Positions 1-64,000 of a stretch of 64,000 bases of DNA are shown here, one piece after another. This stretch comes from a virus. Under the pieces are notes generated by a model. The model did not search any database. It worked only from the letters and a program-made list of their open reading frames with translations, and had not been told where the DNA came from. How positions within the stretch are numbered: position 1 is the first letter of the stretch; each line of letters starts with the position of its first letter. The position numbers were made by a program, and so were the translations under genes. The stretch spans positions 47,161-111,160 of the IMG/VR virus record IMGVR_UViG_3300047325_000170, one strand, 5' to 3'.

Positions 1-634
1 CTTGCTGCCAGTACCAGCGTTGTAAGGGGTAGATGAAAGCGGAGTCAAACTGATAGGGCGGGATCGATGAACAGAAGGTGCCGATTTCGAGAGCCTTACA
101 CCACAAGACAACAGCAAGCGCGTTCGGGATCTGTTGTCCATCCTTGGTACCGGCCCGGAGGAAGAGCCGCTCGAGCGCGAGGACATGAACCCCATTCGAA
201 TTGAGGTACGTGTTCGTGACGGGCAAGATGGGCGTGCGCTTGAATTGAGCAATCAGACTCGCGATACTGCGATTGTCGATAGGTGGCGAGCTTAAGTAGC
301 CCCCGCTGACGCGACGATTATCGGGATTAGGATCAACTTCTCCGGTCGAGAGTCCGAAGACATCATAGGCACTCGTGACTTCAAACTCGATCTGGACGAT
401 CTTCTCCACAAAGCCGGTGGACATGACAATACCGCCCGTTGTCCGAGGGACCGGTTCGACGTGGTTGTTGGAGACATCCGTGAGAGAGATACGGTACGGC
501 GGGACCGTCGCGGCAAAGTCTCCGATACGAAGGTAGTCTTCGTTACCGATGAGCTCCCCGTCCAAACTGCGGTCAAAGTTGATCGCGAGGAGCTGGGGGA
601 AGTTCTCATCAGAAGGATAGCGGAGGAGAGGCAA
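1..634 (-). CDS. Virion structural protein, N-terminal part (runs off the left edge)
   Basis: About 211 codons are open from a TTG at 634 to the window edge. It lies just downstream of the 1,912-aa giant gene and continues in the same frame after that gene's TAG (659-661). The only canonical start before Met71 is the TTG, with AAAGGA 12 nt upstream, which is rather far. The protein is rich in beta-prone stretches, with no Cys cluster or membrane segment visible, and I do not recognise the family. Its place after the giant tail-region genes suggests a baseplate or tail-tip component. Readthrough of the TAG, fusing it to the preceding protein, is an alternative. Confidence 0.6.
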   Translation of the reverse strand, partial: MPLLRYPSDENFPQLLAINFDRSLDGELIGNEDYLRIGDFAATVPPYRISLTDVSNNHVEPVPRTTGGIVMSTGFVEKIVQIEFEVTSAYDVFGLSTGEVDPNPDNRRVSGGYLSSPPIDNRSIASLIAQFKRTPILPVTNTYLNSNGVHVLALERLFLRAGTKDGQQIPNALAVVLWCKALEIGTFCSSIPPYQFDSAFIYPLQRWYWQQ

Positions 635-658
635 CCAGGAAGCAGATCCTTTACGGGG

Positions 659-3600
659 CTACGAGCGGCCTTTCAACTGATCACTCGCGTCCTTGTCACG
701 GTCGCGGGTCGTGCGGCGTGCGTCTTGCATATCGACGTTCACCTGGGCCCCAATGGCGTTGCTGATCCCGGCACGGAGCGCTTCGGGGCTTGACATGTCC
801 CCGTTCCGACTTGCACGTACCTGGATGTTGTAGCTCTGGGCCGAGCCACCGGTGTCGTTACTCATGACGCGGGTGCGGCCGCCCGTTGGGGGCTTGGGCA
901 TCTCGGGGGCGTCGCGGATCTCCCCGCTCTGTCCGAAGGTCACGGCTGCGGTTGCCAGGGCGCCTGCGCCAAGGCCGGCCATGACCCAGGGGTTCCGGAG
1001 TTTCTCCATCACCCCGCTCATTGAGAGCTTCTTTGCTATTTTAGCACCATCTTCGACCATTGAGCTAGCGTTTTGGGTGACCGGGGCCGAGATCATGTTC
1101 TCGGTGAGGTCCTTGGTCTCGGGCAGCACGGACTCTGGGATGCTTGCCCCGATCTTGGGTTCGGTCAGAGCTTGGCTTGCTGCCTGTGCCTCTTGCATGC
1201 GCTCTTCGGTTGTTCCGGCGGCGTCGATAGCCCCACGTCCAAAGATCCGTGAGAAGATGTCAACCGCGCTCCGGCCGACTTTCTTCCCTGGGTTGGTAAT
1301 AGTGCGCACCCAGTCCCCGGCATTCGCTAGGTCAAGTGGCCCGGCGCCGTTCTTCATGGCGGCTTGAGATTTCCAATTGACCGGTTCGGTAAAGGATTCA
1401 AACCAGGAGATCTCTTTGCCCCACTTGTCAAATTTCGGTTCCGCAGCCTGGCCAGTTTTCACCATGTCTGTGAAAGCCTTGAGGGCTTGGTACTTCCAGA
1501 TATCCTTACCGGCTTCCATGTCCTCCTTGGCGCCCGCAAGGAAGTACTTGTCCATGTAGCTATCAACGTTCATGGAGCCAGCGCTCGTTTGCAGCAAGCC
1601 GCTTTTTTTGTCATAGAGGTCCTGCGTCTTGTCGATCACCGATGCTCCCGCCACGCCCGGGACACTCACGGGCTTGCCAACCGACTGCTGTTGAAGGAGC
1701 GTGGTGAAAGCGTAGGGGTCAAACTGATTGCCGCCCTTCACCTTGAGGAACTCTTCACGAATGATGCCCGCGCCGGTATACTGCAGCGCTGCTAGCTCTC
1801 GTTCTTCTGGACTTGCTGCGGTGTTCTTGATCGTGTTCATGAGCCGGTCTTGGATAGGCGTCGTCACCGCTCCGATGAGACCCTGCGCACTATCAACCTC
1901 GTGCTGCTCGAGGATCCTCTCCATCGTGCTCATCTTTAAGATTGGGAGATTGGTATGATAGTAGTTCTCAAAGTTGGCGAAGAGCTCTGCTGTTTTGGGC
2001 AGGTTCGCTTTGATCTCTTTAAGGGCGGCTTCATGCCCTTCCCACGCTGCAACCTTGGCCGTCCATGCCGATTCGAATTGCCCGTGCAATTTCTGCATGA
2101 TCGCCCGATTGATTTTCGTTCCCTCAAGCATGCCGGCAAGGACAACACGGACCTTGTCACCGTCCGAGTCACCATAGAGTGCCTTACGCAGACTGTCATG
2201 AACGTAGAGGCCAAATCCCTTGATGGTATCGTCGACATAGACCTTTGCGCCCATACGACCGTAGATCGCATTGGGGTCGCGGTGCACGGTTGCCCAGAAG
2301 AACTCTTGTCCCCGCTCGTCTTTCAGCAAGCTTTGGCCCGGGACAGCGCCGATTTGTTTAGCAAACTCCCGAGAAACCTTGGCGCTGAAGGGTTGGAAGG
2401 ACGCATCGTCCGCCCAGAGGGACTGCTGAAGGGGTGCCTTTAAGAAGCCCTTCCCGCTGAAGTCGAGGCTCTTGTAGAGGTTGTTAAGGAGACCCTTCTT
2501 GCCCTTGATCTGCGTTGCAAGCGATTGCTGGTAGGACTCAATAGATTTATTGAGATCATCCAGGTGGGCAAGATTCTCAGGATCGATCCGAGCGCTGAGC
2601 GCAATCACGCGGTCGAGGGCGCGTTGCGATTCGGAGGGACGGTAGCCACCGCCCTTTACGTCGGTGAGATCGGGGATCTCATCGGGGGCGTAGAGCCGCC
2701 GCCCGTTTCCAATATCGATATACTGTGCGCCACGCCCATAGCGTGCGAGGTATTCGTCCTTTGAGAGGACGTTCTTCGGTGCTTGTTCGCGTAGGGCGAT
2801 CTGTTCGGCGGTCATTTCTGTTGCGCCGGTCGCATTCCCGAATTTCATCGGATTTTGGTTGGCTTCATACGCAGAGAGGTATTGGTGGAGCTTGTAGGCT
2901 CTCTTCTGAGTGGTCGGGTTAGCGAGGTAAGAGGTCTTGAGATTCTCAGCCTGGAGAAGGAGACCCTCAGCCTCGTAGGCCTTAATGTCAAAGGCCTGCA
3001 TACCGGCTTCGTTCCGCTTGGGATTGAGGCGTTTGTGCTTTGCGTAGAGCGCTTCTTCCGCTGTCATGTCCGTCGTGGGCGAAGGATCATTGATGACGCG
3101 AGTGGCCAGCATCGACTGTTCATACTGCACGCGGTAGCGGTTCCCGCTCCGTGAGGTGAAGTTGGTTGTTTGGAGTAATTCCATGCCGCCGCTCGGATCG
3201 ATCTTCTGTCCGAGCTCGTTCATCATGCGCTTCGCTTCAAGGGCCTTCGCCACGTTGGTCTCATCAAAGCGATGTTTGCCGGAGATCGCTCGGTTGACGA
3301 CGTAGCCATTCTCGATGCTGAACTTCATACCGAGACCAAGCTGATCGAAGATCTCCTGCAACCCTTGTTGAAGAGCAAGGGCCTTCTGGGGATCCTTGCC
3401 AGCCCGCGCCATCATCATATTCATCTGACCGCGGACGAGCATGCCTGCGCCTTCGTGCTTCTGGAGGGTCTTCACGAGTGGGACGCCAGAGAAGATCTTG
3501 ACGAAGTCATCGTCCCAGGTCGTTTTCCCACCGTTGATGACGACGGTGTTCTTCGACATATCGGCCATGATCTTCATGTTGTGAAGATTGGCCCCGGCCC

Positions 3601-6397
3601 CGAAGGCCTCGTTGATCTCGGGCTTCGCGATGGCCTGTTGTTCGTAGGCCCCCATCACCTGCATCATCTCGTCGGTCCCAAGAGTACGGACAACATTCCC
3701 CGCCTCGTCGAGCTCCTCGCCGCCAACGATGAAACCCATGCCGACATTGCGCTGGTAGGTGGGGTCTGCGAACTCCTTCCCGAGGCGGGACTCTACGCGT
3801 TGGAACTGCGTCATCGCAATCTCGTCCTCTGAATTGCGCAGGGGCACGGCATTGAACTCTTGTTGTGGTCGCGCCCAGGGATTACCACCGGGGACCACGT
3901 CTTGATAGATCGCCGCTGCGACGGGAGATCCCTGACGGCCCGCCTTATTACCAATGATCGCGAGACCCTCGACCCCCTGTCCGGGAGCGGAGCCTTGAAT
4001 CAGCCGCGTGCGAATCCGCTGCAGTTGCCGGTTCTTGACGGACGTATTTGAGCCGATGGTATTGAAGATGCGATTTGCAAAGCTTCCCTCGAAGCCGCCT
4101 CTTTCATCCTCTTTGTTTAAGAACTTCTCTTGAACTGTGTCTCCGCCGGCGCTTTCATAGAGGGCTTTTGCAACGGCATTACCTTCCTTGGGTTCGATAC
4201 GTCCGTCCTCTGCATTTTGAAAGAACTGCCTGAAGAACTTGTCGCGGTTGATGCGACTCTTATCGGTTGTGGCAAAAGCATAGATTGGATTGATTGTCGA
4301 CTCTGGCAAGAGCAAAGCATTATGAACGAGGAGTTGTTCTTGTGTCTGAACGGCCGACGCGGAGATAGCAATCCCGGGATCCTCGGCCGTGGCATCAAGG
4401 ACGCCCTTCCCGAGCTCAGACGTTGCTTGGTCAAAGAGTCCCATGTCGAGTTTGCGGACTGCGCGCTGCATGCGGCGGCCGACCGATGCGAACATGACTT
4501 CGGTGGCTGAGAAAACATGGAGTCCGCCTTGGATGCGGTTCTGCGCCGCAATCTTTCGTGCCTCGGAGTAGTTATTAAATGTCTCCGGTCTGACATGAAC
4601 TGTCTGATATTTCAGTCCTTGGTTGATGAGCTCGTTATCGTCGAGGAACTCGCTTCCCCGGCCCGATTGCCGTAGGACGAGGTCACTGACGCCAAGGTAC
4701 TGGCCGATATATTTGCTCCCGCCGGCCGTTTGGAAGACACCGTTGACGTCTTCAACGGGAAGGAAGAACTGAGCGGCCCCGCCGGTTCCTTTTGAGATGG
4801 CAGCGTTCTCGTGGGGAGCAATGTGAACCCAGACACCGAATCCTTGGCCACCGCCCTTGAGAGGGTTCGACTCTTGGAAGGAATAGGAGACCTTCCACTT
4901 CGCTGCACGCGGGACCGATTTTCCGTCCTTCTGCTCAAAGCTTTGAAAGAACTTGATACGTTCCTGAAGATAGTCGAAGGCGGCTTCACGGTTTCCGCCG
5001 ATGTTGCCGTTCCCGAAGGCGACGATGCCTGTTTTCTTCTCAAAGGTATCAAGGGCCCGAAGCCGCGCGCGTACATGGGCGGCTTCATCGAACTCATTGA
5101 CCTTGCCGGTCCACACTTTCTTGCTACCTTCTTGCTTCATCTCGAAGACTTCGCGTGAGGTAAGCTGCGCGATGTGGGACTCAAGACCACCGGGGATCTC
5201 TTCCGTACCCATCTTGAGGCCCATATGCTGGCCTTGTTGTTCAAGGTTTTCAAAGTGCCGGCGGAAGAAGCCAAAGGCTCCCTCTCCGGTGAAGGCTTCG
5301 CGCCGTAAGACATCCGCCCCGTGGGGCATGCCAAGGCCATTCACTGAGGTTTGCATCGCCTCGAGAACAGGGTTCATAAAGCGCTGCCACATCTTCTTGC
5401 GCAGAGCAGCGCGCATCGCTGGATGCTGGGCCGGATCTCCCTTGATCCGGCCATTCTTTACCAGTCGTTGCCATTGGTTCTCAAAGGCGGTCTCGAAGGT
5501 GTTGTAGATTGCCCGGCTCATCGCTACATTCTGGGGAGCGACGAAGCCCTGCATCACCCGGTTATAGAGGCCCTGTGCATCCTTCGTGTAGACGCCGCCG
5601 ATCCCGCGACTGCGGATCTTCGGGACGATCCCGCCATCGTCGGTTGTGACCGATCCGCGCTCGAGCAGTGCCTTGAAGCCGTCGGGATTGAGGAATTCGT
5701 GGGGCGACTTCTCATCATTCGTCACGCCACTGAGGGCCATCATCGTGCGCTGATGAGTCATGATGAGATCCTGGAAGCGGATCTGGCGCGCGGTCGCCTT
5801 GGTCTGTGCCATGTTAAACATGAGCTGACCGACATCTTCGGGGTTCATGGTTGCAGAGAAGCTCTTGCCAAGCTTTCCTATGGCGCCCTGGGGGACGATG
5901 TTCATCGCCACCTGTCCGCTCTCGGTGAGCGAGGAGCTAACCTTATAGACTCCAAACTGCTTGGTCAACTCGGGGTCCATGAAGCCAGCAGCACGTAGAG
6001 AATCCGTCATGACGTAATAGCCAGAAGGAAGCTCACCTTGCGCGATCTTGGCAGCGGTCTGAGCGCCGGCTGTTTTCATCTCCTCAAGGCGTCCCGCAGC
6101 ATTGGCGGCCCTCTCCGCCTTCGTCTCGGGAGTGAAACGGAAGTCACGTAAGGCAACTCCCATGTCCATGTCGCGGATCTTCCGCCGCGCCGAGGTGAAC
6201 TCAGGGAGATCCTTGGTGGAGGGAACCTTTGTGATCATGGCTTGCCAGACATTTGTGCCGCCCTCTTTAACAAACTTCCAGAGGTTTGCCGTCGCCAGAT
6301 AGCCGCTGCCCCGCATCTTCATATAGACCCCACTCTTGGTGGTGTCTGCGCCTTGGGCTGGAGCGTAATTCTTAACTACCTTGTCGTAGAGAGACAT
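659..6397 (-). CDS. Giant virion-cluster protein (1,912 aa) with RNA polymerase beta-prime-like DPBB motif
   Basis: ATG start overlapping the previous gene's TAA (TAATG). Residues 1408-1415 read YGDSDGDK, matching the DxDGD metal-binding loop of RNA polymerase beta-prime. Upstream, HRDP (1372-1375) and VHD (H1400) correspond to E. coli NRAP and LHP: the His-to-first-Asp distance is 10 in both, and Pro-to-Asp is 35 versus 33. A GLIGAVTTPIQDRL segment follows at about 1506. A Gly/Ala-rich membrane-type helix (about 1780-1800) precedes a charged, Gln/Arg-rich tail. Known single-chain enzymes with this motif include SP-beta YonO and crAss-like virion polymerases. The location after the tail chaperones suggests a protein packaged and ejected with the DNA. 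I could not locate the second barrel with its lysines, so polymerase activity is an inference. Confidence 0.6.
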   Translation of the reverse strand: MSLYDKVVKNYAPAQGADTTKSGVYMKMRGSGYLATANLWKFVKEGGTNVWQAMITKVPSTKDLPEFTSARRKIRDMDMGVALRDFRFTPETKAERAANAAGRLEEMKTAGAQTAAKIAQGELPSGYYVMTDSLRAAGFMDPELTKQFGVYKVSSSLTESGQVAMNIVPQGAIGKLGKSFSATMNPEDVGQLMFNMAQTKATARQIRFQDLIMTHQRTMMALSGVTNDEKSPHEFLNPDGFKALLERGSVTTDDGGIVPKIRSRGIGGVYTKDAQGLYNRVMQGFVAPQNVAMSRAIYNTFETAFENQWQRLVKNGRIKGDPAQHPAMRAALRKKMWQRFMNPVLEAMQTSVNGLGMPHGADVLRREAFTGEGAFGFFRRHFENLEQQGQHMGLKMGTEEIPGGLESHIAQLTSREVFEMKQEGSKKVWTGKVNEFDEAAHVRARLRALDTFEKKTGIVAFGNGNIGGNREAAFDYLQERIKFFQSFEQKDGKSVPRAAKWKVSYSFQESNPLKGGGQGFGVWVHIAPHENAAISKGTGGAAQFFLPVEDVNGVFQTAGGSKYIGQYLGVSDLVLRQSGRGSEFLDDNELINQGLKYQTVHVRPETFNNYSEARKIAAQNRIQGGLHVFSATEVMFASVGRRMQRAVRKLDMGLFDQATSELGKGVLDATAEDPGIAISASAVQTQEQLLVHNALLLPESTINPIYAFATTDKSRINRDKFFRQFFQNAEDGRIEPKEGNAVAKALYESAGGDTVQEKFLNKEDERGGFEGSFANRIFNTIGSNTSVKNRQLQRIRTRLIQGSAPGQGVEGLAIIGNKAGRQGSPVAAAIYQDVVPGGNPWARPQQEFNAVPLRNSEDEIAMTQFQRVESRLGKEFADPTYQRNVGMGFIVGGEELDEAGNVVRTLGTDEMMQVMGAYEQQAIAKPEINEAFGAGANLHNMKIMADMSKNTVVINGGKTTWDDDFVKIFSGVPLVKTLQKHEGAGMLVRGQMNMMMARAGKDPQKALALQQGLQEIFDQLGLGMKFSIENGYVVNRAISGKHRFDETNVAKALEAKRMMNELGQKIDPSGGMELLQTTNFTSRSGNRYRVQYEQSMLATRVINDPSPTTDMTAEEALYAKHKRLNPKRNEAGMQAFDIKAYEAEGLLLQAENLKTSYLANPTTQKRAYKLHQYLSAYEANQNPMKFGNATGATEMTAEQIALREQAPKNVLSKDEYLARYGRGAQYIDIGNGRRLYAPDEIPDLTDVKGGGYRPSESQRALDRVIALSARIDPENLAHLDDLNKSIESYQQSLATQIKGKKGLLNNLYKSLDFSGKGFLKAPLQQSLWADDASFQPFSAKVSREFAKQIGAVPGQSLLKDERGQEFFWATVHRDPNAIYGRMGAKVYVDDTIKGFGLYVHDSLRKALYGDSDGDKVRVVLAGMLEGTKINRAIMQKLHGQFESAWTAKVAAWEGHEAALKEIKANLPKTAELFANFENYYHTNLPILKMSTMERILEQHEVDSAQGLIGAVTTPIQDRLMNTIKNTAASPEERELAALQYTGAGIIREEFLKVKGGNQFDPYAFTTLLQQQSVGKPVSVPGVAGASVIDKTQDLYDKKSGLLQTSAGSMNVDSYMDKYFLAGAKEDMEAGKDIWKYQALKAFTDMVKTGQAAEPKFDKWGKEISWFESFTEPVNWKSQAAMKNGAGPLDLANAGDWVRTITNPGKKVGRSAVDIFSRIFGRGAIDAAGTTEERMQEAQAASQALTEPKIGASIPESVLPETKDLTENMISAPVTQNASSMVEDGAKIAKKLSMSGVMEKLRNPWVMAGLGAGALATAAVTFGQSGEIRDAPEMPKPPTGGRTRVMSNDTGGSAQSYNIQVRASRNGDMSSPEALRAGISNAIGAQVNVDMQDARRTTRDRDKDASDQLKGRS

Positions 6398-9300
6398 TAG
6401 GCCGCCTGCTGAATCTGCATGTTCACTTGATGTTGCTGAGCATTATTGGGATAGAGCTGGATATCGATATCGCGAAGCCCCATACCATCGAGGACGCGAT
6501 GGAGGTTCGCTTTGATGTTGCCGGGGGTCTCGCGGAAGGGACGGATGTCTTTGATCCCAAGCTCACTGACTCGCTCTTCATCCTGCGGCCAGAAGCCTTG
6601 GGAGGTCATATCGAGACCCTCTTGCTTCGTGACAACCAGACGGTAGTCGTCAAGTGAGTTCTCAGCCTGCCAACCATTCCAGTCCGCGGGCGGCAGGTAA
6701 TGGTGCTTGAAGTACTCGATGAGTTCTGGCTTCTCATCGACCTTTAGGCCATAGGCGGCTTGCAAGAAACGGCGCTCGTTCTTGGGCACCATCTTGAGGA
6801 TCTCTTTCCGCTCAGGCCCCGGGGCCTTGAGGAACGCCTGGAAGAACTCACGCTCCTTGGGGTCAAGTGAGAGCAAGACCTTTTGGAGATCGCTACCTGG
6901 CTTCGCACCATAGAGTGTCGTCTGCGCGACCTGACGATACTGGATCGCAAGGATATCATCACGGGTGAGCTTCAGCTCCTTGCGATAGGACTGCAGCTCG
7001 GAGATCTCTTGGTTGATCTCGTGCAAGCGCTTCGCTTGCTTCTTCTTGTCGCCCTTAATGATGATGCGCCGCTTCTCTTGCCGTAGTTGGGAGATGCGGT
7101 GCTTGCGATCATCGCCTTCGCGTTCGTAGCGGTCGATGATCGCGCCGATGTCTTTGTGCTCATGTTTGAGAACGTAGGCGCGCGTCTTCTCGTAGAGCCC
7201 CTCGTACTTCATGTACTTAAGAATGTCGAAGTACTCTTTGGTCTCGCGCTCTTTCTTACGATACTCCGGTATGGGATCTTGTGACACCTTATGGCTGAAG
7301 GCAAGCGCGCCGGCAATCGCCATCGAAGCACCCATCAAGATGGCGCGCGACTTCAACTGGATCTTCCCAAGCTTGAAGCCAAATTTGGTGTTGGGGAGAC
7401 GCTCAATGAGCTTCCCGCCGTAGAGGGGGCCAACCCCGAGGAAGTACCCGATAGCACCGGCAACCGCCATACCGGCGATGCCTTGTGCGGCAGCTGATTC
7501 AAACGAGGGGAAGATGTAATCCCGGAAAGGGTGCTTCCAGTCTTGCCAATCCTTACCGTAGACTTGCGTACGCTTATAGAGTTCGATAGGTGAGTCAAGG
7601 GCCATGTACTTATTGTGAAGCAGGGTGATCGGCAGGTGCCCAATGCGCTCAAGGGCTCCGGCCCAGGCGATCTCGTTGCTCGTGTACTGTGCATGCATAC
7701 CAGCGGGCGAACTATCTTGGGTCTCTGAGCCGTAGTCCTGATCGATAGCTTCGCGGTTGAGCATCCGCCCATGGCTAAAGACGACAGCGTGGATGGTGTT
7801 GAGGGTATCCTTCGAGACACGCTGCGCTTGATCGTGAGCATAGCCGATCTTCACCGTACGCCCCGGCCCGAGATTCTGGCTGAGCCAGGTGGTCGCATCG
7901 GCATCGCTGCGGACGTGAACACCCGCAAGGCGGATCGGATTGTCGGGGTGCTCGAGCGTCGTGAAGGTATTATTGTCGATCATCTTATCGATATGGACGG
8001 TCTCATAGTCGAGCTGTGCATACCGGAGATGATAGGGTGCCATCGTTACGCGGTGCTTGCGCTGCGTAACCTGTTCCTTGACGGTCTTGATGCGTGCTCG
8101 ATCTTCGTCGGAGAGGACGCCTTCGGGGAGATGCACGAGATAGTCGCGGTAGCGCCGGTACTGTGAGGACCAGGGCGCCACATCACCGAGGATCTCGAGC
8201 TTCGTGACATCATCGTAGAACTGGCCTTGGCTCCAAAGGCCTTCTTTCGTCTCCTTGGCGATCTGCTTGCGGACATCGTCGACCTTTGCAATCGTCTTAT
8301 CGTAGAGATCCTGATCGAAGGTCAGCTGCGCGGAACGCTGCTCATTTGGATTGTCGCGGTTGACGTAGACGATGCCGCCCTGCTTTGCGCCAAGCTCGGC
8401 CATGTCCAGGTTGAGTTGTTCGCGATGGCGTGCATCAATCGTGTCATGCAGTTCGCGATAACGCTTCTGCGAGAGGGTGTGGATCTCAATTGGGTTGCCG
8501 TCCTTGGTGACAAAGTCGACGGTTCCGGAGATCCCAAGCTTCTTGTCATCGTAACTGACGTCACGCTTGCCACCCGGCGACTCGCCGAGAAGCTCATGCT
8601 TGATCTTCTCATGCAGCTCTCCACCGCGTTCAGCGATTTCCTGTGAGTAGGCATAGAAGGGCTCGTGGTCTCCCGTTAAGAGTCCATAGAGTCCGTCGCG
8701 AGAGTAGCCGATCTGCGTGCTGCGTAGCTTGAGGTCCATGGCTGGTATTCCATGGAGTTTCTCGTAGGCCGCACCTGGCAGGCGCGCTTCACCGTTCGGG
8801 ATCGTGACATAGGGGTCGCCGTGGAGGAAGTCGAGGAAGTAGGCGGGGTCTTCACCGCCCTGCCCCGGCAACCAGGTGGGCATTGTATTCCGGATCGGAT
8901 TGTATTCGGTGTTGGAGTGATAGCGGTGGGGCAGGAAACGACGGAAGGCTTCTGAGAGCCCCGGTGTCGGCAGCATGCCGCCGGTGTTCCAGTTATCCCA
9001 GTACTGCCGCTCGAACGAGGTCATCCGTCCTGCTGATTGCAGGGTCGGCAAGTTGGAGTAGGGATAGTCCACGGTGCTCGCCGCGGCGAAGCCGTAGATA
9101 CCGCCGATTTCCGTTAAGGAGTAGTAGCCAAGACCGGCCTGATAGCGTGGATCGTTGGGATTGATGAGTCGCTTGAGGGAGCGGGGATCATTCGGATCCT
9201 GCGACTTGAAGAGCCCCGGCGCTTGCGTGCCTTCGAGCATACGCCCCGGCGTGAAGCGCTGCGCTGCCTTGAGCTTCTCGTTGGACTCACGGATCTTTTG

Positions 9301-11583
9301 GCGTGTCTTCGCCTTGGCCGAACCGTAGGGCGCAATCGCCCGCGCACCCTTCCCGTAGCTGCCGCGCTGGACGCCTTCGTCATAGCCCGCATCGCTGTCG
9401 TCAGCGTCGTCTTGGGTATCGTCATTGATCGCAGCAATCGCCCGATCAGAACCGGGCAGGCCCACCGCGCCCATCGGCAGGATCTGGCCCGAGGCGGTGA
9501 CAAAGCCGGTGAGTTCTTGGTTAGCAGCCTTTTCTTTGATTTGCTCGTTGAGGGTGCGAAGATCTCCGCGGTACTTGGGATTGCGTTCGCCCTGGTGGGG
9601 GCCAGAGATCAAATACGGAAGATCCTCCGCATGCATGTATTTCGTCGGCTTGAGGATCGGGCCGAGAATTGGGTTGAGGAGGGCGCCCCAGGGTGAAGTG
9701 GGCTCAAAGAGCGGGGCGGAGATCGGATAGGGGCGGTCCTTGTAGTGCTTCTTCTCGTAGTGATAGCGATCAAAGAGGAAGTGCTGCGCCCAACTGAAGG
9801 GATGCGTCGGTGTGGGGAGGGCGGCATTAGCGTAGTATTCATCAACTGAACCGAAAAGGGTGTCGGTCTTGGTGATGTCGCCAGCTAAGGCTTGACGATG
9901 AGCATTGGGAGCAAAGTACTGGATGCGCTCGCCGCGGAACGGCGTGCTCGATCCGAAGCTCCACCAGCGGCCCTTGCGGACCGGGACATAGCCACTGTCC
10001 TGTTGCTCCTTGAGTTCCTCTTGGCTGAGGCCAACCTTCGCATCGACGAAGGGGTGGGCGATGTGAGAGAGGACACCGCCGGAGAGCTCATCGACATGCT
10101 TGAGCCACGGACTGATCCCAAGCTTGTCCTTAAGTCCCGCCCACCAGAGCTCACCCTTATCCTTGGCGAGCTGTGCTTGATCGGTCGGGCGGCGCCCCAT
10201 GAGCTTGCCGAGTTCATCGTTGAGATAGCCTGCGTAGAAGATCCCCGCCGCGATAGGCAAGGCCCGCTTGAGCATGACATTCGCAAAGTAGGCGGTCGGA
10301 CCCTTAAAGGCTAGCTTCCCGAGCTTGAACTCGGTGGATGATCCCGACATCGCAAGCCATGGGAAGAGGCCATTGTAGGCCATGCCCGTGTTGATACGCT
10401 CGAGGAGATGATAGGCGGCAAAGGTGCCGGTGTTGATCTCGGTTCCGCGGGTTGCCCCGAAGAACATGTTCTTGAGACCAGTGGGCGTGAACTCCATGGC
10501 CCGTGCCACCCCGAAGGGCAGCTGATCAGCAAGGCGTCGTGCCTCGGGAAGATCCTCGACTGCAATGTTTCCGAAGCGGGACTGCCAGAACTTCTCGCGG
10601 CCCTCTTTGCTCCAGATTGCCGCGCCGCGCTCATTGAGGCCAACGTCGAAGAAGCGTTGCGCACGAGCTCGTAAGCTGGTGTTTCCGGGATCGCGAATCG
10701 CAGCGATCTTCTCGAGCTTCTCATTGAGCGTCTCAAGGTTGAAAAGCCGCACCCCTTCTTCCTGAGAGATTCCCCGCTCTTCGCGGATAACATCTCCCCG
10801 GATCCTTGAGATGAGTTTTTGATTGCGACTAATGCGAGCATGGATATTGCCGACATCATAGCTCTCGCCGAGGAGATCGCCACGCATGCGCTCGATGGCG
10901 TTCTTCTTCTCGCCAATCCCCGCCTTACCATAGAGCCAGTACTTGCCTTCAATGGTATGGATCTTGCTCCACAGTAGCTGTGGAGGCGCCCCTTCGCCCG
11001 GGCTATCAAGAAGGGCTTGAACGACGTGAACCTTACCACCGACGAAGTAGGCACGGGCGTGCTCTGAGATCCCGCGCTTCTGGAGTTCTTCAGGGGTGAG
11101 GAGGCCGAGCTTGCCGATTCTCCCGAGGGCTTGGAACTGAGAGGTCGACTTGCCGGCCGTCCCATACATCTCACGGAGTTCAGGACCGAAGGCGAGCTTA
11201 TCGGCGATCTGGAGCGGCAGGAAGGTCTGAGACGCTTTCTGCCACGCGGTCATCAGCGGCGAGCGGCTAATGAACATCCCCAGGGCATGGATGCTATTGG
11301 CTTCAGGGGCCTTGCCCTGCAGGTGGTTGTAAAGGAGATTGGTTTCGATGGTCCGCCGCTGCATGGCACGCAGGGCAGTCGTTTGCTTCATCCAGCCAGG
11401 TGGCGTGAAGGCGAGGCCGCCCTGTTGGAAGGCGACCTGCATCTCCGCAGCAAGGGTCTTATCAGCCCACGGCTTGAGGCCCTTGCCCAACGCAAAAAGA
11501 CCGCCGACAGTAGCTGCTCCGGTGAGGAGCGAACGGCGGCGGTCGTCTTCGCTGTTGGGGGGGTTGTAGCCGTACTCAGCCAC
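6397..11583 (-). CDS. Giant tail-region protein (1,728 aa): tape-measure or ejection protein with embedded RecB/Cas4-like nuclease motif
   Basis: GTG start. It sits directly after the two tail-assembly-chaperone-like genes, the usual tape-measure position, and ends in TAATG with the 1,912-aa gene. Gly/Ala-rich hydrophobic helices appear near residues 18-36, about 440-460, and in a pair around 1360-1410, which fits a protein that enters membranes during DNA ejection. Around residues 1000-1090 there is a PD-(D/E)XK-type arrangement: GTVDF (D1023), then IEIHT (E1033, H1035), then a conserved-looking QLNLDMAEL helix and a YVNR strand, as in RecB/Cas4 nucleases. The expected Lys is His1035. A charged coiled-coil stretch (about 1420-1530) follows. 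Whether it is tape measure, nuclease or both is inference. Confidence 0.65.
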   Translation of the reverse strand: MAEYGYNPPNSEDDRRRSLLTGAATVGGLFALGKGLKPWADKTLAAEMQVAFQQGGLAFTPPGWMKQTTALRAMQRRTIETNLLYNHLQGKAPEANSIHALGMFISRSPLMTAWQKASQTFLPLQIADKLAFGPELREMYGTAGKSTSQFQALGRIGKLGLLTPEELQKRGISEHARAYFVGGKVHVVQALLDSPGEGAPPQLLWSKIHTIEGKYWLYGKAGIGEKKNAIERMRGDLLGESYDVGNIHARISRNQKLISRIRGDVIREERGISQEEGVRLFNLETLNEKLEKIAAIRDPGNTSLRARAQRFFDVGLNERGAAIWSKEGREKFWQSRFGNIAVEDLPEARRLADQLPFGVARAMEFTPTGLKNMFFGATRGTEINTGTFAAYHLLERINTGMAYNGLFPWLAMSGSSTEFKLGKLAFKGPTAYFANVMLKRALPIAAGIFYAGYLNDELGKLMGRRPTDQAQLAKDKGELWWAGLKDKLGISPWLKHVDELSGGVLSHIAHPFVDAKVGLSQEELKEQQDSGYVPVRKGRWWSFGSSTPFRGERIQYFAPNAHRQALAGDITKTDTLFGSVDEYYANAALPTPTHPFSWAQHFLFDRYHYEKKHYKDRPYPISAPLFEPTSPWGALLNPILGPILKPTKYMHAEDLPYLISGPHQGERNPKYRGDLRTLNEQIKEKAANQELTGFVTASGQILPMGAVGLPGSDRAIAAINDDTQDDADDSDAGYDEGVQRGSYGKGARAIAPYGSAKAKTRQKIRESNEKLKAAQRFTPGRMLEGTQAPGLFKSQDPNDPRSLKRLINPNDPRYQAGLGYYSLTEIGGIYGFAAASTVDYPYSNLPTLQSAGRMTSFERQYWDNWNTGGMLPTPGLSEAFRRFLPHRYHSNTEYNPIRNTMPTWLPGQGGEDPAYFLDFLHGDPYVTIPNGEARLPGAAYEKLHGIPAMDLKLRSTQIGYSRDGLYGLLTGDHEPFYAYSQEIAERGGELHEKIKHELLGESPGGKRDVSYDDKKLGISGTVDFVTKDGNPIEIHTLSQKRYRELHDTIDARHREQLNLDMAELGAKQGGIVYVNRDNPNEQRSAQLTFDQDLYDKTIAKVDDVRKQIAKETKEGLWSQGQFYDDVTKLEILGDVAPWSSQYRRYRDYLVHLPEGVLSDEDRARIKTVKEQVTQRKHRVTMAPYHLRYAQLDYETVHIDKMIDNNTFTTLEHPDNPIRLAGVHVRSDADATTWLSQNLGPGRTVKIGYAHDQAQRVSKDTLNTIHAVVFSHGRMLNREAIDQDYGSETQDSSPAGMHAQYTSNEIAWAGALERIGHLPITLLHNKYMALDSPIELYKRTQVYGKDWQDWKHPFRDYIFPSFESAAAQGIAGMAVAGAIGYFLGVGPLYGGKLIERLPNTKFGFKLGKIQLKSRAILMGASMAIAGALAFSHKVSQDPIPEYRKKERETKEYFDILKYMKYEGLYEKTRAYVLKHEHKDIGAIIDRYEREGDDRKHRISQLRQEKRRIIIKGDKKKQAKRLHEINQEISELQSYRKELKLTRDDILAIQYRQVAQTTLYGAKPGSDLQKVLLSLDPKEREFFQAFLKAPGPERKEILKMVPKNERRFLQAAYGLKVDEKPELIEYFKHHYLPPADWNGWQAENSLDDYRLVVTKQEGLDMTSQGFWPQDEERVSELGIKDIRPFRETPGNIKANLHRVLDGMGLRDIDIQLYPNNAQQHQVNMQIQQAA

Positions 11584-11595
11584 GTAGGAAGTCCT

Positions 11596-12342
11596 TTACG
11601 ATCTGTTCTGTTTGAGACTTGCCATCAGTTGCTGACGACGTTGTGCTTTCTCGAACTTTGGTAGGACTTCACTGAGCGGCTTGAGGGCTGCTCGATCTGC
11701 GCCGTCGATGACCCCGAGGGTTGATCCACTCTCGTCGGCGACCTGTTGATTCTTGTTGAGGCGCTCTTGAAGTTCGGCCATGCGTTCTTTGTTATTGAGG
11801 CCACGCGGTGGCTTGATTGGTTTCTCTTCTTCTTTCTTACTCTGCTGGATCTTCAGCCCCGGCGTCGTCGCTTCAAGGATCCAACAAGCCCGTGCATAGG
11901 CATCGAAGAGTTGATCGTGACTCCAATCACTGTAGCGGGCGAAAAGCCCCCCGCCATCAAAGGCATAGTCGATCATCGTCTCCATCTGAGCTTCAAAGTC
12001 TTCAACGATACGCCCCTGGTAGAAGCCGAGGCGTCCTTCCATATCGATGATGCCGGAAGAATTGAGGACCTGAGCGCAGATAGCATCCGGTACACCGGCC
12101 GGTCCATCTTGGACTGCGGGGGCATCTGCCTTCCATCCCTCGGGCCAGAGGAGCGTTGTCTCGCAGACTTCTTCGGCGCGTTCGAGCTCGTCTTCGATAT
12201 GAATAATAGCTCGGTACTCACGCCGCGAGAGTCGCCGGTAGATGTAGATCTGCTCGACGTGCTGGAATAAGAAAATAGCCCCGTAGTCAGCAATCCAACT
12301 ACGGAAGCGTTCCTCCGGCGGCGCTTGCGGCGCTGCCTCCAC
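11596..12342 (-). CDS. Tail assembly chaperone-like protein (248 aa)
   Basis: The start is GTG in TAAGGAGTG: it lies 3 nt after the preceding stop, and the SD-like AAGGAG overlaps it, which suggests translational coupling. The N-terminal half carries YIYRRLSRREYR, then ETTLLWPEGW, DGPAG and NSSGI. The same order (YR-LTR-E-W, CLFP, PAG, SAF) occurs in the 158-aa protein encoded just upstream. The C-terminal half is charged and helical. Such pairs before the tape measure act as tail assembly chaperones in many phages, coating the tape measure and absent from the mature virion. There is no sign of the programmed frameshift used by lambda-like phages; here the two are separate genes. Confidence 0.55.
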   Translation of the reverse strand: MEAAPQAPPEERFRSWIADYGAIFLFQHVEQIYIYRRLSRREYRAIIHIEDELERAEEVCETTLLWPEGWKADAPAVQDGPAGVPDAICAQVLNSSGIIDMEGRLGFYQGRIVEDFEAQMETMIDYAFDGGGLFARYSDWSHDQLFDAYARACWILEATTPGLKIQQSKKEEEKPIKPPRGLNNKERMAELQERLNKNQQVADESGSTLGVIDGADRAALKPLSEVLPKFEKAQRRQQLMASLKQNRS

Positions 12343-12345
12343 TCC

Positions 12346-12822
12346 TTAGAGCTGAATGCTCTCCGCGACGGGTTGGAAAGCGGAGTAGGCATAGAACTCT
12401 TGCATCACGACTTGGACAGCACCGGCCGGCATGTTCTGCAACACGGTGCGGTCCGAGCAATCCGGGAAGAGACAGATCTTCGTGAAGAGGGTATCTTCGC
12501 GTTGATCGGGATCTTCGATAGCGGAAATAAGCTTCTGAACGGCCTTCCACTCAAGGCGCGTCATCGTGCGATAGACACATCCACTGCCATCGGCGAAGAG
12601 CACGCAGAGCACCTTGCTGTGAGGATACTTAAGCTTGATTTCCTCGACCTGAGAGCGCGTGGGGCCGCCTTCATAGAGAGGCTCATCCTGACCGAGCGTC
12701 TCAAGGACGCTGGCGGTCTTCGGTGGCTCTTCGGCAACGACGGGGGCAACGACGGGGAATTCTTCAGCGAAGGGAATTGCATCGAGGGCAGCTTGCTGTT
12801 CGGCGGTTAACTCTTCAGACAA
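12346..12822 (-). CDS. Tail assembly chaperone-like protein (158 aa)
   Basis: TTG start with AAGGG about 10 nt upstream. A Glu/Pro/Ala-rich N-terminus (1-55) is followed by a compact domain: CVYRTMTRLEW (about 83-93), KICLFPDCS, MPAGAV and AYSAF. This arrangement recurs in the next gene and is typical of tail assembly chaperone families of large myophages. It stands between the tube-type proteins and the giant genes, as expected for that role. The assignment rests on position and motif pattern; no database match was possible. Confidence 0.55.
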   Translation of the reverse strand: MSEELTAEQQAALDAIPFAEEFPVVAPVVAEEPPKTASVLETLGQDEPLYEGGPTRSQVEEIKLKYPHSKVLCVLFADGSGCVYRTMTRLEWKAVQKLISAIEDPDQREDTLFTKICLFPDCSDRTVLQNMPAGAVQVVMQEFYAYSAFQPVAESIQL

Positions 12823-12852
12823 AACACATCAAACCCTTGGGAGATCGTGCAC

Positions 12853-13554
12853 TTACAAGCTTACGATAGAGCGATTGGGCGCATTGATATCAGTAGCGAT
12901 GAACTGGAACATCTCTTGGATGTTTTCACCAGAGAGGTCGATGCGTTGGCCGACCGACATCAGGCTGACTCCCTCAATCGTACGGACGCGTCCGCTATTA
13001 CGAGCAGTGATGTCAATACTGTCGATATCTCCGTAGACGAGCAAGATCTGAAAGTTCGTATTAGTGAAGTAAGGAACACGCGAGAGATCGGTTTGCCCTT
13101 GGTTGATGATCGTCTCGAGATTGCCCCAGTTGATGTTCTTTTGATTCTGGATCCACTGTTGATAGCCGGTCGGGTCCGTCTGGGGGTCCGGCATCGCCGT
13201 TGGGGCATAGGGATTCGGTTGAAGGGTCTGCGAGGCGAGCGGCGCCGCTTCTTGGTCATTGATGCTATTGACCAACTCATGGAGGTAATCGCCCGGCCGC
13301 AGGTTGATACAGAAAGACCCCTGGACGATACGCGTCCCTGGGATAATCCTATTAGCAGTATAGGATGCGTAGGAATAGATTGGGTATTGGTTTTCGGTCA
13401 ACGCGCATTGAAACTCACAGATTTCGTCGATGTAATTGCCAGCCAAGAAGAGCGAGACGTCAACCCCGGAGAAGTATTCAACAGGATAGACTTCGTTGTA
13501 GGCCGGTGTGTAGGGGTTGACCTGCGCCCCGCGGTAGGGAGTGATGAAGGACAT
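12853..13554 (-). CDS. Tail tube-type structural protein, paralogue 3 (233 aa)
   Basis: The ATG overlaps the upstream stop as TAATG. It shares the overall pattern of the two upstream tube-type proteins: FSGVDVSLFLAGN, then a PIYSY segment, IVQGSFCINL (matching IAGNLVF and IAGSLIF), a long insertion, then ITARNSG, IEGVSLMSVGQRIDLSG and FQFIATDI near the C-terminus. Similarity is weaker than between paralogues 1 and 2, so it may form a specialised ring (tail terminator, initiator or baseplate end) rather than the main tube. It acts in the virion tail. Confidence 0.55.
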   Translation of the reverse strand: MSFITPYRGAQVNPYTPAYNEVYPVEYFSGVDVSLFLAGNYIDEICEFQCALTENQYPIYSYASYTANRIIPGTRIVQGSFCINLRPGDYLHELVNSINDQEAAPLASQTLQPNPYAPTAMPDPQTDPTGYQQWIQNQKNINWGNLETIINQGQTDLSRVPYFTNTNFQILLVYGDIDSIDITARNSGRVRTIEGVSLMSVGQRIDLSGENIQEMFQFIATDINAPNRSIVSL

Positions 13555-14204
13555 TAGGCGATGACGGCCCCGGAACTAACCACCGTCGGATAGGCTGGTT
13601 GGAGGGGAACGTAGTCGAGAGCGATGTAGGACATCTGCTCCTCAAGGATCAGGTCATCGATACCGGCAGTTATGCCATTCGTGACAATCTCAACGCCGAT
13701 GATCTTCGCGAGCGATGACTGCCCATACTCATTGACCATGGTGATTGTGATATCGAAAGGGGGAACTTCGTCCGCCTGCATGCGGGCAATGACTGCGGGA
13801 AGGTTTCCCGTTGCCGTCGAGTAGTTCGTATTGACCTGTTGGTAGTAGCTCGAAACCGCGTTCTCGACGGCGTAGAGGCTCTCTCGGTCAAACATCGTAA
13901 AGATCAGAGATCCCGCAATGGTCCGGCAGCCACGGGTGAAGCCTCGGGGGTTGATGGACTTTAAGGCGCGGACCGGCACCTTGTCACGGTGGGTCGAAAT
14001 CGAGACCGTCTGGAGGGTCGCAATCGTGATCGGAGCGGTGATCAGGGGCGAGGGGTTAAAACCCACCCCCGGCTGATACTGGTCATTGGTCAGCATCGGG
14101 ACCGTAATCGAACAGACGATGTCGCAGCCGGCGTAGCTCGAGAAGAGCGACGTCATGTAGGCGTTGGGGCCAGTCGGGAGCATGGCGGGCAGGTAGCTAG
14201 ACAA
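13554..14204 (-). CDS. Tail tube-type structural protein, paralogue 2 (216 aa)
   Basis: TTG start with AGGA 7 nt upstream. It aligns by eye with the 256-aa protein upstream: GCRTIAGSLIFTMFDRESL matches GKRGIAGNLVFVMFDRDAL, and VPPFDITITMVNEYG matches VPPFDITITFANEYG, followed by IIGVEIV and GIDDLILEEQMSYIA. The shared fold is presumably the beta-barrel of myophage tail tubes. A strong intrinsic terminator (14240-14273) separates it from paralogue 1, suggesting lower expression and a minor role. Confidence 0.65.
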   Translation of the reverse strand: MSSYLPAMLPTGPNAYMTSLFSSYAGCDIVCSITVPMLTNDQYQPGVGFNPSPLITAPITIATLQTVSISTHRDKVPVRALKSINPRGFTRGCRTIAGSLIFTMFDRESLYAVENAVSSYYQQVNTNYSTATGNLPAVIARMQADEVPPFDITITMVNEYGQSSLAKIIGVEIVTNGITAGIDDLILEEQMSYIALDYVPLQPAYPTVVSSGAVIA

Positions 14205-14239
14205 GGCTCATCCTAGAGGTGGAGCTAAACTACGCTAGC

Positions 14240-14273
14240 CAAAACAAAGAAGGGAGAGCCGAAGCTCTCCCTT
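14240..14273 (-). terminator. Rho-independent terminator after the tube gene
   Basis: Perfect 10-bp stem (14250-14259 with 14264-14273) closed by a tetraloop that reads TTCG on the minus strand, followed by CTTTGTTTTG. It lies between the two closest tube paralogues and probably reduces transcription of the downstream genes. Confidence 0.85.
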
Positions 14274-14305
14274 CCAGAGTATCACAAAAGCGGGGTCTTT
14301 GCCAG

Positions 14306-15076
14306 TTAGGACGTTTTGCCGGTCTGGCCGTTCGGGGTAACCGAGGACTGGCTGATGGGCGAGCTGGTGTTGGCGATACCGCTCGTGTAGAAGCCAGGGC
14401 GCAGACGCTGTGCCTTACGGGCGATGAAGGTGCAGGCACGCTCGAGGTTGATGTCGTCGATGGAGACGCCGGTTCCCTCGTTGAGGATTTCGACGTCTTG
14501 GATGATCATGTTCGCGGCGTTGCCATATTCGTTCGCGAAGGTGATCGTGATGTCGAAGGGTGGGACCTGATCTTCGTAGGTCCAGAACTCACCAGGCTGG
14601 TCGCCGTGGAGTTGGACGAAGGGCGTGCTGTTCGCGGCAACCTGGGCGGCGTTGGCAGCATTGAACTGCACGACCGTCGAGAGGTTGTTGAGTGTCGAGT
14701 TAAGCGGGAGACCGTTGTAGACACCGGCTTGGTTGACCAGGTTCGTTGGCTGGGCGTTGACCTGGATCACACCCTGATTGCCGGCTGCCGTGTACTGTGG
14801 GATCGTGCCGAATTGAGCAGCTGCCTGCTCCATTTCGACGAGAAGCGCGTCGCGGTCAAACATGACGAAGACGAGATTCCCGGCGATGCCACGCTTACCG
14901 CGGCTGAAGGAGAGCGGGTCGGGGTCCCCGAGGACATAGATGGGACCCTTCTCACGCTGAATGTTAATCGTGATCGCCTGGAGCTCTCCGATGACCTGCC
15001 CGTTGAAGGTGGCAATGGCGTCCGCACCCGAAAAGCTGGTGTAGGTGCCGTCAGTGCCCAGATTGAAATTTGCCAA
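14306..15076 (-). CDS. Tail tube protein, paralogue 1 (256 aa)
   Basis: TTG start with GAGGT 7 nt upstream. It lies immediately after the larger sheath gene, the standard sheath-then-tube order of contractile phages. Key segments are GELQAITINIQREKGPIYVLG (about 27-47), IAGNLVFVMFDRD (about 63-75), PPFDITITFANEYG (about 178-191) and GVSIDDINLERACTFIA. A strong terminator follows it, as expected for an abundant protein. Its role would be the inner tube of the contractile tail. The family assignment comes from context and the paralogue set rather than a searched match. Confidence 0.65.
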   Translation of the reverse strand: MANFNLGTDGTYTSFSGADAIATFNGQVIGELQAITINIQREKGPIYVLGDPDPLSFSRGKRGIAGNLVFVMFDRDALLVEMEQAAAQFGTIPQYTAAGNQGVIQVNAQPTNLVNQAGVYNGLPLNSTLNNLSTVVQFNAANAAQVAANSTPFVQLHGDQPGEFWTYEDQVPPFDITITFANEYGNAANMIIQDVEILNEGTGVSIDDINLERACTFIARKAQRLRPGFYTSGIANTSSPISQSSVTPNGQTGKTS

Positions 15077-15129
15077 GAGTCATACCTCTAGATAGAGCTA
15101 CCTGAGCTCCAGGTTCTAGCACTAACCTA

Positions 15130-16809
15130 TTAGGTTACTCCACCTTGTTGGCTGCTGCTGCCGGACTGGGTGATCGCTCCCGGTGCAGTGAGCGAGATCG
15201 TGACGTAGATCTTCCGGATCTGCAGAGCGGGAACGAGCTGCAGGTTGATCTGGAAGGTACCGGCGATCTGGTTCGCTGCCGTAGCGTTGATGTTCCAGGT
15301 GTAGTCAAGCAGGGCACCTGAGCTCTTGAGAGCCGCGAGTGCGGAGTTGACGGCGGTACCCATGGCGTTAATCGTAGCGGGGTTGGCTGCTCCGCCGATG
15401 AAGCCGGCGCAAGCCTGACGGACCGCTTCCATCGAGGCGTAGGTGATACGCAGCGTGGAGAGCTTGGCGAAGTCTCCACCAGAGACTTCGTAGGTCTGGT
15501 CAGCAACCGTGCGGACCGATCCCTGCTGGGTGTTGAAGACCACGAAGCCCGGACCGGAACCGACGAGGGTGTTGATGACCGAGGCTCCGTAGTTGTAGGA
15601 GAGGCCGACAACCGAAGAGAGGGTCTTGTTCGTCATACCGATTTGCGGCTGGATGGTCGTCGACTTTCCAGCGTAGGTTGCGGCGCCGTCCATGACGTAG
15701 TTGCCAAGGCGCTGGTTGTTGAGGATCGGGTCGGGACCGACGCAGATGTTGAGCAAGTACCCGATGTTCAGAGCCGCACCCGCCGTGGTCAAGACCTCAG
15801 CGTTTGAGACCGCCGGGCTGTTCGTGTTGTAGCCCGAGAGGTAGTTGAAGTTGTACTTTGTTAACGCCAACTGATTGCCGCGACGAACCGCGTTCGTGAA
15901 GGTCGGCACCGAGAGGGGAGCAACTGAGATCACACCGTAGCAGGACTGGGTATCGACCGAGACGCGCGCACAGAACTGCGCGAGATTCTGACCGAACCAG
16001 ACCGTATCGCCGCTGTTTGCATTGGCGATGGTTGGGTTGCCGGAGGCATCGAGCGCGTAGGTGGGCTGCAGGTAAGCACCCAGGGGGCAGACGACGTCCA
16101 CGCCGTAGGTCTCGAGCTGCATGTAGGCCGCAACGAGCGCGTCATTGTACTGCGCATCGGTGAGGTTGGTGCCGTCGTTACCACCGCTGAAGTTGGTCGG
16201 GCCAGAGTTCACAACGTTGATCGTGGCGAGGGGGTTCCCTGACGTGCTCGCCTGCGTTGCGACAACGTTGATCGTCGAGAAGTTAACCGCGTTCATCAGG
16301 TCGCCCCAGATGCCGCCCACCGGGATCGGGAAGGCGTGCGCGACGCCATCGAGGGTCGTGATGGTCAGAGATCCAGCGCCTGTGCCGGGAGCAACAACCG
16401 TTGCCGTCAGGCCATTGTACTTCACGCCGGGGTAGTTCGCGGTGAGGGTCACGCTATTCGCGGGGGTGACCGTGTCGGTGATAACAACTGAAGAACCCGT
16501 GCCCGAAACGCGCACGAGGTTGATGTTGGTGCAGCCAGCTTGGAAGGCTTCGTAGACGCCGCGAGTGAGCGACTTCGCCAGAATCGGCGCAGCCGTAATC
16601 GACGGCGCTGCCGTGGTGATCCCGAAGATCTGCTCGGCTTGAGCAATCGAGGTGATCTGGATCGGCGTGTAAAGGGGGCCGTCCGTCGCCACACCAAGCA
16701 GCAAGACTGCGTCGGTGAGATTCTGCGGCGGTTGTGCAACCTTGAGGCCGAAGTCCTGAATCTGGGCTACAAAGCCTGGAGTATTCGGGTAGATGTCGGA
16801 GATTGGCAA
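15130..16809 (-). CDS. Contractile tail sheath protein (559 aa)
   Basis: I chose TTG at 16809 because AAGGAGAG lies about 8 nt upstream; a longer reading from 16839 places that site inside the gene. The N-terminal part has VLLLGVATDGP and the sheath-like NINLVRVSGTGSSV. The C-terminal domain has FAKLSTLRITYASMEAVRQA, a GALLDYTWNI strand and RKIYVTISL, typical of tail sheath C-terminal domains. The same C-terminal pattern occurs in the 358-aa protein at 17849. It forms the contractile outer tube. The stop is TAA followed directly by TAG. Confidence 0.75.
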   Translation of the reverse strand: MPISDIYPNTPGFVAQIQDFGLKVAQPPQNLTDAVLLLGVATDGPLYTPIQITSIAQAEQIFGITTAAPSITAAPILAKSLTRGVYEAFQAGCTNINLVRVSGTGSSVVITDTVTPANSVTLTANYPGVKYNGLTATVVAPGTGAGSLTITTLDGVAHAFPIPVGGIWGDLMNAVNFSTINVVATQASTSGNPLATINVVNSGPTNFSGGNDGTNLTDAQYNDALVAAYMQLETYGVDVVCPLGAYLQPTYALDASGNPTIANANSGDTVWFGQNLAQFCARVSVDTQSCYGVISVAPLSVPTFTNAVRRGNQLALTKYNFNYLSGYNTNSPAVSNAEVLTTAGAALNIGYLLNICVGPDPILNNQRLGNYVMDGAATYAGKSTTIQPQIGMTNKTLSSVVGLSYNYGASVINTLVGSGPGFVVFNTQQGSVRTVADQTYEVSGGDFAKLSTLRITYASMEAVRQACAGFIGGAANPATINAMGTAVNSALAALKSSGALLDYTWNINATAANQIAGTFQINLQLVPALQIRKIYVTISLTAPGAITQSGSSSQQGGVT

Positions 16810-16921
16810 GTCACTCTCTCCTTGAGAGGAGATCAACAAACTCTAACTTACCCTGCATCTAGCGAACAGGCTCTTCAGCCCTAGCGCTCAGGTAATCTTG
16901 CGTGTACCTCTGGAGAGAGGC

Positions 16922-17848
16922 CTAGCCCGGGGTAAGGTCGGGGGCGTCACCATTACCACTTGGCACAATCGGAGAGTCGGGAACTCCCGTAATCGTTGTG
17001 ACCAGTTGCTCGGTGCCGCTGACGTCACTTGTCGGGTCAACGATGCCGGCTTGGATGAGGATCTGCTCGATCTCAGCGAAGTTAGCAACCGTTTGACGCT
17101 CGATGCGTGCGTTGTAGTAGAAGGCTTTATTTGGGAACTCTTGGGCTCGCGGTGGATCGAAGAGTGCGTCGCGGCCCTGCATCCGGAAGGTCAGTTGCTG
17201 CAATCCGGTCTGAATAAAGATCCCTGAGTAGGTGAGCATGAGATCTTCAAAGCGTTCAGCGTAGTCGTACATCGTTTGCCAGGTTGAGCCGTAGACCGTG
17301 AACATCTGAACGACATCGAAGCTCTGGCCCCAGATCCACTGTCCGCCCTGCGGTGCCGGTGAAGCGACGGTGATCAGCCCCGTATCGGTCTGGACCTGCG
17401 TCGTTACTTGATTCGTGCGATCTTCCCGGATCCGTGGCTTGATCTCTTTACGTCCGTTGAAGTCAGCGGGAGTCTTCGAGATCGTCTCGTGGGTGATGAT
17501 GACACCCTTTAAGCTCTTGGGATTCTCAGGAAGGAGCGCATAGTCTTGGGTGAAGAGGAACTCTGGGTCAGTACCGCTGGCGTTTCCCCAGGCCGCATTC
17601 ATGATGCGGTGCATGACCTTCATCCAGCCTTGGATCGTGCGGCAGTCATCGTAGGTCTGCTCGCTTGCATCCGGGGCGAGGCGCGCATCGAGGGGCTTGG
17701 GATAGTTCTTGAGCCGCGCCTTGACGACCGCTGCCTTACCGTTATTGGCGATGAAGATTGAACTGCCCTGAGGGGCATTGTAGGCAAGCGATGGGATCTG
17801 CTGCTGATCGAAGGGAAGCTCGGAGGGATTCGGTGGGATGAAGCTCAT
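16922..17848 (-). CDS. Tail or neck protein between the two sheath genes (308 aa)
   Basis: The ATG directly abuts the preceding TAA. I do not recognise the family. Mid-protein there is a patterned segment SFDVVQMFTVYGSTWQTMYD, then FEDLMLTYSG and a basic FRMQGRDALFD stretch, a layout reminiscent of tail-terminator or completion proteins. The C-terminus is Pro/Gly-rich and disordered-looking. Its position between two sheath paralogues suggests a tail completion or connector role (inference). Confidence 0.5.
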   Translation of the reverse strand: MSFIPPNPSELPFDQQQIPSLAYNAPQGSSIFIANNGKAAVVKARLKNYPKPLDARLAPDASEQTYDDCRTIQGWMKVMHRIMNAAWGNASGTDPEFLFTQDYALLPENPKSLKGVIITHETISKTPADFNGRKEIKPRIREDRTNQVTTQVQTDTGLITVASPAPQGGQWIWGQSFDVVQMFTVYGSTWQTMYDYAERFEDLMLTYSGIFIQTGLQQLTFRMQGRDALFDPPRAQEFPNKAFYYNARIERQTVANFAEIEQILIQAGIVDPTSDVSGTEQLVTTITGVPDSPIVPSGNGDAPDLTPG

Positions 17849-18925
17849 TTAGAGCACCAAGTTGATCTGCGCAGAGACCTGAATGAAGTCGGTTTCGAAG
17901 GGCGGCAAGACCGAGACCGTGATGTAGACCGCGCTCTGGACCGCTTGGACGGTGATGTCATAGGTGTAGGCGAGGATCGTTCCTGCGCTCTTGAGCGTAT
18001 CGAGAACCCCGACGACGAGCGGCGTAAGATTCGATGGCGCGGGATCTCCGATGAAGCTGACCGTAAGATCTCGTAAGGCACGAGAGACGGCATTGGCAAT
18101 CCGCATCGTCGAGAGAGTGTGGAAATCTGAAGAGTAGATCGGCGAGCTTGGATTGTTGCTTGTCGCCGTCACACCGTAGAAGGGCGAGACCCCATTGCGG
18201 ATATGGTACTTGAGTACCGTATAGCCCGCGTTCGAGAGTGCTTGGGCATCGCTTGTATCGTAGGGGTTGAGCAGATTGAGCCCCGCCAGGGTTTCGTTCG
18301 TGATGCTAACTGCAGGGGTGAGCTTGGCCATCAAGCCTGCCACTGAGGGTGCCGCATCGGCCTGGTATTGCGAGGGGATGTTCGGATTGATCAGCACCTG
18401 ATCGAGGGTGAGCACGAAGTTCCGACCAAGAACATCGAGCGCATTTTCAAGGGTGTTGAAGCCTGCGTTGTACCCATCTGGTGAAGCGGTGAGAGCTGCG
18501 ACACCAGGACTCGGATCGGCTGGCATGACGGTAATCGTCGGGAAGCCGATCTGACTGCGCAGGTACGAGAACTGTCCGAAGAGGGCAAGGTTAGAAGGTG
18601 TTGCGATCATGCCGGCCGGGACCAGGATGTCATACGGGATGTCTTTGAGGTAATCAAAGACAGCCGAGAGATCGCTTTCCTGGTAGATGGCAACGGCGAT
18701 GATACAAGGGGCGCTTTGCCGGAAGAGTTCGCCAATCGCGCGGGTAAAGCGTCCGTAGCCGTAAAGGTTCGCCGCTGAAACCAGGTCCGTAATAATGTAG
18801 GGCGTGTTGTAGATCGAGAGATCAAGACCAGGAACGACGCCAAGCACGAGGACCGTTTGGTTGACGGGGAGGTTCGGTGTTGCGGGAGCAAGCGGTGCGA
18901 ACGAGGTAGGGGAGAGATAACTCAC
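17849..18925 (-). CDS. Second tail sheath-like protein (358 aa)
   Basis: GTG start with GGAG 7 nt upstream. The N-terminus (TVLVLGVVPGL) and the C-terminal domain (DFHTLSTMRIANAVSRAL, then AGTILAYTYDI and VYITVSVLPPF) match the order of strands and helices in the 559-aa sheath, but the protein lacks about 200 residues of middle domains. It could be a short sheath for a special ring, such as the tail cap or baseplate-proximal ring, or a sheath completion protein. Sheath homology is well supported by the internal comparison; its separate role is inferred. Confidence 0.65.
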   Translation of the reverse strand: MSYLSPTSFAPLAPATPNLPVNQTVLVLGVVPGLDLSIYNTPYIITDLVSAANLYGYGRFTRAIGELFRQSAPCIIAVAIYQESDLSAVFDYLKDIPYDILVPAGMIATPSNLALFGQFSYLRSQIGFPTITVMPADPSPGVAALTASPDGYNAGFNTLENALDVLGRNFVLTLDQVLINPNIPSQYQADAAPSVAGLMAKLTPAVSITNETLAGLNLLNPYDTSDAQALSNAGYTVLKYHIRNGVSPFYGVTATSNNPSSPIYSSDFHTLSTMRIANAVSRALRDLTVSFIGDPAPSNLTPLVVGVLDTLKSAGTILAYTYDITVQAVQSAVYITVSVLPPFETDFIQVSAQINLVL

Positions 18926-18928
18926 AGC

Positions 18929-19612
18929 TTAGCTCCTATAACTTGCCGCGTAGCGGATCACTCCGTCGGACGTAGCGGTGTCGATGTGGGAGACGAGGCG
19001 CCGTAATTCGTCACCGAACTGGTCTCGCAGGATGGGCCGCGCTTCACACGCACAGCGCCAGTATTCGATCCGACCACCAGAAGCACGGAAGGGGTCGGCA
19101 TAATTGACACGGTAGGCGGTCAGGACTCGTTGCGGAAGGGTCATCGCCGCATCGGCCCAGGTCACTTCGTAGACGATGTCTTCAGCTTCGGGGTTAACTT
19201 GGTACTCGAAGTACCAGAAGACCATGTCTTGAAGTTCTGCGCCCACGGTGGACTGCATGAGGACCTGCTGCTTGTGTTCGTTATCGGAGCTCATGCGGCG
19301 GGAACGATGGCGTTCGTAAACCGCAAGGTAGCCACGGCCGAGGCAGAGGGGGCAATCTGTTTCGCCCTCGCCTTCGACTTCGTTCCAGCACTGGCAGTGG
19401 ATCTGCAAGTTGAGGCGCTGGACGAGGACCATCTGGCTGAAGGGCTCGAGGAAGTTGTTAAAGACCGAGCGGATGTTGAGGCCCGTCTCGATCTCCCCCG
19501 CCTCCGGGGGCACGAGCTTGACCGGAGTCCGGGTCGGGGTGAGGATCTGAGGGGGACGGCCGAAGGGAACAACCGCTGGTGGTTTACGAGGGGGCTGGTT
19601 CCAGTCGGACAT
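18929..19612 (-). CDS. Zinc-ribbon structural or adaptor protein (227 aa)
   Basis: ATG start with GAGGAG 4 nt upstream; the stop lies 3 nt before the next start. A Pro-rich N-terminus (1-40) precedes HCQCWNE, then DCPLCLGRGYL (about 73-97), a C-x-C plus C-x2-C-x-G-x-G arrangement like a DnaJ-type zinc half-site. A second CAC occurs near residue 190. Head-to-tail adaptor proteins of some large phages carry similar clusters, and the position between sheath and Ig-domain proteins fits a neck or tail structural role (inference). Confidence 0.5.
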   Translation of the reverse strand: MSDWNQPPRKPPAVVPFGRPPQILTPTRTPVKLVPPEAGEIETGLNIRSVFNNFLEPFSQMVLVQRLNLQIHCQCWNEVEGEGETDCPLCLGRGYLAVYERHRSRRMSSDNEHKQQVLMQSTVGAELQDMVFWYFEYQVNPEAEDIVYEVTWADAAMTLPQRVLTAYRVNYADPFRASGGRIEYWRCACEARPILRDQFGDELRRLVSHIDTATSDGVIRYAASYRS

Positions 19613-19671
19613 GGGGCTCCTCAGAGGTGCATAGTACTGGCGCTACCCGGTCTTTTCTTGGCCTTCAGGCG

Positions 19672-21387
19672 TTAAAAGCGGCGTCGTGACCGAGGGTCAT
19701 GGACACGGTAGGGAAAATTCCACGTATCCTCTTGGCCGAAGCTGCCCGCACCGCGGAGGGAGCTCTGGCCGCGGGCATAGCCCCGGTTGGAGTGCCCACG
19801 CAGGGCATCCTCAAAGGGCTGCATCTCGAGCTTGATCTCAGAGATCGCCTGCGCCAAGTTCTCCTTGAGGGCACTTGATTCTTGATCGTAGCTGAAGTCA
19901 CCAAGCATAGCCTTGGGCTTGACGAGGAGCGAGTAGTACTTCATTCGCAGGAAGTCGAGCACGGACTTGAGGCGGACATACTCCCGCACATACCAATTTG
20001 GGTTATTGACGTTGAAGCTGATCGGCGGCTGGTAGATCTGCCACTGGGCGTCGACCTTCGTCGGCCAGTAGACCTGGATCCAGATGGCATGAAGGCTATT
20101 GCGCCGGATGGTGAACCAGATATCATCGTCCGTGAGCTCGGGGATGAAGAAGTCCGTCATCTGGCGGATTGAGCGCACAGAGTTAAAGACCGGCTTCCAA
20201 GCCGTCGTGAAGCTCCATTCCTGGGGCGCTTGAAACTCCTGAAGGTCGAGGGTCAGGGTATAAAAGTTGTTATCCTGCCAGTACGTCTGGGGGACATCCA
20301 TCGTGATCGTCGTGTAGGCGCCATCAAAGCTCCCCGCCGGGGCAACCCCGGAGAGCTTGCCGGCCATGAGGATCTGCTGGTAGGAGTCAACCGGTCCGGG
20401 AATAGTCACGCCGCCTCCGCCGAACTGCGAGCCGTTCAGGGAGGGGGTGAAGATTGGCCGGAAGTCACCGGGCGTGAAGGTCCCGTCGACGGGGACTCCA
20501 ACGACCCGCAGGCTGTGCTCCCCGATCTGAGCAAGGGAGATCTCCCCTTGGATCTTGATCTCGATCCGGTTGGGGTAGTCGTCATCGGGGATATTTGAGA
20601 CCCCCGGCATCGGGCAGGCGGAGACAACCACCGGGGCAAAGGCCGTCGGGGGGATGACGCCCATTGGAGCATCGTCGGGGGTGACGGTCCCATAGGTCGG
20701 GTTGCCATAATAGAAGCTCGAGGCATCTGACCAGCCGCCGGGAACCGCCGAGCCTGAGTAGACGGTCGTGGCCCGGACGCGCCACCAGTATTCCTGGTTG
20801 TAGGCGAAGGGCCGGGCGGGAGTAACCGTCGTGAGGGTCTGATTGTACGTGTCGGTCGGGAGCGGCCAGTAGATGTTCCCGAAGGTGTTATCAATCGAGA
20901 CCTGGATGTCGTAGTACGTGGCCCCGGTCACGGCTGAGAACGAGAAGGTCGGCTGGGCGGCAACGGCCGTCTGCTCCACGGGATACATGAGCGTGGGCGT
21001 GGCCGGCACGCCGATATTCGTCGTGCGGAACTGCCAGCTTGCGAGGCCGACGAAGCCATTTCCCGTGATGTCCCGGATGCCCGTGATGTTGTTGCTAAAG
21101 GCGTCGACCGTCGGGTTCGTGTCCCCAACGAGGGTGACCGAGTAGGTCGTATTGGGCAGGAGGCCGCCCGTCGGGATGATCTGGAGCTGACGGTTGGCGT
21201 AGGTGTAGGTGAAGGGAACAGGTGCGACGGTGCCCACGACCTGGAGGGAGATCGTCGCAGGTCCAAGGGTCGTCTGGTCGATGTCCCGCAGGAAACTGAC
21301 GCCGATGATCTGATTGGTTAAGATCCCCGTCGCATAGCGGTCAGGCTCGACCCGTGTAATCAGATTCGAGGTGGTAAAGTCAGCCAC
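19672..21387 (-). CDS. Ig-like/fibronectin-type virion protein (571 aa)
   Basis: GTG start with AGGGGG 5 nt upstream. Residues about 5-120 resemble the bacterial Ig-like Big_5 fold (IGVSFLRDI, NTTYSVTLVGD, ASWQFRTT). Residues about 120-220 are fibronectin III-like (FSFSAVTGATYYDIQVS, YWWRVRATT). The C-terminal part contains SVRSIRQMTDFF and a long helical stretch, then Arg/Gly-rich residues. It is probably a tail-associated adhesion or baseplate protein. Unusually, the preceding gene's TAG is in the same frame, separated by only 11 codons that include a second TAG. Confidence 0.6.
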   Translation of the reverse strand: MADFTTSNLITRVEPDRYATGILTNQIIGVSFLRDIDQTTLGPATISLQVVGTVAPVPFTYTYANRQLQIIPTGGLLPNTTYSVTLVGDTNPTVDAFSNNITGIRDITGNGFVGLASWQFRTTNIGVPATPTLMYPVEQTAVAAQPTFSFSAVTGATYYDIQVSIDNTFGNIYWPLPTDTYNQTLTTVTPARPFAYNQEYWWRVRATTVYSGSAVPGGWSDASSFYYGNPTYGTVTPDDAPMGVIPPTAFAPVVVSACPMPGVSNIPDDDYPNRIEIKIQGEISLAQIGEHSLRVVGVPVDGTFTPGDFRPIFTPSLNGSQFGGGGVTIPGPVDSYQQILMAGKLSGVAPAGSFDGAYTTITMDVPQTYWQDNNFYTLTLDLQEFQAPQEWSFTTAWKPVFNSVRSIRQMTDFFIPELTDDDIWFTIRRNSLHAIWIQVYWPTKVDAQWQIYQPPISFNVNNPNWYVREYVRLKSVLDFLRMKYYSLLVKPKAMLGDFSYDQESSALKENLAQAISEIKLEMQPFEDALRGHSNRGYARGQSSLRGAGSFGQEDTWNFPYRVHDPRSRRRF

Positions 21388-21420
21388 GAGGACCCCCTAC
21401 ACCAAGCTGCGGTACCCTAA

Positions 21421-22089
21421 CTAGACGAGCGTTGCGAAGTTGACCGAGGCGACATTCGGTACGTGGACTGAGCGGGAGATCGAGGGACCGTGGGGCGCCA
21501 GGGGCTGGCCGTAGGGGAAGAAGGGCTGCAGGTTTGCTGTCGCTGCGTTGATCGGCAAGCTAAAGACGAAGGTGTAGAGGGTGTTCTTGGGCTCCGTGAT
21601 GAGGTCATTACTGATCAGGGAGAGGTTCCAGTTCCCATTGGCGTCCGTGGTCGTCGAGACCGAGTTTGCCAGGATCAGGTTCGTCGCGATAACCGGACCT
21701 GAGGCGATGAGGTTAGCCGTGACCGTGGCATTGACCTGAGCGGAGCCATCCTGATTCTGGAGGGTCCCGAAGACCTCACAGAGCGGGGTCTGCTCGTAGG
21801 TCGAGACGTAGACCGGTCCGGAGGACGAGGTCAGGCTCGTTGTCATGTAGCTCGGCATGAGGTTGCCGACCACGAAGAGGCAGAGAGTTGCTTCGGGGAG
21901 GGCCAGCTGGGTGTGGCCGTAGATGTCGGTCACCCCAGAGGCTGCGGCCAGGTTGGTCGTCTGGAACTGGGTGACCTGGGCGGCTGAGAGCCCGAGGGGA
22001 GCATTCGTGTAGGCATAGACCGGCAGCGCCGAAGCCACCGGCGTGAGGGTCGTTAAGAGGAAGGTGACGTCGTACAGGCCTGCGGCCAT
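21421..22089 (-). CDS. Beta-sandwich virion protein (222 aa)
   Basis: ATG with GAGGAG 6 nt upstream. The segment CEVFGTLQNQDGSAQVNATV, then STTTDANGNWNLSL, is the pattern of a carboxypeptidase-regulatory or transthyretin-like beta-sandwich (about residues 105-165), often found in surface-exposed phage fibres. There are no membrane segments. It is flanked by Ig-like and lectin-like genes, consistent with a host-contact accessory protein. Confidence 0.5.
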   Translation of the reverse strand: MAAGLYDVTFLLTTLTPVASALPVYAYTNAPLGLSAAQVTQFQTTNLAAASGVTDIYGHTQLALPEATLCLFVVGNLMPSYMTTSLTSSSGPVYVSTYEQTPLCEVFGTLQNQDGSAQVNATVTANLIASGPVIATNLILANSVSTTTDANGNWNLSLISNDLITEPKNTLYTFVFSLPINAATANLQPFFPYGQPLAPHGPSISRSVHVPNVASVNFATLV

Positions 22090-22183
22090 GGAATTCTCCT
22101 CATCCGAGATCTCGTGCCTTTCTCCTTACCGTCTTACATAGTACGGGTCCGGCGGGGGCGCTACCCTACCGTTCGAACACCGC

Positions 22184-22348
22184 TCATGGCGTCGTTACGC
22201 GAACCCAATCATAAGAGAACAGACCAACGCTGCCTATGCGGTTGTCCTGTTCCTGGTCCTTCGCATCCTGGCGCAGAATGAAGGCGTCGAGCTTGCCGTC
22301 CACGCGCATCAGCAGCTGAAGGATGAGTGGCTCTTCATGCTCGCTCAT
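22184..22348 (-). CDS. Small protein (54 aa)
   Basis: The ATG at 22348 overlaps the upstream gene's TGA as ATGA, so I prefer it to a longer reading from 22441 that would sit inside the lectin-like gene. The sequence is acidic and helical in the first 45 residues (LILQLLMRVDGKLDAFI). No family is recognised. Coupling to the LamG-like gene suggests an accessory, perhaps fibre chaperone, role (weak inference). Confidence 0.5.
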   Translation of the reverse strand: MSEHEEPLILQLLMRVDGKLDAFILRQDAKDQEQDNRIGSVGLFSYDWVRVTTP

Positions 22349-23082
22349 CGGCGGAATACCGCGCTCATGTTCGTGAGCTTCTGTGCCGCAGTAAGGCGCG
22401 CGTTGTAGACCGCAATGTTTTGGACAATCATTGTCCCCCAATAGCCGCCATTGAGCCCACCGACAATGAGGCCGCCGGACAGTGTTCCGCCGGATGGCGA
22501 AGCGCCGCTGCCGACTTGAATCCCGTTGACCGAAGTGTATTGGTCAGTCCCGTCCCATTCAGCATGAAAGAGAATCGCACTGAGGCCGCTATAGATGCCC
22601 GTAATGTGATTATTGCTGTAGTCACTGTAACCCAGGCCGTAGCCGTTCATATTGTTCCACCACGCGAGCCCTGTCGAACCCGTGTTGTTGGCGCAACAGA
22701 TTCCGTAGGTGTTGCCGTTGTCATACTGATAGTTAATCAACAGCAATTCAATGCACCAGGAACCAGACGTTGGGATAACGCCCGCCGCGCTGAGCTTGTC
22801 GGCACTGTTAGCGGAGTTGCAAAAGACAGCGGTCTGTCCGTCGTTCAAAAGACCAGGAACGCCCACGATAGCTGACCCGCTAACCGTCAAGGTAGTAGAG
22901 CCAACGCTCGCAGCGAGAGATGTCGAACCGCTCGCATCGTTGCACCGCCACTGATGAGTGAGACTGCTAATGTTTTGCTGCGCTTGGTGCAGCGTCGCAT
23001 ACGTTGTCCCGCTTGCAGCGAGGACCGTCGTTACGCCTCCTGGTATGCAAAGCGTTCCTGCCGCGTATGATGATTGTGCCAT
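22345..23082 (-). CDS. LamG/concanavalin-like lectin-domain tail protein (245 aa)
   Basis: ATG with AGGAG 5 nt upstream, 8 nt after the giant fibre gene. Residues about 40-235 have the LamG pattern: HQWRCND near the start, repeated beta strands, SGSWCIELLLINYQ, HAEWDGTDQYTSVNG and YWGTMIVQNIAVYN near the end. Such domains bind carbohydrates. Next to a giant fibre, it is likely a receptor-binding or fibre-tip protein. Confidence 0.6.
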   Translation of the reverse strand: MAQSSYAAGTLCIPGGVTTVLAASGTTYATLHQAQQNISSLTHQWRCNDASGSTSLAASVGSTTLTVSGSAIVGVPGLLNDGQTAVFCNSANSADKLSAAGVIPTSGSWCIELLLINYQYDNGNTYGICCANNTGSTGLAWWNNMNGYGLGYSDYSNNHITGIYSGLSAILFHAEWDGTDQYTSVNGIQVGSGASPSGGTLSGGLIVGGLNGGYWGTMIVQNIAVYNARLTAAQKLTNMSAVFRR

Positions 23083-23090
23083 GATCGCTC

Positions 23091-26000
23091 CTAAGTAATG
23101 TAGGCCGAGATAACGGCCGTCGAACTAGACTGATAGGAGGAGTTGGAGCTGACGTTTCCGCCCGCGTTGCTGATACCGTTCGCCCCTTGCTTACCGACCA
23201 AAAGACACGCGCTGCGCGCTGAGTCTGCCGGATCGCAGTGGTACAAGTCTGCCCACGGTGGGTAGCCAATCTGATAACTACCGTGACTGACCAAGCCAAC
23301 GAGAACAATCGGCCAGGAGCCTGCAGGCGGTGTCCATGACGGGAGTCTCACGAGATACGTTCCCGTTGCATCGGCGGCACTATTGATGGTGATGGATCGC
23401 GTACCTTGCACTTCCCAAACGATGCACGCGCCTTCGTCCGTGTTGTTCCAATTGAAGGTAACGGCAGTGTCCGAGGCACTTGCCTTCTTGAAGATTGCAA
23501 CGCCGGAATAGGGCGAGGTGGTGTGGCTCGAAACGCTCGTCCAACCGGAAGGCGTGTTGAGCGTTTGGCTGGGGCCGTCCCAATAGACGAAAGCGAAGAG
23601 CGTGTTGCCGCTCGCTGCTGCTGTTCCCGGAAGTGTTGCGGTGATGCTTGGCCCCTGCGTGCCGAACGTACCCGCCATCGCTGATTGAATGATGGTGAAC
23701 GGATAGCCACCCGTGACCGTCACCGGATACGGCGTCAGCACCGAGACGCTCGTTCCCGTGATGCCTTGCACAATGCAGCTGTAGGGTGTTGAACCATCCG
23801 TACTTGGGAGCTGCACAAGCTCTCCCACGTTGAGACTTGGCGCAGACGTAAAGCTCATTGTGCCCGTGGATCCAGCAGCCGGCGGATAGAACGTAGACGC
23901 CAGCGCAGGATAACTCACGCCACCGCCACCGCTGCCTCCCGAAGAAGCGATAGTGAACGTGTTGCCGCTTTGCGTCACACCGCTTCCGGTGAGGGTGATC
24001 GCTCCGGTGACTGTGGAGCTTGGACCGATAATGGACGTGACACCTGATGCGCTACCGCTGCCGGATGTGCTGCTGTAGACGATGATGGAGCTGCCGGATC
24101 GCGTGACCGTCGTTCCGCCGCTGCCGACAAGTGCAAGGGTGCCGCTCGCCCCATTGAGCGTTGTGACGCCGCCACTTGTCGTGCCACCACCAAGGTTCGC
24201 GAACTGATAGTTCTTTGTGCCGCCAACGCTTGGCACATAGAAGATTGCGCCGTAGTCGTTCGTGAGTCCAGAGCCTGTTGTCGTTGCTGCTTGCGAAGCA
24301 ACGGCACTTGGGTTGGAGATATGCTGCGTCACGAGGTAGGTGCCAGCGAGGTCAAGGGTCCAGCCACTCGAAGCAACCGCCGTGCCTGCGCCACCGGAGA
24401 ACGTCTGTATCGCGAAGCTCAAAGAGTATGCGGGCACGGAGATTGAGGCCGTAGGATTGCTCGACGTTGCAACCGGAGTGGACGGCGTACCCCAATTGTT
24501 CACTTCATACATGACGTTTTGCGAGCTGCCGGTTAAGGCCACGCTTTGGTCAGAGCTGCCCGCTGAGGTCTTGGTAAAGACCGCCATGTTGTAACCGCTT
24601 GTATTATAGAAGGTCATCGTCCAACCGGAAGGCACCGACGGTTCTCCCGTGTTGTAGTACATTCCGAGGATAATGAGCAGGTTACCAACGGTTGGCGCAG
24701 ACACAAGTGATGCCGTCGAACTTGCGTAAGCTGATGAGTTTTTCTGCACCACCGATGGTTGCGGTTCTTCAGGGTTGTAGACGAGCGCATAGCCCAGCTG
24801 CTGCGTCGTTGTATCTACATCGGTCAGCGCCGCAAGGGTTGTGGCGCTTCCACCCGCACCCGTGCTAGAGATATTGATTGCGGAGCCTGAGACGGTCAGC
24901 GTGATATTGCTGCCCTGTTGAAGGGTGACGCCGCCCGTCAGACCATTGATCGAGGTAACGCCACCTCCACCAGAACCACTCGCGGTTGAATTGATGGTGA
25001 TCGCGGTGCCGCTCTGGACAACGGTGATGTTGGTACCAGCCTTGATGGCAAGGGCACCCGTTGCGCTATTGAGGCTCGTGACGCCGCCCGGAGATCCACC
25101 GGCAACGACAAAGCTGCCCGCCGCTGTCCCTGGCGTGACGGTTGTTCCACCGCTACCGAGGAGCGTGATTGGTCCCGTGTCGCCATTGAACGAACTGACC
25201 AGGCCACCAGAGGCAACGCTGCTGATGGTCAGGGTGCCACTTGAGGCGGTGATCGTGGTGCTGCCCGATCCCACAATATTGACGGGACCGAGGACTTCGG
25301 TGCCGTTGACGCTGATTGGCCCGCTGATGGCGACGAACTCGTAGGGCTGATTTGCGTTCGCGGGTGGAATGTAGAAGAGGCCATACGTGCCCGCGCCAGC
25401 TGTGGTGAAGGCATTGGCCGTTAAGGTCGGTGTGTAGGTTGTTGAGCCATTTGCGGTAATGGTCTCGGTATCGAAGGCCCAGGAATAGCCAGATCCTACG
25501 GGCGGTGTCGGACCTTCGTAGTCGGTCCAGCCGCTCATCGGGACCGGGAAGCTAGACGAACGATTCCCGAAGGTTGCAACGACAAGAGAATTGATGACCG
25601 GTGTGACACTGAGCGTTCCGCCCGTCGTGGAGAATCCGGTCGTCGTTTGGGCGCCGGCGGGCGTTCCCGCATTGGCAATCTCAAAGAGTTGGACGCTTGT
25701 CGCAGTGTTGCCGCTGCTTAAGAAAGTGACGCCCGTGTCCGTGCCGCTCGCGATCTTGTAAGCGGCAGCGGCAGTCTGGTAGTTGTTGGTCTGTGTGTAG
25801 ATGCTCGTCCAGCCCGAAGGGAGACTGTACGGGAAGCCATCGGCGAAGATGACAAGGAGCATCATGTTCCCTTGGATCGGCGTCGTCGGGAAGCTGAAGG
25901 TGGTTGGACCCGCGGCAGTACTCGCAAAGGAGACCGTCTGCCGGATGGTCGGGGATGGATTATAGGTTAGGTAGGTACCAAAGGCTTGCGTGCTCGTTGC

Positions 26001-29000
26001 GACGTCGGAGAGATTCGCGAGGGCATTGAGCTGCGGCACCCAGCCACCAGAAGCAGCAAGGTAGGTGAGATTGGTATTGTTGCTCGGAGATCCACCAACG
26101 TAGTCTTCGAGCATTTCGACCGTTGGATTGTAATAGAGGACCGCAGAACCGCTGCCGATAGATGAACTTCCTGCCGTCCATCCCGTGGTCTTGAGGGTCT
26201 TAACCGTCAGTCCCGTTGCGCTTGCAACATTCGTGATCGTGAAGATCGCGCTATTGCTCGCACTTGCGATGTAAACGTTCGTGTTCGGTGCGTAGAAGGC
26301 GGTCGTCGTAACGGGCAGCGTGCCGCTCGAGGCAATCGCCGGGATTGCAAAGCTCGAAGAGGTGGTAGCTAAGCCTCCACCGCCCGCGCCACTGAAGGCG
26401 ATGAGCGAGCCATTGGGAATGTTCGTTGCCCCACCTTGCACCACGGTCTGCACCGTGAGTGTGTTGGTGAGGATGTTCATGTTCGTGATCAAGCCAATAT
26501 ACGGGTAGTCCGTATTGTTGGCGATCTGCACATAGACATAGCCATTGCCGAAGATACCGGCGCTGCCGACACTGACAGTCGTTGTTTGCCCAACGATGGG
26601 CGGCGAGAAGTTCTGGGTGATCGTTGTCGCACCCGCTCCGCCGCCGGGGTTCCCCTGCGCACCTGGTGGTCCGCCAAAGGTGATGACGGTTCCAATGGAA
26701 AGCACTTGGCCGACGGTTGCTGAACCAAGGCTGATGGTCTGGATCGTTAAGGTGCTGCCGGAGACACCGGTGACATAGCCTTCGTAAGCGAAGGTGCCAC
26801 CGCTCGGCAACTGGACATAGACGCCGGCTGGGAAGGCATACGCATCAGCAACGGTGACGGTCGCAGCATTGCCCACGTTCGGAACCGTGAAGGTACCGAC
26901 AAGCGTTGTTGCACCGTGGCCAGCCGGTCCGCCCGATCCCGCTGGGCCCGTCGTGCCCTGCAGACCTGTTGGACCCTGGGGACCCTGGATGCCCGTAGAG
27001 ATCCCGGTCCAGGTGACGAGACTTCCCGAGGCAAGGGGTGCATAGGTCGGTGAGTAGACGGTCGTGGCGCTGATGGAACCCACGGCAGTGCCCACAACCG
27101 TTCCGACGTAAGGCGAAGGACCGTTGCTTGCGCTCGGAACAAGGATCTGATTGCCTACTCCAAAGGCGGTGGAGTCGACAACCGAGAGGACACCAAGGGC
27201 ACCCGACGCAGGCGGCGTGAAGGTCGCGTTAAGAGTCGTTGAGCCATGGCCGGATGGCCCGGTTGGGCCGGTGGGACCAACACTTCCCGTTGGACCCTGC
27301 GATCCTGTTGCGCCTTGCGGTCCACTGAAGGTTGCAATCGCTCCCGGAGAGAGAGTCGATGAAGTCCCAACGATGAAGGTTTCAACGGTGAGGGTATTAC
27401 CGCTCTGCGCGGTAACTTGGCCGAAGAAGGGACTCGTTGTCCCGTTCTCAACAAGGATGTAGCTTCCCGGGGGGAAGGCCGTGCCGTCGAGCACATACAT
27501 CGTGCCCGTTGCATTGACGCTCGGAACGGAGTAGCTACTCGTGAGCGAGGTTGCGCCATGGCCTGGTGTGCCGCTCGAGCCCCGTGCGCCGCTCCCTGCA
27601 CCCGAGCTGTTGACGACAACACTGATCGAGGGCATCGAGCCGCTCGAACTTGACCAACTCCAGCTCGGCACATACAAACTCGCAGAGTTGCCCGGAGATC
27701 CATAGACCTGGACATCGAGGGGATACGCGCCCGCACCGATGACGCCTTCGCTCGTCCACCCACTTGCCGCCGCTGTTCCGGTCGAGGTGCCGCTCTGCGT
27801 GAAGCCTGCGAGCAAGAGGCCGCCATTATAAGTGGGGATGAGCCCCGCGCCATTGGTCGTTGTGGAGATGTAGCTATTTGGTTGAAGCGAACTCCAGCCT
27901 TGGATCTCTTGGAGGTAGTAATTTGAAGCCGCGCTGCCCGCATAGGAGAAGCTGTACGCGGTCTCACCCGCGAGCACAACGTGCGCGAAGAGATCGAGTT
28001 CGGCATTTCCGTTATTGACCGTTGAGACAAGGTCCCAGACACTTGTCTGCGGCAAGACGGGAGCGTCAGTCTTGTGCGATGCCCACACAAGGACGAGATC
28101 TCCAGGTACAGCAGAGCTCGAGAGGGTAAGGGTCGTCGTGCCCGCACCGGTGTTGGTTGCGCTCGTGTGCTGGTAGATGACCGGCTGTGCGGTCGACGCC
28201 GGTTGAATGAGCAAGAGACCGGTATTGCCGTAGTTCTCATTGCTGGTAAAGCTAATGTTGTCCCAGAGGGTTGAAGCAGAGACGCTCGAGGTGTTGGGCC
28301 CTGTAATTGGCCCCAGCTGCACGCAGTGCGGCGAATAGAGCGGTTCGGGATCGGAGATGATAGACCAGCCACCGTTATAGGTTGGCAGGTTGCCCGTCCC
28401 GATGTTGAAGAGTGCGAGAGGTAAGCAGTAGAGTGCATTCGGCCCAAGGCTCGGTGTCGTCTGCGCGGCCGCAATTGCGGTGCCTGCCATGGCATGCTGA
28501 ATGATGCCTGCATTGGCAACTTCAAGGACGGTAACGGCCGTGTAGTCGCTCTGCGAGAAGGTAAAGGAAAGCGTGCCCTCACTGCCTACGGCCTGCTTCG
28601 TGTAGACCGCAAGGTTGTAGGGGAAGTGGTTCGCAAAGTCGAGCAGCGAGAAGCCCGAGGGAACCGTCGGGATATTGGTTCCCATCGCCGATGAGTAGGT
28701 GAGGATCGCAATGAGCGTATTGCCCGACGTTGGCTGTGCAACGTTGACGCTGACCGAGTTCGTGTCGGTGTTGCCGCCATTGCTGTTGACAACTTGAACG
28801 ACGTAGGGTTGCTGGACCGCAACCGATCCAATGGTGCCAATAGGTTGACCGGCGGGTCCTTCCGCACCACTGTTGCCCACTGTCGTATTCGAGGGGATGG
28901 GAGAGGTTGATCCCGTTTGAATGGTGAGGAGTGTTAAGCCCGTCGTGCCGATCTGAGCAAGGACCTGACCGATGTAGGGTTCAAGGCCGCCGGTAGAAAG

Positions 29001-32000
29001 CAAGACGTACGCACCGACGGTGTAGGCGGTGTTGTTGACAACCGAGAGGGTGTTCTCTCCACCCACCGCTGGCACATCAAAGGCGGCGGTGGTCTGCGTG
29101 ATACCGCTTCCCGTTGGACCCGTTGGGCCCGTTGGTCCCGTCGGACCGGTTGGGCCCGTTGGACCAGTTGGTCCCGGCGGTCCCGCCGGATTACCAGAGA
29201 AGGTAACGGTAGCGCTCGCGGCAATCGTCCCTGAACTTCCCGTTTGAACGGTCGTGACGTAGAGGTTCGAGGTTCCGCCGCCGCTGAGAACTTGTCCAAT
29301 GTAGGGCGAGACCGTTCCGTTGGACACGAGCAGATACGCACCGTTCGGGAAGGCGATGCCATCCGAGACCGAGAGCGTTGCGCTTGTGTTATACGCAGGC
29401 GGTGAGAACGGTGCCGTTGTGTAGGTTGCGCCGGGGCCGGTGGGGCCTTGGGGTCCCTGGACACCGGTTGGGACACCGGTGAAGGTAACGAGAGTCCCCG
29501 AACTGATGACGCTGCCCGCCGAGAGACTGCCGAGGTTGATCGTCTCGATGCCAAGGGTCGAACCGGAGTTGCTGGAGATCTGGCCTATGTAGGGCGACGC
29601 ACCGCCGGTCGGCATGAGGATGTAGGAACCAACCGGGAAGGCCGTTGCGTCTTCGACCGTGACCGTGGCTGAACTATCGACCGTCGGGACCGTGAAGTTC
29701 GCAGTCGTCAGCGTCGTGCCGTGACCTGAGGATCCCGTAGCACCCGTTGGCCCCTGGGGACCAGAGAAGGTCACCGTTGCACCGGAATGGATGACCGCGA
29801 CATTGGCTTGCTGCACGGTCGTTGCGGTGATTGCACCGGTCGTCAGATTCGCAGCGGTGATCAGGCCAACATACGCGACCGTTCCCCCATCGAGGACGCT
29901 TGAGATCAGGGCATAGGCACCCACAGGGAACGCGGTTGCATCAGCAACGTAGAAGGTTGACGAGGCACCCGCTGAGGGATTTCCAAAGTCGGCGGTTGTT
30001 GTTGTGGTGCCGTGATTGTTGGAAGTGATATTCTTCCAGGCCGGCAGCGCTGAGTTGTACGCCGTCTGGACAAAGAGCGAAGCTGTACCCGTCGAGTCGG
30101 AGTTCAGCATCCGATACGAGCCCTGGTTCTGTTGGTCGTTCGCGTCGGCGAAGGAACCACTGAGCGGCGGATCCGCCGAGCAGGTGATCGTGATCGGGAG
30201 GGTCGAGCTATCGACGGGGAAGAGGCGAATACCTAAGGTCTGGCTGTAACCACTAATCGAGGGGTTCTCAGGTCCTGGCTTGTAGCCCGTTGCATACTTG
30301 CCAACTTCGAACTGCGGGGTTGCCCAGAAGACATTCCCACCGGAGATCCCGCAGTGGTTCGTCTGTTGGATGACGCGCACGTAGAGTACCGAGCCATCGG
30401 AAGGACACTGCCAGGTAACCGAGACGATCCCTGACTTCCCCTTCGTTTGGTACGCGTTGGCGTAGTCGGTTGTATAATTGAAGTTCTGCGCGTAGCCCGG
30501 GGTCGCAGCAGTCGTTGCATCGACAATGCCCCAGAAGGGAAGGTTGCTCGACGTCGTAACGTAGGTCGCGTCAATGTAGCCCGAGAGCGTGTAATAACTT
30601 CCCGGGATGACGGGGATCGGCACCTGGCTGACGATGTGGCCGTCTTCGCCGGAGAACGTTGGGCGTGCGAAGATCGCATTCTCAACGCCCGTCGTATCAG
30701 CAGTCGTCCCACGCTGAACGCCAAACTTGACGCCATCGACCTGATAGCCGGCCCAGTACGGGTTCCAGATATCGGAGCTGCCAGCGAAGCCCGAGCTATT
30801 GAAGTCACTGGCATCAAAGTTCGAGTCCGTGATAAGGTTCGGGTTCGTTGAAGCAAGCCCCGGTGGATTGAAGGGCACGGCCCCCGCCGAGGTCGTGATC
30901 GGGGTGATGTACGTCTCGGTGCCACTCGTCGAGATCCCCGAGACCGCGAAGTCCCAGATGACACCATTCGAGAGATCTTCAAAGGTGTAGGTGTACGTAC
31001 CAACGAGAGGCAGGTTGTTGAGGTCGGGATCGGCGAGATCTTGCGCGGGGATAATATCCCAGCCCGACCAGTACGGATCTCCGTCCTGTCGCACCCAGAC
31101 GTGCAGATTCCGCAAGCTTCCATCGAGGGGCTGATTCTGCACTTGGAAGGACACAACGTAGGCTGTCGTGATGCCGTTGATCGAAGGAATCGTTTGGACA
31201 GCAGGAATCGCAGCGGGAATACCACCACTGCCCGCCGGTACGCCAGCGGTGACTTGGGGCACCCACGCCGTGTTGTTCGCCAACATGTCGTTCGTGAGGC
31301 CCATCTGGCCATTGAACCAGCTATCGGCAAAGACGCTGATGGGACCGGTAACTTCGCCTGTGGAGATGTAGCTCGCCCCGAAGTCAAAGAACTTTGAGGA
31401 GAGAGGCACACGGCCATAGGAGTAGGAGATCGCCTGACCTTCAGGGGGCGACGGCAGGCCATTGATGTTGATCTTGTCGGCGAGGATCCAGGGATAGGTC
31501 TTCGGGGGATCGATGCCGCCGGGATCAAGCGATCCAATGAGGATCGTTGCGGCGTGGTAGCCCTGTTGATACCCCGTCTGACTCGAGGAGTTGATCCCAA
31601 AGGTACAACTGATGGGCGTGACTTCATCTTGCGTCAGTGAGAGCGAGTGAGCCGAAGCACCCTGGTAATAGTTTTCGTCGTAGGCACTTGAATAGCCGAC
31701 GTAGCCATCGAGAGTCCAGCCCGGTGAGAGAACCGTTGGATCAAAGCCCGGATCGTCAAGATGCAAGCCGATCCACGAGATCGCAAAGTCGGCAAAGACG
31801 CGCGGGGTTACGGTCTGGCTTGTGACCGATGCTGATCCATTCGCATTAACGATAGAGTCGACGACATCAATCGTTGCTGTTGGGCTGACGCCACCGAGCT
31901 CATAGCAGAAGATAAGCGGGACGCCATAGATGAAGGTGTTGTAAACGTCCTGCGTCAGACCGCTTGCGGCGTCTTCTGCTGTCCAGAACTTGTAGAAGAC

Positions 32001-33011
32001 CATGAGGCCGGTAACGACATTGGGATCGCTATCAGGATCAATCCAGGCGCGGTTCCAGCCCACCGCCGGGGACGGCAAGGCATTTGCGGCCGCAGCCAGG
32101 ACTAAGACGAGGTTGCCGACCTTGGGTGCATTGCCCGCATCGAACTGCAAGCCGCCGCCGACCCAGGCGTGCGACTGCACAAAGTAGACACCACCCTGCG
32201 CGGGGATGGGCGTTAAGGGATCGGGATGCTGACGATACCAGAAGCCGGCCTGGTTGACCGAAAGATCCGTTGGGACGTTCGTAAAGTACGGATCGACCGT
32301 GAGGTCTTGGTAATAGCCAGGATAGTTGTTCCACGCCGTTATGGATTCAAGGTTGAAGGGATACGTGGAACTCTGGAGATAGGTCGGCGCCGGTGGGACA
32401 TTGTAGTCGAGGATCGCTGAGAGATCGTTCCCAAGACCGCTCCAGAGGACGAGCGTTCCCTCGGGGATGATCGTGCCAACCTGCGCGAGGTTGAGGACTT
32501 GTGACTCGATAGTCAGGTACTCGCCCGATGCGGCGACGACCGAGGAGATGTAGGGCAGTCCCGATCCACCCGATGCGAGCGGAACCTCCATCTGGATGAT
32601 TGTCTCGAGCGGGTACCCGAAGGGTGGGTAAACAGGAACGACCACCGTCTCACCGACCGGCGGCACAGCGAAGGGAGCTTGGGTGACCCCAATGAACTCG
32701 CCGATGCCGCCACTTGCGATGTTGACGATGGTCGTGTTGTTGCCGCTCGCTGGGAGAGCGGTCGTGTACTGGCCCCAGATGTAGACCTCAACGAGGGGCG
32801 CAAGGCCACCCGCACTACCGGGGGTAAGGAGCGTGCTTAAAGAGGTTGAGGCATCCGCATCAGCCGTAGGCACAACGGCCACGGCATTGGGCAGGACACT
32901 GTAGGTTGAGCCGCCAGCTTCGAAACTGATGACATCAAGGGTCTCGTTCCGAAAGCCCCGGTTGCGAACAACGGGGCTGTATGCTTCGAAACCACCCCAG
33001 TTTGTGCTCAA
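23091..33011 (-). CDS. Giant modular tail fibre with collagen-like repeats (3,306 aa)
   Basis: TTG start with GAGGGG 7 nt upstream. By eye I count about ten copies of an 80-90-residue beta module (signature DATAFPVGSYIL...PYIGQ), several separated by collagen-like Gly-X-Y runs such as GPTGPTGPTGPTG. There are about six copies of a second module (P..GN.L, then PSGWT, then a YK/FKKAS strand), and about five short C-terminal repeats of the VTSLNGxTG...GSxITI type. An Ig/FN3-like region and a CBM-like patch lie near residues 600-1,000. This is an elongated trimeric-type host-contact fibre. The start and the absence of internal stops over 9.9 kb are clear; receptor specificity cannot be inferred. 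Confidence 0.8.
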   Translation of the reverse strand: MSTNWGGFEAYSPVVRNRGFRNETLDVISFEAGGSTYSVLPNAVAVVPTADADASTSLSTLLTPGSAGGLAPLVEVYIWGQYTTALPASGNNTTIVNIASGGIGEFIGVTQAPFAVPPVGETVVVPVYPPFGYPLETIIQMEVPLASGGSGLPYISSVVAASGEYLTIESQVLNLAQVGTIIPEGTLVLWSGLGNDLSAILDYNVPPAPTYLQSSTYPFNLESITAWNNYPGYYQDLTVDPYFTNVPTDLSVNQAGFWYRQHPDPLTPIPAQGGVYFVQSHAWVGGGLQFDAGNAPKVGNLVLVLAAAANALPSPAVGWNRAWIDPDSDPNVVTGLMVFYKFWTAEDAASGLTQDVYNTFIYGVPLIFCYELGGVSPTATIDVVDSIVNANGSASVTSQTVTPRVFADFAISWIGLHLDDPGFDPTVLSPGWTLDGYVGYSSAYDENYYQGASAHSLSLTQDEVTPISCTFGINSSSQTGYQQGYHAATILIGSLDPGGIDPPKTYPWILADKININGLPSPPEGQAISYSYGRVPLSSKFFDFGASYISTGEVTGPISVFADSWFNGQMGLTNDMLANNTAWVPQVTAGVPAGSGGIPAAIPAVQTIPSINGITTAYVVSFQVQNQPLDGSLRNLHVWVRQDGDPYWSGWDIIPAQDLADPDLNNLPLVGTYTYTFEDLSNGVIWDFAVSGISTSGTETYITPITTSAGAVPFNPPGLASTNPNLITDSNFDASDFNSSGFAGSSDIWNPYWAGYQVDGVKFGVQRGTTADTTGVENAIFARPTFSGEDGHIVSQVPIPVIPGSYYTLSGYIDATYVTTSSNLPFWGIVDATTAATPGYAQNFNYTTDYANAYQTKGKSGIVSVTWQCPSDGSVLYVRVIQQTNHCGISGGNVFWATPQFEVGKYATGYKPGPENPSISGYSQTLGIRLFPVDSSTLPITITCSADPPLSGSFADANDQQNQGSYRMLNSDSTGTASLFVQTAYNSALPAWKNITSNNHGTTTTTADFGNPSAGASSTFYVADATAFPVGAYALISSVLDGGTVAYVGLITAANLTTGAITATTVQQANVAVIHSGATVTFSGPQGPTGATGSSGHGTTLTTANFTVPTVDSSATVTVEDATAFPVGSYILMPTGGASPYIGQISSNSGSTLGIETINLGSLSAGSVISSGTLVTFTGVPTGVQGPQGPTGPGATYTTAPFSPPAYNTSATLSVSDGIAFPNGAYLLVSNGTVSPYIGQVLSGGGTSNLYVTTVQTGSSGTIAASATVTFSGNPAGPPGPTGPTGPTGPTGPTGPTGPTGSGITQTTAAFDVPAVGGENTLSVVNNTAYTVGAYVLLSTGGLEPYIGQVLAQIGTTGLTLLTIQTGSTSPIPSNTTVGNSGAEGPAGQPIGTIGSVAVQQPYVVQVVNSNGGNTDTNSVSVNVAQPTSGNTLIAILTYSSAMGTNIPTVPSGFSLLDFANHFPYNLAVYTKQAVGSEGTLSFTFSQSDYTAVTVLEVANAGIIQHAMAGTAIAAAQTTPSLGPNALYCLPLALFNIGTGNLPTYNGGWSIISDPEPLYSPHCVQLGPITGPNTSSVSASTLWDNISFTSNENYGNTGLLLIQPASTAQPVIYQHTSATNTGAGTTTLTLSSSAVPGDLVLVWASHKTDAPVLPQTSVWDLVSTVNNGNAELDLFAHVVLAGETAYSFSYAGSAASNYYLQEIQGWSSLQPNSYISTTTNGAGLIPTYNGGLLLAGFTQSGTSTGTAAASGWTSEGVIGAGAYPLDVQVYGSPGNSASLYVPSWSWSSSSGSMPSISVVVNSSGAGSGARGSSGTPGHGATSLTSSYSVPSVNATGTMYVLDGTAFPPGSYILVENGTTSPFFGQVTAQSGNTLTVETFIVGTSSTLSPGAIATFSGPQGATGSQGPTGSVGPTGPTGPSGHGSTTLNATFTPPASGALGVLSVVDSTAFGVGNQILVPSASNGPSPYVGTVVGTAVGSISATTVYSPTYAPLASGSLVTWTGISTGIQGPQGPTGLQGTTGPAGSGGPAGHGATTLVGTFTVPNVGNAATVTVADAYAFPAGVYVQLPSGGTFAYEGYVTGVSGSTLTIQTISLGSATVGQVLSIGTVITFGGPPGAQGNPGGGAGATTITQNFSPPIVGQTTTVSVGSAGIFGNGYVYVQIANNTDYPYIGLITNMNILTNTLTVQTVVQGGATNIPNGSLIAFSGAGGGGLATTSSSFAIPAIASSGTLPVTTTAFYAPNTNVYIASASNSAIFTITNVASATGLTVKTLKTTGWTAGSSSIGSGSAVLYYNPTVEMLEDYVGGSPSNNTNLTYLAASGGWVPQLNALANLSDVATSTQAFGTYLTYNPSPTIRQTVSFASTAAGPTTFSFPTTPIQGNMMLLVIFADGFPYSLPSGWTSIYTQTNNYQTAAAAYKIASGTDTGVTFLSSGNTATSVQLFEIANAGTPAGAQTTTGFSTTGGTLSVTPVINSLVVATFGNRSSSFPVPMSGWTDYEGPTPPVGSGYSWAFDTETITANGSTTYTPTLTANAFTTAGAGTYGLFYIPPANANQPYEFVAISGPISVNGTEVLGPVNIVGSGSTTITASSGTLTISSVASGGLVSSFNGDTGPITLLGSGGTTVTPGTAAGSFVVAGGSPGGVTSLNSATGALAIKAGTNITVVQSGTAITINSTASGSGGGGVTSINGLTGGVTLQQGSNITLTVSGSAINISSTGAGGSATTLAALTDVDTTTQQLGYALVYNPEEPQPSVVQKNSSAYASSTASLVSAPTVGNLLIILGMYYNTGEPSVPSGWTMTFYNTSGYNMAVFTKTSAGSSDQSVALTGSSQNVMYEVNNWGTPSTPVATSSNPTASISVPAYSLSFAIQTFSGGAGTAVASSGWTLDLAGTYLVTQHISNPSAVASQAATTTGSGLTNDYGAIFYVPSVGGTKNYQFANLGGGTTSGGVTTLNGASGTLALVGSGGTTVTRSGSSIIVYSSTSGSGSASGVTSIIGPSSTVTGAITLTGSGVTQSGNTFTIASSGGSGGGGVSYPALASTFYPPAAGSTGTMSFTSAPSLNVGELVQLPSTDGSTPYSCIVQGITGTSVSVLTPYPVTVTGGYPFTIIQSAMAGTFGTQGPSITATLPGTAAASGNTLFAFVYWDGPSQTLNTPSGWTSVSSHTTSPYSGVAIFKKASASDTAVTFNWNNTDEGACIVWEVQGTRSITINSAADATGTYLVRLPSWTPPAGSWPIVLVGLVSHGSYQIGYPPWADLYHCDPADSARSACLLVGKQGANGISNAGGNVSSNSSYQSSSTAVISAYIT

Positions 33012-33051
33012 GCAAAAACCCCTCTAGCGGGAGTACGAGCCCTTACACACA

Positions 33052-33082
33052 ACAAGGCAGTCAGGAGAACCCTGCTGCCTTG
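33052..33082 (-). terminator. Hairpin between a small head-type gene and the giant fibre
   Basis: Stem of nine pairs (33052-33060 with 33074-33082), extended by an inner CAGG/CCTG pairing. On the minus strand it is followed by TGTGTGTAAG rather than a clean U-tract, so it may be a weak terminator or an RNA-processing structure. Confidence 0.5.
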
Positions 33083-33108
33083 TCGATGACCTACTGGTGA
33101 GCGAGAAC

Positions 33109-33528
33109 TTAGGAGTTGTCCTCGTACTTCGAGTCGGCAGCGACGCCCGAGATCCCCGAGCCGAAGGGCTGGATGAGTTCGTAGGCCGAGCCACCCTTGC
33201 TGAGGGTCGTCGTCGTGATGCTGTCGTATTCGTAGACCACGCTCTGACCGATGTCGCCAGCCGTCGCGTAGAGGCTGTAGGTCGAGAAGGCCGCGGTGTG
33301 AACGCCGAGAGCTGATGCCGCTCCACTGGAAACCGAGAGGGTTCCCATGTAGACCGCATTGCAGATGTTCACGAGCTGCGCCTGCGAGAAGCCAGAGAGA
33401 TCAGCGGAGGTCGGGTTGCCCTTGTTGAGATTGACTCCCGTGAGCGGGTCATAGAACCCGTAATTCTGGTTAATCGTCCCGAGGATTTTACTCGAGATCC
33501 GCTGGTTGAGAGTTACCGTTAAGGCCAT
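33109..33528 (-). CDS. Small virion-type protein, family copy 3 (139 aa)
   Basis: ATG with AGGAG 6 nt upstream. The N-terminal about 75 residues (YGFYDPLTGVNLN, ADLSGFSQAQLVNICNAV, GTLSVSSG) match the start of the next two genes upstream. The C-terminal part is Ser/Thr-rich and beta-like. Candidate capsid decoration or virion surface protein, from its position next to the capsid genes. No family is recognised beyond the internal similarity. Confidence 0.5.
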   Translation of the reverse strand: MALTVTLNQRISSKILGTINQNYGFYDPLTGVNLNKGNPTSADLSGFSQAQLVNICNAVYMGTLSVSSGAASALGVHTAAFSTYSLYATAGDIGQSVVYEYDSITTTTLSKGGSAYELIQPFGSGISGVAADSKYEDNS

Positions 33529-33566
33529 TCAATACTCCTGGGTGTAAGGGTTATCCCAACTAGCGG

Positions 33567-34091
33567 TTAGTAAGAGGCCGCAATCGAAGCCGTCAGAGTC
33601 GTGCTGCCACCGGGGACAATCTGAACGAAGGGTGCGGGGGCGATGGGAACTTCGGCACCGCCATTGACGATGGGCGCAAGGGCTGATCCCCCGCCTGGTG
33701 CCTCGGCTGGGACCCAGGTGACACCGTCTTCACTGACGTTGATCGTGAGAGTCGTGGAACCGGAGGTGTGGAGTAAGACGGTAAGCGAGGCGGCCGGCCC
33801 AACAGGTGCCCAGAGCGAGCTTGAGGACGTTACCGAAGCCGCCGCAGCAAGGACGATAGAGAGACCGCCAGAGTCAGCGCGATAGGCGCTCACCATACTG
33901 CCAGAAGCGACGATGAGGATACCTTCGCTGATCGCAGTCAGGACGTTGAAGAGCGATTGAGCTCCATTACTCGTGATGTCGCCTGAGTACGGGTTCGTCT
34001 GCGTGAGCCGCATGCCGGAGACTGGTTCATAGTACTCGTCGATGCCGGAACGCTCGTCGGCGTTCGAGTTGAGCTTGACGACTAAGGACAA
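33567..34091 (-). CDS. Small virion-type protein, family copy 2 (174 aa)
   Basis: TTG start with GAGGAG 6 nt upstream. It shares the N-terminal domain of its neighbours (YYEPVSGMRLTQTNPYSGDI, LFNVLTAISEGILIVASG). The C-terminal half (about 80-174) is a separate beta-rich domain with a discoidin-like STTLTINVSEDGVTWVPA segment, which suggests exposure on the virion surface. Confidence 0.5.
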   Translation of the reverse strand: MSLVVKLNSNADERSGIDEYYEPVSGMRLTQTNPYSGDITSNGAQSLFNVLTAISEGILIVASGSMVSAYRADSGGLSIVLAAAASVTSSSSLWAPVGPAASLTVLLHTSGSTTLTINVSEDGVTWVPAEAPGGGSALAPIVNGGAEVPIAPAPFVQIVPGGSTTLTASIAASY

Positions 34092-34111
34092 GTCAGTCTC
34101 CTCAGTGAGGG

Positions 34112-34495
34112 CTAGGCCTTGCTCTTCAGCAGCTCATCAAAGTGTTTGAGAGCTGCGACTTGCTCCTTCTCGAGATCTGGCGTCCAGCGCGAGCGCCCCG
34201 ACCCATAGGTCGTAATCTGTTCGGGCTTCACACCCTCGGGGAAGTCTCCCTCGGCAACGATGAGGATGCCATAGTGGATGGCAGTAACAACATCGGCGAG
34301 CTCTTCATTTGAGAGCTTCGAGAGATCGCGAGAGATTGGGCCGGTGTCCGGGATGGGCTTGCTCTTCGCATCAATCTGCGGGCCGAGGAAGAGATTGACC
34401 CCTGCCTTTGAGTTGAACCAGCTTGTTGCTTCAGGATTCCGTGGATTGAGGGCAACGCGGAAGGCGGAGGTGCGTTCAGTCTTCGGTGCAGGCAT
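34112..34495 (-). CDS. Small virion-type protein, family copy 1 (127 aa)
   Basis: ATG start with only a weak SD. It shares the WFNSKAGVNLFL, DLSKLSNEELADVVTAIHYG and ILIVAEG segments with the next two genes, so the shared domain here is almost the whole protein, plus a charged helical C-terminus (EKEQVAALKHFDELL). This is probably the simplest member of a three-gene family next to the capsid genes. Confidence 0.5.
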   Translation of the reverse strand: MPAPKTERTSAFRVALNPRNPEATSWFNSKAGVNLFLGPQIDAKSKPIPDTGPISRDLSKLSNEELADVVTAIHYGILIVAEGDFPEGVKPEQITTYGSGRSRWTPDLEKEQVAALKHFDELLKSKA

Positions 34496-34545
34496 AGATC
34501 ACAATCCGTTCATATATCAAGACTTACATCTCAAGCAGACTTCAT

Positions 34546-34827
34546 CTAGCTCTCGGGAGTCGGAGGCGCCATCACAACTTGCTTATGGGCCCGCTTCATC
34601 ATCGTTTGGTAGCGATGAAGGTCTAAAGGGGTGACAACAGGTCCGTGGCGGTAATAAGGATCGTTCGTTGTGGTGTAGGCATAGGCCCCAGAGGCTCCCA
34701 TAATGGGATACATCTGCGCCCGCTTCTGCATTTGCCTATTATACCACTTGCGGCCAGCTGGCGTCGTGTAATCATCCTGGTTGCCGATCATGTGGGGACT
34801 GTCGGCCGTTCGATTAAAGAGCCCCAC
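34546..34827 (-). CDS. Small basic protein downstream of the capsid gene (93 aa)
   Basis: GTG start with AAGGAGG 5 nt upstream. It is Tyr/Met/Arg-rich (KWYNRQMQKRAQMYP, DLHRYQTMMKRAHK), with no Cys or hydrophobic helix. I do not recognise it. Its place between the major capsid gene and the small virion-type family suggests a minor head protein. Confidence 0.45.
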   Translation of the reverse strand: MGLFNRTADSPHMIGNQDDYTTPAGRKWYNRQMQKRAQMYPIMGASGAYAYTTTNDPYYRHGPVVTPLDLHRYQTMMKRAHKQVVMAPPTPES

Positions 34828-34864
34828 GACGTCCTCCTTGAGCTGGTATCTACTAGAAGTGGAA

Positions 34865-34893
34865 CCGGCTGGCGGCGAGATGCCGCCAGCCGG
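34865..34893 (-). terminator. Perfect hairpin just after the capsid gene
   Basis: A 12-bp GC-rich stem (34865-34876 with 34882-34893) with a 5-nt loop, 27 nt past the capsid stop codon. No U-tract follows on the minus strand, so it may protect the capsid mRNA 3' end or act as an incomplete terminator. Confidence 0.55.
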
Positions 34894-34919
34894 TGAAGAT
34901 CTCCAGGCTACGAGCCAGA

Positions 34920-36023
34920 CTACATCGTCTTGACGAGCAGCGGACGGTTGTACGACGGGGTCAGCGAGATGGAGCGGATCTGAACGATACCGCGGCCTTC
35001 GTTGTAGATACCCGGGCTGTAGCGTTCCTTGACGCGGAAGGAGGTGATGTCGTGGATGGGATCCTTGAACTCATCGGTCGACATGTCTTCACGCACGAGG
35101 ATCGCACCGACATTATCACGGTCCAGAAGGAACATGTCGAAGGTGCGGTTGACGCGGTCGATTGGCGCGAAGGGGGTCAGGATCACTTCGAAGCTGAAGG
35201 GCAGGCGCGATTGAATCGACTGCGGTCCAAGCTCGATGTCCTTGACCGGATACGCGACGTTCTGACCCGGGAAGACAACGTTCTGAGCGAGCGATCCGAG
35301 GATGTCGTTCTTCGCGAAGACGGCCCAGACCAGGGGGTGGATCAGCAAGGTCGTGGGGACGTATCCATTATACATCAGCCCGGCAAAGAGGTCGATGAAG
35401 TCGAAGACCGAGAGGGTGTTGTTCGGATTGCCGTCAGGACCAAGGCCCGTCGTGTGCTGGGTCGGGTCGGTCGAGGTGTTGTCCATGAAGACGTGGGAGT
35501 GCTTGTAGAGCTCTTTGAACAGCCACTCTTCCTTGAAGCGAGCCATCGCGCGGCCGGCGTAGCGGAGGTGCATGCCGATGACGTCCCACTCGGAGTCCTG
35601 AATCATTTCGTCGGTAAGACGAACCAGAAGACCGACCTTACGGACCTTCACCTCGAACGTGGAACGGTGACGCTGGAAGTCCAGGGTCTCAGCCTTGTAG
35701 GGCTGCGCTTCGTCGACAAAGTGGGCACGGAGCAGGCCAACTGAGGGGAACTCAATTGAGGTACCCTGCGTCACGCGAATGGTCGTGAAGAACTGGCTTG
35801 CGACGTACACGGGCTCTGCTGCTTCACGCATCACGCCAGTGATGATCTTGGGGACCAACATGGCTGAGTCATCAGAATTCAGAGCTTCAGCAATTCGGAA
35901 GTTGCGAACGGCTTCACCGTCCGCGTTAACGAGGTCATCCCATCCGCCATTCACCCGCTTGTAGGACTCGCTGAAATGACGGGCAACGATCTCCTCGAAG
36001 TTATCCTTGAGGGTTTTAGCCAC
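34920..36023 (-). CDS. Major capsid protein, HK97 fold (367 aa)
   Basis: I place the start at the GTG at 36023, which has GGAGGA about 10 nt upstream. A longer reading begins with a TTG at 36143, inside a hairpin (36121-36150), and contains that ribosome site. The sequence has the layout of HK97-type capsid proteins of large phages: a short N-terminal helix, TSIEFPSVGLLRAHFVDEAQ, VRKVGLLVRLTDEMIQDSEW (the spine-helix region), and a C-terminal FRVKERYSPGIYNEGRGIV then IRSI strand. It follows the protease-scaffold gene in the canonical order. Confidence 0.75.
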   Translation of the reverse strand: MAKTLKDNFEEIVARHFSESYKRVNGGWDDLVNADGEAVRNFRIAEALNSDDSAMLVPKIITGVMREAAEPVYVASQFFTTIRVTQGTSIEFPSVGLLRAHFVDEAQPYKAETLDFQRHRSTFEVKVRKVGLLVRLTDEMIQDSEWDVIGMHLRYAGRAMARFKEEWLFKELYKHSHVFMDNTSTDPTQHTTGLGPDGNPNNTLSVFDFIDLFAGLMYNGYVPTTLLIHPLVWAVFAKNDILGSLAQNVVFPGQNVAYPVKDIELGPQSIQSRLPFSFEVILTPFAPIDRVNRTFDMFLLDRDNVGAILVREDMSTDEFKDPIHDITSFRVKERYSPGIYNEGRGIVQIRSISLTPSYNRPLLVKTM

Positions 36024-36120
36024 TCTAGTATGTTCCTCCACTTGGGAGTGTATTTGTCTTACTTTAGTGGCTGTCAGTCCCTCGGTTGGCGCCGAAGTCC
36101 CGAGCCGTCTAGCTTGGGCC

Positions 36121-36150
36121 GGGACAGTTGAGCCGTAGCCCAACTGTCCC
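36121..36150 (-). promoter_or_regulatory. Hairpin in the capsid mRNA leader
   Basis: Perfect 10-bp stem (36121-36130 with 36141-36150) around a 10-nt loop, 98 nt upstream of the chosen capsid start and 22 nt past the previous stop codon. No U-tract follows. It could be an attenuator or an RNA-stabilising 5' structure. Confidence 0.5.
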
Positions 36151-36171
36151 GCACCCCGAGTTCCCTAGTTC

Positions 36172-37497
36172 TTAGAGGACGTCGATTGCGATACGAGCCG
36201 CCCCAACCGAACCCTTGAAGTCGATGTTGCTGGGAACGCCGACGACCTGGTTCTCAAGGCTGGTGTAGGTGATCGTGTAGGTCTCAGTGCCAGTCTGGTT
36301 CGCAGTCTGGATGTACACGATACCGCGGTAGCGGTCAACGTAGTAGTCGACGAGCTCAACGAGCGGGGTGGTTGCTGCGGCGTTGTTGTACACGAGCATC
36401 TTGGTCGGGAAGGGGTGGTCGGGCGTTGGGTTGGTCGCACCCTGACCGTCCTTCGCAACACGCTTATGCGAGAGGGTGATCGTGTTGATGCCGTTCGCGT
36501 ACGAGTTCTGCGTGCCGTTACCGAGAGACTCGGAGTAGTCGACCGCAGCCATGCGCGCGCCGTCGGTGAGGCCGGGGATACCCATGGCATCCCAGAGCTG
36601 TTCGGGGAAGCGCGTCACAAGGTCGTTGAAGCTGTAGAACGCCGGGTACTGGTTCTGCTGGGCGTTGAGGTCGGGGCGCTGGGCGGTCGTGGTGCCCGAG
36701 GTGCCGCCGGTCGTGTCGCCCGCAGATCCATCAGGAGTCTGAAGCGGCGCGTTGACGTCATACGGGTTGAACATTTCCCACTGTCCCATACCTTGCGCGT
36801 CCATGCTCATCCACTCCCACATCACCCACTGCAGCCAGCCCTGGACGGGGATGGAGCGGTCGATCATGATGACCTGACCGATCTTCTGGGTGGTCTCGGT
36901 GTCGAGGCTCTGGTCCCACTTGGTGACCTTGCCGTTGGGATCGCTCATCACGTGGTCGCCCATGTTGAGGACCGAATTGCCACCGAGTGCCGCATTGTCA
37001 TACACGCAGCCCCACTTCATCGACTGTGCGAGGGACGCATTGGACGAGAAGTACGGAAGCGAGATGTACGACTTGCGGGTGATCGTTGGGTAGTTACCCT
37101 TGAAGCGGTCGTTCAGACGACGGTAGCAGTTCTTGAACGCGATACCGATGGGAACGTTCGCCGTGCGGGTGTAGGAGCCGTAGGGGCCAGTCACGGTCGT
37201 GGTCGTACCGCCATTGGCGATAGTGAGGCACGGAGCCATGAAGTCGACGTCGTAGTCCTTAGCGTATGGTGCGCCGTAGCGGTGAGCAACGACGGTACCC
37301 TTGGGGATCTGGACTTCGGCCGGACGGAAGTAGGTGCCCGAGAACGGATAGGTGAATTGGACCGGAAGGTACGGGTCCGTAATGAAGACTTCCGCGATCT
37401 GCTTGAGATCATCGGAGATGATCAGCTGATTCTGGGTGCGGAAGACGTTATTGGGACCGTCTTCGAGGATCCACGAACCACCATTAGGTAGAAGCAT
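36172..37497 (-). CDS. Virion protein between scaffold and capsid genes (441 aa)
   Basis: ATG with GGAGGA about 9 nt upstream. Aromatic-rich N-terminus (LPVQFTYPFSGTYFRPAEV), a Trp-rich mid-part (WLQWVMWEWMSMD), a low-complexity Asp/Gly/Thr linker near residues 255-275, and a C-terminal beta-rich domain (LVELVDYYVDRYRGIVYIQT). No family is recognised. A gene at this position is often a vertex, decoration or head-fibre protein, but that is inference only. Confidence 0.5.
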   Translation of the reverse strand: MLLPNGGSWILEDGPNNVFRTQNQLIISDDLKQIAEVFITDPYLPVQFTYPFSGTYFRPAEVQIPKGTVVAHRYGAPYAKDYDVDFMAPCLTIANGGTTTTVTGPYGSYTRTANVPIGIAFKNCYRRLNDRFKGNYPTITRKSYISLPYFSSNASLAQSMKWGCVYDNAALGGNSVLNMGDHVMSDPNGKVTKWDQSLDTETTQKIGQVIMIDRSIPVQGWLQWVMWEWMSMDAQGMGQWEMFNPYDVNAPLQTPDGSAGDTTGGTSGTTTAQRPDLNAQQNQYPAFYSFNDLVTRFPEQLWDAMGIPGLTDGARMAAVDYSESLGNGTQNSYANGINTITLSHKRVAKDGQGATNPTPDHPFPTKMLVYNNAAATTPLVELVDYYVDRYRGIVYIQTANQTGTETYTITYTSLENQVVGVPSNIDFKGSVGAARIAIDVL

Positions 37498-37600
37498 TAG
37501 CTGTTATCCTCCAGACTGTTGGGGCGAAGTCTTCCACCGCTACAACAGTGCAGGTTTGACTAGCAACTTGCATGCCTACTACCGGGGTAGGCTCGGGTTC

Positions 37601-39505
37601 CTAGGCTTGCTTCCGGGTCATCTCATTGACCTGCTTCACAACCTTGCGGCGGGCACGGGTGCTGCCGAAGTAAGCTGCAAGCAAGGTCTCTGAGTCTGGA
37701 GCCGAAACCGTTTTGTCGACCGTTTTGTCGTTTTCGCCACCATGCGAGAGGCCCTTGGTGGGAACCGTCGCGCTGACGAAGAGCTGTTGGCCGGCTTCTT
37801 CCTTGAGGCTGGTAAGCACGCCTTCGAGGAAGCTGTCGTCCTTAGAAGAGAGCTCGGTCGTCTTCGCTTCAACCTCATCCTCAGCGATATTCTGAAGGAG
37901 AAGGATCATCTCGATGACCTGGCTCTTCGCGGCGGACTGGAGTTCAGTAACTTGTTCGATGAGCTCGTCAGCCTCAGCTTCGCGCTCGAGGAGGATCCGC
38001 TCCACTTCGGCAAGGGCGTCCTTGGTTTCCTCGAGCTCAGCCGTAACTTGTTCAGTATCAGCTGAGGTCAGGGCTTCCAGCTCTTCGGCGGTTAGGACGC
38101 TGAGGCCGTGCGCGGCGAGGACTTCCTTCGCGTCGGCGACATCTTCGGCGGTTTGCTTGGCCTTATTGGTATCGGAGGCAAGTCCCGCCTTCACCGCAGC
38201 GGCCTTGAGCTTCGCGAGGGCCTTAGCCTTATCAGCGGTCTCAAAGCCAGCAACCTGCTCCCAGCGGGAGAGGGCCGTGCGGAGGAGTTCCTTATCCAGG
38301 GAGCCGTCAGCCTTCTTATAGGGAAGGGCCCGCAGCTTCTTTTCTCCCACAACCTTCACAAGCGCAAAGGCAGAATCTGAGAGATCTGCCTGGTTCCTGC
38401 TGGATAGTACACTCTGCTGCAAGGCAATTAGCTCAGCTTCAAGATGTTCGTTGTTGTCGAACACGTACGAAGTAAGCTTCTCAAGCTCAGCCTGGCCGAG
38501 CGGCGCGTCCCCAGACATGACCTGCTCTTCGAGGGAAAGCTCCCCACCCGTGAGGAGAACCTCAAGGGCCGTGGCCGTCTCAAAGTAGAAAGTCAGGGGA
38601 TCGTTCTCGTAGAGATCCCGGTCCGCTTCGTCGAGGCCCTCGATGAGGCTCGCAACGGAGCGCTCCGTTACGACCTCTTCACCTGTCGGAGTCTCGTCCT
38701 CGTTGTTCGGGGCGATGACATCGAGCTCTTTTGAGGCCGCCTGGGCGGTCTCAGTGAACGCTGGGTCAAGCAGGTTGAGGGGGGCTGAGCCCTCTTCGCC
38801 CGTCAGTGACATCTCCTTGACTGCGTAGGACTTCACCTTGGAACGCATGTCGGAGGGGACGGCCACGACGGAATATTCACGGGCCCAAACATTACCAATG
38901 TTGATGTGCATGCGGCGGGCACCCTTGGCGTGGGCTTCAGCATCGACCCACTGGCCCTCGGTCTCAGAGCCCTTGGGGCCCTTCTGGTACCACTTGCCGC
39001 GCTCGTGTTCGCAGCGGGCAGCCCAGCCCTTCATGAAGTCCATCCCACAGATCGAGCACTCGGCCTTATCGACATCCATGCCGATAGAGCCCGTGGAGTA
39101 CTCGCCGCGCATGAACTTCTCGATAGCCATGGGGTCCGTGATGCGAGCCGTGATCTCAACGTGGCCGGGGGTGCGGCCTTCCTTCTCGACCCACTCCGCC
39201 TTGATAACGCGGCCAATCGTGTTGTCGACCTCGGCGGAATCATGGTTCTTGAGGATGGGGGCACCGTAGGGATCAATCCAGCTCTCGAGGCCGCCAACCT
39301 GACCCTGGTCGTTCTTTTCCTTATGGGTCAGGCCTTCTTTAGAGTAGAAGGTGTTATTGCGAGTCAGGCCCTCGTGGATTGCGGCAATCTTCACTTCCAG
39401 GGCATGGCTACCGCCGTCCGGGAGGAGTGCTTCGGTTACCCGCTGTGTGGCAGACTCATCAAGCTTGGGAAGAATGAGTCCGAAGGTTTCGTTGATACGG
39501 AGCAT
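37601..39505 (-). CDS. Prohead protease fused to a scaffold domain (634 aa)
   Basis: I prefer the ATG at 39505 (AAAGGA 7 nt upstream) to the adjacent TTG. Residues about 1-230 resemble HK97-type prohead proteases, with candidate catalytic His89 (ILKNHDS) and Ser141 (YSTGSIGMD). An unusual insertion CSICGMDF...RCEH (about 151-168) looks like a zinc site. From about 240 onward the protein is Glu/Ala/Lys-rich coiled coil, with heptad-like runs (LEETKDALAEVERILLERE) and a basic tail, as in scaffolding proteins. Protease-scaffold fusions are known in phages. The stop is TAG; the same frame stays open for 39 more codons. Confidence 0.7.
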   Translation of the reverse strand: MLRINETFGLILPKLDESATQRVTEALLPDGGSHALEVKIAAIHEGLTRNNTFYSKEGLTHKEKNDQGQVGGLESWIDPYGAPILKNHDSAEVDNTIGRVIKAEWVEKEGRTPGHVEITARITDPMAIEKFMRGEYSTGSIGMDVDKAECSICGMDFMKGWAARCEHERGKWYQKGPKGSETEGQWVDAEAHAKGARRMHINIGNVWAREYSVVAVPSDMRSKVKSYAVKEMSLTGEEGSAPLNLLDPAFTETAQAASKELDVIAPNNEDETPTGEEVVTERSVASLIEGLDEADRDLYENDPLTFYFETATALEVLLTGGELSLEEQVMSGDAPLGQAELEKLTSYVFDNNEHLEAELIALQQSVLSSRNQADLSDSAFALVKVVGEKKLRALPYKKADGSLDKELLRTALSRWEQVAGFETADKAKALAKLKAAAVKAGLASDTNKAKQTAEDVADAKEVLAAHGLSVLTAEELEALTSADTEQVTAELEETKDALAEVERILLEREAEADELIEQVTELQSAAKSQVIEMILLLQNIAEDEVEAKTTELSSKDDSFLEGVLTSLKEEAGQQLFVSATVPTKGLSHGGENDKTVDKTVSAPDSETLLAAYFGSTRARRKVVKQVNEMTRKQA

Positions 39506-39516
39506 CAATAGGTCCT

Positions 39517-39948
39517 TTATCGGGGATTGCTCAGCACTTGCCGGATGACGTGCTCACACTGGTCGATGTCGCCGTTGATCTGGGAGCCAGAGAAACGCAG
39601 GACGGTCCAACCTAGACTCTCAAGCTCCACCTGCCGGCGCTTGTCACGCGCCTTCTGGGCGGGGGTTGAGTGGTAGGCGGCACCGTCACATTCGATAGCC
39701 ACCAGAGATCCCGGGATTGCGAAATCGAGGTAGTAGTACCCGCGTATCCGGCGCTTGACCGGGTATTGGGGCGTCGCTGAGATGCCCCAGCGTTTGAGGG
39801 CGGACCCCATCCGGATCTCGATCCAGGTTGGTTGTGGTCGCCGCCTTCTGTTTTTAACAGTACTAGAGCTATGCTTGCGTTTCGGTCGAGTTCGAGGACG
39901 GGCAGCTTTCTTCTTCGCCTTCTTGAGGGTCTTTTTCTTAACTGCCAA
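39517..39948 (-). CDS. DUF559/Vsr-like PD-(D/E)XK nuclease (143 aa)
   Basis: TTG start inside the end of the portal gene (11-nt overlap). An extremely basic N-terminus (Lys/Arg-rich, residues 1-38) precedes a compact nuclease-like core: WIEIRMGSALKRWG, YYYLDFAIPG, AIECDGAAYHST, then KRRQVELESLGWTVLRFSGS. The D...E-x-D pattern with YH and the GWTVLRF strand are typical of DUF559 and very-short-patch-repair-like nucleases. Its site between portal and protease suggests either a packaging-related nuclease or a selfish homing-type gene. Confidence 0.65.
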   Translation of the reverse strand: MAVKKKTLKKAKKKAARPRTRPKRKHSSSTVKNRRRRPQPTWIEIRMGSALKRWGISATPQYPVKRRIRGYYYLDFAIPGSLVAIECDGAAYHSTPAQKARDKRRQVELESLGWTVLRFSGSQINGDIDQCEHVIRQVLSNPR

Positions 39949-42433
39949 GGCGAATTACTAAGGAACATTCACATCTGGGATGCAGCGTCGGGGCAGCACT
40001 GAGCCTGCGGCGAGCGGAGCTTTGGTTCTCCCAGAGGTCGGGTGCAGCCAGGCACTCATCGCAGCACTCGGCCTCCCGCGCAAGCTGCAGGGGGACGCCC
40101 GTGAGGTGGGCAGCGGAGGCGTAGCCGAACCAGTAGCTCTGCGGAAGCTCGGTGTTGGCGATGATCTCCAGGCGGTAGCGGACACCATCGAAGATCGCAT
40201 TGACCTTCGCGGGGAGGTCTTTTGGATCAGCCGTGTTCTTGATAGCCCGGATCGTCGGGCGCGCGAGATCTCCCACGAGGCGATTGACGGTTCGCTCATT
40301 GAACTCCGTCAGTGCCGCCCGTTCACTTGTGAAGGGATCGGCGAGCGCGGGAAGCTCGCTCTCATCCCAGAAGCGGGCGACCCCCGCATGGAAGGCCGGC
40401 TGGAGGTAGCGCTGCGAGAGGGTTAGAATGCGCCCCTTCACGAGCTCAAAGAGGAGCTTTGAGAACTGCGGCTCCTCCTCCGGGGTCATGTTGATATGCA
40501 ACTGGCCCTGCTCGATACTGGCGCCCCGGAGATCTTCAAAGAGCTCACCGATCTCCGTATAGAAGCCAGCCAGGCTCGTCGTCATGTCGACGGAGTGCGC
40601 GGAGACGTCTTCAGAGAGGAAGAGACCCTCGCCCTTGCGCTTGGGACCGAGACGCTTGCCATGCTGATTGGCGGGGCGGTTCTTATTATCGGTTCCCTTG
40701 GACGTCGTCTTCGGATCAGCGCTCGGTCCTGGAGGGAGGGCGAAGTGCCCCTTCGGTGCAGCAACAGGCTTCTTGACCTGGGTCGTCTTCGCAACGGTCC
40801 GCTTGCCGCCGCCTGTTGTGACCGCGTGCTTTGTGGTCGTAATAGCGTGGGCGCCCTGCGCAGCACCCTGCTCGGGCGGAGCATCAAGCTCCTTTTGCTT
40901 GAGCTTGAGATCCATATCGGAGTGATCGCTGAGATCAGCGGCGGCGTTCATGTCAGCCTTGTGCTTCTGAAGCATGATCTTGCCGTGGTCTTCAAGGTCC
41001 GTCGTGCCTGTGAGCTTGACGATATCCTGCGGGATCAGGAAGCGGGTCAGGTAGGTATCATCCCACTGTGCTTCGGTGAAGGGCTGAAGACCAATGCGCT
41101 TACGGAACTCCGAGAAGGTGAGGGCATTGGCTTGGAGGAGCGCAAGGTTGTGGGCTTCACGCTTGATCTGTGACTCGACTTCGATCTCTTCAAAGATGAG
41201 TTCGGCCCAGTTCTTCTCGATGTCCTCATAGAGTTCAAAGCCGCCCTCTTGGAGGATCTCGCGGAAGATCTCCTGAGAGATCGAACGTGAGAGGACGTTC
41301 TGGAAGTGCTTGATCTGATCGTGCATCTCGACGGACATCGCATCAGCCGTTGAACGGTTGGCCGTATCACCCTGGCCCATCGCGACACCCGAGACTCCGA
41401 GCCCGGAGAAGGACCGGTTCTGGAAGTGCTCGAGGTAGGGTTCGAGGTTGATTGCCTCACCTTCGGCACCGACCACGTTGAACTCAACAGACTCCGACGT
41501 AACGAGGGTGGCATCCGGCGGCGCATTGGCAACGAGCTTCTTGTAATAGTCGAGTTGTTCTTCGGTTGCTTGGAAGCCCGGCGTTGGCTCACCCACCCGT
41601 ACTTGGGTGAAGGGAAAGGCAAAGCGAAAGGCCAGGCGCGAGGTGTGGTCCTCGATAGTCCGCAGCATACGAACATCATCAAGGACGGGCCCAAGGAAGG
41701 GCGCCCCATACGCAAAGCCATCCTCGCGATCCGTCGTAATGTGAATGATCTCATCAGGCGTAAACTCAACGCGCTGCTTGGGATCTTGGGGACGGGCCTT
41801 TGCTCCCCAGGGCCATTGCTCGTAGCGAATGACATTATTGTTGGGATCACGCACCGCGCGCATCGTCGCGGGGTGGAGGAGTTCATACGCAGCGATAGGA
41901 TCTTGCGGGACAAGGATCGGCTTTTGATCTTCCTTGCCCTTTTGCTTAATCGCCGGAACGCCCTTGACGTTCACTCCCTTGGGGAGGGTGGGCTGCTTGC
42001 GACGATTCTTATAGAGGTAGACATTCGCATAGGTGACGAGATCCCGCGCAATGTCCTGGAATAAGGCGTCGATATGATCGTGCTTCGGGTCGGCATCGAT
42101 GATGAGACGCAGGCGAACCTTGAGATATTTGTCGATAGCCGGTTTGAGCGTGAGGATCTTATAGCCACGTAGGAAGATACCGTTCGTGAACTTCGTGACC
42201 GTCTGCTTGATGTAGCCGTCGGTCTGTACGCCCTGGTGAATAGCGTAGAGGTTGGAGAGCGGCTCCTCGAAGATCTCCTGAGGACGACGGCGCGTGTAGC
42301 CATCCCAGGGACCACGTGTCGGAGAGATCTGGCGTGACTGATAGGGCTTCGTCCGAGGCGAGACAAACTCAACGGCTGCGGGTGCAGACGTCTTCGTCGG
42401 TACGACAAGCTCTTGGTTCAGAAAGTCCGCCAA
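39938..42433 (-). CDS. Portal protein fused to a MuF-like head morphogenesis domain (831 aa)
   Basis: TTG start with AGGGG 7 nt upstream. Residues about 60-470 have portal features: an N-terminal DGYIKQTVTKFTNGIFLRG segment, PDEIIHITTDREDGFAYG (the widely conserved I-H pattern) and NRSFSGLGVSGVAMGQG. A disordered Gly/Pro/Lys linker (about 525-610) leads to a helical C-terminus that ends in ANTELPQSYWFGYASAA, CCDECL and HPRCECSLV, the Cys/His signature of MuF-type proteins. It forms the dodecameric portal ring at the capsid vertex; the fusion makes it longer than the usual 400-550 residues. Confidence 0.8.
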   Translation of the reverse strand: MADFLNQELVVPTKTSAPAAVEFVSPRTKPYQSRQISPTRGPWDGYTRRRPQEIFEEPLSNLYAIHQGVQTDGYIKQTVTKFTNGIFLRGYKILTLKPAIDKYLKVRLRLIIDADPKHDHIDALFQDIARDLVTYANVYLYKNRRKQPTLPKGVNVKGVPAIKQKGKEDQKPILVPQDPIAAYELLHPATMRAVRDPNNNVIRYEQWPWGAKARPQDPKQRVEFTPDEIIHITTDREDGFAYGAPFLGPVLDDVRMLRTIEDHTSRLAFRFAFPFTQVRVGEPTPGFQATEEQLDYYKKLVANAPPDATLVTSESVEFNVVGAEGEAINLEPYLEHFQNRSFSGLGVSGVAMGQGDTANRSTADAMSVEMHDQIKHFQNVLSRSISQEIFREILQEGGFELYEDIEKNWAELIFEEIEVESQIKREAHNLALLQANALTFSEFRKRIGLQPFTEAQWDDTYLTRFLIPQDIVKLTGTTDLEDHGKIMLQKHKADMNAAADLSDHSDMDLKLKQKELDAPPEQGAAQGAHAITTTKHAVTTGGGKRTVAKTTQVKKPVAAPKGHFALPPGPSADPKTTSKGTDNKNRPANQHGKRLGPKRKGEGLFLSEDVSAHSVDMTTSLAGFYTEIGELFEDLRGASIEQGQLHINMTPEEEPQFSKLLFELVKGRILTLSQRYLQPAFHAGVARFWDESELPALADPFTSERAALTEFNERTVNRLVGDLARPTIRAIKNTADPKDLPAKVNAIFDGVRYRLEIIANTELPQSYWFGYASAAHLTGVPLQLAREAECCDECLAAPDLWENQSSARRRLSAAPTLHPRCECSLVIRLGS

Positions 42434-42443
42434 GCGGGGCCCC

Positions 42444-43460
42444 TTAACCTACGTGATAGAACTCCTCAGCCGCTAAGACTGGGTAGTCGCCTAGCCGTAC
42501 AAGGGTGAAGGCATCGTGCTCGTCGAGATCAACACGGATCAAGCTATCTTCCTTGATGTCCTGGCTAATGAGTCGCTTTGCGATGGGAGATTCGAGATGG
42601 CGGATAAGAGTTCGTTTGATCTCACGCGCCCCGTACTCCCGGCTGAAGCCTTCGCGGAAGAGCTTCGTTTGGAGCTTCTCGCCGAGTTCAATGCGCACGA
42701 GATGACGGGTCAGGCGACTATTGAGATCGGCGATGAGGCGCTCGAAGATCTTCTCTTGTTGCTCGAGGGTCAAGGGATCGAAGTGGACTTGGCCGGTAAG
42801 CCGGTTGATGAACTCTGGGCGGAAGGTCTTCTTCACTTCGGTCTGAACTTGCGCCCGGATCGAACTTTCCGAAGGGCGCTCGGGACGAAAGCCAAGGTCC
42901 TTACGATCACTGTAGTTCGAGGCGCCAACGTTACTCGTCAGGAAGATCAAAGCCTTACTGAAGTCGAGACGCCGGCCCTTACTGTCCGTCATGATCCCTG
43001 AGTCCATGACCGAGAGCCACGCATCGAAGAAGCGACTATGAGCCTTCTCGATCTCATCGAGCAAGAGGATGAAGCCGCCCTCGGGGTGAGAGATGTTCTC
43101 GATCTGCTTGACGAACATCGATGACTGGTCGCTGCCGACGTATCCCGGCGGGCTCCCAAAGAGCTTGGCAACTTCGTGATCGAGAGAGAACTCCGAGCAG
43201 TCGATGCGAATGAAGGCATCGGGCGGCTGCGTGAACTCCGCTAACTTCTCAACAAGCCAGGTCTTCCCGACTCCCGTTGGGCCAAGGAAGAGGAAGCTGC
43301 CAATAGGACGTTTCCCATCGTGTAGCCCCGCTTGATAGCGCTCGAGCGCTCCAAGGATCGCTTCGATAGCTGCTTCCTGCCCAATGACCGTTTCGTTGAG
43401 AAGATACTTGAGCTCAAAGAGCTGGGTCTGAAGATCTGCCCGGTCGTTAAGCTTTGCCAT
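42444..43460 (-). CDS. Clp-like AAA+ ATPase, single D2-type module (338 aa)
   Basis: ATG, overlapping the metallophosphatase gene by 14 nt. Motifs: VIGQEAAI, Walker A GPTGVGKT (60-67), pore-loop GSPPGYVG (102-109), Walker B ILLLDEIEKA (131-140), sensor-1 LTSNVGA, arginine-finger FRPEFINRL, and a C-terminal ClpB/D2-small domain with GAREIKR. The N-terminal domain, D1 module and an obvious ClpP-binding loop are missing. It is probably a remodelling chaperone. Its place between metallophosphatase and portal suggests a role in capsid assembly or packaging, which would be unusual. Confidence 0.85.
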   Translation of the reverse strand: MAKLNDRADLQTQLFELKYLLNETVIGQEAAIEAILGALERYQAGLHDGKRPIGSFLFLGPTGVGKTWLVEKLAEFTQPPDAFIRIDCSEFSLDHEVAKLFGSPPGYVGSDQSSMFVKQIENISHPEGGFILLLDEIEKAHSRFFDAWLSVMDSGIMTDSKGRRLDFSKALIFLTSNVGASNYSDRKDLGFRPERPSESSIRAQVQTEVKKTFRPEFINRLTGQVHFDPLTLEQQEKIFERLIADLNSRLTRHLVRIELGEKLQTKLFREGFSREYGAREIKRTLIRHLESPIAKRLISQDIKEDSLIRVDLDEHDAFTLVRLGDYPVLAAEEFYHVG

Positions 43461-44769
43461 CAGGCAGCACCGCAGTGTAATGCTGGCCGGTGAGGATCAC
43501 CGGGATCATGTCGGGCTTGAGTGCTCCTGTTTCTGCGTTGAAGCTGATGCGCACAGTTCCCATCGGTCCAGGTGTATACCCCGCATCTCGGGCATAGCCA
43601 AGATAGGAGTGGAAGGTGGAGGTATAGACTCCATAGGACGTCTTGACATACCGACGCAAGTCTCCCGGCCGCACGCGCTCGGTGTGATTGGCGACGATGC
43701 CGGAGATGTGGTTATGGCCACAGGTGATGATGTCGGCATCGGGGCGGCCCGCAAGTTGCGCCTGCATCTTGTTGTATTGGGGCCCTGGCTTGTTTCCGGC
43801 GGGGAAACCGTGGATGTTGTAGGAGAGGTAGCTTTGATCTCCCACGTGGATCTTCGTCCACCCCTCAGTTTGGAGGTAGTGAACATCGAGCGTTCTGGCC
43901 ATCGTTTGAGCAGCATCGACAATGTTCTTGGTCGCCTTATCGAGGCGGTCTTCGTGATTCCCGCGTAAGATAAAGAGGATCTTGCGTGCCCGCGCAAGCT
44001 CGAGAAGATCATCGGTTGCGAGGGTGAATTGCTCCTGAACGGTCATCGACTGTTCGGCCATGACGCCAACAGAGACACCCGTGAGGAAGTCCACCATGTC
44101 GCCCTGGAAGGCGATGTACTCATCGTCGTGGTCCAGGACGTAGCTAAGGATGGACTTGAAAGCGCGGTAAGCGCAGGCATCCGTTCCAATGTGGACATCG
44201 CCCACGTGCCAGATCCCAAGGGTCGCCGTCTTCTTCGGATAGGGAAGGTAGATCGGCGTGATGCACTCGTTCTGCGCGAGGTCCGTACGAGACATGAACT
44301 CTTCGCGGATGCGAGCAGCAGTCTTGACGCGCGGCGAGTCGGTGAACGACGTGCCGCGGGGAAGGGTGATGTCTTCGGGAGCGGGCGCCTTCGGGAGGGT
44401 ATTCACCGAGATCGTCTGCTCGAAGTAGGCCGGCGAGAGATCGTACTGATTGGTCAGGCCCATAGCCATCCCGACACAGTCACGTCCGCGCTCGCGGTGG
44501 CTTTCAACACGACAGAAGAGACGACCGGGGCGATCACTGTAGAGATCGCATTCGGTTTCTGGCTTTTGTAGCAGAGGCTTATTGTGGTAGTCAGCCCCCG
44601 TATGAGGCAGCGAAGTCTTATAGGCAGACAAGTCGACCGGAGCTATATACTCCGGGTCGTGGATATCGCAATAGACTGGTTTGGGCTTCTGGTGCTTCGG
44701 GTATTGGAATGAAGATCCGCAATGGGTGCAGTACCCCAGGGAATACCCGGTACCTTTGAGCTTATTCAG
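43447..44769 (-). CDS. Calcineurin-like metallophosphatase with N-terminal zinc finger (about 440 aa)
   Basis: Metallophosphoesterase motifs in order: GDVHIG, GDMVDF, RGNHEDR, GHNHISG and a final HSYLG region. The frame is open upstream of the first canonical start (TTG at 44631) and encodes YCTHCGSSF...VYCDIH, a clear C-x2-C...C-x2-H finger, yet there is no ATG, GTG or TTG between the upstream TAG (44797) and that finger. I place the start at CTG 44769, which has AGGAA about 9 nt upstream. TAG readthrough from the 513-aa gene is the alternative. Substrate unknown (nucleic acid or phosphoprotein). Confidence 0.7.
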   Translation of the reverse strand: MNKLKGTGYSLGYCTHCGSSFQYPKHQKPKPVYCDIHDPEYIAPVDLSAYKTSLPHTGADYHNKPLLQKPETECDLYSDRPGRLFCRVESHRERGRDCVGMAMGLTNQYDLSPAYFEQTISVNTLPKAPAPEDITLPRGTSFTDSPRVKTAARIREEFMSRTDLAQNECITPIYLPYPKKTATLGIWHVGDVHIGTDACAYRAFKSILSYVLDHDDEYIAFQGDMVDFLTGVSVGVMAEQSMTVQEQFTLATDDLLELARARKILFILRGNHEDRLDKATKNIVDAAQTMARTLDVHYLQTEGWTKIHVGDQSYLSYNIHGFPAGNKPGPQYNKMQAQLAGRPDADIITCGHNHISGIVANHTERVRPGDLRRYVKTSYGVYTSTFHSYLGYARDAGYTPGPMGTVRISFNAETGALKPDMIPVILTGQHYTAVLPDGKA

Positions 44770-44796
44770 TGGCCGAAGTTCCTGACTTGAGACAGC

Positions 44797-46338
44797 CTAG
44801 ACGAGGCCTGTCACATCGTTAAGGAGCGAACTTGCCGCAGCTGCCGGGTTACCACCCGTTGCCACATTGCCCCAGCTCTGGCCGCTTACGGGACCAGATA
44901 CTACTGTTAGTATATCAGAATTTATGGGCGGACGCGAAATAGCTAGACTAGGGACGCTTGGTAAGAGGCTACTTACGATCTGCCCCTGCAGATTTCCTTG
45001 AAGGCTAGCTGCTATACCTAGCCAGTTCCCAGAAGCAATGCTCTCAGCCTTCTGAAGGACCGAGATCAGCTCGTTAAGGACCTTGATAAGGTTGCGCAAG
45101 CGGTTGTTCACATCCGCGCTCCCCGTCTGGGTATTGGTGGCTTGGGTCTGCTGCTGAGCCATGCGGAAGAAGTCGAGGGCGTACTTGTTGAACTTGCCGA
45201 CCACGCCGTCGAGCAGCCCCGTAACCGCCGCGAACATTCCGTTGACCGCCGCGCCCCCGATTCCGCCGCCGAGGCCCGAGCCATACCGCACGAGACCGAG
45301 GATGGGGCTAAGCAGTTCGCTCTGGATGTGGGCGAAGGCCGCCATCGCCTGGCCTTCAAAGAGCATGAGGATCTCATCTCCAAGGGCGAGGAGCTGGGCC
45401 TCGATGCCCGCAACCGAGAGCCACGAACTTGCAGCGAAGACTTGGAAGACGGTCTCAAGGGTCTGCAAGATGCTGATGACCTCGCCAATTCCGCCGCCAG
45501 TTGGACCACCCCCGAAGAAGACGGGCTGGAGTCCGACCGCAAGGTTGAAGCCATCGGTCGGGATGGTCTGATTCACATTGACGGCGTTGACGATATTTTG
45601 AATGGAGTAGGCTGCTTCGCTCGTCGAACCACTCAGAGCATCCTGGGCCTTAACGTAGCCATCGACCTGCTCAGCATTCACATAGGAAGCGTTGTAGGTA
45701 ACGGCTGCGGTAATGTTCGTGACGTTCGAGAGTACGTCGCCCGACGTATTTCCAAGGTTGTAGCTCTGCAGGGCGGCAACGCGCTGGGAGAGATCCACAA
45801 CGTTTGAAATGTAGGGCTGATACTGGACAAGCGCGGGATAGACGAAGGCGTCGATCCGGCCATTGATCCCCCAATTGTAGTTGAGCCAGGAGGTCACAAT
45901 CGCCGTGCTGCCAGGGGCACTCGGGCTTGTAAGGGCGGTCTGCAAGTCCGAGAAGGTAATCGTCGTCTTGCCAATCGCGGTGAGATACGCGTAGTCGGCC
46001 GGCGAGAGGACATCGGGGTTAGCAACCGCGCTGACCGTCTGGAGATCTGCCTGGAGGGTGGCAAGGACGGAGGTCAGATGCTTCTGGACAACGAGGCTGT
46101 CGCGAACCGTTGCGATGACATTGAGCAAGTGGTCCGTGATTGCGGACTGCTCAACGCCTGCCTGGACGGGGGTGGGTACCGTCCCCGCCGGGGCCGCCGG
46201 ATTGGGTGGGACAGAGAAGTCTGGTTGGTAATCGAGGACGCCCTTGGCAACCAGGTTCTCGGCACTGACCTGGGCGGGGGTAAGATTCGGGACCGGTTCA
46301 GACTCCGGTCCCTCGACCTCTTCGGGCTCTTCGGCCAC
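44797..46338 (-). CDS. Virion-type protein between terminase and metallophosphatase (513 aa)
   Basis: GTG immediately after the terminase TAA. An acidic, Pro-rich N-terminus (1-60) is followed by long Ala/Val/Leu-rich helical and beta stretches, a Gly-rich FFGGGPTGGGIGEV loop and GSGLGGGIGGAAVNGMFAAV, a glycine-zipper-like hydrophobic segment at about 345-375. No family is recognised. It resembles the glycine-rich proteins upstream in composition and could be an internal head or ejection protein. Confidence 0.45.
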   Translation of the reverse strand: MAEEPEEVEGPESEPVPNLTPAQVSAENLVAKGVLDYQPDFSVPPNPAAPAGTVPTPVQAGVEQSAITDHLLNVIATVRDSLVVQKHLTSVLATLQADLQTVSAVANPDVLSPADYAYLTAIGKTTITFSDLQTALTSPSAPGSTAIVTSWLNYNWGINGRIDAFVYPALVQYQPYISNVVDLSQRVAALQSYNLGNTSGDVLSNVTNITAAVTYNASYVNAEQVDGYVKAQDALSGSTSEAAYSIQNIVNAVNVNQTIPTDGFNLAVGLQPVFFGGGPTGGGIGEVISILQTLETVFQVFAASSWLSVAGIEAQLLALGDEILMLFEGQAMAAFAHIQSELLSPILGLVRYGSGLGGGIGGAAVNGMFAAVTGLLDGVVGKFNKYALDFFRMAQQQTQATNTQTGSADVNNRLRNLIKVLNELISVLQKAESIASGNWLGIAASLQGNLQGQIVSSLLPSVPSLAISRPPINSDILTVVSGPVSGQSWGNVATGGNPAAAASSLLNDVTGLV

Positions 46339-48234
46339 TTAGAACCCCGTACGTCGACCCTTATAGCCGCGGCCACCGCGCTGAAAGTAGTCTTGTTGAT
46401 CGAGCCTAGCCCTACTGCTCTCACCGGGGACGCCGGGGGCAGTCTTGATTTCCTCTGCTCGTATCATACCAGAACTAGCCAAACGCAAGTCTTCTTCGAG
46501 GTTCTCTTGCTCGAGCGCGGGATCTTCGGTCTTCTTGAGGTAGTTGGGGCGGCGCTTCTCTTTCTCGCCATCCGCTTGCTTCTTACGCTCCATGTAGCGT
46601 GAGCCGAGGGGTGGCTCGATGAAGGCTTTCAGCAAGCTGCCGTGGGTCTTGACCCCGTACTCACAGTAGAGGCCCCAGTTCGCCAGCATCAGGGCATCGA
46701 CGGCGTGCTCGTTCTCTGAGGTGTACTTGGGTTCACCGGAGACGGTGATACGCACGACGACATAGTTGATGAGCTGGTTCTTGAGTTCGTCATCGAAGGG
46801 AGACATCACCATCTCCCCCGCATCGAACTTGTTTACCAGGCGATTGACCATCTCGGGCTTGATGCGCCTTTTCTCAAGACGCTTGGAGGCAGGGTCGAGG
46901 ACCTCAACGCCTTCCGAGAAGTTGACCCGAACGATCTTCTTGTGCAGGTTCCAGGCGGGGTCAGTTGGGTCTTTACACTCCATACCGAGGCGAATCATCG
47001 CTTCGATCTGATGCTCTCCGTAGCCCGCATCCATGTAGTAGAAGTTCGGTGAGAAGAGCTTATTGATCTGCACCAGCTCCCTGACCGCATTGTCGAGGGT
47101 GAACTGTGACTTCGGGATCTCCTTGCGGTGGACGACCTTGATGTAGTCGAAGGGCTGCTCGAGAGCCTTGGAGTACGCATCCGATCCCACATCAGCTTTG
47201 CGTGCCTCGATGATGAGGATCTGGGTGCCCGCCCCGTACTTATCCCAGTCGACACCAACAATGCGATAGACCGAGTCATTACGGTCAAGGCGGTTAGCGT
47301 AGCCAAAGACTGGGTACTTCGGCGACATACCTGGGTAGGGGAAGTCATCAGCACCGCGGATCACCGCAGCGTCAATCGTGTCCTTGTTAAAGACACCCGT
47401 CGCTTCTTCGCCGAACTCAGCGAGGAATTCACGGGCAAAGGCGTCGACGGAGTACTGCTTACGGTACTCAAGCTCGAGATCTTCATTCCAGTTTGGAATG
47501 GCTTCGTAGCAGGTCTTGTGGAAGGCTTTCCACCCACGCGGAGGGTCGGTGCATAGACGGTAGAAGCGCTGCCGCTTACCGGTGGGCGTGGAAGTGAGGA
47601 TGACTTCCATGGTGGGATCCTGCGCGGGGATGGCGAGGATCGAATCGAGGTCAGCGTCGGTGAGGTAGTCGGCCTCGTCGATGTAGATCAGACCGACGCC
47701 GTGGCCTTGACCACGGACCGCATCGCCCTTGCCACCAGACTTGGTGCCGGCGGTGATGAAGTTGATGAAGCCGCCATTCTTGAAGCGGATAACGAAGGGA
47801 TTCTTGACGTCCTGATCGATGCTCTCGTTGAAGATCTCAGGCTTGGTGTCGATGAACTGCTGATGCATCGTATGGTAGAGCTCAGCGACCTGGCGCTCAA
47901 GGGGGGCCACAATAAGAACGCCCCGACCTTGCACGAAGCTCATGTGGAGTGACTTCACGATGCACATTGCCGACTTTCCGGCTCGTCGTGAGACTCGAAC
48001 GACCTTCTTAAGACCGGGGGTTTCGATGATCTCTTGTTGCCAGGGACGAGTTAACCATCCCTCAGTGACCTGCTTGAACTCGCGCTCGATGCCATCGACA
48101 TCGACGTAGCTCCGCAACTGAACCTTCGGTGGGAAGACCGTCTCCGCCCAGATAAGCGGGTACTTCAGAACTGCTTGGATAGCAGCCTGGTCACCCGACG
48201 TTAGATTGGTGAGGAGGTCCTTGGCGATAGCCAG
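46339..48234 (-). CDS. terL: Terminase large subunit (about 631 aa)
   Basis: ATPase motifs: Walker A SRRAGKS, Walker B LIYIDEAD, coupling motif TSTPTG. The nuclease domain has VGVDWDKYGAGT and a late GYGEHQI...DALMLANWG region. The first canonical start (TTG 48117) would remove a plausible N-terminus containing LKYPLIWAETVFPP, which resembles the start of other terminases before RPWQ. There is no ATG, GTG or TTG between the upstream TAG (48238) and that region. I therefore propose CTG at 48234, with GAGG 6 nt upstream. It packages DNA through the portal. Confidence 0.85.
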   Translation of the reverse strand: MAIAKDLLTNLTSGDQAAIQAVLKYPLIWAETVFPPKVQLRSYVDVDGIEREFKQVTEGWLTRPWQQEIIETPGLKKVVRVSRRAGKSAMCIVKSLHMSFVQGRGVLIVAPLERQVAELYHTMHQQFIDTKPEIFNESIDQDVKNPFVIRFKNGGFINFITAGTKSGGKGDAVRGQGHGVGLIYIDEADYLTDADLDSILAIPAQDPTMEVILTSTPTGKRQRFYRLCTDPPRGWKAFHKTCYEAIPNWNEDLELEYRKQYSVDAFAREFLAEFGEEATGVFNKDTIDAAVIRGADDFPYPGMSPKYPVFGYANRLDRNDSVYRIVGVDWDKYGAGTQILIIEARKADVGSDAYSKALEQPFDYIKVVHRKEIPKSQFTLDNAVRELVQINKLFSPNFYYMDAGYGEHQIEAMIRLGMECKDPTDPAWNLHKKIVRVNFSEGVEVLDPASKRLEKRRIKPEMVNRLVNKFDAGEMVMSPFDDELKNQLINYVVVRITVSGEPKYTSENEHAVDALMLANWGLYCEYGVKTHGSLLKAFIEPPLGSRYMERKKQADGEKEKRRPNYLKKTEDPALEQENLEEDLRLASSGMIRAEEIKTAPGVPGESSRARLDQQDYFQRGGRGYKGRRTGF

Positions 48235-48237
48235 ATG

Positions 48238-48663
48238 CTACCTCGGCTGCTTCGGTCCTACAAACCCGCGACGATACGGATTATAGGGGCCCTGCATGAG
48301 GTTCTGGGGACCAAATCGAGCACCCATGCGGCGCACTCCTTCGCTACCCTGGCGACGGCTAGCATAGACACTCATCGCTCCGCGGCCAGCAAGGCCCATA
48401 CCCATGCCCGTCATAGCACCGCGCATTGCTCCGCCACCACGATCATCAGAATCCGTAAGGCCGCCATACGCACCGCCAGCAGCGGCGTTGATACCCATAG
48501 ACTTCGCGACGCTACCGGGGCGCCAGAGAGCTTTGGCTCCATAGCCGCTATGTGCTGTACCGAAGCCACCCATTCTCGCCATCTGCGTTGCGACCGCGTC
48601 ACCCGACGGCACGCGCATCTTCGCTTTTGCTAAGAGACCACTAACTCCACTATACCAACCCAT
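48238..48663 (-). CDS. Glycine-rich small protein 5 (141 aa)
   Basis: The ATG lies one codon after the previous TAG and in the same frame. Gly/Ala/Met-rich core (INAAAGGAYGGLTDSD, RGAMTGMGMGLAGRGAMS) flanked by basic ends (GRRRYNPYRRGF-like, PKQPR). Not clearly membrane-spanning, but of the same composition class as its four neighbours. Function unknown. Confidence 0.5.
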   Translation of the reverse strand: MGWYSGVSGLLAKAKMRVPSGDAVATQMARMGGFGTAHSGYGAKALWRPGSVAKSMGINAAAGGAYGGLTDSDDRGGGAMRGAMTGMGMGLAGRGAMSVYASRRQGSEGVRRMGARFGPQNLMQGPYNPYRRGFVGPKQPR

Positions 48664-48666
48664 CAG

Positions 48667-49068
48667 CTATTTCCACCCTCTGCGATTCGCGAAGCCTCTC
48701 ATACCAGAACGCATATCCCCAAACAGTCCCATAGTCTGGCTCCCGACATCCTTACCAAATCGGCCACCCTTCATGCGCAAGAGGCGCATACCGCCGAGAT
48801 AGCCAGCTCCCGCAGCCGCACCAACAGATGCTCCCATAAGAAATCCCTTGCCTGCCCCGACGTTAGGATCCATCGAGCCCTGTATTGCTCCGGCGGCACC
48901 ATTAAGTGCAGCCGAGTAAGGGACATAGGTTCTCAGTGCCGAGCGGAAGAGCTTGGGGTTGTTGGCCATGGAGCCAGCCACAGATTTGCTAACCAAGTTG
49001 AGATGAAAGATCGCTCCCTTTGTTCCAAGGCTACCCGCTCTGTTTATTGCACTAGAAAAGACACCCAT
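48667..49068 (-). CDS. Glycine-zipper membrane-type protein 4 (133 aa)
   Basis: ATG with AAGGAG 7 nt upstream. The central segment VGAGKGFLMGASVGAAAGAGYLGG (about residues 70-93, shown shortened here as FLMGASVGAAAGAGYLGG) has Gly every 3-4 residues, the glycine-zipper pattern of pore-forming or membrane-inserting helices. Flanks are basic. No family is recognised. Confidence 0.5.
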   Translation of the reverse strand: MGVFSSAINRAGSLGTKGAIFHLNLVSKSVAGSMANNPKLFRSALRTYVPYSAALNGAAGAIQGSMDPNVGAGKGFLMGASVGAAAGAGYLGGMRLLRMKGGRFGKDVGSQTMGLFGDMRSGMRGFANRRGWK

Positions 49069-49083
49069 TCGACTGCTCCTTAG

Positions 49084-49515
49084 TTAGCGGTAACGGCTTG
49101 CGAACAAGCCGGCTTCTTGCCCCACGTATTGCCGTGCATTCATGCGACTCATCTGGATCGATTGGAGGGCACGTGCTCGTGAAGTCTGCGCGTAGGCGGA
49201 GTCTTGGAAGCGCCCGGGACCCATCGGCATCAGGTTACGTTGTGCCCTGCCTTGAGCGTTCTGGTACTGCTGATTGAGGATCGGGAAGAGGGGCGCGAGC
49301 TGGATCGCGGTCATGGGGAGCAAGAACTCATTCATGAGGATGGTCGACCCAATAGCCTTGGCAGCCGCGAGGACGGGGTTCATGCCCCGTGCTTCGTTAT
49401 CTTTATAACCAGAGTAGGTCAGGCCCGCGTTAAGCGCAAAGCCAATCGCTCCGGCAGCAGCAACATTCCCTGTTTTCTTGCCGACAAAGTCAACAACACC
49501 ACCAAAGGCACCCAT
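49084..49515 (-). CDS. Glycine-zipper membrane-type protein 3 (143 aa)
   Basis: The ATG overlaps the upstream stop as TAATG. The N-terminal half has NVAAAGAIGFALNAGLTYSG and MNEFLLPMTAIQLAPLF, two hydrophobic helices. The C-terminal half is Gln/Arg/Met-rich (RARALQSIQMSRMNARQY). A two-helix membrane topology is likely; role unknown. Confidence 0.5.
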   Translation of the reverse strand: MGAFGGVVDFVGKKTGNVAAAGAIGFALNAGLTYSGYKDNEARGMNPVLAAAKAIGSTILMNEFLLPMTAIQLAPLFPILNQQYQNAQGRAQRNLMPMGPGRFQDSAYAQTSRARALQSIQMSRMNARQYVGQEAGLFASRYR

Positions 49516-49853
49516 TACTGATTTAATCTATGTAAAGCAAAAACCAAATTTCCACTTGCTCCGAGGTCATAGCGATTGTCGCTGAGGCTATTGGGACGCT
49601 GCCGCTCTTCGGCTGGGCCAAAGGGGATAGCTTGGGTTTGATCAGAGCCATAGCTGAAGACCGCGTAGGCACCAATCGCGCCAGCAGTTGTCTGCATCGG
49701 ATGTTGCGAGGCCCAGCGAGCAATACCAAGCGCGCCGGCCGTGCCCTTCACGGCCATGCCGCCCTGGTTCTTGACCTGCTGGCCGAGCATTCCCATCCTG
49801 CGCTTTCCTGCCACGCTCATGCTCGAGGTGAGCTTGCTAAAGAGTCCAGCCAT
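49515..49853 (-). CDS. Glycine-rich membrane-type protein 2 (112 aa)
   Basis: ATG start. Basic N-terminus (KRRMGMLGQQVKN), a Gly/Ala helix MAVKGTAGALGIARWA, and a second hydrophobic stretch TTAGAIGAYAVFSYG (about 55-70), then a polar tail. Same composition and neighbourhood as the other glycine-zipper proteins. Confidence 0.5.
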   Translation of the reverse strand: MAGLFSKLTSSMSVAGKRRMGMLGQQVKNQGGMAVKGTAGALGIARWASQHPMQTTAGAIGAYAVFSYGSDQTQAIPFGPAEERQRPNSLSDNRYDLGASGNLVFALHRLNQ

Positions 49854-49862
49854 GTTATGTCC

Positions 49863-51173
49863 TTAGGTAGGTGAGTTACTTGGCATGGTATTGCTCGCGT
49901 GCTTGCCACGCTTCTTCTTGGGCTGCTGACCATTTGGATTATGGAGATTCGCCGCAGTCGTTGCGGCAAGGTACTGGTGCGGACCAAAGCTGATCACATG
50001 ACCGAGAGCGAGACTCTGCATCCACATCGACCTGCCCTCCGGGTCCGTGTGCATGAGGGTAGGAGCGATGACATTATGGCTTATGTTCGAGACCAGGCCC
50101 ATCGAACCGACGGCGCTGTGGTAGGCGAGATCTCCAGAGACCTTCATGCCCTGCGCAAAGAAGTTCGGCTTCTTTCCGCTGAGGACATCGGCCGGTCCAG
50201 CAGTGGTGACCGCCCGCCAGTTCTTCAGGCGTGCTTGCTGAACATCAAGCTGAAGGGTCCCTACTTCAAGAGCGCGGCCACCTCGTGCCACTTGACTACT
50301 CGCGAAGGTCACGAGTTTCCCGAGGGCCTTCCCAAGCTTGGGGATACGAGTAGCTCCGAAGAGAAGGCCAGCACCGATGGTTGCGGGAAGGGCATTCTTC
50401 GCTACATCACCGAAGGCGGCAAGGTTCTGCCCAAGGCTTGGGTTATGTGACCGGTAGATCCCGTAAGCCCCCATGACACTTGCACCGACTAACCCGCCAA
50501 TCGTTCCTCCCGCTAACCCCTTCATGCGCCCACCGACGATGCCACCCGCAATACCACCAAGGTAGCTAAAGGAGAGGGCCTTCGCGCGGGGGTCACTGAC
50601 CTTATTGGGATCGTTGGAGGGACTTGTAACCATCGAGTTCAGGAAGCTACCGAAGGGGTTATTCTCCATGCGGTAGGTAATGGAGTCAGAGGTAGGTGAG
50701 TTAATACCGGTCATCATGGCTCGCTGGGAGCCAACTTGGCCATGATTGTTAAAGCCAGAGATACGGTTGGGGCTATAGGTTGCCGCGAGGGAGCCATTCC
50801 CGGACATATTCCGGTCATAGTTGGCAACGTATTGCTTGGCGGCAATGTACTGTTGGAAGTCTCGCCCCGCGAAGGCACCGGCAACACCGGCTCCTCCCGC
50901 GACGACTCCCGCCGTGACCACCCGCTTGAGGCCACCTTCCCAGATCGGCAGGCGGCGGGCAAGTAAGGGACCGCCAATAAGGAGGAGGGCATCGTCGGCA
51001 AAGCTGATCCCGATGTCCTTGGCAACGTTCGTCGCGAAGGACCCGACCGTCGCGTTCTGACGCGCCTCGTCGATATTCTTGGGCTGGGCGATCTGGGCAT
51101 TAAGCCCAACGAAGCCGCCATACGCGAGGCCGCCAAAGCCGAGGGCCTTCAGAAGCTTGCTGCTGGCGGCCAT
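49863..51173 (-). CDS. Large glycine-zipper membrane-type protein 1 (436 aa)
   Basis: ATG start. Several Gly-zipper helices are visible: LGFGGLAYGGFVGLNAQ (about 10-26), RVVTAGVVAGGAGVAGAFAG (about 83-103), SYLGGIAGGIVGGRMKGLAG then GTIGGLVGASVMGAYG (about 205-245), and LPATIGAGLLFGATR. The C-terminus is basic (KKKRGKHAS). It probably inserts into or spans membranes. Its position upstream of terminase is more typical of virion-internal or ejection proteins than of holins. Confidence 0.5.
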   Translation of the reverse strand: MAASSKLLKALGFGGLAYGGFVGLNAQIAQPKNIDEARQNATVGSFATNVAKDIGISFADDALLLIGGPLLARRLPIWEGGLKRVVTAGVVAGGAGVAGAFAGRDFQQYIAAKQYVANYDRNMSGNGSLAATYSPNRISGFNNHGQVGSQRAMMTGINSPTSDSITYRMENNPFGSFLNSMVTSPSNDPNKVSDPRAKALSFSYLGGIAGGIVGGRMKGLAGGTIGGLVGASVMGAYGIYRSHNPSLGQNLAAFGDVAKNALPATIGAGLLFGATRIPKLGKALGKLVTFASSQVARGGRALEVGTLQLDVQQARLKNWRAVTTAGPADVLSGKKPNFFAQGMKVSGDLAYHSAVGSMGLVSNISHNVIAPTLMHTDPEGRSMWMQSLALGHVISFGPHQYLAATTAANLHNPNGQQPKKKRGKHASNTMPSNSPT

Positions 51174-51183
51174 TTAGCTCGTG

Positions 51184-51960
51184 TTACTCCCCTGGGGGTA
51201 AAGCTTCGGGTTCTTGGTCTATGGTATCGGCGTGTTGGTCAACGCCATATTTGTAGCCCATGGTCTCGGCGTCGGCATAGTTGCCTTCGCGGATAAGGGC
51301 AGCGCGGGCAGCAGTGATCTGGGCGCGCTCGATGAGTTGCTTCGTGAACTGATCGATCCCCATCCCCTGCGAGCCACTGGCGGCGATCTTGTCCTTCCGA
51401 GTGGCCGAGAGGAGTTGGAGGATCTCATTATGCCGGCGCTGGAGCTTAGGGAGGGCCTCGGCTGCCTTGTGCAGCTGGGGCTGCTGGATGACCTCACCGG
51501 CGGGGTTCATCGCCACATCGATCTCTTCGATGAGGTTCCCCGACGATAAGAGCATCGTGCAGCGGTCGATGAGGATCTCAAGGGTGAGAAGCTGTTGGAT
51601 GAGGACCCCGTCGACCCGTTGACCCGGGTCCGTGGGATCTACCGCAAACTCAGAGTAATACCGGTCAGAAGCTTCCATGAGCTTGCCGATCTCAAGGACG
51701 CAGCGATCACCCCGGGTCACTTCCCCGCGCTGTTGGTAGACGCAGTGGTGCTTGTAGGGGCAGTCGTGGTCCCGGCAGATCATGGGGATCGAGGAGAGGA
51801 TCCCGTGCTTGACCGAGCGGGAAGAGATGGAACTCTTGACGGCCTCGAGCTTCTTGGGGGTATCGATCTTCCACTCCGACGGCAAACCATTGGTCTGGGC
51901 CGGGGGAGACGACTCGGGCTCTTGAGGTACAGGCAAATCCAAAAGTAAGAAAGACCCCAC
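51184..51960 (-). CDS. Possible terminase small subunit, Cys-rich (258 aa)
   Basis: GTG start with a weak GAGAAAA site. Pro/Glu-rich N-terminus, then a CRDHDCPYKHHC...RC cluster (about 62-88) that looks metal-binding, and a long helical region (QLLTLEILIDRCTMLLSS, then KLQRRHNEILQLL) like the oligomerisation helices of small terminases. It is the first virion-module gene upstream of the terminase large subunit, separated by the glycine-zipper set. The assignment is tentative. Confidence 0.4.
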   Translation of the reverse strand: MGSFLLLDLPVPQEPESSPPAQTNGLPSEWKIDTPKKLEAVKSSISSRSVKHGILSSIPMICRDHDCPYKHHCVYQQRGEVTRGDRCVLEIGKLMEASDRYYSEFAVDPTDPGQRVDGVLIQQLLTLEILIDRCTMLLSSGNLIEEIDVAMNPAGEVIQQPQLHKAAEALPKLQRRHNEILQLLSATRKDKIAASGSQGMGIDQFTKQLIERAQITAARAALIREGNYADAETMGYKYGVDQHADTIDQEPEALPPGE

Positions 51961-52122
51961 ACATTTTCTCGAGGCTTACTGAGTCGATAGTACCCATGAG
52001 CGCTTCTTCATTCGCTCAGGTAGAGATCTAGGGACCGGAGCGTCTCCCTTGAGACCGGGAAGGGCTGGGTCGCTCCCCACCCCGCTCTTTGGGGGGTACG
52101 GGCAAAAGCAAAGTCGGACTCC

Positions 52123-52641
52123 TTAGATCTTCTCTGTCTTTTTGATCTTCTCTGTCTTTTTGATCTTCTCTGCCCACTGCAGCTGGAACCACTCCCCAAG
52201 GGCGATGGGCATGACCAGGAGCAAGAATCCGAGATCTTCGATTGCCAAGGAGATATGCCGCAGTTGGCTACCGACCTCCCTCCATAATTCAGGAAGGAGG
52301 GGCTCCGGGCGACTGTAGCCGACGGGATCGACCCTTTCTCTCTTCTCTCTCTCTTCCAGGCTCTCAATCGTATGGAAGGACCACTCCCCCTCTGAGTCCA
52401 GGCTTCCGATGCACCGCTGTCCCTTGGCATTCACCAAGGTCCAGCTATCGTCGTAGGGGAAACAAACCTGCACCATTACCCCGGCCTTGGGTCCTCGACC
52501 CAAGCCGTAGTCCTTGGCCTGGTACGGCGTTGGGCTGACCACTTGCCAGCCCCCCGCCTTTGGGTAACTTCCGCTCCATCCCCCATAGGGTAAACTGCTC
52601 CCTGTTGGAAGGACACTACTCCCTTGTAGTATTTGGTTCAT
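52123..52641 (-). CDS. Hypothetical protein with KIKKTE tandem repeat (172 aa)
   Basis: ATG, preceded by a GGAGGG site that lies within a hairpin (52648-52666). The N-terminus is Gly/Ser/Pro-rich; the middle has a basic-acidic ESLEEREKRERVDP stretch and a hydrophobic LGFLLLVMPIALGEWF segment (possible membrane helix, about 137-152). It ends in KIKKTEKIKKTEKI, encoded by an exact 18-bp tandem repeat. It is the first gene of the minus-strand block next to the divergent region. No family is recognised. Confidence 0.45.
   Translation of the reverse strand: MNQILQGSSVLPTGSSLPYGGWSGSYPKAGGWQVVSPTPYQAKDYGLGRGPKAGVMVQVCFPYDDSWTLVNAKGQRCIGSLDSEGEWSFHTIESLEEREKRERVDPVGYSRPEPLLPELWREVGSQLRHISLAIEDLGFLLLVMPIALGEWFQLQWAEKIKKTEKIKKTEKI
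52126..52177 (-). repeat. 18-bp tandem repeat at the end of the 172-aa gene
   Basis: Two exact 18-bp units (52126-52143 and 52144-52161, GATCTTCTCTGTCTTTTT on plus) and a partial third, giving the hexapeptide repeat. A three-codon-compatible period implies in-frame slippage expansion. Confidence 0.8.
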
Positions 52642-52647
52642 AAGAAC

Positions 52648-52666
52648 CCGGAGGGAGACCCTCCGG
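52648..52666. promoter_or_regulatory. Hairpin over the ribosome site of the first minus-strand gene
   Basis: CCGGAGGG (52648-52655) pairs with CCCTCCGG (52659-52666) around a 3-nt loop, and on the minus strand it contains the GGAGGG ribosome site 10 nt before the start at 52641. It could hide the site and control initiation. Confidence 0.5.
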
Positions 52667-52783
52667 ACCTCCCCTCATCTTCCTTTAATGCCTTATAGGA
52701 TTGGAAGACGGGAAATCTGTATCTGGCTTTAGTCATAGTAGCTTCCTAGGGCTCAGAAAGCTAGAGCTGGCTTCAAGACAAAA

Positions 52784-52855
52784 CTTCAAGACAGGGATCA
52801 ACTTCAAGACAAGGATCGACTTCAAGACAAGGATCAGCTTCAAGACAAGGATCCC
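52784..52855. repeat. 18-bp iterons (four copies plus a partial)
   Basis: CTTCAAGACARGGATCRN starts at 52784, 52802, 52820 and 52838, exactly 18 bp apart, with a shortened copy at 52771. Only the unit's last two bases and one purine vary. Exact spacing on the same face of the helix fits a protein-binding array, such as an origin or a promoter control region. Confidence 0.8.
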
Positions 52856-53055
52856 TGAGATCAAGAACCAGAGCGAGCAAGAGCCGGCCCCCCTCCCCAG
52901 GTGCGACAAAAGTAGGAGGGCCGTAAGAGATCTCAAAAGTGAGAAATCTGTCAGGGGGTCCACGTCCTACGGACCCCTTGCGCCATGCGGGTTCCGAGCC
53001 CCCGGGGTCGGATCCGGGCGGAGTCTTCCGCACGGGACTAGTTCTGGTCACCCAG

Positions 53056-53071
53056 CCACGTTGCCAAGGGG
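53056..53071 (+). promoter_or_regulatory. Start-associated element copy 1
   Basis: CCACGTTGCCAAGGGG, variant form, 155 nt before the start at 53227. Confidence 0.45.
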
Positions 53072-53226
53072 CGGGGGCGTGGACGCCTCGGCTATCCATG
53101 CTGCCGTCTGACGCCTCGGTTACTGTCGCAACAACCTGCACCGCAGGGTACGCCACGTGTGCCAGGCGTCTTCCCTTTTTCCTCCTACTCTCACTTGCCT
53201 TCCGTCTCTTGATTGGAGATCTTATC

Positions 53227-53376
53227 GTGAACGCACTCTACTCGTTCTTCGACTCCGTCGCTCCCACCATCATCCGCCTCGGCTTCGGTACCGGGCTCGT
53301 CACCGTCATCTGGTACGCTGCTACCTACCTCTTCTCATCTATCGTACATAGTCTGGTCCATGCAGTGGGGGGCTAG
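53227..53376 (+). CDS. Small membrane protein (49 aa)
   Basis: GTG start with GGAG 8 nt upstream. The longer in-frame ORF to the left lacks a ribosome site, so I use this start. One hydrophobic helix, LGFGTGLVTVIWYAATYLF (about 18-36), and a short polar C-terminus. The stop codon lies in the loop of a terminator. No family is recognised; this is the first gene of the plus-strand block. Confidence 0.6.
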   Translation: MNALYSFFDSVAPTIIRLGFGTGLVTVIWYAATYLFSSIVHSLVHAVGG

Positions 53377-53390
53377 CGCCCCCCACACCC
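53365..53390 (+). terminator. Hairpin overlapping the stop of the 49-aa gene
   Basis: GTGGGGGGC (53365-53373), loop TAGC that contains the TAG stop, GCCCCCCAC (53378-53386). It lacks a U-tract, so it may block or process rather than terminate. Confidence 0.55.
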
Positions 53391-53405
53391 CCCGCCTCCC
53401 TACGA

Positions 53406-53420
53406 CCACGACTTGAGTGG
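53406..53420 (+). promoter_or_regulatory. Start-associated element copy 2
   Basis: CCACGACTTGAGTGG, 41 nt before the start at 53462. The CCAC/GTGG ends can pair. Confidence 0.6.
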
Positions 53421-53461
53421 CGGGGAGGCGAATCACCTTCTCTACTTCGGGAGACTTCACC

Positions 53462-53659
53462 ATGCGTATGCTCTTCTACAAGGCCTCGATCTTCTCTTGG
53501 GTCAACAATGCCACGGGCAAGACCTGGTCGAAGGACTTCAAGCTCGGTCTCGGTGCAGCCATGATCTACATGACCGCTGCCCAACTGACCGGCTACCTCG
53601 CTCGTCTCGGCGCGACCAAAGAAGGCCGAGACGTCCTCAAGTCCCTGGTCTCACGCTAG
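53462..53659 (+). CDS. Small amphipathic protein (65 aa)
   Basis: ATG with GGGAG 8 nt upstream, preferred over a GTG at 53417 that overlaps the repeat element. Basic and aromatic N-terminus (MRMLFYKASIFSW), a moderately hydrophobic GLGAAMIYMTAAQLTGYLA (about 30-48) and a basic C-terminus. Possibly membrane-associated. Followed by a strong terminator. Function unknown. Confidence 0.65.
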   Translation: MRMLFYKASIFSWVNNATGKTWSKDFKLGLGAAMIYMTAAQLTGYLARLGATKEGRDVLKSLVSR

Positions 53660-53663
53660 TCCC

Positions 53664-53692
53664 GAACCCCCGCTGCGGCGGGGGTTCTTACT
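53664..53692 (+). terminator. Rho-independent terminator
   Basis: GAACCCCCGC / GCGGGGGTTC (53664-53673 and 53678-53687) with loop TGCG, followed by TTACTT. Confidence 0.8.
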
Positions 53693-53957
53693 TGCGTCCT
53701 CGTGCTCTCTGTATAGCGAATCTTCGGGTGCTCTTTGTAGCGAATTCCCAGTCCCTCGCTGGTCTGTATAGCGAATCTGTGGAGGGACTGGCACCCCACC
53801 CTTTGGGAAGCGATTTCCATCCCCTTCCCTCCACCCATCCCCACAAATCGCCACCATTCCACGGGGCAGTCACGGGTGCGCACACACATCACTCAATATA
53901 CGACGTCCCAAGGGGCTGGGATGTAGACAACTTGCTTCTCATTGAAGGAGATCTCAC
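53693..53957 (+). other. Long leader with repeated GTAGCGAAT motifs (265 bp)
   Basis: No convincing ORF with a ribosome site. TGTATAGCGAATCT occurs at 53709 and 53765, and a shorter TTTGTAGCGAATTC near 53735. GCGATTT (53810) and AAATCGC (53844) are inverted forms of the same core. An element variant lies at 53903. It looks like a regulatory or promoter region for the 95-aa gene. Confidence 0.5.
53903..53915 (+). promoter_or_regulatory. Start-associated element copy 3 (variant)
   Basis: ACGTCCCAAGGGG, matching the right half of the copies at 53056 and 56020; 42 nt before the start at 53958. Confidence 0.4.
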
Positions 53958-54245
53958 ATGGATCAAGCCACCTACCAGGCCAAGGTCGACGTCGCTTTCA
54001 TGAACCTCTACCACAGCCTCAAGAAGAACCCGTTCTCGCGTTGGCTGGCGGTCGTGAAGTTCTACACCGTCATCATGGAGCACAATCCCAAGCTCAAGGG
54101 CGCCGAGCTCAAGACGGCCGCCAAGCGTGAGGCACTCGATGCAGCTCGTCGCCAGATCCTCAAGGTCGCGGCGCAATGCGTGAACGAAGCGAACCTCGCG
54201 CCTACCGTCAAGGTAATCGAGGACCTCGTCGCCCTTCCCGCCTAG
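53958..54245 (+). CDS. Hypothetical helical protein (95 aa)
   Basis: ATG with AAGGAG 8 nt upstream. Mostly alpha-helical and basic, with NPFSRWLAVVKFYTVIMEHN and AELKTAAKREALDAARRQI. No membrane segment or Cys cluster apart from a single Cys. Clean terminator downstream. No family is recognised. Confidence 0.7.
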   Translation: MDQATYQAKVDVAFMNLYHSLKKNPFSRWLAVVKFYTVIMEHNPKLKGAELKTAAKREALDAARRQILKVAAQCVNEANLAPTVKVIEDLVALPA

Positions 54246-54251
54246 AGACCC

Positions 54252-54285
54252 ACCCTCAGCAATCGCGCTGGGGGTTTTCTCTTTT
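54252..54285 (+). terminator. Rho-independent terminator
   Basis: CCCTCAGC (54253-54260) pairs with GCTGGGGG (54267-54274), one G-T pair, followed by TTTTCTCTTTT. Confidence 0.85.
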
Positions 54286-54300
54286 CACGCTGCGGAGAGG
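54286..54300 (+). promoter_or_regulatory. Start-associated element copy 4
   Basis: CACGCTGCGGAGAGG directly after the terminator T-tract, 20 nt before the start at 54321. Confidence 0.6.
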
Positions 54301-54320
54301 ATGGGACATGGAGGTGACCT

Positions 54321-54506
54321 ATGGAACTCGAACCCAACATCGCGCAGATGGACGCCACGGGCAAGACCTACTGCGGCATGTGCTCCGAAGCGGTGTATGC
54401 GGACTCGGACTGGCACACGGTCCCCACAACCACCGTCTCGGGCGCCCACACTATCCTCTGCCACTCGTGCTACCTCGACTATACCGCCATCAAAGCAGAA
54501 ATCTAG
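54321..54506 (+). CDS. Cys4 zinc-ribbon mini-protein (61 aa)
   Basis: ATG with GGAGGTGACCT upstream. TYCGMCSEA (about 16-24) and LCHSCYLD (about 46-53) form two C-x2-C knuckles, a treble-clef or zinc-ribbon arrangement. Such small phage proteins often bind host transcription or nucleic-acid factors, but no target can be inferred. Confidence 0.7.
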   Translation: MELEPNIAQMDATGKTYCGMCSEAVYADSDWHTVPTTTVSGAHTILCHSCYLDYTAIKAEI

Positions 54507-54546
54507 TACCTCGGCATGGCGGACACCGGCCCCTAAAATCGCTACC

Positions 54547-54578
54547 AACCCTCGCCCTATGGGTGAGGGTTTTCTCCC
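54547..54578 (+). terminator. Rho-independent terminator
   Basis: AACCCTCGCCC / GGGTGAGGGTT (54547-54557 and 54561-54571), followed by TTTTCTCCCT. It follows AAAATCGCTACC. Confidence 0.85.
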
Positions 54579-54615
54579 TCCATGCTCACAAATCGCTACC
54601 CACCCCTGAAAATCG

Positions 54616-54633
54616 CCACGAACTTTTGAGTGG
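54616..54633 (+). promoter_or_regulatory. Start-associated element copy 5
   Basis: CCACGAACTTTTGAGTGG, preceded by AAAATCG; 22 nt before the start at 54656. Confidence 0.6.
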
Positions 54634-54655
54634 GAGATCCCTGGAGGTAATCAAC

Positions 54656-54850
54656 ATGATTCGTGATATGTCCGGCTATCGCCCGCCACGCAAGCTCTGC
54701 GTCGACATGACCGATGAGGAGTTTCGTGACTACGAAGACTGGGAAATCTGGCGTACCGCGGTCTACATACGACCACGTTATCAGCTCATTCCCTCGAGAC
54801 AAACCCCGACGGGTCGCATCCTCATGCTGGTGCACTCAAAGCCACGCTGA
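54656..54850 (+). CDS. Hypothetical small protein (64 aa)
   Basis: ATG with GGAGGTAATCAAC upstream. The same frame is open far upstream, but that part lies across other genes. Charged and aromatic (EEFRDYEDWEIWRTAVYIR), basic C-terminus. The last codons lie within the next repeat element (AAGCCACGCTGA), so gene end and element share sequence. Function unknown. Confidence 0.65.
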   Translation: MIRDMSGYRPPRKLCVDMTDEEFRDYEDWEIWRTAVYIRPRYQLIPSRQTPTGRILMLVHSKPR

Positions 54851-54857
54851 TGAGGGG
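54842..54857 (+). promoter_or_regulatory. Start-associated element copy 6
   Basis: CCACGCTGATGAGGGG, overlapping the stop codon of the 64-aa gene and 150 nt before the next start, with a structured leader between. Confidence 0.5.
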
Positions 54858-54876
54858 CGGGGAGGCGGACAGGCAG

Positions 54877-54936
54877 CTCGGCGCGACCGAGTCGGTCCCA
54901 TGCGTACGGTTTAGCATTCGGTGCTTCCAGCATGGG
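54877..54936 (+). ncRNA. Candidate structured leader RNA
   Basis: Hairpin CTCGG/CCGAG (54877-54891), then CCCATGC (54897-54903) pairing with GCATGGG (54930-54936) around an inner AGCA/TGCT hairpin (54913-54925, loop TTCGG). It lies in the 150-nt leader of a 17-codon gene. It could be a regulatory leader or a small RNA; a covariance test is needed. Confidence 0.35.
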
Positions 54937-55007
54937 GAGAGGCTAGCATAGGCCCTCGCCCTGTCCCACCCTTTTCGTCACCCCAAACTCTCCACAGGAG
55001 ATCAAGC

Positions 55008-55061
55008 ATGGTGTACACCGAAGTCGACGGCGTGCTCGCGAAGATTATCTTCAAGAAATAG
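55008..55061 (+). CDS. 17-aa microprotein
   Basis: ATG with AGGAG 8 nt upstream and a perfect terminator right after the stop. The product is MVYTEVDGVLAKIIFKK, a short amphipathic peptide. It has every feature of the larger cassettes, which is the main reason to treat it as a real gene. Confidence 0.5.
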   Translation: MVYTEVDGVLAKIIFKK

Positions 55062-55066
55062 CGCCC

Positions 55067-55102
55067 AAACCCACAACGCTGCGGCGTTGTGGGTTTTTCT
55101 TC
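55067..55102 (+). terminator. Rho-independent terminator
   Basis: Perfect 13-bp stem (55067-55079 with 55084-55096), loop TGCG, then TTCTT. Confidence 0.9.
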
Positions 55103-55104
55103 CC

Positions 55105-55120
55105 CCACGCTTGGAAGAGG
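55105..55120 (+). promoter_or_regulatory. Start-associated element copy 7
   Basis: CCACGCTTGGAAGAGG, 20 nt before the start at 55141. Confidence 0.6.
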
Positions 55121-55140
55121 GTGAGCTGCGGAGGTGAACC

Positions 55141-55359
55141 ATGGAAGAACTCGACTGGCTTCTAGCATGGGAAGAGGCTTGGGAACCCTGCATCAGCTGC
55201 TATCGGAGAGCAGCTCTGCCCGACGTGACCGAACGTGAGCTCGTCGAGCTGGGTGCCATGTATGGCCCGGGCGGCGAGTACGACGGGCTCTACAGTGGCG
55301 GCCTTTGCCGTCTGTGCGAGGCAGGTGCCGAGCGTGGCCGTGACCCTAGCGAGAGCTAG
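55141..55359 (+). CDS. Small Cys4 protein sharing a duplicated motif (72 aa)
   Basis: ATG with GGAGGTGAACC upstream. Trp/Glu-rich N-terminus, EPCISCYRR (C-x2-C) and GLCRLCEAG (C-x2-C) as likely zinc ligands. Between them, AMYGPGGEYDGLY also occurs in the 143-aa protein at 56092, and 41 bp are identical. Its stop codon lies in a terminator stem. Function unknown. Confidence 0.65.
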   Translation: MEELDWLLAWEEAWEPCISCYRRAALPDVTERELVELGAMYGPGGEYDGLYSGGLCRLCEAGAERGRDPSES

Positions 55360-55373
55360 GGTCTCTTTCTTTT
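55343..55373 (+). terminator. Rho-independent terminator overlapping a stop codon
   Basis: ACCCTAGC (55343-55350), loop GAGA, GCTAGGGT (55355-55362), then CTCTTTCTTTT. The TAG stop of the 72-aa gene lies in the second strand of the stem. Confidence 0.85.
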
Positions 55374-55393
55374 CCAACCATCTCGCTCAGGTT

Positions 55394-55409
55394 CCACGTT
55401 GTGAAGTGG
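55394..55409 (+). promoter_or_regulatory. Start-associated element copy 8
   Basis: CCACGTTGTGAAGTGG, close to the copy at 58113; it precedes only a doubtful 25-codon ORF. Confidence 0.55.
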
Positions 55410-55414
55410 AAGGG

Positions 55415-55492
55415 ATGCGGAAGCAAAAGGAGGCCGCCATACTCAAGGCGGACCGCTGCCCGGAAGTATCGTCGTATCGGAAGCGTAGGTGA
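55415..55492 (+). CDS. Possible 25-aa microprotein
   Basis: ATG right after GGAAGGG, so the spacing is poor. A better ribosome site (AAAGGAGG) lies 5 nt before an in-frame ATA, which would give a 17-aa product ending in PEVSSYRKRR. The stop TGA follows the left arm of an inverted repeat (55483-55489 with 55505-55511). Weak call, based on the cassette layout. Confidence 0.25.
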   Translation: MRKQKEAAILKADRCPEVSSYRKRR

Positions 55493-55742
55493 TTCTCGGT
55501 AAATCCTACGCATTGCCGACGGGACGAGTGACCGGTGACTGGTTGCATAAAACCCTATTCATACGATGCTTGTGAGCAACATAAGACATAACCCTGCACC
55601 CTCCCCGGCATGCGCCCCCGGTGAGACCCACGAGAGGGAAAGACATGAGGTTGCAGGCGGTTGGGTATCGTATGGCTTCCACTCTCCCCACAATGCTCCG
55701 GCATTGTGGGGTTTTCTCAACTTTCTTCATAGGAGAGCTACC
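55493..55742 (+). other. Region without a clear gene, ending in a terminator
   Basis: No ORF with both a ribosome site and its own space. The long in-frame extension of the next gene starts at 55566 without a ribosome site. The segment contains the right arm of the repeat at 55505, and the terminator at 55686. It could be a leader RNA or a decayed cassette. Confidence 0.45.
55686..55717 (+). terminator. Rho-independent terminator
   Basis: CCCCACAATGC / GCATTGTGGGG (55686-55696 and 55701-55711), loop TCCG, then TTTTCTC. No clear gene precedes it. Confidence 0.9.
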
Positions 55743-55994
55743 ATGGCTTACAATCGCCAGAAGATTGCCATTGCTTCGGCAATCGAAAAGCAAGAGCTCA
55801 ACATCGTGGTTCGCGAGCTCGTCGCTGCGCGCCATCGCTACGAGCGCTCCTTCCAACCGGGCAGCCACATCAATCGTGATTTCGCTCAGCACGAGCTCAT
55901 GATTGCCAACTCCAACTACCTGCGTTTAACCCTCAGCAACGGGTTAAACCATATGCGCTTCAAGTACCCTGAGTTCTACTCAGACCTGGTTTAG
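55743..55994 (+). CDS. Hypothetical protein (83 aa)
   Basis: ATG with AGGAG 7 nt upstream. Helical and charged (EKQELNIVVRELVAARHRYE) with an aromatic C-terminus (MRFKYPEFYSDLV). Inside the gene, GTTTAACCC (55924-55932) and GGGTTAAAC (55940-55948) form a perfect inverted repeat, which might act in the mRNA. No family is recognised. Confidence 0.65.
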   Translation: MAYNRQKIAIASAIEKQELNIVVRELVAARHRYERSFQPGSHINRDFAQHELMIANSNYLRLTLSNGLNHMRFKYPEFYSDLV

Positions 55995-56019
55995 CTCTAT
56001 GAGCCTAAGTTAGATGTAG

Positions 56020-56035
56020 CCACGCTCCCAAGGGG
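56020..56035 (+). promoter_or_regulatory. Start-associated element copy 9
   Basis: CCACGCTCCCAAGGGG, 56 nt before the start at 56092. Confidence 0.55.
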
Positions 56036-56091
56036 ATGCGAGGTGAAGCCTATCTTGGGCTCAGCTTTTTCGCTTTAACCTGGAGGTTAAC

Positions 56092-56523
56092 ATGGCCACA
56101 CAAGTCGATTTCACGCCAATCTTCGAATCCCGCGAGTACAAGCTCGCTCTCGAGCGTGCCGAGAAGCCCGCTCAGTTCCCCTATCGCGTACGCAAGGCGG
56201 CGTACCAGCGCAAGACCTACACGAAGTGGGATGCCGCTATCGACCGCCTACGCGAGGCGTACACCACCAAGCTGCAAGGCGAGTACACGCGCCTTCGTCT
56301 CAAGGAGGCGAAAACCGAGCTGGAAGGCCAGCTCAGCCTGCTCGAGGATGACGGGTTCGCGCCTGAACCCGATCCGGATCAGGCCTACGAGCGCTGGCTC
56401 GAGCGCGGTGACCACGAGACCGAACGTGACCTCGCCGAGCACGATGCCATGTATGGCCCGGGCGGCGAGTACGACGGGCTCTACAACCGCTGCTCGCAGC
56501 CCGACGACGAGCTGCCCTTCTAG
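56092..56523 (+). CDS. Helical protein sharing the duplicated motif (143 aa)
   Basis: ATG with GGAGGTTAAC upstream. Basic N-terminal half (YRVRKAAYQRKTYTKW), a helical Leu/Glu-rich stretch (LRLKEAKTELEGQLSLLEDD), and the C-terminal TERDLAEHDAMYGPGGEYDG block shared with the 72-aa protein. The DNA identity over 41 bp points to recent duplication or conversion of the block. Function unknown. Confidence 0.7.
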   Translation: MATQVDFTPIFESREYKLALERAEKPAQFPYRVRKAAYQRKTYTKWDAAIDRLREAYTTKLQGEYTRLRLKEAKTELEGQLSLLEDDGFAPEPDPDQAYERWLERGDHETERDLAEHDAMYGPGGEYDGLYNRCSQPDDELPF

Positions 56524-56526
56524 GGC

Positions 56527-56558
56527 ATACCCCCGCTTCGGCGGGGGTATCCTCTTCC
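56527..56558 (+). terminator. Rho-independent terminator
   Basis: ATACCCCCGC, loop TTCG, GCGGGGGTAT (56527-56550), then CCTCTT. Confidence 0.85.
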
Positions 56559-56597
56559 CACATCTGCCCACCCATGAAAATCGCCACGAACTTTTCG

Positions 56598-56612
56598 CCA
56601 CGCTTTAAGTGG
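56598..56612 (+). promoter_or_regulatory. Start-associated element copy 10
   Basis: CCACGCTTTAAGTGG, with a second half-like CCACGAACTTTT at 56583 just before it; 22 nt before the start at 56635. Confidence 0.65.
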
Positions 56613-56634
56613 GAGAGCCACGGAGGTAACGCAG

Positions 56635-56931
56635 ATGAAGCAAGTAGGCACCTTGGTCTTGCCCGATGGCGAGATGCTCCAGGTTTTCCAGACCCAGTAC
56701 ACCGATGGCCAAACCGCCATCGAGATCTTCGCGGCGGATGGCCCGTACGCACGCCTCAGCGTGAATATGGCGCCCGACTACGTCTGCCAAGACGGCGAGT
56801 TCGTTGTCAAGTCGTGGTCCGGGAACGAGGAGATCGTCGAGATCGCCGAGGCCTCGGGTCTCTTCGAGTACGCCGGGAAAGTCGCTGGCAACGGCTTGGT
56901 CTTCGGACCGGTGTGGAAACTCAAGGGCTAG
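56635..56931 (+). CDS. Small acidic beta-rich protein, possibly DUF4313-like (98 aa)
   Basis: ATG with GGAGGTAACGCAG upstream. The order LPDGEMLQVF, QYTDGQTAIEI, YARLSVNMAP, GEFVVKSWSGNEEI and VFGPVWKLKG resembles small phage and plasmid proteins of the DUF4313 type, which have no known function. The likeness is from memory and uncertain. Strong terminator downstream. Confidence 0.65.
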   Translation: MKQVGTLVLPDGEMLQVFQTQYTDGQTAIEIFAADGPYARLSVNMAPDYVCQDGEFVVKSWSGNEEIVEIAEASGLFEYAGKVAGNGLVFGPVWKLKG

Positions 56932-56937
56932 AGGCCC

Positions 56938-56976
56938 GCCCCCGACCCAGCTTGATGCTGGGTCGGGGGCTTCTCA
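56938..56976 (+). terminator. Rho-independent terminator
   Basis: Perfect 14-bp stem (56938-56951 with 56957-56970), then TTCTC. Confidence 0.85.
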
Positions 56977-56999
56977 CAAACCAAGAAAGGAATGATACG

Positions 57000-57185
57000 A
57001 TGAAAACTAAAGCCATTTACAAGTTCGCAACCGGCGACGTAATTCCCGAAGGCGCTGTCTATCTGAATACCGTCGTCCAAACCCGCGCACGGGGCGTTCG
57101 AGGGAGGAATCAGCCAGAAGCGGCGGGCCCGTGGTCGCCTTGCTGGCTGGTCTGGCATTACTTTCTCGTTGAGGTTGACGCGTGA
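57000..57185 (+). CDS. Hypothetical small protein (61 aa)
   Basis: ATG with AAAGGA 7 nt upstream; no repeat element before it. Short beta-like N-terminus (AIYKFATGDVIPEGAVYL), a basic loop, and a Trp/aromatic C-terminus (CWLVWHYFLVEVDA). The stop overlaps the next start (GTGA), so the two are translationally coupled. Confidence 0.6.
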   Translation: MKTKAIYKFATGDVIPEGAVYLNTVVQTRARGVRGRNQPEAAGPWSPCWLVWHYFLVEVDA

Positions 57186-57349
57186 ATAGCGAGCTTTACA
57201 AACTGTGGCAAGAGATCGGTGCTCTACGGGAACGCGTTCAAGAACTCGAGGCGTACGCCGAAGAACTCGACGCGGCCAACGTGGCCTTAAGCAAGCAGGT
57301 GGAGATCTTGACGAGCACTAGAGGGTCTTCACGCTTTCCACGCTCATAG
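57182..57349 (+). CDS. Coiled-coil mini-protein (55 aa)
   Basis: GTG overlapping the previous TGA. Heptad pattern over most of its length: LYKLWQEIGALRERVQELEA, then EELDAANVALSKQVEIL. The last residues and TAG stop are encoded inside the repeat element at 57338. This is a small leucine-zipper-like protein, perhaps an inhibitor or adaptor that pairs with a host coiled coil (inference). Confidence 0.6.
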   Translation: MNSELYKLWQEIGALRERVQELEAYAEELDAANVALSKQVEILTSTRGSSRFPRS

Positions 57350-57352
57350 TGG
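57338..57352 (+). promoter_or_regulatory. Start-associated element copy 11
   Basis: CCACGCTCATAGTGG, contains the stop codon of the 55-aa coiled-coil gene; followed by a terminator and not by a gene. Confidence 0.6.
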
Positions 57353-57367
57353 AAGGGCCGCGCTGGC

Positions 57368-57396
57368 ACCCCCGCGTTAGCGGGGGTTTCCTCTTT
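57368..57396 (+). terminator. Rho-independent terminator in a cassette without a gene
   Basis: ACCCCCGC, loop GTTA, GCGGGGGT (57368-57387), then TTCCTCTTT. It lies between two element copies. Confidence 0.85.
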
Positions 57397-57411
57397 CCAC
57401 GCTCGTAGTGG
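57397..57411 (+). promoter_or_regulatory. Start-associated element copy 12
   Basis: CCACGCTCGTAGTGG, directly after the terminator, 20 nt before the start at 57432; differs from copy 11 by one base. Confidence 0.65.
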
Positions 57412-57431
57412 GTGTGAACTGGAGGTGACCT

Positions 57432-57599
57432 ATGAACTCATGCCACGTGTGCAACAAGGCTCTCACGCACGCAGAAGCCATCGATGAGGACCTCAGCCTC
57501 ATCATTCAGGAACCTATCTGGATGCGGGTCAGCATCTGTGCAGCATGTGCTGCATCAATGGATGCTGCCAGGAACGCCGACGTCTTCAGCCCCAACTAA
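57432..57599 (+). CDS. Cys4 zinc-ribbon mini-protein (55 aa)
   Basis: ATG with GGAGGTGACCT, the same upstream sequence as the 61-aa Cys4 gene at 54321. SCHVCNK (about 3-9) and SICAACAAS (about 34-42) give two C-x2-C pairs. Similar architecture to the 61-aa protein but little sequence identity. Possibly a host-factor-binding mini-protein. Confidence 0.65.
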   Translation: MNSCHVCNKALTHAEAIDEDLSLIIQEPIWMRVSICAACAASMDAARNADVFSPN

Positions 57600-57603
57600 C
57601 CTT

Positions 57604-57632
57604 AGCCCCGCTTATGCGGGGCTTCTCTCTTG
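57604..57632 (+). terminator. Rho-independent terminator
   Basis: AGCCCCGC, loop TTAT, GCGGGGCT (57604-57623), then TCTCTCTT. Confidence 0.85.
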
Positions 57633-57647
57633 CCACGCTGCGAGAGG
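57633..57647 (+). promoter_or_regulatory. Start-associated element copy 13
   Basis: CCACGCTGCGAGAGG, 20 nt before the start at 57668. Confidence 0.6.
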
Positions 57648-57667
57648 CTAAGAATTGGAGGTGAAAG

Positions 57668-58087
57668 ATGGCTATTACCAGCTTTAGTGGCCCGTGGGCC
57701 TGCCTATCGAACTTCTGGCCAGTCATGATCTGGGTCGAAGACGAACTCTACCCGAGCGCCGAGCATGCCTTTCAGGCAATGAAGACGCTCAACTCTGCCG
57801 AACGTCGCTCTATCGCGCTGGCCGCCACTCCCGGCCAAGCGAAGAAGGCCGGGCGCGCGCTATCCCTGCGAGAAGACTGGGAGCGCGTCAAGGATGAGCA
57901 GATGCTGAAGATCCTACGCGTCAAGTTCGCCGTCGCCCCTCTCGCCGAGAAGCTGCTCGAGACGGGCGACCAGGAACTCGTCGAAGGGAACTGGTGGGGT
58001 GATACCTACTGGGGCGTCTGTAAGGGCACCGGGCAGAATAAGCTCGGCAAGAGTCTGATGACCGTGCGAGCTGAGCTTAAGGGGTAG
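57668..58087 (+). CDS. NADAR/YbiA-type N-glycosidase (139 aa)
   Basis: ATG with GGAGGTGAAAG upstream. The whole protein follows the YbiA/NADAR pattern: GPWACLSNFWP, YPSAEHAFQAMK, TPGQAKKAGR, DWERVKDEQM, LRVKF, LLETGDQELVEGN, WWGDTYWGVC and GQNKLGKSLM. NADAR enzymes cleave N-glycosidic bonds; members remove ADP-ribose from guanine in DNA (the antitoxin side of a DarT system) or hydrolyse riboflavin intermediates. In a phage it could counter a host ADP-ribosylating defence or act in NAD-linked metabolism (inference). Stop codon inside a terminator. Confidence 0.85.
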   Translation: MAITSFSGPWACLSNFWPVMIWVEDELYPSAEHAFQAMKTLNSAERRSIALAATPGQAKKAGRALSLREDWERVKDEQMLKILRVKFAVAPLAEKLLETGDQELVEGNWWGDTYWGVCKGTGQNKLGKSLMTVRAELKG

Positions 58088-58111
58088 GCGTAAGCCTACC
58101 CCTTCTCTCTT
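58079..58111 (+). terminator. Rho-independent terminator overlapping a stop codon
   Basis: AAGGGGTAGGC, loop GTAA, GCCTACCCCTT (58079-58104), then CTCTCTT. The stem's left arm encodes the last two codons and the TAG. Confidence 0.9.
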
Positions 58112-58112
58112 G

Positions 58113-58128
58113 CCACGCTGTGAAGTGG
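58113..58128 (+). promoter_or_regulatory. Start-associated element copy 14
   Basis: CCACGCTGTGAAGTGG, 25 nt before the start at 58154. Confidence 0.65.
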
Positions 58129-58153
58129 ATGTGAGTTGGAGGTAATCATCACT

Positions 58154-58633
58154 ATGAGAAAGACCATCTTCCTCGCACTCAAGTGGACCCAAGACACAGG
58201 TTCAGCTTTCGCTGTCCAAGAACTAGCTGCTGGCGCCCCCTTCGGTCTCGAGGGTTGGGTTGTCCTCTCTTGGTGGTCGACGTACCACCAAGCAGAACAA
58301 GCCAGGTCGCTGTACGAAACCCACTATCTCCTTCACGGAGATGAGGACGACAGCTACATCGGCGAAGCCGTCGAGTACATGCCAGACAATGCCGATCATC
58401 CGCTCAACCTGCTCTCTTGGTTCATCAAGAACTGTCTCACGGATCTGGCTCAGAACACCAGTCCCCTCGTCATCACCCCGGTCAACGACGAGTACACGTC
58501 GCTCGAGGTTCACAACGAGCACGCGCATACCCGCTTGGGCTGCCTTACTCCCAGCATGCGGCGTGCCGTCTACCTGATGGTGGCAAAGTATAACCTGGAC
58601 CTCCGCCGATTTGCAGCAGAAGTGGGGATGTGA
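58154..58633 (+). CDS. Hypothetical protein (159 aa)
   Basis: I use the ATG at 58154 (GGAGGT about 10 nt upstream) rather than a TTG at 58136 that lies within the ribosome site. Trp-rich N-terminus (LEGWVVLSWWSTYHQAEQA), an acidic middle (GDEDDSYIGEAVEYMPDN), and a C-terminal helix with RRAVYLMVAKYNLDLRRFA. Soluble-looking. No family is recognised. Confidence 0.7.
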   Translation: MRKTIFLALKWTQDTGSAFAVQELAAGAPFGLEGWVVLSWWSTYHQAEQARSLYETHYLLHGDEDDSYIGEAVEYMPDNADHPLNLLSWFIKNCLTDLAQNTSPLVITPVNDEYTSLEVHNEHAHTRLGCLTPSMRRAVYLMVAKYNLDLRRFAAEVGM

Positions 58634-58645
58634 GGTGGCATAGAT

Positions 58646-58659
58646 CCACGCTTGGGAGG
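58646..58659 (+). promoter_or_regulatory. Start-associated element copy 15
   Basis: CCACGCTTGGGAGG, 9 nt before a possible GTG start at 58669. Confidence 0.5.
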
Positions 58660-58668
58660 GGGAGTGAC

Positions 58669-58737
58669 GTGAGGATCTGTGCGTCCGAAGCTCAGAACCC
58701 AAACTCCCTGTGTAAGCAGGAGCATGCCCGTTGGTGA
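58669..58737 (+). CDS. Possible 22-aa microprotein
   Basis: GTG with GGGGGAG 4-5 nt upstream. The product has two Cys and one His (MRICASEAQNPNS, then LCKQEHARW). The TGA stop lies at the foot of the terminator stem, as in neighbouring cassettes. The alternative is a small non-coding transcript. Confidence 0.35.
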   Translation: MRICASEAQNPNSLCKQEHARW

Positions 58738-58772
58738 GTTGTTCATTCAACCACCAACGGGTCTTTCTTTTC
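58727..58772 (+). terminator. Rho-independent terminator
   Basis: CCCGTTGGTG (58727-58736) pairs with CACCAACGGG (58752-58761), with an inner GTTG/CAAC pairing, then TCTTTCTTTT. Confidence 0.85.
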
Positions 58773-58842
58773 AAGCTATCGCTCACGTCAAAGGTGATGT
58801 CTTGAGTTGAAGCTTGGGAATGCTCATTCCGTCTGTGCTTTT

Positions 58843-58857
58843 CCACGCTAGGAGTGG
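58843..58857 (+). promoter_or_regulatory. Start-associated element copy 16
   Basis: CCACGCTAGGAGTGG, 47 nt before the start at 58905. Between them AGAGGCATTTGCCTCACA can form a small AGGC/GCCT hairpin. Confidence 0.65.
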
Positions 58858-58904
58858 GAGGGTCGTGCCAGAGGCATTTGCCTCACACCTGGAAGGAGAT
58901 CTCC

Positions 58905-59270
58905 ATGGCAGACAACACCCAAGCGGATCGTAAGCCAACCGAACTCGACGAGGCCCTCGCGGCCGTTCCCGTCGGTGGTATCGCGATCTACAACCTGCGT
59001 CCGCAAGACGCGAAGTCGCTGAAAGCCCGTTTCACCGTCCTCTTCGGCGGTCTCGGCGCAGTCATCGGCTGCTCGTACTTCGTCGGCCAGAATGGCCCGT
59101 ACGTCCAGCATTCCGCCAAGACGGACCGTATCGTCAACGGCAAGCCGGACTACATCACCACGGCGAAGTTCACGCCCGAGGTGCAGGCCAAGATCACCAA
59201 CGCGGTGGGCAACATGCTCGCCAAGTTGGAACCGCCTACCAAGGCGAAACCGACCGCCGAACTGGTCTAA
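58905..59270 (+). CDS. SpoVG-like small protein (121 aa)
   Basis: ATG with AAGGAG 8 nt upstream; a GTG at 58854 lies inside the repeat element. The central order IAIYNLRPQDAKSLKARFTV, GAVIGCSYFVGQNGPYVQHS, DYITTAKFTPEVQAKI resembles SpoVG (strand-helix, G-x-NG-x-x-V, then a helix), a nucleic-acid-binding fold also seen in phages. The C-terminus is Lys/Pro-rich. The relationship needs a profile search; a DNA- or RNA-binding role is inferred. Confidence 0.6.
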   Translation: MADNTQADRKPTELDEALAAVPVGGIAIYNLRPQDAKSLKARFTVLFGGLGAVIGCSYFVGQNGPYVQHSAKTDRIVNGKPDYITTAKFTPEVQAKITNAVGNMLAKLEPPTKAKPTAELV

Positions 59271-59286
59271 GCAAACCAACCACGTC

Positions 59287-59334
59287 AAATCCCCCTTGTT
59301 TCGCACTTGCGAGCAAGGGGGATTTTGCTTCCTA
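59287..59334 (+). terminator. Rho-independent terminator
   Basis: AAATCCCCCTTG (59287-59298) pairs with CAAGGGGGATTT (59314-59325), with an inner TCGCACTTGCGA hairpin in the loop. Confidence 0.85.
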
Positions 59335-59397
59335 GTCCAAGCATTTCTCCCCTGTCCAAGCACGGCTCAGTTCAAATGCCGTAGTTGGGCCAGGATG

Positions 59398-59411
59398 ACG
59401 CCGTGGAGTGG
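59398..59411 (+). promoter_or_regulatory. Start-associated element copy 17 (degenerate)
   Basis: ACGCCGTGGAGTGG, 24 nt before the start at 59436; GTCCAAGCA repeated at 59334 and 59355 upstream. Confidence 0.35.
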
Positions 59412-59435
59412 AAGTGCCGTGATTGGAGGTTCACC

Positions 59436-59567
59436 ATGAACCAGCGTACCTCAGCCTGGACGATCCTTTGGATCATCCTCTCAACGACCGTTCTCTGCTA
59501 CCTTGCTTACCAAGGCATAGGCCATGTCCTCGACATCCCCTGCAACCACATCGGAGCAATCTGTTGA
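59436..59567 (+). CDS. Small membrane protein (43 aa)
   Basis: ATG with GGAGGTTCACC upstream. One strong hydrophobic helix (AWTILWIILSTTVLCYLAYQ, about 7-26) and a short Cys-containing tail. The TGA overlaps the next gene's TTG (TTGA). Confidence 0.6.
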   Translation: MNQRTSAWTILWIILSTTVLCYLAYQGIGHVLDIPCNHIGAIC

Positions 59568-59698
59568 TCTACGACATCGTAAACAAGGTCAAGATCCGTC
59601 CCCGGACGATCATCAGAGCTGAGATGCCTGAAGATGCTCGAGCTCGCTGGAATCAGGTTTACGCTCGCCTACGGGCCGGAAAGTCTCCCGTCGAATAG
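59564..59698 (+). CDS. Small basic protein (44 aa)
   Basis: TTG overlapping the previous stop. Basic and helical (YDIVNKVKIRPRTIIRAEMP, then ARARWNQVYARLRAGK). Translationally coupled to the membrane protein upstream. Function unknown. Confidence 0.45.
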   Translation: MIYDIVNKVKIRPRTIIRAEMPEDARARWNQVYARLRAGKSPVE

Positions 59699-59699
59699 T

Positions 59700-59714
59700 C
59701 CACGTCCGAAGTGG
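59700..59714 (+). promoter_or_regulatory. Start-associated element copy 18
   Basis: CCACGTCCGAAGTGG, 21 nt before the start at 59736. Confidence 0.6.
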
Positions 59715-59735
59715 TGGAGAATTGGAGGATCTCTC

Positions 59736-59897
59736 ATGATCACACGCACCATCTTCACCGGATTCCCCGGCCTCCTCACGGGAGTGCTCGCGGGCGGATC
59801 GCTCTTCGCAAGCTTCGGGTGGAAGATCATCTTCGGATTGATCATCATCCCGTTCGTTCCATTTCCCTTTAACGTTCCAGTTATGTTGCTGATCTAA
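59736..59897 (+). CDS. Small membrane protein (53 aa)
   Basis: ATG with GGAGG about 8 nt upstream. Two hydrophobic helices, FPGLLTGVLAGGSLFASFGW and IIFGLIIIPFVPFPFNVPVM, with very little between them: a hairpin-like membrane miniprotein. Ends in TAATG with the next gene. Confidence 0.55.
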   Translation: MITRTIFTGFPGLLTGVLAGGSLFASFGWKIIFGLIIIPFVPFPFNVPVMLLI

Positions 59898-60022
59898 TGG
59901 CAAAGATCAAGCAGCAAATCTACCCGCTGCTCGGTACCCTGCTCTTCGCGAGCCTCGTCATGACCCTCGGGACCGAAGCAGCCACCTACCTGCGTATCTA
60001 CACCGCGAGGTACCTCACATGA
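59897..60022 (+). CDS. Small membrane protein (41 aa)
   Basis: The ATG shares its A with the previous TAA. Basic start (MAKIKQQ), a hydrophobic helix (LLGTLLFASLVMTLG) and an aromatic basic tail. The stop overlaps the next start (ATGA). Confidence 0.5.
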   Translation: MAKIKQQIYPLLGTLLFASLVMTLGTEAATYLRIYTARYLT

Positions 60023-60138
60023 GCCATTTCATTCTCAACTTGGCAACCGCCGCCAATCCCTTCCTCGTCGGTGGGGTGATCTTCGTGGTCACGCTCTTTG
60101 TTCTGATGGTTTTCTTGTCGTTCAACAAGGCCATCTAA
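60019..60138 (+). CDS. Small membrane protein (39 aa)
   Basis: ATG overlapping the previous TGA. Short N-terminus, then one long helix (FLVGGVIFVVTLFVLMVFLS) and the tail FNKAI. Last of three coupled membrane genes. Confidence 0.5.
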   Translation: MSHFILNLATAANPFLVGGVIFVVTLFVLMVFLSFNKAI

Positions 60139-60173
60139 TACCCCGGCCGACTGTGCCCAGATGCTCTTGATGG

Positions 60174-60188
60174 TCACGCCTCGAGTGG
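60174..60188 (+). promoter_or_regulatory. Start-associated element copy 19
   Basis: TCACGCCTCGAGTGG, 37 nt before the start at 60226. Confidence 0.5.
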
Positions 60189-60225
60189 AAGAAGGTCGAA
60201 TCCCATCGTCCAAAGGAGGTCTAAC

Positions 60226-60405
60226 ATGCTAACCCTCGCAGGTCTCAGCGCGCTCGGCATGCACATGGTCATGTCCGCCAGCGCTATCAAGCTCAAGTAT
60301 GCCATCGTGACCGGCAATCTGCCGTACCTGGCACACCACGAAGTCTACAAAGTCACGATGCATGCGGTACGTCCGCTGCTCTTCTGGCATCCGCTGGGAC
60401 GCTAA
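60226..60405 (+). CDS. Small protein (59 aa)
   Basis: ATG with AAAGGAGGTC upstream, a very strong ribosome site. Met/Ala-rich helix near the start (LGMHMVMSASAIKLKYAI), then a His-rich segment (LAHHEVYKVTMHAVRP). Weakly hydrophobic; membrane placement uncertain. Confidence 0.6.
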   Translation: MLTLAGLSALGMHMVMSASAIKLKYAIVTGNLPYLAHHEVYKVTMHAVRPLLFWHPLGR

Positions 60406-60434
60406 AGAATCTCTTCAGCATAAGGAGTAACCAC

Positions 60435-60689
60435 ATGGTCATCCTCGTTGTCGTCGTCTGTTCGATCATTTACCTTGTCGCACGCGGCGGCAACGAGGCC
60501 TTCGGCTCCAGCATCGGCACCTTCATGATCTTTGCTGGCTTTGGCCTCATAGCACTCATGGCGCTCTTCGCTCTCTCAGCGATCATCGTGCCTCTCCTGA
60601 TGGGACTCTTCATTCCCATCGCTTTCATCTGGGGACTCTTCCTGATCTTTCGCTGGGTCTTCTTCGGACCCAAGGAGGCCTGCAAGTGA
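60435..60689 (+). CDS. Multi-helix membrane protein (84 aa)
   Basis: ATG with AAGGAG 7 nt upstream. Three hydrophobic segments: VILVVVVCSIIYLVA, IGTFMIFAGFGLIALMALFA and VPLLMGLFIPIAFIWGLFLI, then a short basic tail. Could be a holin-like or superinfection-type membrane protein; nothing specific supports either. The stop overlaps the next start. Confidence 0.65.
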   Translation: MVILVVVVCSIIYLVARGGNEAFGSSIGTFMIFAGFGLIALMALFALSAIIVPLLMGLFIPIAFIWGLFLIFRWVFFGPKEACK

Positions 60690-60799
60690 AGATCCTTACG
60701 TCGTATCTTCGCTACCAATACTACATGGCCAAGGCCCGCTACTACAACCTCAAGGTCAAGTACCTTGAGTGGCGCTGGATGCGCACCTTTCACCGATGA
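60686..60799 (+). CDS. Tyr/Arg-rich mini-protein (37 aa)
   Basis: GTG overlapping the previous TGA. Dense in Tyr, Arg and Lys (SYLRYQYYMAKARYYNLKVK). Its TGA overlaps the next ATG, so it is translated in a coupled chain. Confidence 0.5.
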   Translation: MKILTSYLRYQYYMAKARYYNLKVKYLEWRWMRTFHR

Positions 60800-61026
60800 G
60801 CAAGCAATACCGCTGCTCCGGTTCTATCGAAGCAGGCTGGGCGCTCATTGGCAGCGTGAAGAACTTGATTCTTTACGCTGCCAATGAGTCTTGCGTGGAT
60901 GTCAAGATAAAAGTTACTGCCGGCCTCCGCGGTCGCACCATCTACTTTGCCGTGGCGGATGAGGATCATGCGAAGGTCCTACAATTCCAGACGATGGTGA
61001 AGTCGATCCGTAAAACGGCATGTTAG
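60796..61026 (+). CDS. Hypothetical small protein (76 aa)
   Basis: ATG coupled to the previous TGA. Predicted mixed alpha/beta fold: VKNLILYAANESCVDVKIKV, then GRTIYFAVADEDHAKVLQF. No family is recognised. Confidence 0.6.
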   Translation: MSKQYRCSGSIEAGWALIGSVKNLILYAANESCVDVKIKVTAGLRGRTIYFAVADEDHAKVLQFQTMVKSIRKTAC

Positions 61027-61033
61027 GCAACTG

Positions 61034-61162
61034 ATGGGAAAGTTTGGTTTCTTCATCAGAGGTAAACTCTTCAACCTCTTCGTGGGGGTTTGGGGGCAAC
61101 GCCCCCATATCTACCTCTACCCACGAATCAAGCTCTGGCCATGGGGAAAGAAACGAAAATGA
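61034..61162 (+). CDS. Basic aromatic mini-protein (42 aa)
   Basis: ATG with a modest AGG site. Phe/Trp-rich N-terminal half (FGFFIRGKLFNLFVGVW) and a very basic end (WPWGKKRK). The stop overlaps the next start as ATGA. Possibly membrane-associated through the aromatic half. Confidence 0.4.
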   Translation: MGKFGFFIRGKLFNLFVGVWGQRPHIYLYPRIKLWPWGKKRK

Positions 61163-61527
61163 GCTGGCAACACCAAGAGACCCGCATGTACCTGGGAGGT
61201 ACCCTTCCCTTAGTCTCCTTCGCCAACGACCAAGGAGACCGCGCAGAGTTCTTGCCCTGTAACCCAGAGAAGCAAGGGCTCTATCCCGATTTCCTCGGGT
61301 ACTTGAAGTTCTATCTTCACGGTTCCCATACCGAGACCAAAGTCGGCCTCAACGTGAAGGGGGGCGAGATCACCTGGCACACCACGAGCGAGGCGACCCG
61401 CCGCTTCGCCAAGGAAGACTTCCTCGCGTTGATCGGGGAAGGCATTCGCTACGCCGAGCGAGCGGGATTTACGTTCCCCTCCTACTTTCGCTTGAAGAAG
61501 TCGCCTCCCACCCTTCACATCATCTAA
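61159..61527 (+). CDS. Hypothetical beta-rich protein (122 aa)
   Basis: ATG overlapping the previous TGA. Longer in-frame starts upstream lie within the 42-aa gene. Alternating strands (MYLGGTLPLVSFANDQGD, FYLHGSHTETKVGLNVKGG) and a C-terminal basic end. No family is recognised. Followed 9 nt later by the 232-aa gene. Confidence 0.6.
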   Translation: MSWQHQETRMYLGGTLPLVSFANDQGDRAEFLPCNPEKQGLYPDFLGYLKFYLHGSHTETKVGLNVKGGEITWHTTSEATRRFAKEDFLALIGEGIRYAERAGFTFPSYFRLKKSPPTLHII

Positions 61528-61536
61528 GGAGAAGGC

Positions 61537-62235
61537 ATGCCCAGAACGGCAAAACCCACCGATATCGATCTCAAAGCCGCCGCCAAGAAAGCCATCGCAG
61601 AAGCGACCTCCGGCTCCCACGATCTCACGATCACGATCCCCGAGATCGAGAAGCGCAAGGTCGTCATCCGCGTCGTCGGCGACACCCCGCTCATCACCCA
61701 TTGCTGGTCCGAGAAGGCCAAAGAGATGATGCGGATCAAGCAGACCAAGGGTGCGGCCCTGGCAAAGTCCGCCAAGAACGCAGCCGAAGACGTCGATGGA
61801 GCCACCTACTGGCTCGACAAGGAGAAAGGGCACGTCGGCTTCCCGGCCATTGCATTCAAAGCATCGATGGTTGATGCGGCGGTTGCCCTGGGCGGCAAGA
61901 AGACCGAAACGCGCCGAGCCTTTCGCATCGTCGGCATTCCCACCGTCCAGTACGGTGAGCTCGTGAAGATCGAGTACCAAGAGATGGTCCAGCGCGAAGA
62001 CATGGTGCGCGTTGGCATGGGCACGGCCGATCTTCGCTACCGTCCCGAATTCCGTGGCTGGCACGCCGACGTCACCTTCATCTACGACGCACGCCAGATC
62101 AGTCCGGCACAAATCATCTCCCTGCTCAACCAGGCCGGCTTCTCAACGGGCATCGGTGAGTGGCGGCCCGAACGGGATGGATCCTACGGGATGTTCTCGG
62201 CCACCGAAATCATCGGAGACATCACCCCACAATGA
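61537..62235 (+). CDS. Phage protein of a recurrent unknown family (232 aa)
   Basis: ATG with AAGGAG 5 nt upstream. Ordered segments VVGDTPLITHCWSEKAKEMM, GFPAIAFKASMVDAA, VRVGMGTADLRYRPEFRGW, AQIISLLNQAGFSTGIGEWR and a YGMF end. I recall similar sequences in unrelated tailed phages, usually followed by the same type of partner as here; a fold like Cas7/RAMP has been suggested to me only by the pattern, so I do not assign it. Stop/start ATGA coupling with the next gene supports joint function. Confidence 0.65.
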   Translation: MPRTAKPTDIDLKAAAKKAIAEATSGSHDLTITIPEIEKRKVVIRVVGDTPLITHCWSEKAKEMMRIKQTKGAALAKSAKNAAEDVDGATYWLDKEKGHVGFPAIAFKASMVDAAVALGGKKTETRRAFRIVGIPTVQYGELVKIEYQEMVQREDMVRVGMGTADLRYRPEFRGWHADVTFIYDARQISPAQIISLLNQAGFSTGIGEWRPERDGSYGMFSATEIIGDITPQ

Positions 62236-62738
62236 CCAAAGCTGTTCAAGCGCGCCTCGATGAGCTCGCCGGGAGATCCGGCGGCCTCACCGTGGCCACC
62301 GTCCTCAAGGATGCCCGCAATCCCAAGAGCCCCCTCCACACCGAGATCGATTGGGATAAGGAGCGCAACTACCAAGCCGGTCTCAAAGAGCAAGCTCGCG
62401 AACTCATTCGCCGCTATACCGTTTCTTACGTCAAGGGCGAAAGGAAGTTCCAGAAGTACATCTACAATCCACGGACCCATCAACGCGAGAGCGTCGTGCA
62501 AGCCCTCGATTCAGCACAGGTCGCAAGCAACATCGCGATCACCCTTCACGACGAACTCGTGAACTTTGCCAATCGCAATGCGGCCTACTTCAAGATGTTT
62601 CCCAACCTCAAGAAGGCCTCATGGATGCTCGACCAACTCATCGATGAGTTCAAGACTGTCAGCAAGACGATCTCGGCTGCTGCGACAACCAAACCCCTCA
62701 AGACCACCCCGAAGACCACCCGCAAGAAGGTCGCCTAG
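62232..62738 (+). CDS. Partner protein of the 232-aa gene (168 aa)
   Basis: ATG overlapping the TGA of the previous gene. Helical; N-terminal LDELAGRSGGLTVATVLKDA, then SPLHTEIDWD and a Lys/Arg-rich helix (QARELIRRYTVSYVKGERK). C-terminal tail Lys/Thr/Pro-rich. Coupled translation with the upstream gene is the main clue. Function unknown. Confidence 0.65.
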   Translation: MTKAVQARLDELAGRSGGLTVATVLKDARNPKSPLHTEIDWDKERNYQAGLKEQARELIRRYTVSYVKGERKFQKYIYNPRTHQRESVVQALDSAQVASNIAITLHDELVNFANRNAAYFKMFPNLKKASWMLDQLIDEFKTVSKTISAAATTKPLKTTPKTTRKKVA

Positions 62739-62744
62739 ATCCCG

Positions 62745-63090
62745 GCAGGCTCGGCGTGGCGGGGCACGTCCGGGCGCGGTTAGGCCCGGCACGGCACGGC
62801 AGGCGTGGCTTGGCCCGGCAGGTCCAGGCCTGGCCTGGCTTGGCAGGTAAGGCAAGGCCCGGTGCGGCCCGGCGTGGCACGGCAACGCAAGGACCGGCAA
62901 GGCAGGCTTGGCAAGTCGGGGCGCGGTGCTGCTGGGCATGGCCAGGTCCCGCTTGGCACGGCAGGCAGGGTGTGTCCAGGCGAGGCGGGGCTTGGCAAGG
63001 CTTGGCAAGATGCGGCGTGGCAGGCGGGGCAGGCAAGGCAGGTAGGGCTTGGCTGGGCAAGGCCGGGCCCGGCGTGGCAGGCAGGGCAAA
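62745..63090. repeat. Degenerate GGCNN pentamer tract (about 345 bp)
   Basis: About 69 consecutive 5-bp units, most of the form GGC plus two variable bases (GGCAC, GGCAG, GGCTT, GGCGT, GGCCC), with occasional one-base phase shifts. TAA/TAG are almost absent, so long ORFs run through it in several frames on both strands; these are artefacts. It fills the space between the 168-aa gene and the next element. No known repeat class is recognised. Confidence 0.85.
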
Positions 63091-63109
63091 CATAATCCCG
63101 TTCCGAGAT

Positions 63110-63124
63110 CCACGTCTCGAGTGG
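63110..63124 (+). promoter_or_regulatory. Start-associated element copy 20
   Basis: CCACGTCTCGAGTGG, near-palindromic around CTCGAG, 42 nt before the start at 63167. Confidence 0.6.
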
Positions 63125-63166
63125 TTGAGTCGTGAAGTTATCTCTCTCTTTTCAAGGAGTTCACTT

Positions 63167-63379
63167 ATGTTCACCGCAGGCTTTCTCTTTGGCCTGGGCG
63201 CCTTCATGGCGGCCCCGGCCGGTACTTACCTCGGCATCGGCTTGCTCGGTGTCGTACGTAGCGTGAGCCAAATGGCCAACGGCACCGTCGACTTCGCAGC
63301 CAACCGCGTGGCCGACAGTCTCAACACCGTCACCGAAAAGATCTCGCAGATCCGCCACAAGCAAAAGGCGGCTGCCTAG
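63167..63379 (+). CDS. Small membrane protein (70 aa)
   Basis: ATG with AAGGAG 7 nt upstream. Long in-frame ORFs to the left run through the pentamer tract and are rejected. N-terminal helix FTAGFLFGLGAFMAAPAGTY and a second IGLLGVVRS, then a charged helical tail (VTEKISQIRHKQKA). Probably inserted by its N-terminus. Perfect terminator downstream. Confidence 0.65.
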   Translation: MFTAGFLFGLGAFMAAPAGTYLGIGLLGVVRSVSQMANGTVDFAANRVADSLNTVTEKISQIRHKQKAAA

Positions 63380-63387
63380 AATGCACG

Positions 63388-63421
63388 GAAGGCTTACCTA
63401 CTACAGGTAAGCCTTCTTTGT
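63388..63421 (+). terminator. Rho-independent terminator
   Basis: GAAGGCTTACCT (63388-63399) with AGGTAAGCCTTC (63405-63416), then TTTGT. Confidence 0.85.
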
Positions 63422-63477
63422 ATCCCTTCAGGTTCCAATGAAAACTATACGGTCATGTCTTCTAAGGGAAAACAACC

Positions 63478-64000
63478 ATGATGCTCCGCGATGCGGTCCT
63501 CGTCCCACCAATCTCTTTCGACGAAGCTCGGGTCCGCCAACAAGCGAAGGCTGACTACTGCCGTAACGCCCATCTTCTCTTGCCCAAGGGCTATCAACAT
63601 CGGTATGCCCACGAGGATCCCAAGCTGATCGATATGGCTTTCCACGAGGCAGGACATATCCTTATCGCTCAGGTCCTTGGATGGGAAGTCAACTACTCTA
63701 CTATCGAGGTATTTAGTAGGGCCGAAAGTCTGCCCGATACGAACAAAGCCTTTACGTACATCAACTACCCTTCCTGCAGTCGCAATCATATGGGCTTGGC
63801 AACCTTCAAGAGTTTCGCCCGACTTGCCATGGCTGGTCATGCCGCAGCCATACAACTGTACGGATGTCATTACCACGCTGGGTCTCGCGGCGACATCAAC
63901 GGTCTGAAATTGCGCCAACTAACCTGTCCGAAAGCCAAAGATGAACCACTCGCGAAGATTATCCAGCAAGCCGTACGCTACGACAAGCCGCTTATCGAAC
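63478..64000 (+). CDS. M41-like (FtsH-type) metallopeptidase domain, partial at right edge
   Basis: ATG with AAGGG about 9 nt upstream, open to the window end (174 codons). MAFHEAGHILIAQ carries the HExxH zinc motif with the Ala/Gly of FtsH-type (M41) peptidases. A later RLAMAGHAAAIQLYG helix and GSRGDINGLKL (possible third ligand Asp) follow in the M41 order. No AAA+ module precedes it, so it is a stand-alone peptidase-type protein. Such a protein could cleave a host factor during infection (inference). No counter-gene is visible in the window. Confidence 0.55.
   Translation, partial: MMLRDAVLVPPISFDEARVRQQAKADYCRNAHLLLPKGYQHRYAHEDPKLIDMAFHEAGHILIAQVLGWEVNYSTIEVFSRAESLPDTNKAFTYINYPSCSRNHMGLATFKSFARLAMAGHAAAIQLYGCHYHAGSRGDINGLKLRQLTCPKAKDEPLAKIIQQAVRYDKPLIE

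Follow-up and report, generated by a model that had tools for sequence, protein, structure and literature searches.

Does a giant protein encoded among the virion genes of a large phage contain an RNA polymerase (RNAP), and does its position suggest that the enzyme enters the cell with the phage DNA? The window, by which we mean the whole 64,000-nucleotide stretch analysed, comprises bases 47,161-111,160 of a linear viral record of 111,160 bp. An ORF at 659-6397 on the minus strand encodes the protein in question, P0001, with a translation of 1,912 aa. An earlier note, made from the sequence alone, had read in P0001 the active-site signature of the RNAP beta' subunit, and the motifs it listed were confirmed at exactly the residues it gave: HRDP at 1372-1375, VHD at 1399-1401, YGDSDGDK at 1408-1415 and GLIGAVTTPIQDRL at 1506-1519. 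The pattern D-x-D-G-D by itself arose in 426 of 20,000 shuffles of P0001 (2.1%), so it is weak evidence when taken alone. The combination of R-x-P, the right spacing and [GA]D-x-DGD was recovered in only one of 20,000 shuffles.

Single-sequence searches of Pfam, PHROGs and PDB with P0001 gave no significant match, direct tblastn against INPHARED and peptide patterns against IMG/VR produced nothing usable, and no close relative was found. Because these direct searches were empty, relatives were reached through the neighbouring gene, P0002 (6397-11583, minus strand), which encodes another giant virion-cluster protein of 1,728 aa, lies upstream of P0001 and overlaps its start with its own stop. 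Homologues of P0002 are present in Moorella phage MTATph1, Bacillus phage KLEB27-3 and Acinetobacter phage ME3, in ten phage-plasmids of Bacillus, Paenibacillus, Cytobacillus and Cetobacterium, and in 79 IMG/VR loci plus four genome contigs; IMG/VR scans based on the tail sheath and on P0008 yielded no loci. Immediately following the P0002 homologue is a gene for a giant protein, and this slot is the same in ME3, KLEB27-3, the phage-plasmids and the IMG/VR contigs. As a separate observation, residues 976-1111 of P0002 (window 8251-8658, minus strand) match a Cas4/PD-(D/E)XK-like nuclease family (phrog_1706, E=1.7e-10, annotated 'CRISPR/Cas system associated'); this stretch looks inserted, and relatives appear continuous across the same point.

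Many of the slot proteins contain R-[YFSDET]-P followed, some 33-40 residues on, by D-x-D-x-D, and about 35 distinct proteins with this arrangement remained once near-duplicates were removed. Examples are VRYPTFHDGAMQFTKL...ADSDGDY in Bacillus licheniformis plasmids, NRYPTINQ...ADYDGDF in KLEB27-3 and SREPAQ...GDHDQDQ in ME3. The proteins span ~1,600-3,300 aa, with the RNAP in the C-terminal half, and share little sequence: in a 32-row alignment only R1373, P1375, D1410, D1412, D1414 and G1509 (P0001 numbering) are invariant, S1314, Q1570 and one lysine are nearly so, and the rest has drifted to ~16% identity. The invariant R-x-P and aspartates define a beta'-type double-psi barrel segment, DPBB-A, at residues 1373-1414 (R1373-x-P1375...D1410-x-D1412-G-D1414; 2156-2281, minus strand). 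A further likeness that had been proposed, an exact His-to-Asp spacing equating H1400 with the histidine of the E. coli LHP motif, failed as a family feature. The column holds T in 17 of 32 rows and H in P0001 only, and we therefore rejected the equivalence as coincidental.

The link between P0001 and its positional counterparts rests on profile comparison only, since phmmer found no match between them. A profile was built from 35 relatives without P0001, and every ORF of the 111-kb record was scored with it. P0001 reached E=3.9e-9, its match consisting of two blocks, 941-1205 and 1280-1513, that are collinear with the profile; the next ORF of the record and the best-scoring of 200 P0001 shuffles each gave E=0.04. 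Taken alone, the first block is weak (10.6 bits, with composition bias). Among plus-strand ORFs of at least 250 aa in the related loci, the same profile detected nothing but slot proteins at E<=0.01. With all distant rows included, the profile lost the stringency needed for a further scan, and a scan with a tighter family profile revealed no new phages.

Comparison of the 32-row family profile with PDB placed the non-virion RNAP (nvRNAP) of PhiKZ first (E=1.8e-5), with the AR9 nvRNAP at 0.017 and further matches to archaeal, eukaryotic and bacterial beta'/Rpb1 chains; 48 of the 49 matched entries were RNA polymerases. A 12-member profile of the whole core found no PDB match at E<=1. Individual members of the family gave concordant signals: Pfam RNA_pol_Rpb1_2 was detected in six of 32 (best 3.5e-4) and the PHROG 'RNA polymerase beta subunit' in seven of 32 (best 5.8e-7). 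The YonO/RNAi-type RNAP family (PF05183) was absent from the 25 Pfam families matched by the 32 members, in which the recurrent match was RNA_pol_Rpb1_2.

Structure prediction pointed the same way. An AlphaFold model of P0001 residues 880-1720, built on an alignment that contained canonical relatives, was poor overall (pLDDT 51.7, pTM 0.35) and good around the motif, where the DPBB-A segment forms about six strands with pLDDT mostly 70-86. The model of a counterpart from another locus, L169, was confident (pLDDT 78.8, pTM 0.79). In Foldseek searches of PDB the top 50 hits were all RNAP beta'/Rpb1 chains, both for the partial P0001 model (E from 2e-6, probability ~1) and for the L169 counterpart (E from 2.6e-5). 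TM-scores against PDB chains reached only 0.10-0.15 by query length, as the alignable part is confined to the ~250-300 columns of the beta' core. In a viral structure library, the best match of the L169 model, extending along most of its chain, was a 'minor tail protein' entry; two ME3 proteins came next, and viral RNAP subunits after them. Together, the sequence and fold data show that a giant tail-cluster protein contains a beta'-type RNAP catalytic barrel, with R-x-P and three Mg-binding aspartates, and that this barrel is conserved across a wide lineage. The absence of any double-psi barrel, which the earlier note had named as grounds for refutation, is thus not what we see for the aspartate barrel.

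A complete enzyme of this type requires a second, lysine-bearing barrel, and here the evidence is less direct. Relatives contain G-E-K-x-T...N-P-x-x-x-K-H ahead of the aspartate barrel. The P0001 counterpart, our candidate DPBB-B segment, is G-G-K958-T-T...K980-H at residues 956-981 (3455-3532, minus strand), within profile block 941-1205. K958 precedes R1373 by 415 residues in P0001, and the corresponding distance in relatives is 427-531. Motifs of the G-x-K-x-T...KH class appeared in 0.2% of shuffles. A profile of the lysine-barrel region alone matched no PDB chain, and the L169 counterpart model has a confident beta-rich region without an established barrel topology. A second, lysine-bearing barrel in the same chain therefore remains an inference: conserved motifs at similar spacing make a complete single-chain, two-barrel enzyme likely, and without a PDB match it is not shown.

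Two features follow the aspartate barrel. Residues 1506-1575 (1673-1882, minus strand) form a post-barrel motif, LIG..TTP...Q1570...K1575, that aligns with the family pattern K-x-x-IG-x-x-SN...EQK-x-I-S-x-K. The IG...SN and EQK-x-I-S-x-K segments are helical in the L169 counterpart model. This motif may be the bridge-helix/trigger-loop region; the functional name is inferred, and no residue-by-residue assignment of either element was made. A hydrophobic segment at residues 1802-1821 (935-994, minus strand) lies ahead of a small C-terminal tail, and similar C-termini are found in the counterparts from KLEB27-3 and the phage-plasmids.

The surrounding genes place P0001 in a tail cluster. Two sheath genes, a tail sheath protein at 15130-16839 (phrog_16991, E=5.9e-67) and a second sheath-like protein at 17849-18925 (phrog_16991, E=1.2e-15), are encoded on the minus strand, as are the major head protein (34920-36143; phrog_3922, E=8.3e-25), the portal protein (39938-42433; phrog_9232, E=7.8e-54) and the terminase large subunit (46339-48117; phrog_2, E=4.8e-31). 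The phage of the window thus has a contractile tail. A 3,306-aa protein with collagen-like GPTGPT repeats and a weak tail-fibre match is also encoded on this strand (23091-33011), and short degenerate GC-rich direct repeats with units like AGGCTTGGCAAGG cluster at 62747-63113. Downstream of P0001, a 2,239-aa ORF gives an endolysin-family match (phrog_20474, 1e-142), and genes for an SLT transglycosylase and for Baseplate J are found there as well. The order at the slot is accordingly sheath, tube and chaperone-type genes, then the P0001-type gene, then endolysin/hub, SLT transglycosylase and Baseplate J. For 0305phi8-36, tail length was the main ground on which the gene flanked by the P0002 homologue and the hub was called the tape measure (PMC2147016); we matched the two slots through the ME3 annotations. 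Fusion of the RNAP to a protein at this slot position is shown; the name tape measure rests on 0305phi8-36. A DPBB-type RNAP in the virion cluster of a contractile-tailed phage, as the earlier note had proposed, is therefore upheld by the independent family profile, the PDB profile matches and the fold searches; the note was silent on, and so missed, the minus-strand orientation, the tape-measure slot and the wider family.

Not every slot protein contains the polymerase. No RNAP module was detectable in the slot gene, labelled 'tape measure', of L147 (14254-21927), a 218,948-bp isolate record that we take to be 0305phi8-36, an identity presumed from gene order and not proven. The module is likewise lacking in L155 and L157, both 0305phi8-36-like, in some other loci and in MTATph1, which makes it dispensable for the slot. 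A 3'-5' exonuclease-like (RNase_T) domain is N-terminal in some relatives, being found in the MTATph1 slot protein and in one Bacillus-type relative; Pfam detected none in P0001. From this patchy presence and absence we conclude that the slot protein is modular, and that the polymerase has been gained or lost. In MTATph1 the slot protein (L005, 30512-36780) has the exonuclease-like domain only, and the gene immediately after it encodes a transposase; the remainder of the protein may have been displaced by an insertion.

Other giant proteins with related motifs came to light outside this slot. A scan for the pattern GDxDGDKV returned mostly unrelated proteins together with two genuine-looking giants in a different context, at L098 (1328-10354, minus strand) and L025 (3097-10509, minus strand). 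These phage proteins of 3,009 and 2,471 aa, both partly open, have R-S-P...H-P...GDxDGDKV near the C-terminus and HEY-x-H metallopeptidase-like motifs, and the former additionally has a helicase-like P-loop. Both are likely to be other virion RNAP fusions. The ME3 slot protein, ME3_36 (L128, 22610-27421), has a variant Mg motif, GDHDQD. Two uncharacterised ME3 entries in the viral structure library are similar to the family model, and it is possible that ME3 has two such enzymes.

One repeated element is a candidate phage promoter. Allowing up to one mismatch, the window contains 13 copies of CCACGCTNNNARNGG where 2.86 are expected; none of 100 shuffles reached 13, and 11 of the 13 copies lie on the plus strand in a region of small, early genes (53,056-58,857). 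Several copies (55,105; 57,397; 57,633; 58,113) are wedged between a terminator-like hairpin and the Shine-Dalgarno sequence and start codon, GGAGGTGA-ATG, leaving no room for a sigma-70 promoter. A reading of CCACGCTNNNARNGG as a hairpin was abandoned, since the copies do not consistently preserve the CCAC...GTGG pairing. In the absence of promoter data, the element is only possibly a phage-specific promoter and could equally be an operator or a leader element; any tie to the P0001 enzyme is a guess.

We consider it likely that the C-terminal half of P0001 is a single-chain, two-barrel RNAP in a tail protein that is injected and performs early transcription. In this model, residues ~940-1600 would form the polymerase, with the preceding beta-type barrel supplying the basic residues of G-x-K-x-T...KH. 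P0001 would be assembled into the tail in the tape-measure slot and threaded into the cell together with the DNA, where it would transcribe the phage genes that enter first, using phage-specific promoters (candidate CCACGCTNNNARNGG) and independently of the host enzyme. Packaging in the virion and injection, also claimed in the earlier note, remain inferred from the slot and from precedent only: tail carriage, injection and early transcription are proposed by analogy with P23-45 gp96 (PMC10770324), and there are no virion proteomics or activity data. For KLEB27-3, whose counterpart is annotated 'structural protein', no proteomics paper reporting that protein in virions was found in the literature searched. 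On balance we lean, with some reserve, towards a bolder reading, namely that these proteins constitute an unrecognised and deeply diverged family of virion RNAPs, housed in the tape-measure-slot protein of contractile-tailed phages and phage-plasmids related to 0305phi8-36, ME3 and KLEB27-3, in some cases fused to an exonuclease domain, entering the cell with the DNA and acting at a promoter of their own (CCACGCTNNNARNGG here).

Several other explanations deserve consideration. The two-barrel RNAP might never be packaged, being a non-virion enzyme made during infection whose gene sits in the tail cluster by chance. No virion mass spectrometry exists for the phage of the window, and non-virion two-barrel RNAPs are common in phages (PMC10770324). 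However, the gene lies between tube/chaperone-type and baseplate genes in a co-oriented cluster, its fusion to a large N-terminal region and a hydrophobic C-terminus is conserved with structural counterparts, and the slot is constant across ME3, KLEB27-3, phage-plasmids and IMG/VR contigs; we regard this alternative as unlikely. Less favoured still is a catalytically dead or repurposed double-psi barrel with a structural role in the tail. P0001 belongs to the most diverged part of the family and some lineages lack any such module, but the arginine, proline, three aspartates, G1509, Q1570 and basic residues are kept while the rest stands at ~16% identity, which indicates selection for catalysis.

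A different two-barrel polymerase, such as a PolD-like DNA polymerase or an RNAi-type RNA-dependent RNA polymerase (RdRP), is very unlikely. PolD and RNAi RdRPs do share the same two-barrel active site (PMC10770324, PMC7824862), and YonO/RdRP-like enzymes exist in related phages, for example 0305phi8-36 gp99 (PMC2147016), but the relevant PDB profile matches and the top 50 Foldseek hits are all DNA-dependent RNAP beta'/Rpb1 chains, with no PolD among them. That the motif arose by chance in an ordinary tape-measure protein gains some support from the frequency of D-x-D-G-D in shuffled P0001 (2%); the invariance across ~35 positional counterparts, the independent profile match and the PDB and Foldseek results already refute this reading, and it is all but excluded.

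If the preferred reading of an injected, tail-borne polymerase is correct, a large lineage of contractile-tailed phages joins the carriers of virion RNAPs, with laboratory-accessible members in Bacillus phage KLEB27-3 and the Bacillus licheniformis phage-plasmids. The putative ruler of tail length would then double as the first transcription enzyme, and passage of so large a protein through the tail tube, followed by refolding, becomes testable. The findings suggest that much of this phage lineage brings its own transcription enzyme into the cell and that fusion of polymerase to tail protein arose more than once. They add a new deep branch to the history of two-barrel polymerases and correct dozens of 'hypothetical' or 'structural' annotations.

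Virion RNAPs are established in few lineages only: N4-like, phiKZ-like and crAss-like phages, and P23-45. No paper describing the slot-protein family was found in the literature searched, which did not include the supplementary survey of PMC10770324. The nearest precedent is gp96 of Thermus phage P23-45, in which a tape-fused virion RNAP is proven (PMC10770324): like the enzyme inferred for P0001, it is a two-barrel, single-chain RNAP in a giant tail protein of the tape-measure slot, with D-x-D-G-D and very low sequence similarity to other RNAPs. However, the P23-45 tail is long and non-contractile, and the gp96 RNAP is N-terminal in a 5,002-aa protein, whereas here the tail has sheath genes and the polymerase occupies the C-terminal half of proteins of 1,600-3,300 aa. 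These differences mark a distinct architecture, and we have not filed P0001 in the P23-45 family. The crAss-like phage phi14:2 gp66 (PDB 6VR4, cited in PMC10770324) is a virion RNAP with two barrels in one chain, fused into giant virion proteins, as we infer for P0001, but its phage lineage and gene context are different; Foldseek similarity of the family model to crAss entries in the viral library is only weak (E about 1e-3). The closest solved sequences by profile, the beta' chains of the PhiKZ and AR9 non-virion RNAPs (7ogp, 7s01), have the R-x-P-T...D-x-DGD segment in common with the family, but those enzymes consist of several subunits and are not part of a tail protein. Lastly, the 'tape measure' gp146 of 0305phi8-36 (PMC2147016) occupies the same slot, between P0002 homologue and hub, in the same lineage. 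The 0305phi8-36-like slot gene of L147 nevertheless lacks the RNAP module that P0001 has, and the known RNAP of 0305phi8-36, gp99, is a YonO/RNAi-type enzyme encoded by a separate gene elsewhere in the genome (PMC2147016, PMC7824862).

What the first reader, a model, noticed from the sequence alone, without database searches (positions are those of the whole stretch)
6397..11583. RecB/Cas4-like nuclease motif with His in place of Lys inside a tape-measure-like giant
D1023 (GTVDF), E1033 and H1035 (IEIHT) occupy the D-(D/E)-x-K positions, followed by a Q-containing helix and a YVNR strand as in RecB/Cas4 nucleases. A His at the Lys position is unusual. The host protein has membrane-type helices and sits in the tape-measure slot, so the domain may reach the host cytoplasm first, acting on host DNA or protecting phage DNA.
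Basis: partly seen in the sequence, partly recalled or inferred. Interest (0 to 1): 0.75.

Follow-up and report, generated by a model that had tools for sequence, protein, structure and literature searches.

The report
Decayed Cas4-like nuclease in phage tail giant
A very large tail protein of a giant-phage lineage carries a real DNA-nuclease domain inserted at one fixed spot, but this phage's copy has lost catalytic residues that most relatives with the domain keep, so it is probably a worn-out nuclease rather than a new kind of one.

Summary
Residues 946-1126 of the 1,728-aa minus-strand protein are a genuine RecB/Cas4-like PD-(D/E)XK domain (phrog_1706, E 1.7e-10; AlphaFold core pLDDT about 90-98; VIA Z 15.5 to LHK-Exo, 14.6 to Cas4 SSO0001). 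By gene order the protein corresponds to gp145 of Bacillus phage 0305phi8-36: between the tail chaperonins and the gene assigned as tape measure there, not that gene itself. The nuclease is a module at one conserved point of the giant. Among 111 non-redundant relatives, 12 have it with a canonical (D/E)xK site, 5 keep the fold with a damaged site (this phage E-x-H; others Q-x-Q, N-x-R twice, P-x-K), 2 have deletion remnants, and 92 lack it. This copy also lost the QhxxY tyrosine. Recurrent inactivation is therefore more likely than His-based catalysis, though no assay exists. The next gene (659-6397), whose counterpart is called tape measure in 0305phi8-36, belongs to a family with a predicted RNA-polymerase beta'-like double-psi barrel and DxDGD motif, which suggests a multi-enzyme set of tail proteins, probably ejected (inferred).

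The parts
6397..11583 (-). giant tail protein, 1,728 aa, gp145 type of the 0305phi8-36 lineage; host of the nuclease insert
   Evidence: ORF and translation; homologues in KLEB27-3, MTATph1, ME3 and IMG/VR contigs
8206..8748 (-). RecB/Cas4-like PD-(D/E)XK domain, residues about 946-1126, inserted between the conserved RLPG and ILxDVAP motifs
   Evidence: phrog_1706 E 1.7e-10; insert against 19-31 aa linker in most relatives; model and fold matches
8611..8613 (-). H991, motif-I His (kept)
   Evidence: carrier alignment
8515..8517 (-). D1023, metal-ligand Asp (kept)
8485..8487 (-). E1033, metal-ligand Glu (kept)
8479..8481 (-). H1035 (CAC), in place of the catalytic Lys
   Evidence: codon; Lys in all 12 canonical carriers
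8416..8418 (-). Q1056, Gln of the QhxxY motif (kept)
8404..8406 (-). D1060 in place of the Tyr of the QhxxY motif
659..6397 (-). next gene, 1,912 aa, in the position called tape measure (orf146) in 0305phi8-36; RNA-polymerase beta'-like region with DSDGD at 2156-2170
   Evidence: profile made without this copy E 8e-10; family profile against PDB; PF00623 in 4 of 17 family members; model of a relative
11596..12342 (-). tail-chaperonin-position gene, similar to L007 3717-4388
   Evidence: position as orf143/144 in PMC2147016
12346..12822 (-). second tail-chaperonin-position gene, similar to the same L007 gene
12853..14204 (-). two genes similar to KLEB27-3 genes annotated as tail tube proteins
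15130..16839 (-). tail sheath
   Evidence: phrog_16991 E 5.9e-67 and PF17482
1..634 (-). start of a 2,231-aa hub-position gene that continues left of the window
   Evidence: L181 ORF; similar to KLEB27-3 putative baseplate and MTATph1 genes

Best explanation
The stretch is a RecB/Cas4-like PD-(D/E)XK nuclease domain carried as an optional insert at one fixed position of a conserved giant tail protein (gp145 type) of the 0305phi8-36 lineage. In relatives with an intact site the domain most likely cuts or resects DNA around genome entry, carried with other tail contents that include an RNA-polymerase-like giant (inferred). In this phage the domain keeps the fold, both acidic metal ligands, the motif-I His and the motif Gln, but has lost the catalytic Lys (now His) and the QhxxY Tyr. 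It is most likely a catalytically weak or dead copy kept as a folded or DNA-binding module, one stage in repeated decay and loss of the insert. Shown by computation: fold, homology, insertion site, residue loss in several relatives, remnants. Inferred: inactivity, virion location and delivery.
For: Fold and family. Insert at one point, absent in most relatives. Canonical site in 12 carriers, damaged in this phage, L092, L102, L111 and L133, remnants in L039 and L010. On the tree of flanks the damaged pair L102/L111 sits inside a supported clade of canonical carriers and remnant L010 inside another. Gene order fits the tail cassette of 0305phi8-36. RNA-polymerase-like neighbour. Homologues are annotated as structural or virion structural proteins in KLEB27-3 and ME3.
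Against: Lys is replaced by E, Q or N in some active restriction enzymes (PMC4081073), so His alone does not prove inactivity. Both acidic ligands, the motif-I His and the Gln are kept, which is more than L092, L102, L111 or L133 keep. q and L092 may share one loss (AU p 0.77), so the number of independent losses is uncertain. No close relative was found to measure selection. Virion location is from annotation of homologues only.
Confidence: 0.62

Rival explanations
1. The domain is an active nuclease with His doing the job of the Lys, injected with the tail contents to act on host or incoming DNA.
For: D1023, E1033, H991 and Q1056 are kept; the fold is predicted with high confidence; E, Q or N can stand in for Lys in active PD-(D/E)XK restriction enzymes (PMC4081073).
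Against: All 12 canonical carriers have Lys and none has His; the QhxxY Tyr is lost as well; other relatives show different damage at the same site.
Confidence: 0.22
2. The insert now has only a structural role, filling space or aiding assembly inside the tail, with no DNA-related function.
For: Most relatives do without it, with a linker of 19-31 aa; damaged versions keep the fold; remnants exist.
Against: A nuclease fold kept in shape, with acidic ligands, is not needed to fill space; 12 carriers keep the catalytic site.
Confidence: 0.11
3. The insert is a selfish homing-type element (intein or similar) in a gene that is a target for such elements.
For: KLEB27-3 has its homologue interrupted by a stretch with an HNH-type ORF, ending within a conserved motif of the same gene.
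Against: The insert is in frame, at another point, aligned across carriers with conserved ends; the fold is exonuclease-like; no splicing motifs were noticed (not searched for systematically).
Confidence: 0.03
4. His at position 1035 is a sequencing or assembly error.
For: The source is an uncultured viral record, and reads could not be checked.
Against: CAC differs from both Lys codons by two bases, the frame is open through 1,728 codons, and the Tyr to Asp change at 1060 is separate.
Confidence: 0.02

Closest known systems
Cas4 / RecB-like PD-(D/E)XK exonucleases (Cas4 SSO0001, LHK-Exo, lambda exonuclease, MGME1; phrog_1706, phrog_1990, PF12705)
   Same: Fold, order of motifs, both acidic ligands, motif-I His, motif Gln
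   Different: Embedded in a giant tail protein; catalytic Lys and QhxxY Tyr replaced in this copy; no Cys for an iron-sulphur cluster was looked for
gp145-type protein of Bacillus phage 0305phi8-36 (L007) and homologues in KLEB27-3, MTATph1 and ME3
   Same: Same gene position and family; L007 carries the nuclease insert at the same point with a canonical D-x-K
   Different: KLEB27-3 and MTATph1 have a 24-aa linker instead; this phage's site is damaged. The name gp145 is inferred from gene order
Tape-measure-fused virion RNA polymerase of Thermus phage P23-45 (PMC10770324)
   Same: Concerns the neighbour 659-6397: a DxDGD motif in a giant tail protein at the position called tape measure
   Different: In P23-45 the polymerase is N-terminal and shown active; here the motif is in the C-terminal part and only predicted
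Polyvalent proteins injected by phages (mentioned in PMC7824862)
   Same: Large proteins with exchangeable enzymatic domains thought to enter with DNA
   Different: Whether this family was listed there was not checked; injection is not shown here

Membership tests
RecB/Cas4-like PD-(D/E)XK nuclease (fold family) | Sequence similarity to Cas4/RecB-like profiles | tested here: met
   phrog_1706 E 1.7e-10, phrog_2506 E 5.6e-6; profile that includes this copy matches 4ic1 E 1.1e-4
RecB/Cas4-like PD-(D/E)XK nuclease (fold family) | Predicted alpha-beta-beta-beta-alpha-beta core like solved members | tested here: met
   Model of 797-1200, core pLDDT about 90-98; Z 15.5 LHK-Exo (163 residues, rmsd 3.1), 14.6 Cas4 SSO0001, 14.1 lambda exonuclease
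RecB/Cas4-like PD-(D/E)XK nuclease (active enzyme) | D ... (D/E)-x-K catalytic residues complete | tested here: not met
   D1023 and E1033 present, Lys replaced by His1035
RecB/Cas4-like PD-(D/E)XK nuclease (active enzyme) | QhxxY motif after the third strand | tested here: not met
   Q1056 present, Tyr replaced by Asp1060
RecB/Cas4-like PD-(D/E)XK nuclease (active enzyme) | Metal-dependent DNA cleavage | not testable with these tools
   Needs purified protein
Tape measure protein | Gene position and assignment in the best-studied relative | tested here: not met
   Tape measure assigned to orf146, the next gene; this gene lies between chaperonins and orf146 (PMC2147016)
Tape measure protein | Protein length sets tail length | not testable with these tools
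   No virion of this phage is known
Two-barrel RNA polymerase (neighbour gene 659-6397) | beta'-type double-psi barrel with DxDxD | tested here: met
   DSDGD in the window copy, held-out profile E 8e-10, family profile and model; the model is of a relative (L024)
Two-barrel RNA polymerase (neighbour gene 659-6397) | Second (beta-type) barrel with catalytic Lys residues | tested here: inconclusive
   A profile of the N-terminal part gave no RNA polymerase match; the model covered 965 of 2,264 residues of one relative at mean pLDDT 57

The most novel reading that the evidence does not exclude
The lineage ships an exchangeable DNA-processing module (Cas4-like nuclease in gp145-type proteins, DEDDh-type exonuclease in the next giant of some relatives) beside an RNA-polymerase-like giant in the tail, and this phage keeps a re-purposed, non-cleaving or His-dependent version that binds entering DNA or its ends.
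Probability: 0.25. Interest if true: 0.75.

Novelty: new variant of a known kind. Interest (0 to 1): 0.5.

Why it matters
It gives a clear place to ask what nucleases carried by tail proteins do at genome entry: canonical, damaged, remnant and empty versions of the same insert exist at one site in related phages. These include a contig that fits cultured 0305phi8-36 (canonical) and the cultured phages KLEB27-3 and MTATph1 (empty). It also points to an RNA-polymerase-like domain in the gene family whose 0305phi8-36 member is called tape measure.

Tried and rejected
Close relatives of the whole protein or domain were sought to test selection; only distant ones were found, so no dN/dS. A tree of the flanks has weak deep branches: q and L092 may be sisters (AU test does not reject, p 0.77), so the count of independent active-site losses is uncertain, probably two to four; the test for all carriers as one clade did not finish. 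The C-terminal third of q has no credible match in the PDB. PF12705 finds no such nuclease in the record and phrog_1706 finds only this one, but the record is a 111-kb fragment. The literature was searched for tail or tape-measure proteins with Cas4-like domains without a relevant hit; absence in that library is weak evidence. Sequencing error and recent import (GC3 of the insert like its flanks) were considered and found unlikely.

Full report
The observation. The minus-strand ORF 6397-11583 encodes 1,728 aa, and D1023, E1033, H1035, Q1056 and YVNR are exactly where stated. Residues 976-1111 match phrog_1706, 'CRISPR/Cas system associated', at E 1.7e-10. The record is a 111,160-base virus contig and the window is its right part.

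What the protein is. Searches found homologues in Bacillus phage KLEB27-3, Moorella phage MTATph1 and Acinetobacter phage ME3 and in many IMG/VR contigs. One of these, L007, has a contig length of 218,948 and a gene order that fit Bacillus phage 0305phi8-36 (the exact genome length is from my own knowledge; PMC2147016 says 218 kb); ME3's record independently names 0305phi8-36 proteins as homologues of this gene and its neighbours. Upstream in the window are two genes that both resemble one chaperonin-position gene of L007, two genes similar to KLEB27-3 tail tube proteins, and the sheath. Downstream are a 1,912-aa giant and a 2,231-aa gene similar to hub-position proteins. In 0305phi8-36 the order is chaperonins orf143/144, then tape measure orf146 'one gene removed', then hub orf147 (PMC2147016). 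By this order the finding's protein corresponds to gp145, and the tape measure assignment belongs to the next gene. The name gp145 is my inference; the paper text does not discuss orf145.

The nuclease is an insert. Between the conserved motifs RLPG and ILADVAP most relatives have 19-31 residues, while carriers have about 190-260. Alignment of carriers shows a motif-I His, the Asp, (D/E)-x-K, Q-x-N-(F/Y)-Y and the last strand and helix. A profile of the inserts matches Cas4 SSO0001, Pfam PDDEXK_1 matches 5 of 10, and PHROG families named Cas4-domain, RecE-like and other exonucleases match several members. The model of residues 797-1200 has pLDDT of about 90-98 over the nuclease core, and its best structural neighbours are LHK-Exo (Z 15.5, 163 residues, rmsd 3.1), Cas4 SSO0001 (Z 14.6) and lambda exonuclease (Z 14.1).

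The His. Of 17 non-redundant sequences with a recognisable core, 12 are canonical. This phage has E-x-H and lacks the QhxxY Tyr. L092 has Q-x-Q, with Gln to Glu and no motif-I His. L102 and L111 have N-x-R, with Gln to Glu and no motif-I His. L133 has P-x-K with neither the His nor the Gln. L039 has lost the core and keeps the ends; L010 keeps only the last helix. On the flank tree the damaged pair L102/L111 lies inside a supported clade of canonical carriers, and L010 inside another. q and L092 may share their loss. The pattern is repeated decay of an optional domain. Lys can be replaced by E, Q or N in active restriction enzymes (PMC4081073), so inactivity of this copy is likely but not shown.

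Mechanism. In canonical carriers a DNA nuclease in a tail protein most plausibly acts when DNA and tail contents enter the cell; that is inference from gene position and from enzymes known in tail giants. In this phage the fold without Lys and Tyr could still bind DNA or simply persist.

The neighbour. The downstream family shows R-x-P ... D-x-D-G-D or a close variant in most members of the main group; among 17 aligned sequences the R, P and three Asp are invariant. A profile finds only RNA polymerase largest subunits in the PDB at E below 1 (best 1.3e-4, phiKZ non-virion RNAP), Pfam Rpb1 domain 2 matches 4 of 17, and the model of a relative's region, though of low overall confidence (mean pLDDT 57), matches RNA polymerase largest subunits in all top 50 Foldseek rows and has a double-psi-barrel match at about 467-577. 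The window copy is recognised by a profile built without it (E 8e-10). The motif is absent from the homologues in L007, L010, L016 and several others. The tape-fused virion RNAP of P23-45 is a precedent (PMC10770324), and a YonO-like RNAP (ABS83659.1) was already reported in 0305phi8-36 (PMC7824862); I could not tell which gene that is. Several relatives also have a DEDDh-type exonuclease signature near the N-terminus of this giant.

Verdict. The His is best seen as one of several active-site losses. The wider arrangement is a new variant of a known kind.

Noticed in passing
window 659-6397 (-), DSDGD at 2156-2170: Giant next to the finding, in the position called tape measure in 0305phi8-36, belongs to a family with an RNA-polymerase beta'-like double-psi barrel and DxDGD motif. 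Motif missing in L007, L010 and L016.
   Followed up: partly
L024:6742-13533; also L019, L021, L022, L027, L028, L038, L013: The same giant in several relatives has a DEDDh-type 3'-5' exonuclease signature (DIET ... HxAxxD) near its N-terminus; not seen by this pattern in the window copy.
   Followed up: partly
L003:13548-14649: In Bacillus phage KLEB27-3 the homologue of the finding's gene is split within the motif NPIRNxMPDW, with an HNH-type ORF (gp032) in between, as in an intron with a homing endonuclease.
   Followed up: partly
L019 and L020: 7809-8965: The gene is interrupted by about 1.15 kb near the same region in these contigs too, again between the two halves of the homologue.
   Followed up: no
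L010:8479-9243: Shows the LHPD linker typical of relatives without the insert together with the last helix typical of carriers, as if the two forms had recombined or the insert had been cut out unevenly.
   Followed up: no
window 15130-16839 and 17849-18925 (-): Two tail-sheath-like genes, both matching phrog_16991 and phrog_279; KLEB27-3 and MTATph1 also have two genes annotated as sheath.
   Followed up: no
window 23091-33011 (-): A 3,306-aa ORF, the longest in the window, was not examined.
   Followed up: no

What the first reader, a model, noticed from the sequence alone, without database searches (positions are those of the whole stretch)
57338..57411. A cassette with element and terminator but no gene
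Two nearly identical elements (one base different) are separated by 44 bp containing only a strong terminator. If each element starts a transcript, this one makes an RNA of about 40 nt. It is either a tiny RNA or the scar of a lost gene, and shows the cassette unit is element plus terminator rather than gene-specific.
Basis: seen in the sequence. Interest (0 to 1): 0.7.

Follow-up and report, generated by a model that had tools for sequence, protein, structure and literature searches.

The report
Extra phage promoter-like element before terminator
In a large, poorly known phage, a short promoter-like DNA signal that normally stands in front of each small gene also occurs once at the very end of a gene, just before that gene's transcription stop, so it could make at most an RNA of about 40 letters; it is probably a spare or misplaced copy, but together with a few other gene-less copies it suggests that the signal starts transcription rather than translation.

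Summary
The sequence observation is exact: two 15-bp elements (57338-57352, 57397-57411) differ by one base and are separated by 44 bp holding one strong terminator and no start codon. The element is real: 13 strong copies, all + strand, all at 53.0-58.9 kb, with only a few weaker copies in the same arm. The 57368-57387 terminator is best read as that unit's own, and terminator, 8-9 nt, element, 14 nt, GGAGG, gene is the standard linker, seen five times here. So this is no empty cassette but a normal linker plus one extra element at the end of the upstream gene. The extra copy is intact over its conserved length (32.9 bits) and lacks only the ribosome-binding site. It belongs to a class of seven strong SD-less copies, of which two others also lead to no convincing gene. 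Best explanation: a phage-specific promoter motif whose extra copy yields, if active, a ~40-nt terminator RNA with no shown function. No relative carries the element, so conservation cannot be tested.

The parts
57001..57185 (+). first gene of the upstream pair (61 aa, ATG, SD AGAAAGGA); follows terminator 56937-56975 with no element of its own
57182..57349 (+). second gene of the upstream pair (55 aa, GTG start overlapping the previous stop as GTGA, coiled-coil-like); its TAG stop (57347-57349) lies inside element 10
   Evidence: only this frame is open; codon-position GC 0.64/0.34/0.66, as in neighbouring genes; no family match at E<=0.001
57338..57352 (+). element 10, CCACGCTCATAGTGG; conserved downstream block continues to about 57363 (AGTGGAAGGGCCGCGC); no ribosome-binding site
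57368..57387 (+). intrinsic terminator ACCCCCGCGTTAGCGGGGGT + TTTCCTCTTT; terminator of the 57001-57349 pair and first part of the linker to gene 57432
57397..57411 (+). element 11, CCACGCTCGTAGTGG, 9 nt after the terminator stem; GGAGG 14 nt after the A of its AGTGG
57432..57599 (+). gene of element 11 (55 aa, two CxxC motifs, possible zinc ribbon), followed by terminator 57604-57623 and the next linker
54285..54300 (+). SD-linked element (TCACGCTGCGGAGAGG) after terminator 54252-54275
55105..55120 (+). SD-linked element after terminator 55067-55096
56598..56612 (+). SD-linked element before gene 56635-56931
57633..57647 (+). SD-linked element after terminator 57604-57623, before the NADAR gene 57668-58087
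58113..58128 (+). SD-linked element after terminator 58079-58104, before gene 58154-58633
53056..53071 (+). SD-less element; about 160-nt structured leader (z -3.8) before gene 53227-53376
54842..54857 (+). SD-less element overlapping the stop codon of the gene that ends at 54850 (same situation as 57338); leads to a 17-aa ORF (ATG 55008) and terminator 55067-55096
55394..55409 (+). SD-less element followed by about 290 nt without a convincing gene, up to terminator 55686-55711
56020..56035 (+). SD-less element inside the loop of a terminator-like hairpin (outer stem 56000-56013 with 56050-56063, then AGCTTTTTCG), before gene 56092-56523
   Evidence: z -4.3
58646..58661 (+). SD-less element 12 nt after the stop of gene 58154-58633; about 65 nt with at most a weak 22-codon GTG ORF, then terminator 58727-58761
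58843..58857 (+). SD-less element; about 50-nt leader before gene 58905-59270

Best explanation
The element (CCACGCT N3-4 AGNGGRWGNG N3 YG) is a phage-specific promoter, read by a polymerase or polymerase partner that this incomplete contig does not show. It fires most small genes of the arm separately. The ordinary linker between genes is terminator, 8-9 nt, element, 14 nt, GGAGG, start codon. At 57338-57411 there is one ordinary linker (terminator 57368-57387 + element 57397 + SD + gene 57432) plus one extra SD-less element that lies across the stop codon of the upstream gene 57182-57349. If this extra copy fires, transcription starts near its AGTGG and ends at the upstream gene's own terminator: an RNA of about 40 nt that is almost only the terminator hairpin. 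The most likely status is a spare or displaced copy (a by-product of recombination among near-identical elements) with no dedicated product. Shown here: anatomy, copy number, strand, spacing, lack of the SD alone. Inferred: that the element is a promoter, where transcription starts, that the RNA exists, and how the copy arose.
For: 13 strong copies, one strand, confined to 53.0-58.9 kb. Five copies sit 8-9 nt after a terminator stem, and eight copies have GGAGG exactly 14 nt after the A of AGNGG, so a start point upstream of the SD must lie inside or just at the element. No excess of sigma-70-type promoters (3 found, 4.4 expected). Conservation reaches the YG at +13/+14 even in SD-less copies, 57338 included. 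One copy lies in the loop of a terminator-like hairpin (56020, z -4.3): a transcript that starts at the element lacks the 5' arm and escapes, while read-through from upstream would stop. The CCAC/GTGG pairing is not maintained (A invariant in 13/13, T opposite it in only 6/13, no compensating change), against an RNA hairpin. GTGA coupling and codon-position GC support gene 57182-57349, which makes the terminator that of an ordinary gene pair. In a distantly related phage, 0305phi8-36, 14 copies of a 21-bp phage-specific promoter candidate were reported, in an arm with small monocistronic genes (PMC2147016).
Against: No single-subunit RNA polymerase (PF00940; found in the T7 control) and no RNAi-type polymerase (PF05183) was found in the 111-kb contig or in three distant relatives, though the contig is probably only part of the genome. 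The element is G+C-rich, with no obvious AT-rich melting region. No transcription data exist. Genes 55743 and 57001 follow a terminator without any element, so not every gene has one.
Confidence: 0.55

Rival explanations
1. The extra element and other SD-less copies are dedicated promoters of small non-coding RNAs: 57338 (~40 nt), 58646 (~110 nt), 55394 (~300 nt), perhaps 54842 (~240 nt with a 17-aa ORF).
For: Seven of 13 strong copies lack the SD, yet keep the whole conserved block. Three lead to a terminator without a convincing gene. The 57338 copy is undegraded (32.9 bits) although it overlaps a coding end.
Against: Only the 53056 leader and the 56020 hairpin fold significantly better than shuffles (z -3.8, -4.3); 55394 (-1.5), 54842 (-0.9), 58646 (-1.5) and the 57350-57392 RNA (-1.8) do not. 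No Rfam match. A 40-nt RNA that is mostly terminator hairpin has little room for a target site.
Confidence: 0.2
2. Scar of a lost gene: element 10 once had its own SD and gene before the terminator, and the gene was deleted.
For: The order element-terminator-element is what a clean gene deletion would leave; other cassettes have the full order.
Against: The sequence after element 10 is not a truncated SD copy: it keeps the SD-less type (AGTGGAAGGGCCGCGC, close to 58843 AGTGGGAGGGTCGTGC), and the terminator follows the stop of 57182-57349 by 18 nt, a normal place for that gene's own terminator.
Confidence: 0.12
3. Binding site of a phage regulator acting on initiation or elongation (like the stoperators of cluster A mycobacteriophages), not itself a promoter.
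For: Asymmetric, one orientation with transcription, in intergenic spaces and at gene ends, as described for L5 stoperators (PMC9283540).
Against: Position directly after terminators and at a fixed distance before SDs, with no other promoter candidate in these gaps.
Confidence: 0.1
4. Translation-linked element (like Start-Associated Sequences of cluster K mycobacteriophages).
For: In eight copies GGAGG lies exactly 14 nt downstream.
Against: Seven of the 13 strong copies have no SD at that place, 57338 included.
Confidence: 0.03

Closest known systems
21-bp phage-specific promoter candidates of Bacillus phage 0305phi8-36 (PMC2147016)
   Same: 14 copies in the non-structural arm, which also has a run of small, apparently monocistronic genes; no sigma factor recognised there; distantly related terminase lineage (through ME3)
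   Different: The motif is given only as a figure and the record is not in the collection, so the sequences could not be compared; no RNAi-type polymerase found in this contig
T7-type single-subunit RNA polymerase promoters
   Same: One compact conserved block that would span the start and end in a G-rich initial transcribed sequence, repeated before genes
   Different: 3 or 4 bp gap between the two halves, no AT-rich stretch before the presumed start, no polymerase gene found
Start-Associated Sequences and extended SAS of cluster K mycobacteriophages (PMC3203893)
   Same: Repeated, mostly one orientation, in the non-structural arm, upstream of genes; extended SAS have two half-sites with a variable spacer
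   Different: SAS contains the SD-like core and nearly always abuts a start; here the SD lies outside the element and half of the copies have none
Stoperators of cluster A mycobacteriophages (PMC9283540)
   Same: Short asymmetric sites in one orientation, in intergenic spaces
   Different: 13-bp sites bound by the immunity repressor; here the sites are coupled at fixed distance to terminators and SDs, and no repressor is known
SPO1 host-takeover module (as cited in PMC2147016)
   Same: Run of tiny, separately transcribed genes in a large phage
   Different: Served by recognisable early promoters (general knowledge); none are recognisable here

Membership tests
Phage-specific dispersed promoter | many near-identical copies, one strand, before genes | tested here: met
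Phage-specific dispersed promoter | transcription starts at the element | not testable with these tools
   needs 5'-end mapping
Phage-specific dispersed promoter | cognate polymerase or sigma factor in the genome | tested here: inconclusive
   PF00940 and PF05183 absent from the 111-kb contig, which is probably incomplete; sigma factors not searched
0305phi8-36 21-bp promoter family | same sequence motif | not testable with these tools
   record not held
T7-type promoter | fixed spacing within the block | tested here: not met
   gap of 3 or 4 bp between the halves
Start-Associated Sequence (cluster K) | copy immediately upstream of a start codon | tested here: not met
   seven of 13 strong copies lack an SD and adjacent start
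Cluster A stoperator | bound by a repressor that blocks elongation | not testable with these tools
   no repressor identified; only position and orientation agree
Structured RNA hairpin in the leader | base pairing kept through compensatory change | tested here: not met
   A at position 3 invariant; its partner is T in only 6 of 13

The most novel reading that the evidence does not exclude
The phage uses one promoter motif in two forms: with a built-in SD for small genes, and without an SD for short, terminated, gene-less transcripts (57338, 58646, 55394), that is, a set of phage small RNAs made by minimal promoter-terminator pairs, one of them only about 40 nt long and nested at the end of a gene.
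Probability: 0.18. Interest if true: 0.55.

Novelty: new member of a known kind. Interest (0 to 1): 0.3.

Why it matters
The gene-less copies are the most useful test of what the element does: a translation signal would have no reason to be there, while a promoter or a protein-binding site would. The motif itself is new in sequence and would help to find the transcription machinery of a poorly known lineage of large phages. The single spot, taken alone, is ordinary.

Tried and rejected
Relatives by the NADAR gene (32 loci) were not followed up: they are at most 53% identical and no other gene of the array gave relatives. The 232-aa gene 61537-62235 gave 80 loci of many phages, too broad to show synteny. 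Pattern scan of IMG/VR: 23 contigs with one copy each, without the terminator-element-gene setting, read as chance. A stricter pattern in 84,980 bacterial and archaeal genomes: none. The terminase gives no relative in IMG/VR and at best 36% identity in named phages. The element is absent from Moorella MTATph1, Bacillus KLEB27-3 and Acinetobacter ME3; over-represented 10- and 12-mers in the first two show no comparable motif. RNA-hairpin reading rejected (no compensatory change). DNA similarity to known phages: none. Searches failed for limits or missing records; the last part failed and was redone. In one search the automatic SD finder mis-assigned 54285 and 58843; and reading by eye replace it there.

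Full report
Observation. The window is the right 64 kb of a 111,160-bp phage contig. Two elements, CCACGCTCATAGTGG (57338-57352) and CCACGCTCGTAGTGG (57397-57411), differ by one base; the 44 bp between them hold a single terminator and no usable start codon.

The element is not chance. A two-block weight matrix made from the copies finds 13 at 24.9-34.1 bits, all on the + strand between 53056 and 58843. The next matches are 63110 (17.2 bits, followed after about 60 bp by a gene with an SD) and 59700 (12.4 bits, GGAGG and ATG at the usual distances), both probably real; shuffled genomes reach 13.7 (the matrix was trained on the copies it finds, so the margin is somewhat flattering). Two more weak copies, 54616 and about 59399, also precede genes. 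None lies in the structural arm.

Anatomy. The element has a left half CCACGCT, a gap of 3 or 4 bp, and a right half AGNGGRWGNG N3 YG. Two classes appear. SD-linked copies (54285, 54616, 55105, 56598, 57397, 57633, 58113, 59700) have GGAGG exactly 14 nt after the A of AGNGG; in five of them the element starts 8-9 nt after a terminator stem. SD-less copies (53056, 54842, 55394, 56020, 57338, 58646, 58843, and the weaker 63110) keep the right half, including the YG, but have no SD there; they lead to a longer leader (53056, 56020, 58843, 63110), to a 17-codon ORF (54842), or to a terminator with no convincing gene (55394, 57338, 58646).

What stands at 57338. In fact gene 57001-57185 overlaps gene 57182-57349 by GTGA, and the TAG stop of the second gene is the TAG of CATAGTGG. 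The frame is the only open one and its codon-position GC resembles its neighbours. The same happens at 54842, where the stop of the gene ending at 54850 lies in the element. The terminator 57368-57387, 18 nt after the stop, is therefore the natural terminator of the gene pair. With element 57397, its SD and gene 57432 it forms the standard linker, 75% identical over 59 nt to the next linker at 57606-57664. What is left over is one extra SD-less element at the end of the upstream gene.

How it works. SDs at a fixed 14 nt downstream leave room for a transcription start only at or inside the element, and there is no sigma-70-type alternative. The copy at 56020 lies in the loop of a long terminator-like hairpin (z -4.3): RNA started at the element lacks the 5' arm, so the gene downstream could be expressed, while read-through from upstream would be stopped. 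This nesting fits an element that starts transcription. The hairpin potential CCAC/GTGG is not conserved, so the element more likely acts as DNA. Gene-less copies speak against a translation-only role. From this I infer a phage-specific promoter. The extra copy would give an RNA of about 40 nt. Whether it fires, and whether the RNA does anything, is not shown.

What reads it is unknown. T7-type (PF00940) and RNAi-type (PF05183) polymerases are not found in the contig; the T7 control was found, and Bacillus subtilis rang for PF05183. The contig breaks off in the non-structural arm, so the gene may be missing. By terminase the nearest named phages are Moorella MTATph1 (36%), Bacillus KLEB27-3 and Acinetobacter ME3, the last annotated as sharing homology with 0305phi8-36. 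That phage has a reported set of 14 phage-specific promoter candidates and an arm with small, apparently monocistronic genes (PMC2147016), the closest known parallel; the motifs could not be compared.

Verdict. Confirmed as sequence, partly supported as interpretation, of modest interest alone. The more interesting reading, a class of gene-less transcripts from SD-less copies, is not excluded but has little support from folding and none from relatives.

Noticed in passing
56000-56072: Promoter-like element 56020 lies in the loop of a long terminator-like hairpin followed by a T run; a nested design that would separate upstream from downstream transcripts.
   Followed up: partly
55394-55716: About 290 nt between an element and a strong terminator with no convincing gene; its ends can pair (GTGGAAG/CTTCCAC), but the whole does not fold better than shuffles.
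   Followed up: partly
53056-53230: Element followed by a 160-nt leader that folds significantly better than shuffles (z -3.8).
   Followed up: partly
62740-63095: About 350 bp of G+C-rich degenerate repeats (TTGGCAAGGC-like) between genes.
   Followed up: no
52765-52860: Tandem 18-bp repeats (ACTTCAAGACAAGGATCA-like).
   Followed up: no
55141-55359 and 56092-56523: Two small genes share a nearly identical stretch (AMYGPGGEYDGLY), 92% over 72 nt: partial gene duplication in the cassette array.
   Followed up: no
57668-58087: NADAR-domain protein (Pfam PF08719, E 1.8e-24) inside the cassette array; relatives in 32 other viral contigs.
   Followed up: no
57001 and 55743: Genes that follow a terminator directly without any element; how they are transcribed is unclear.
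   Followed up: no
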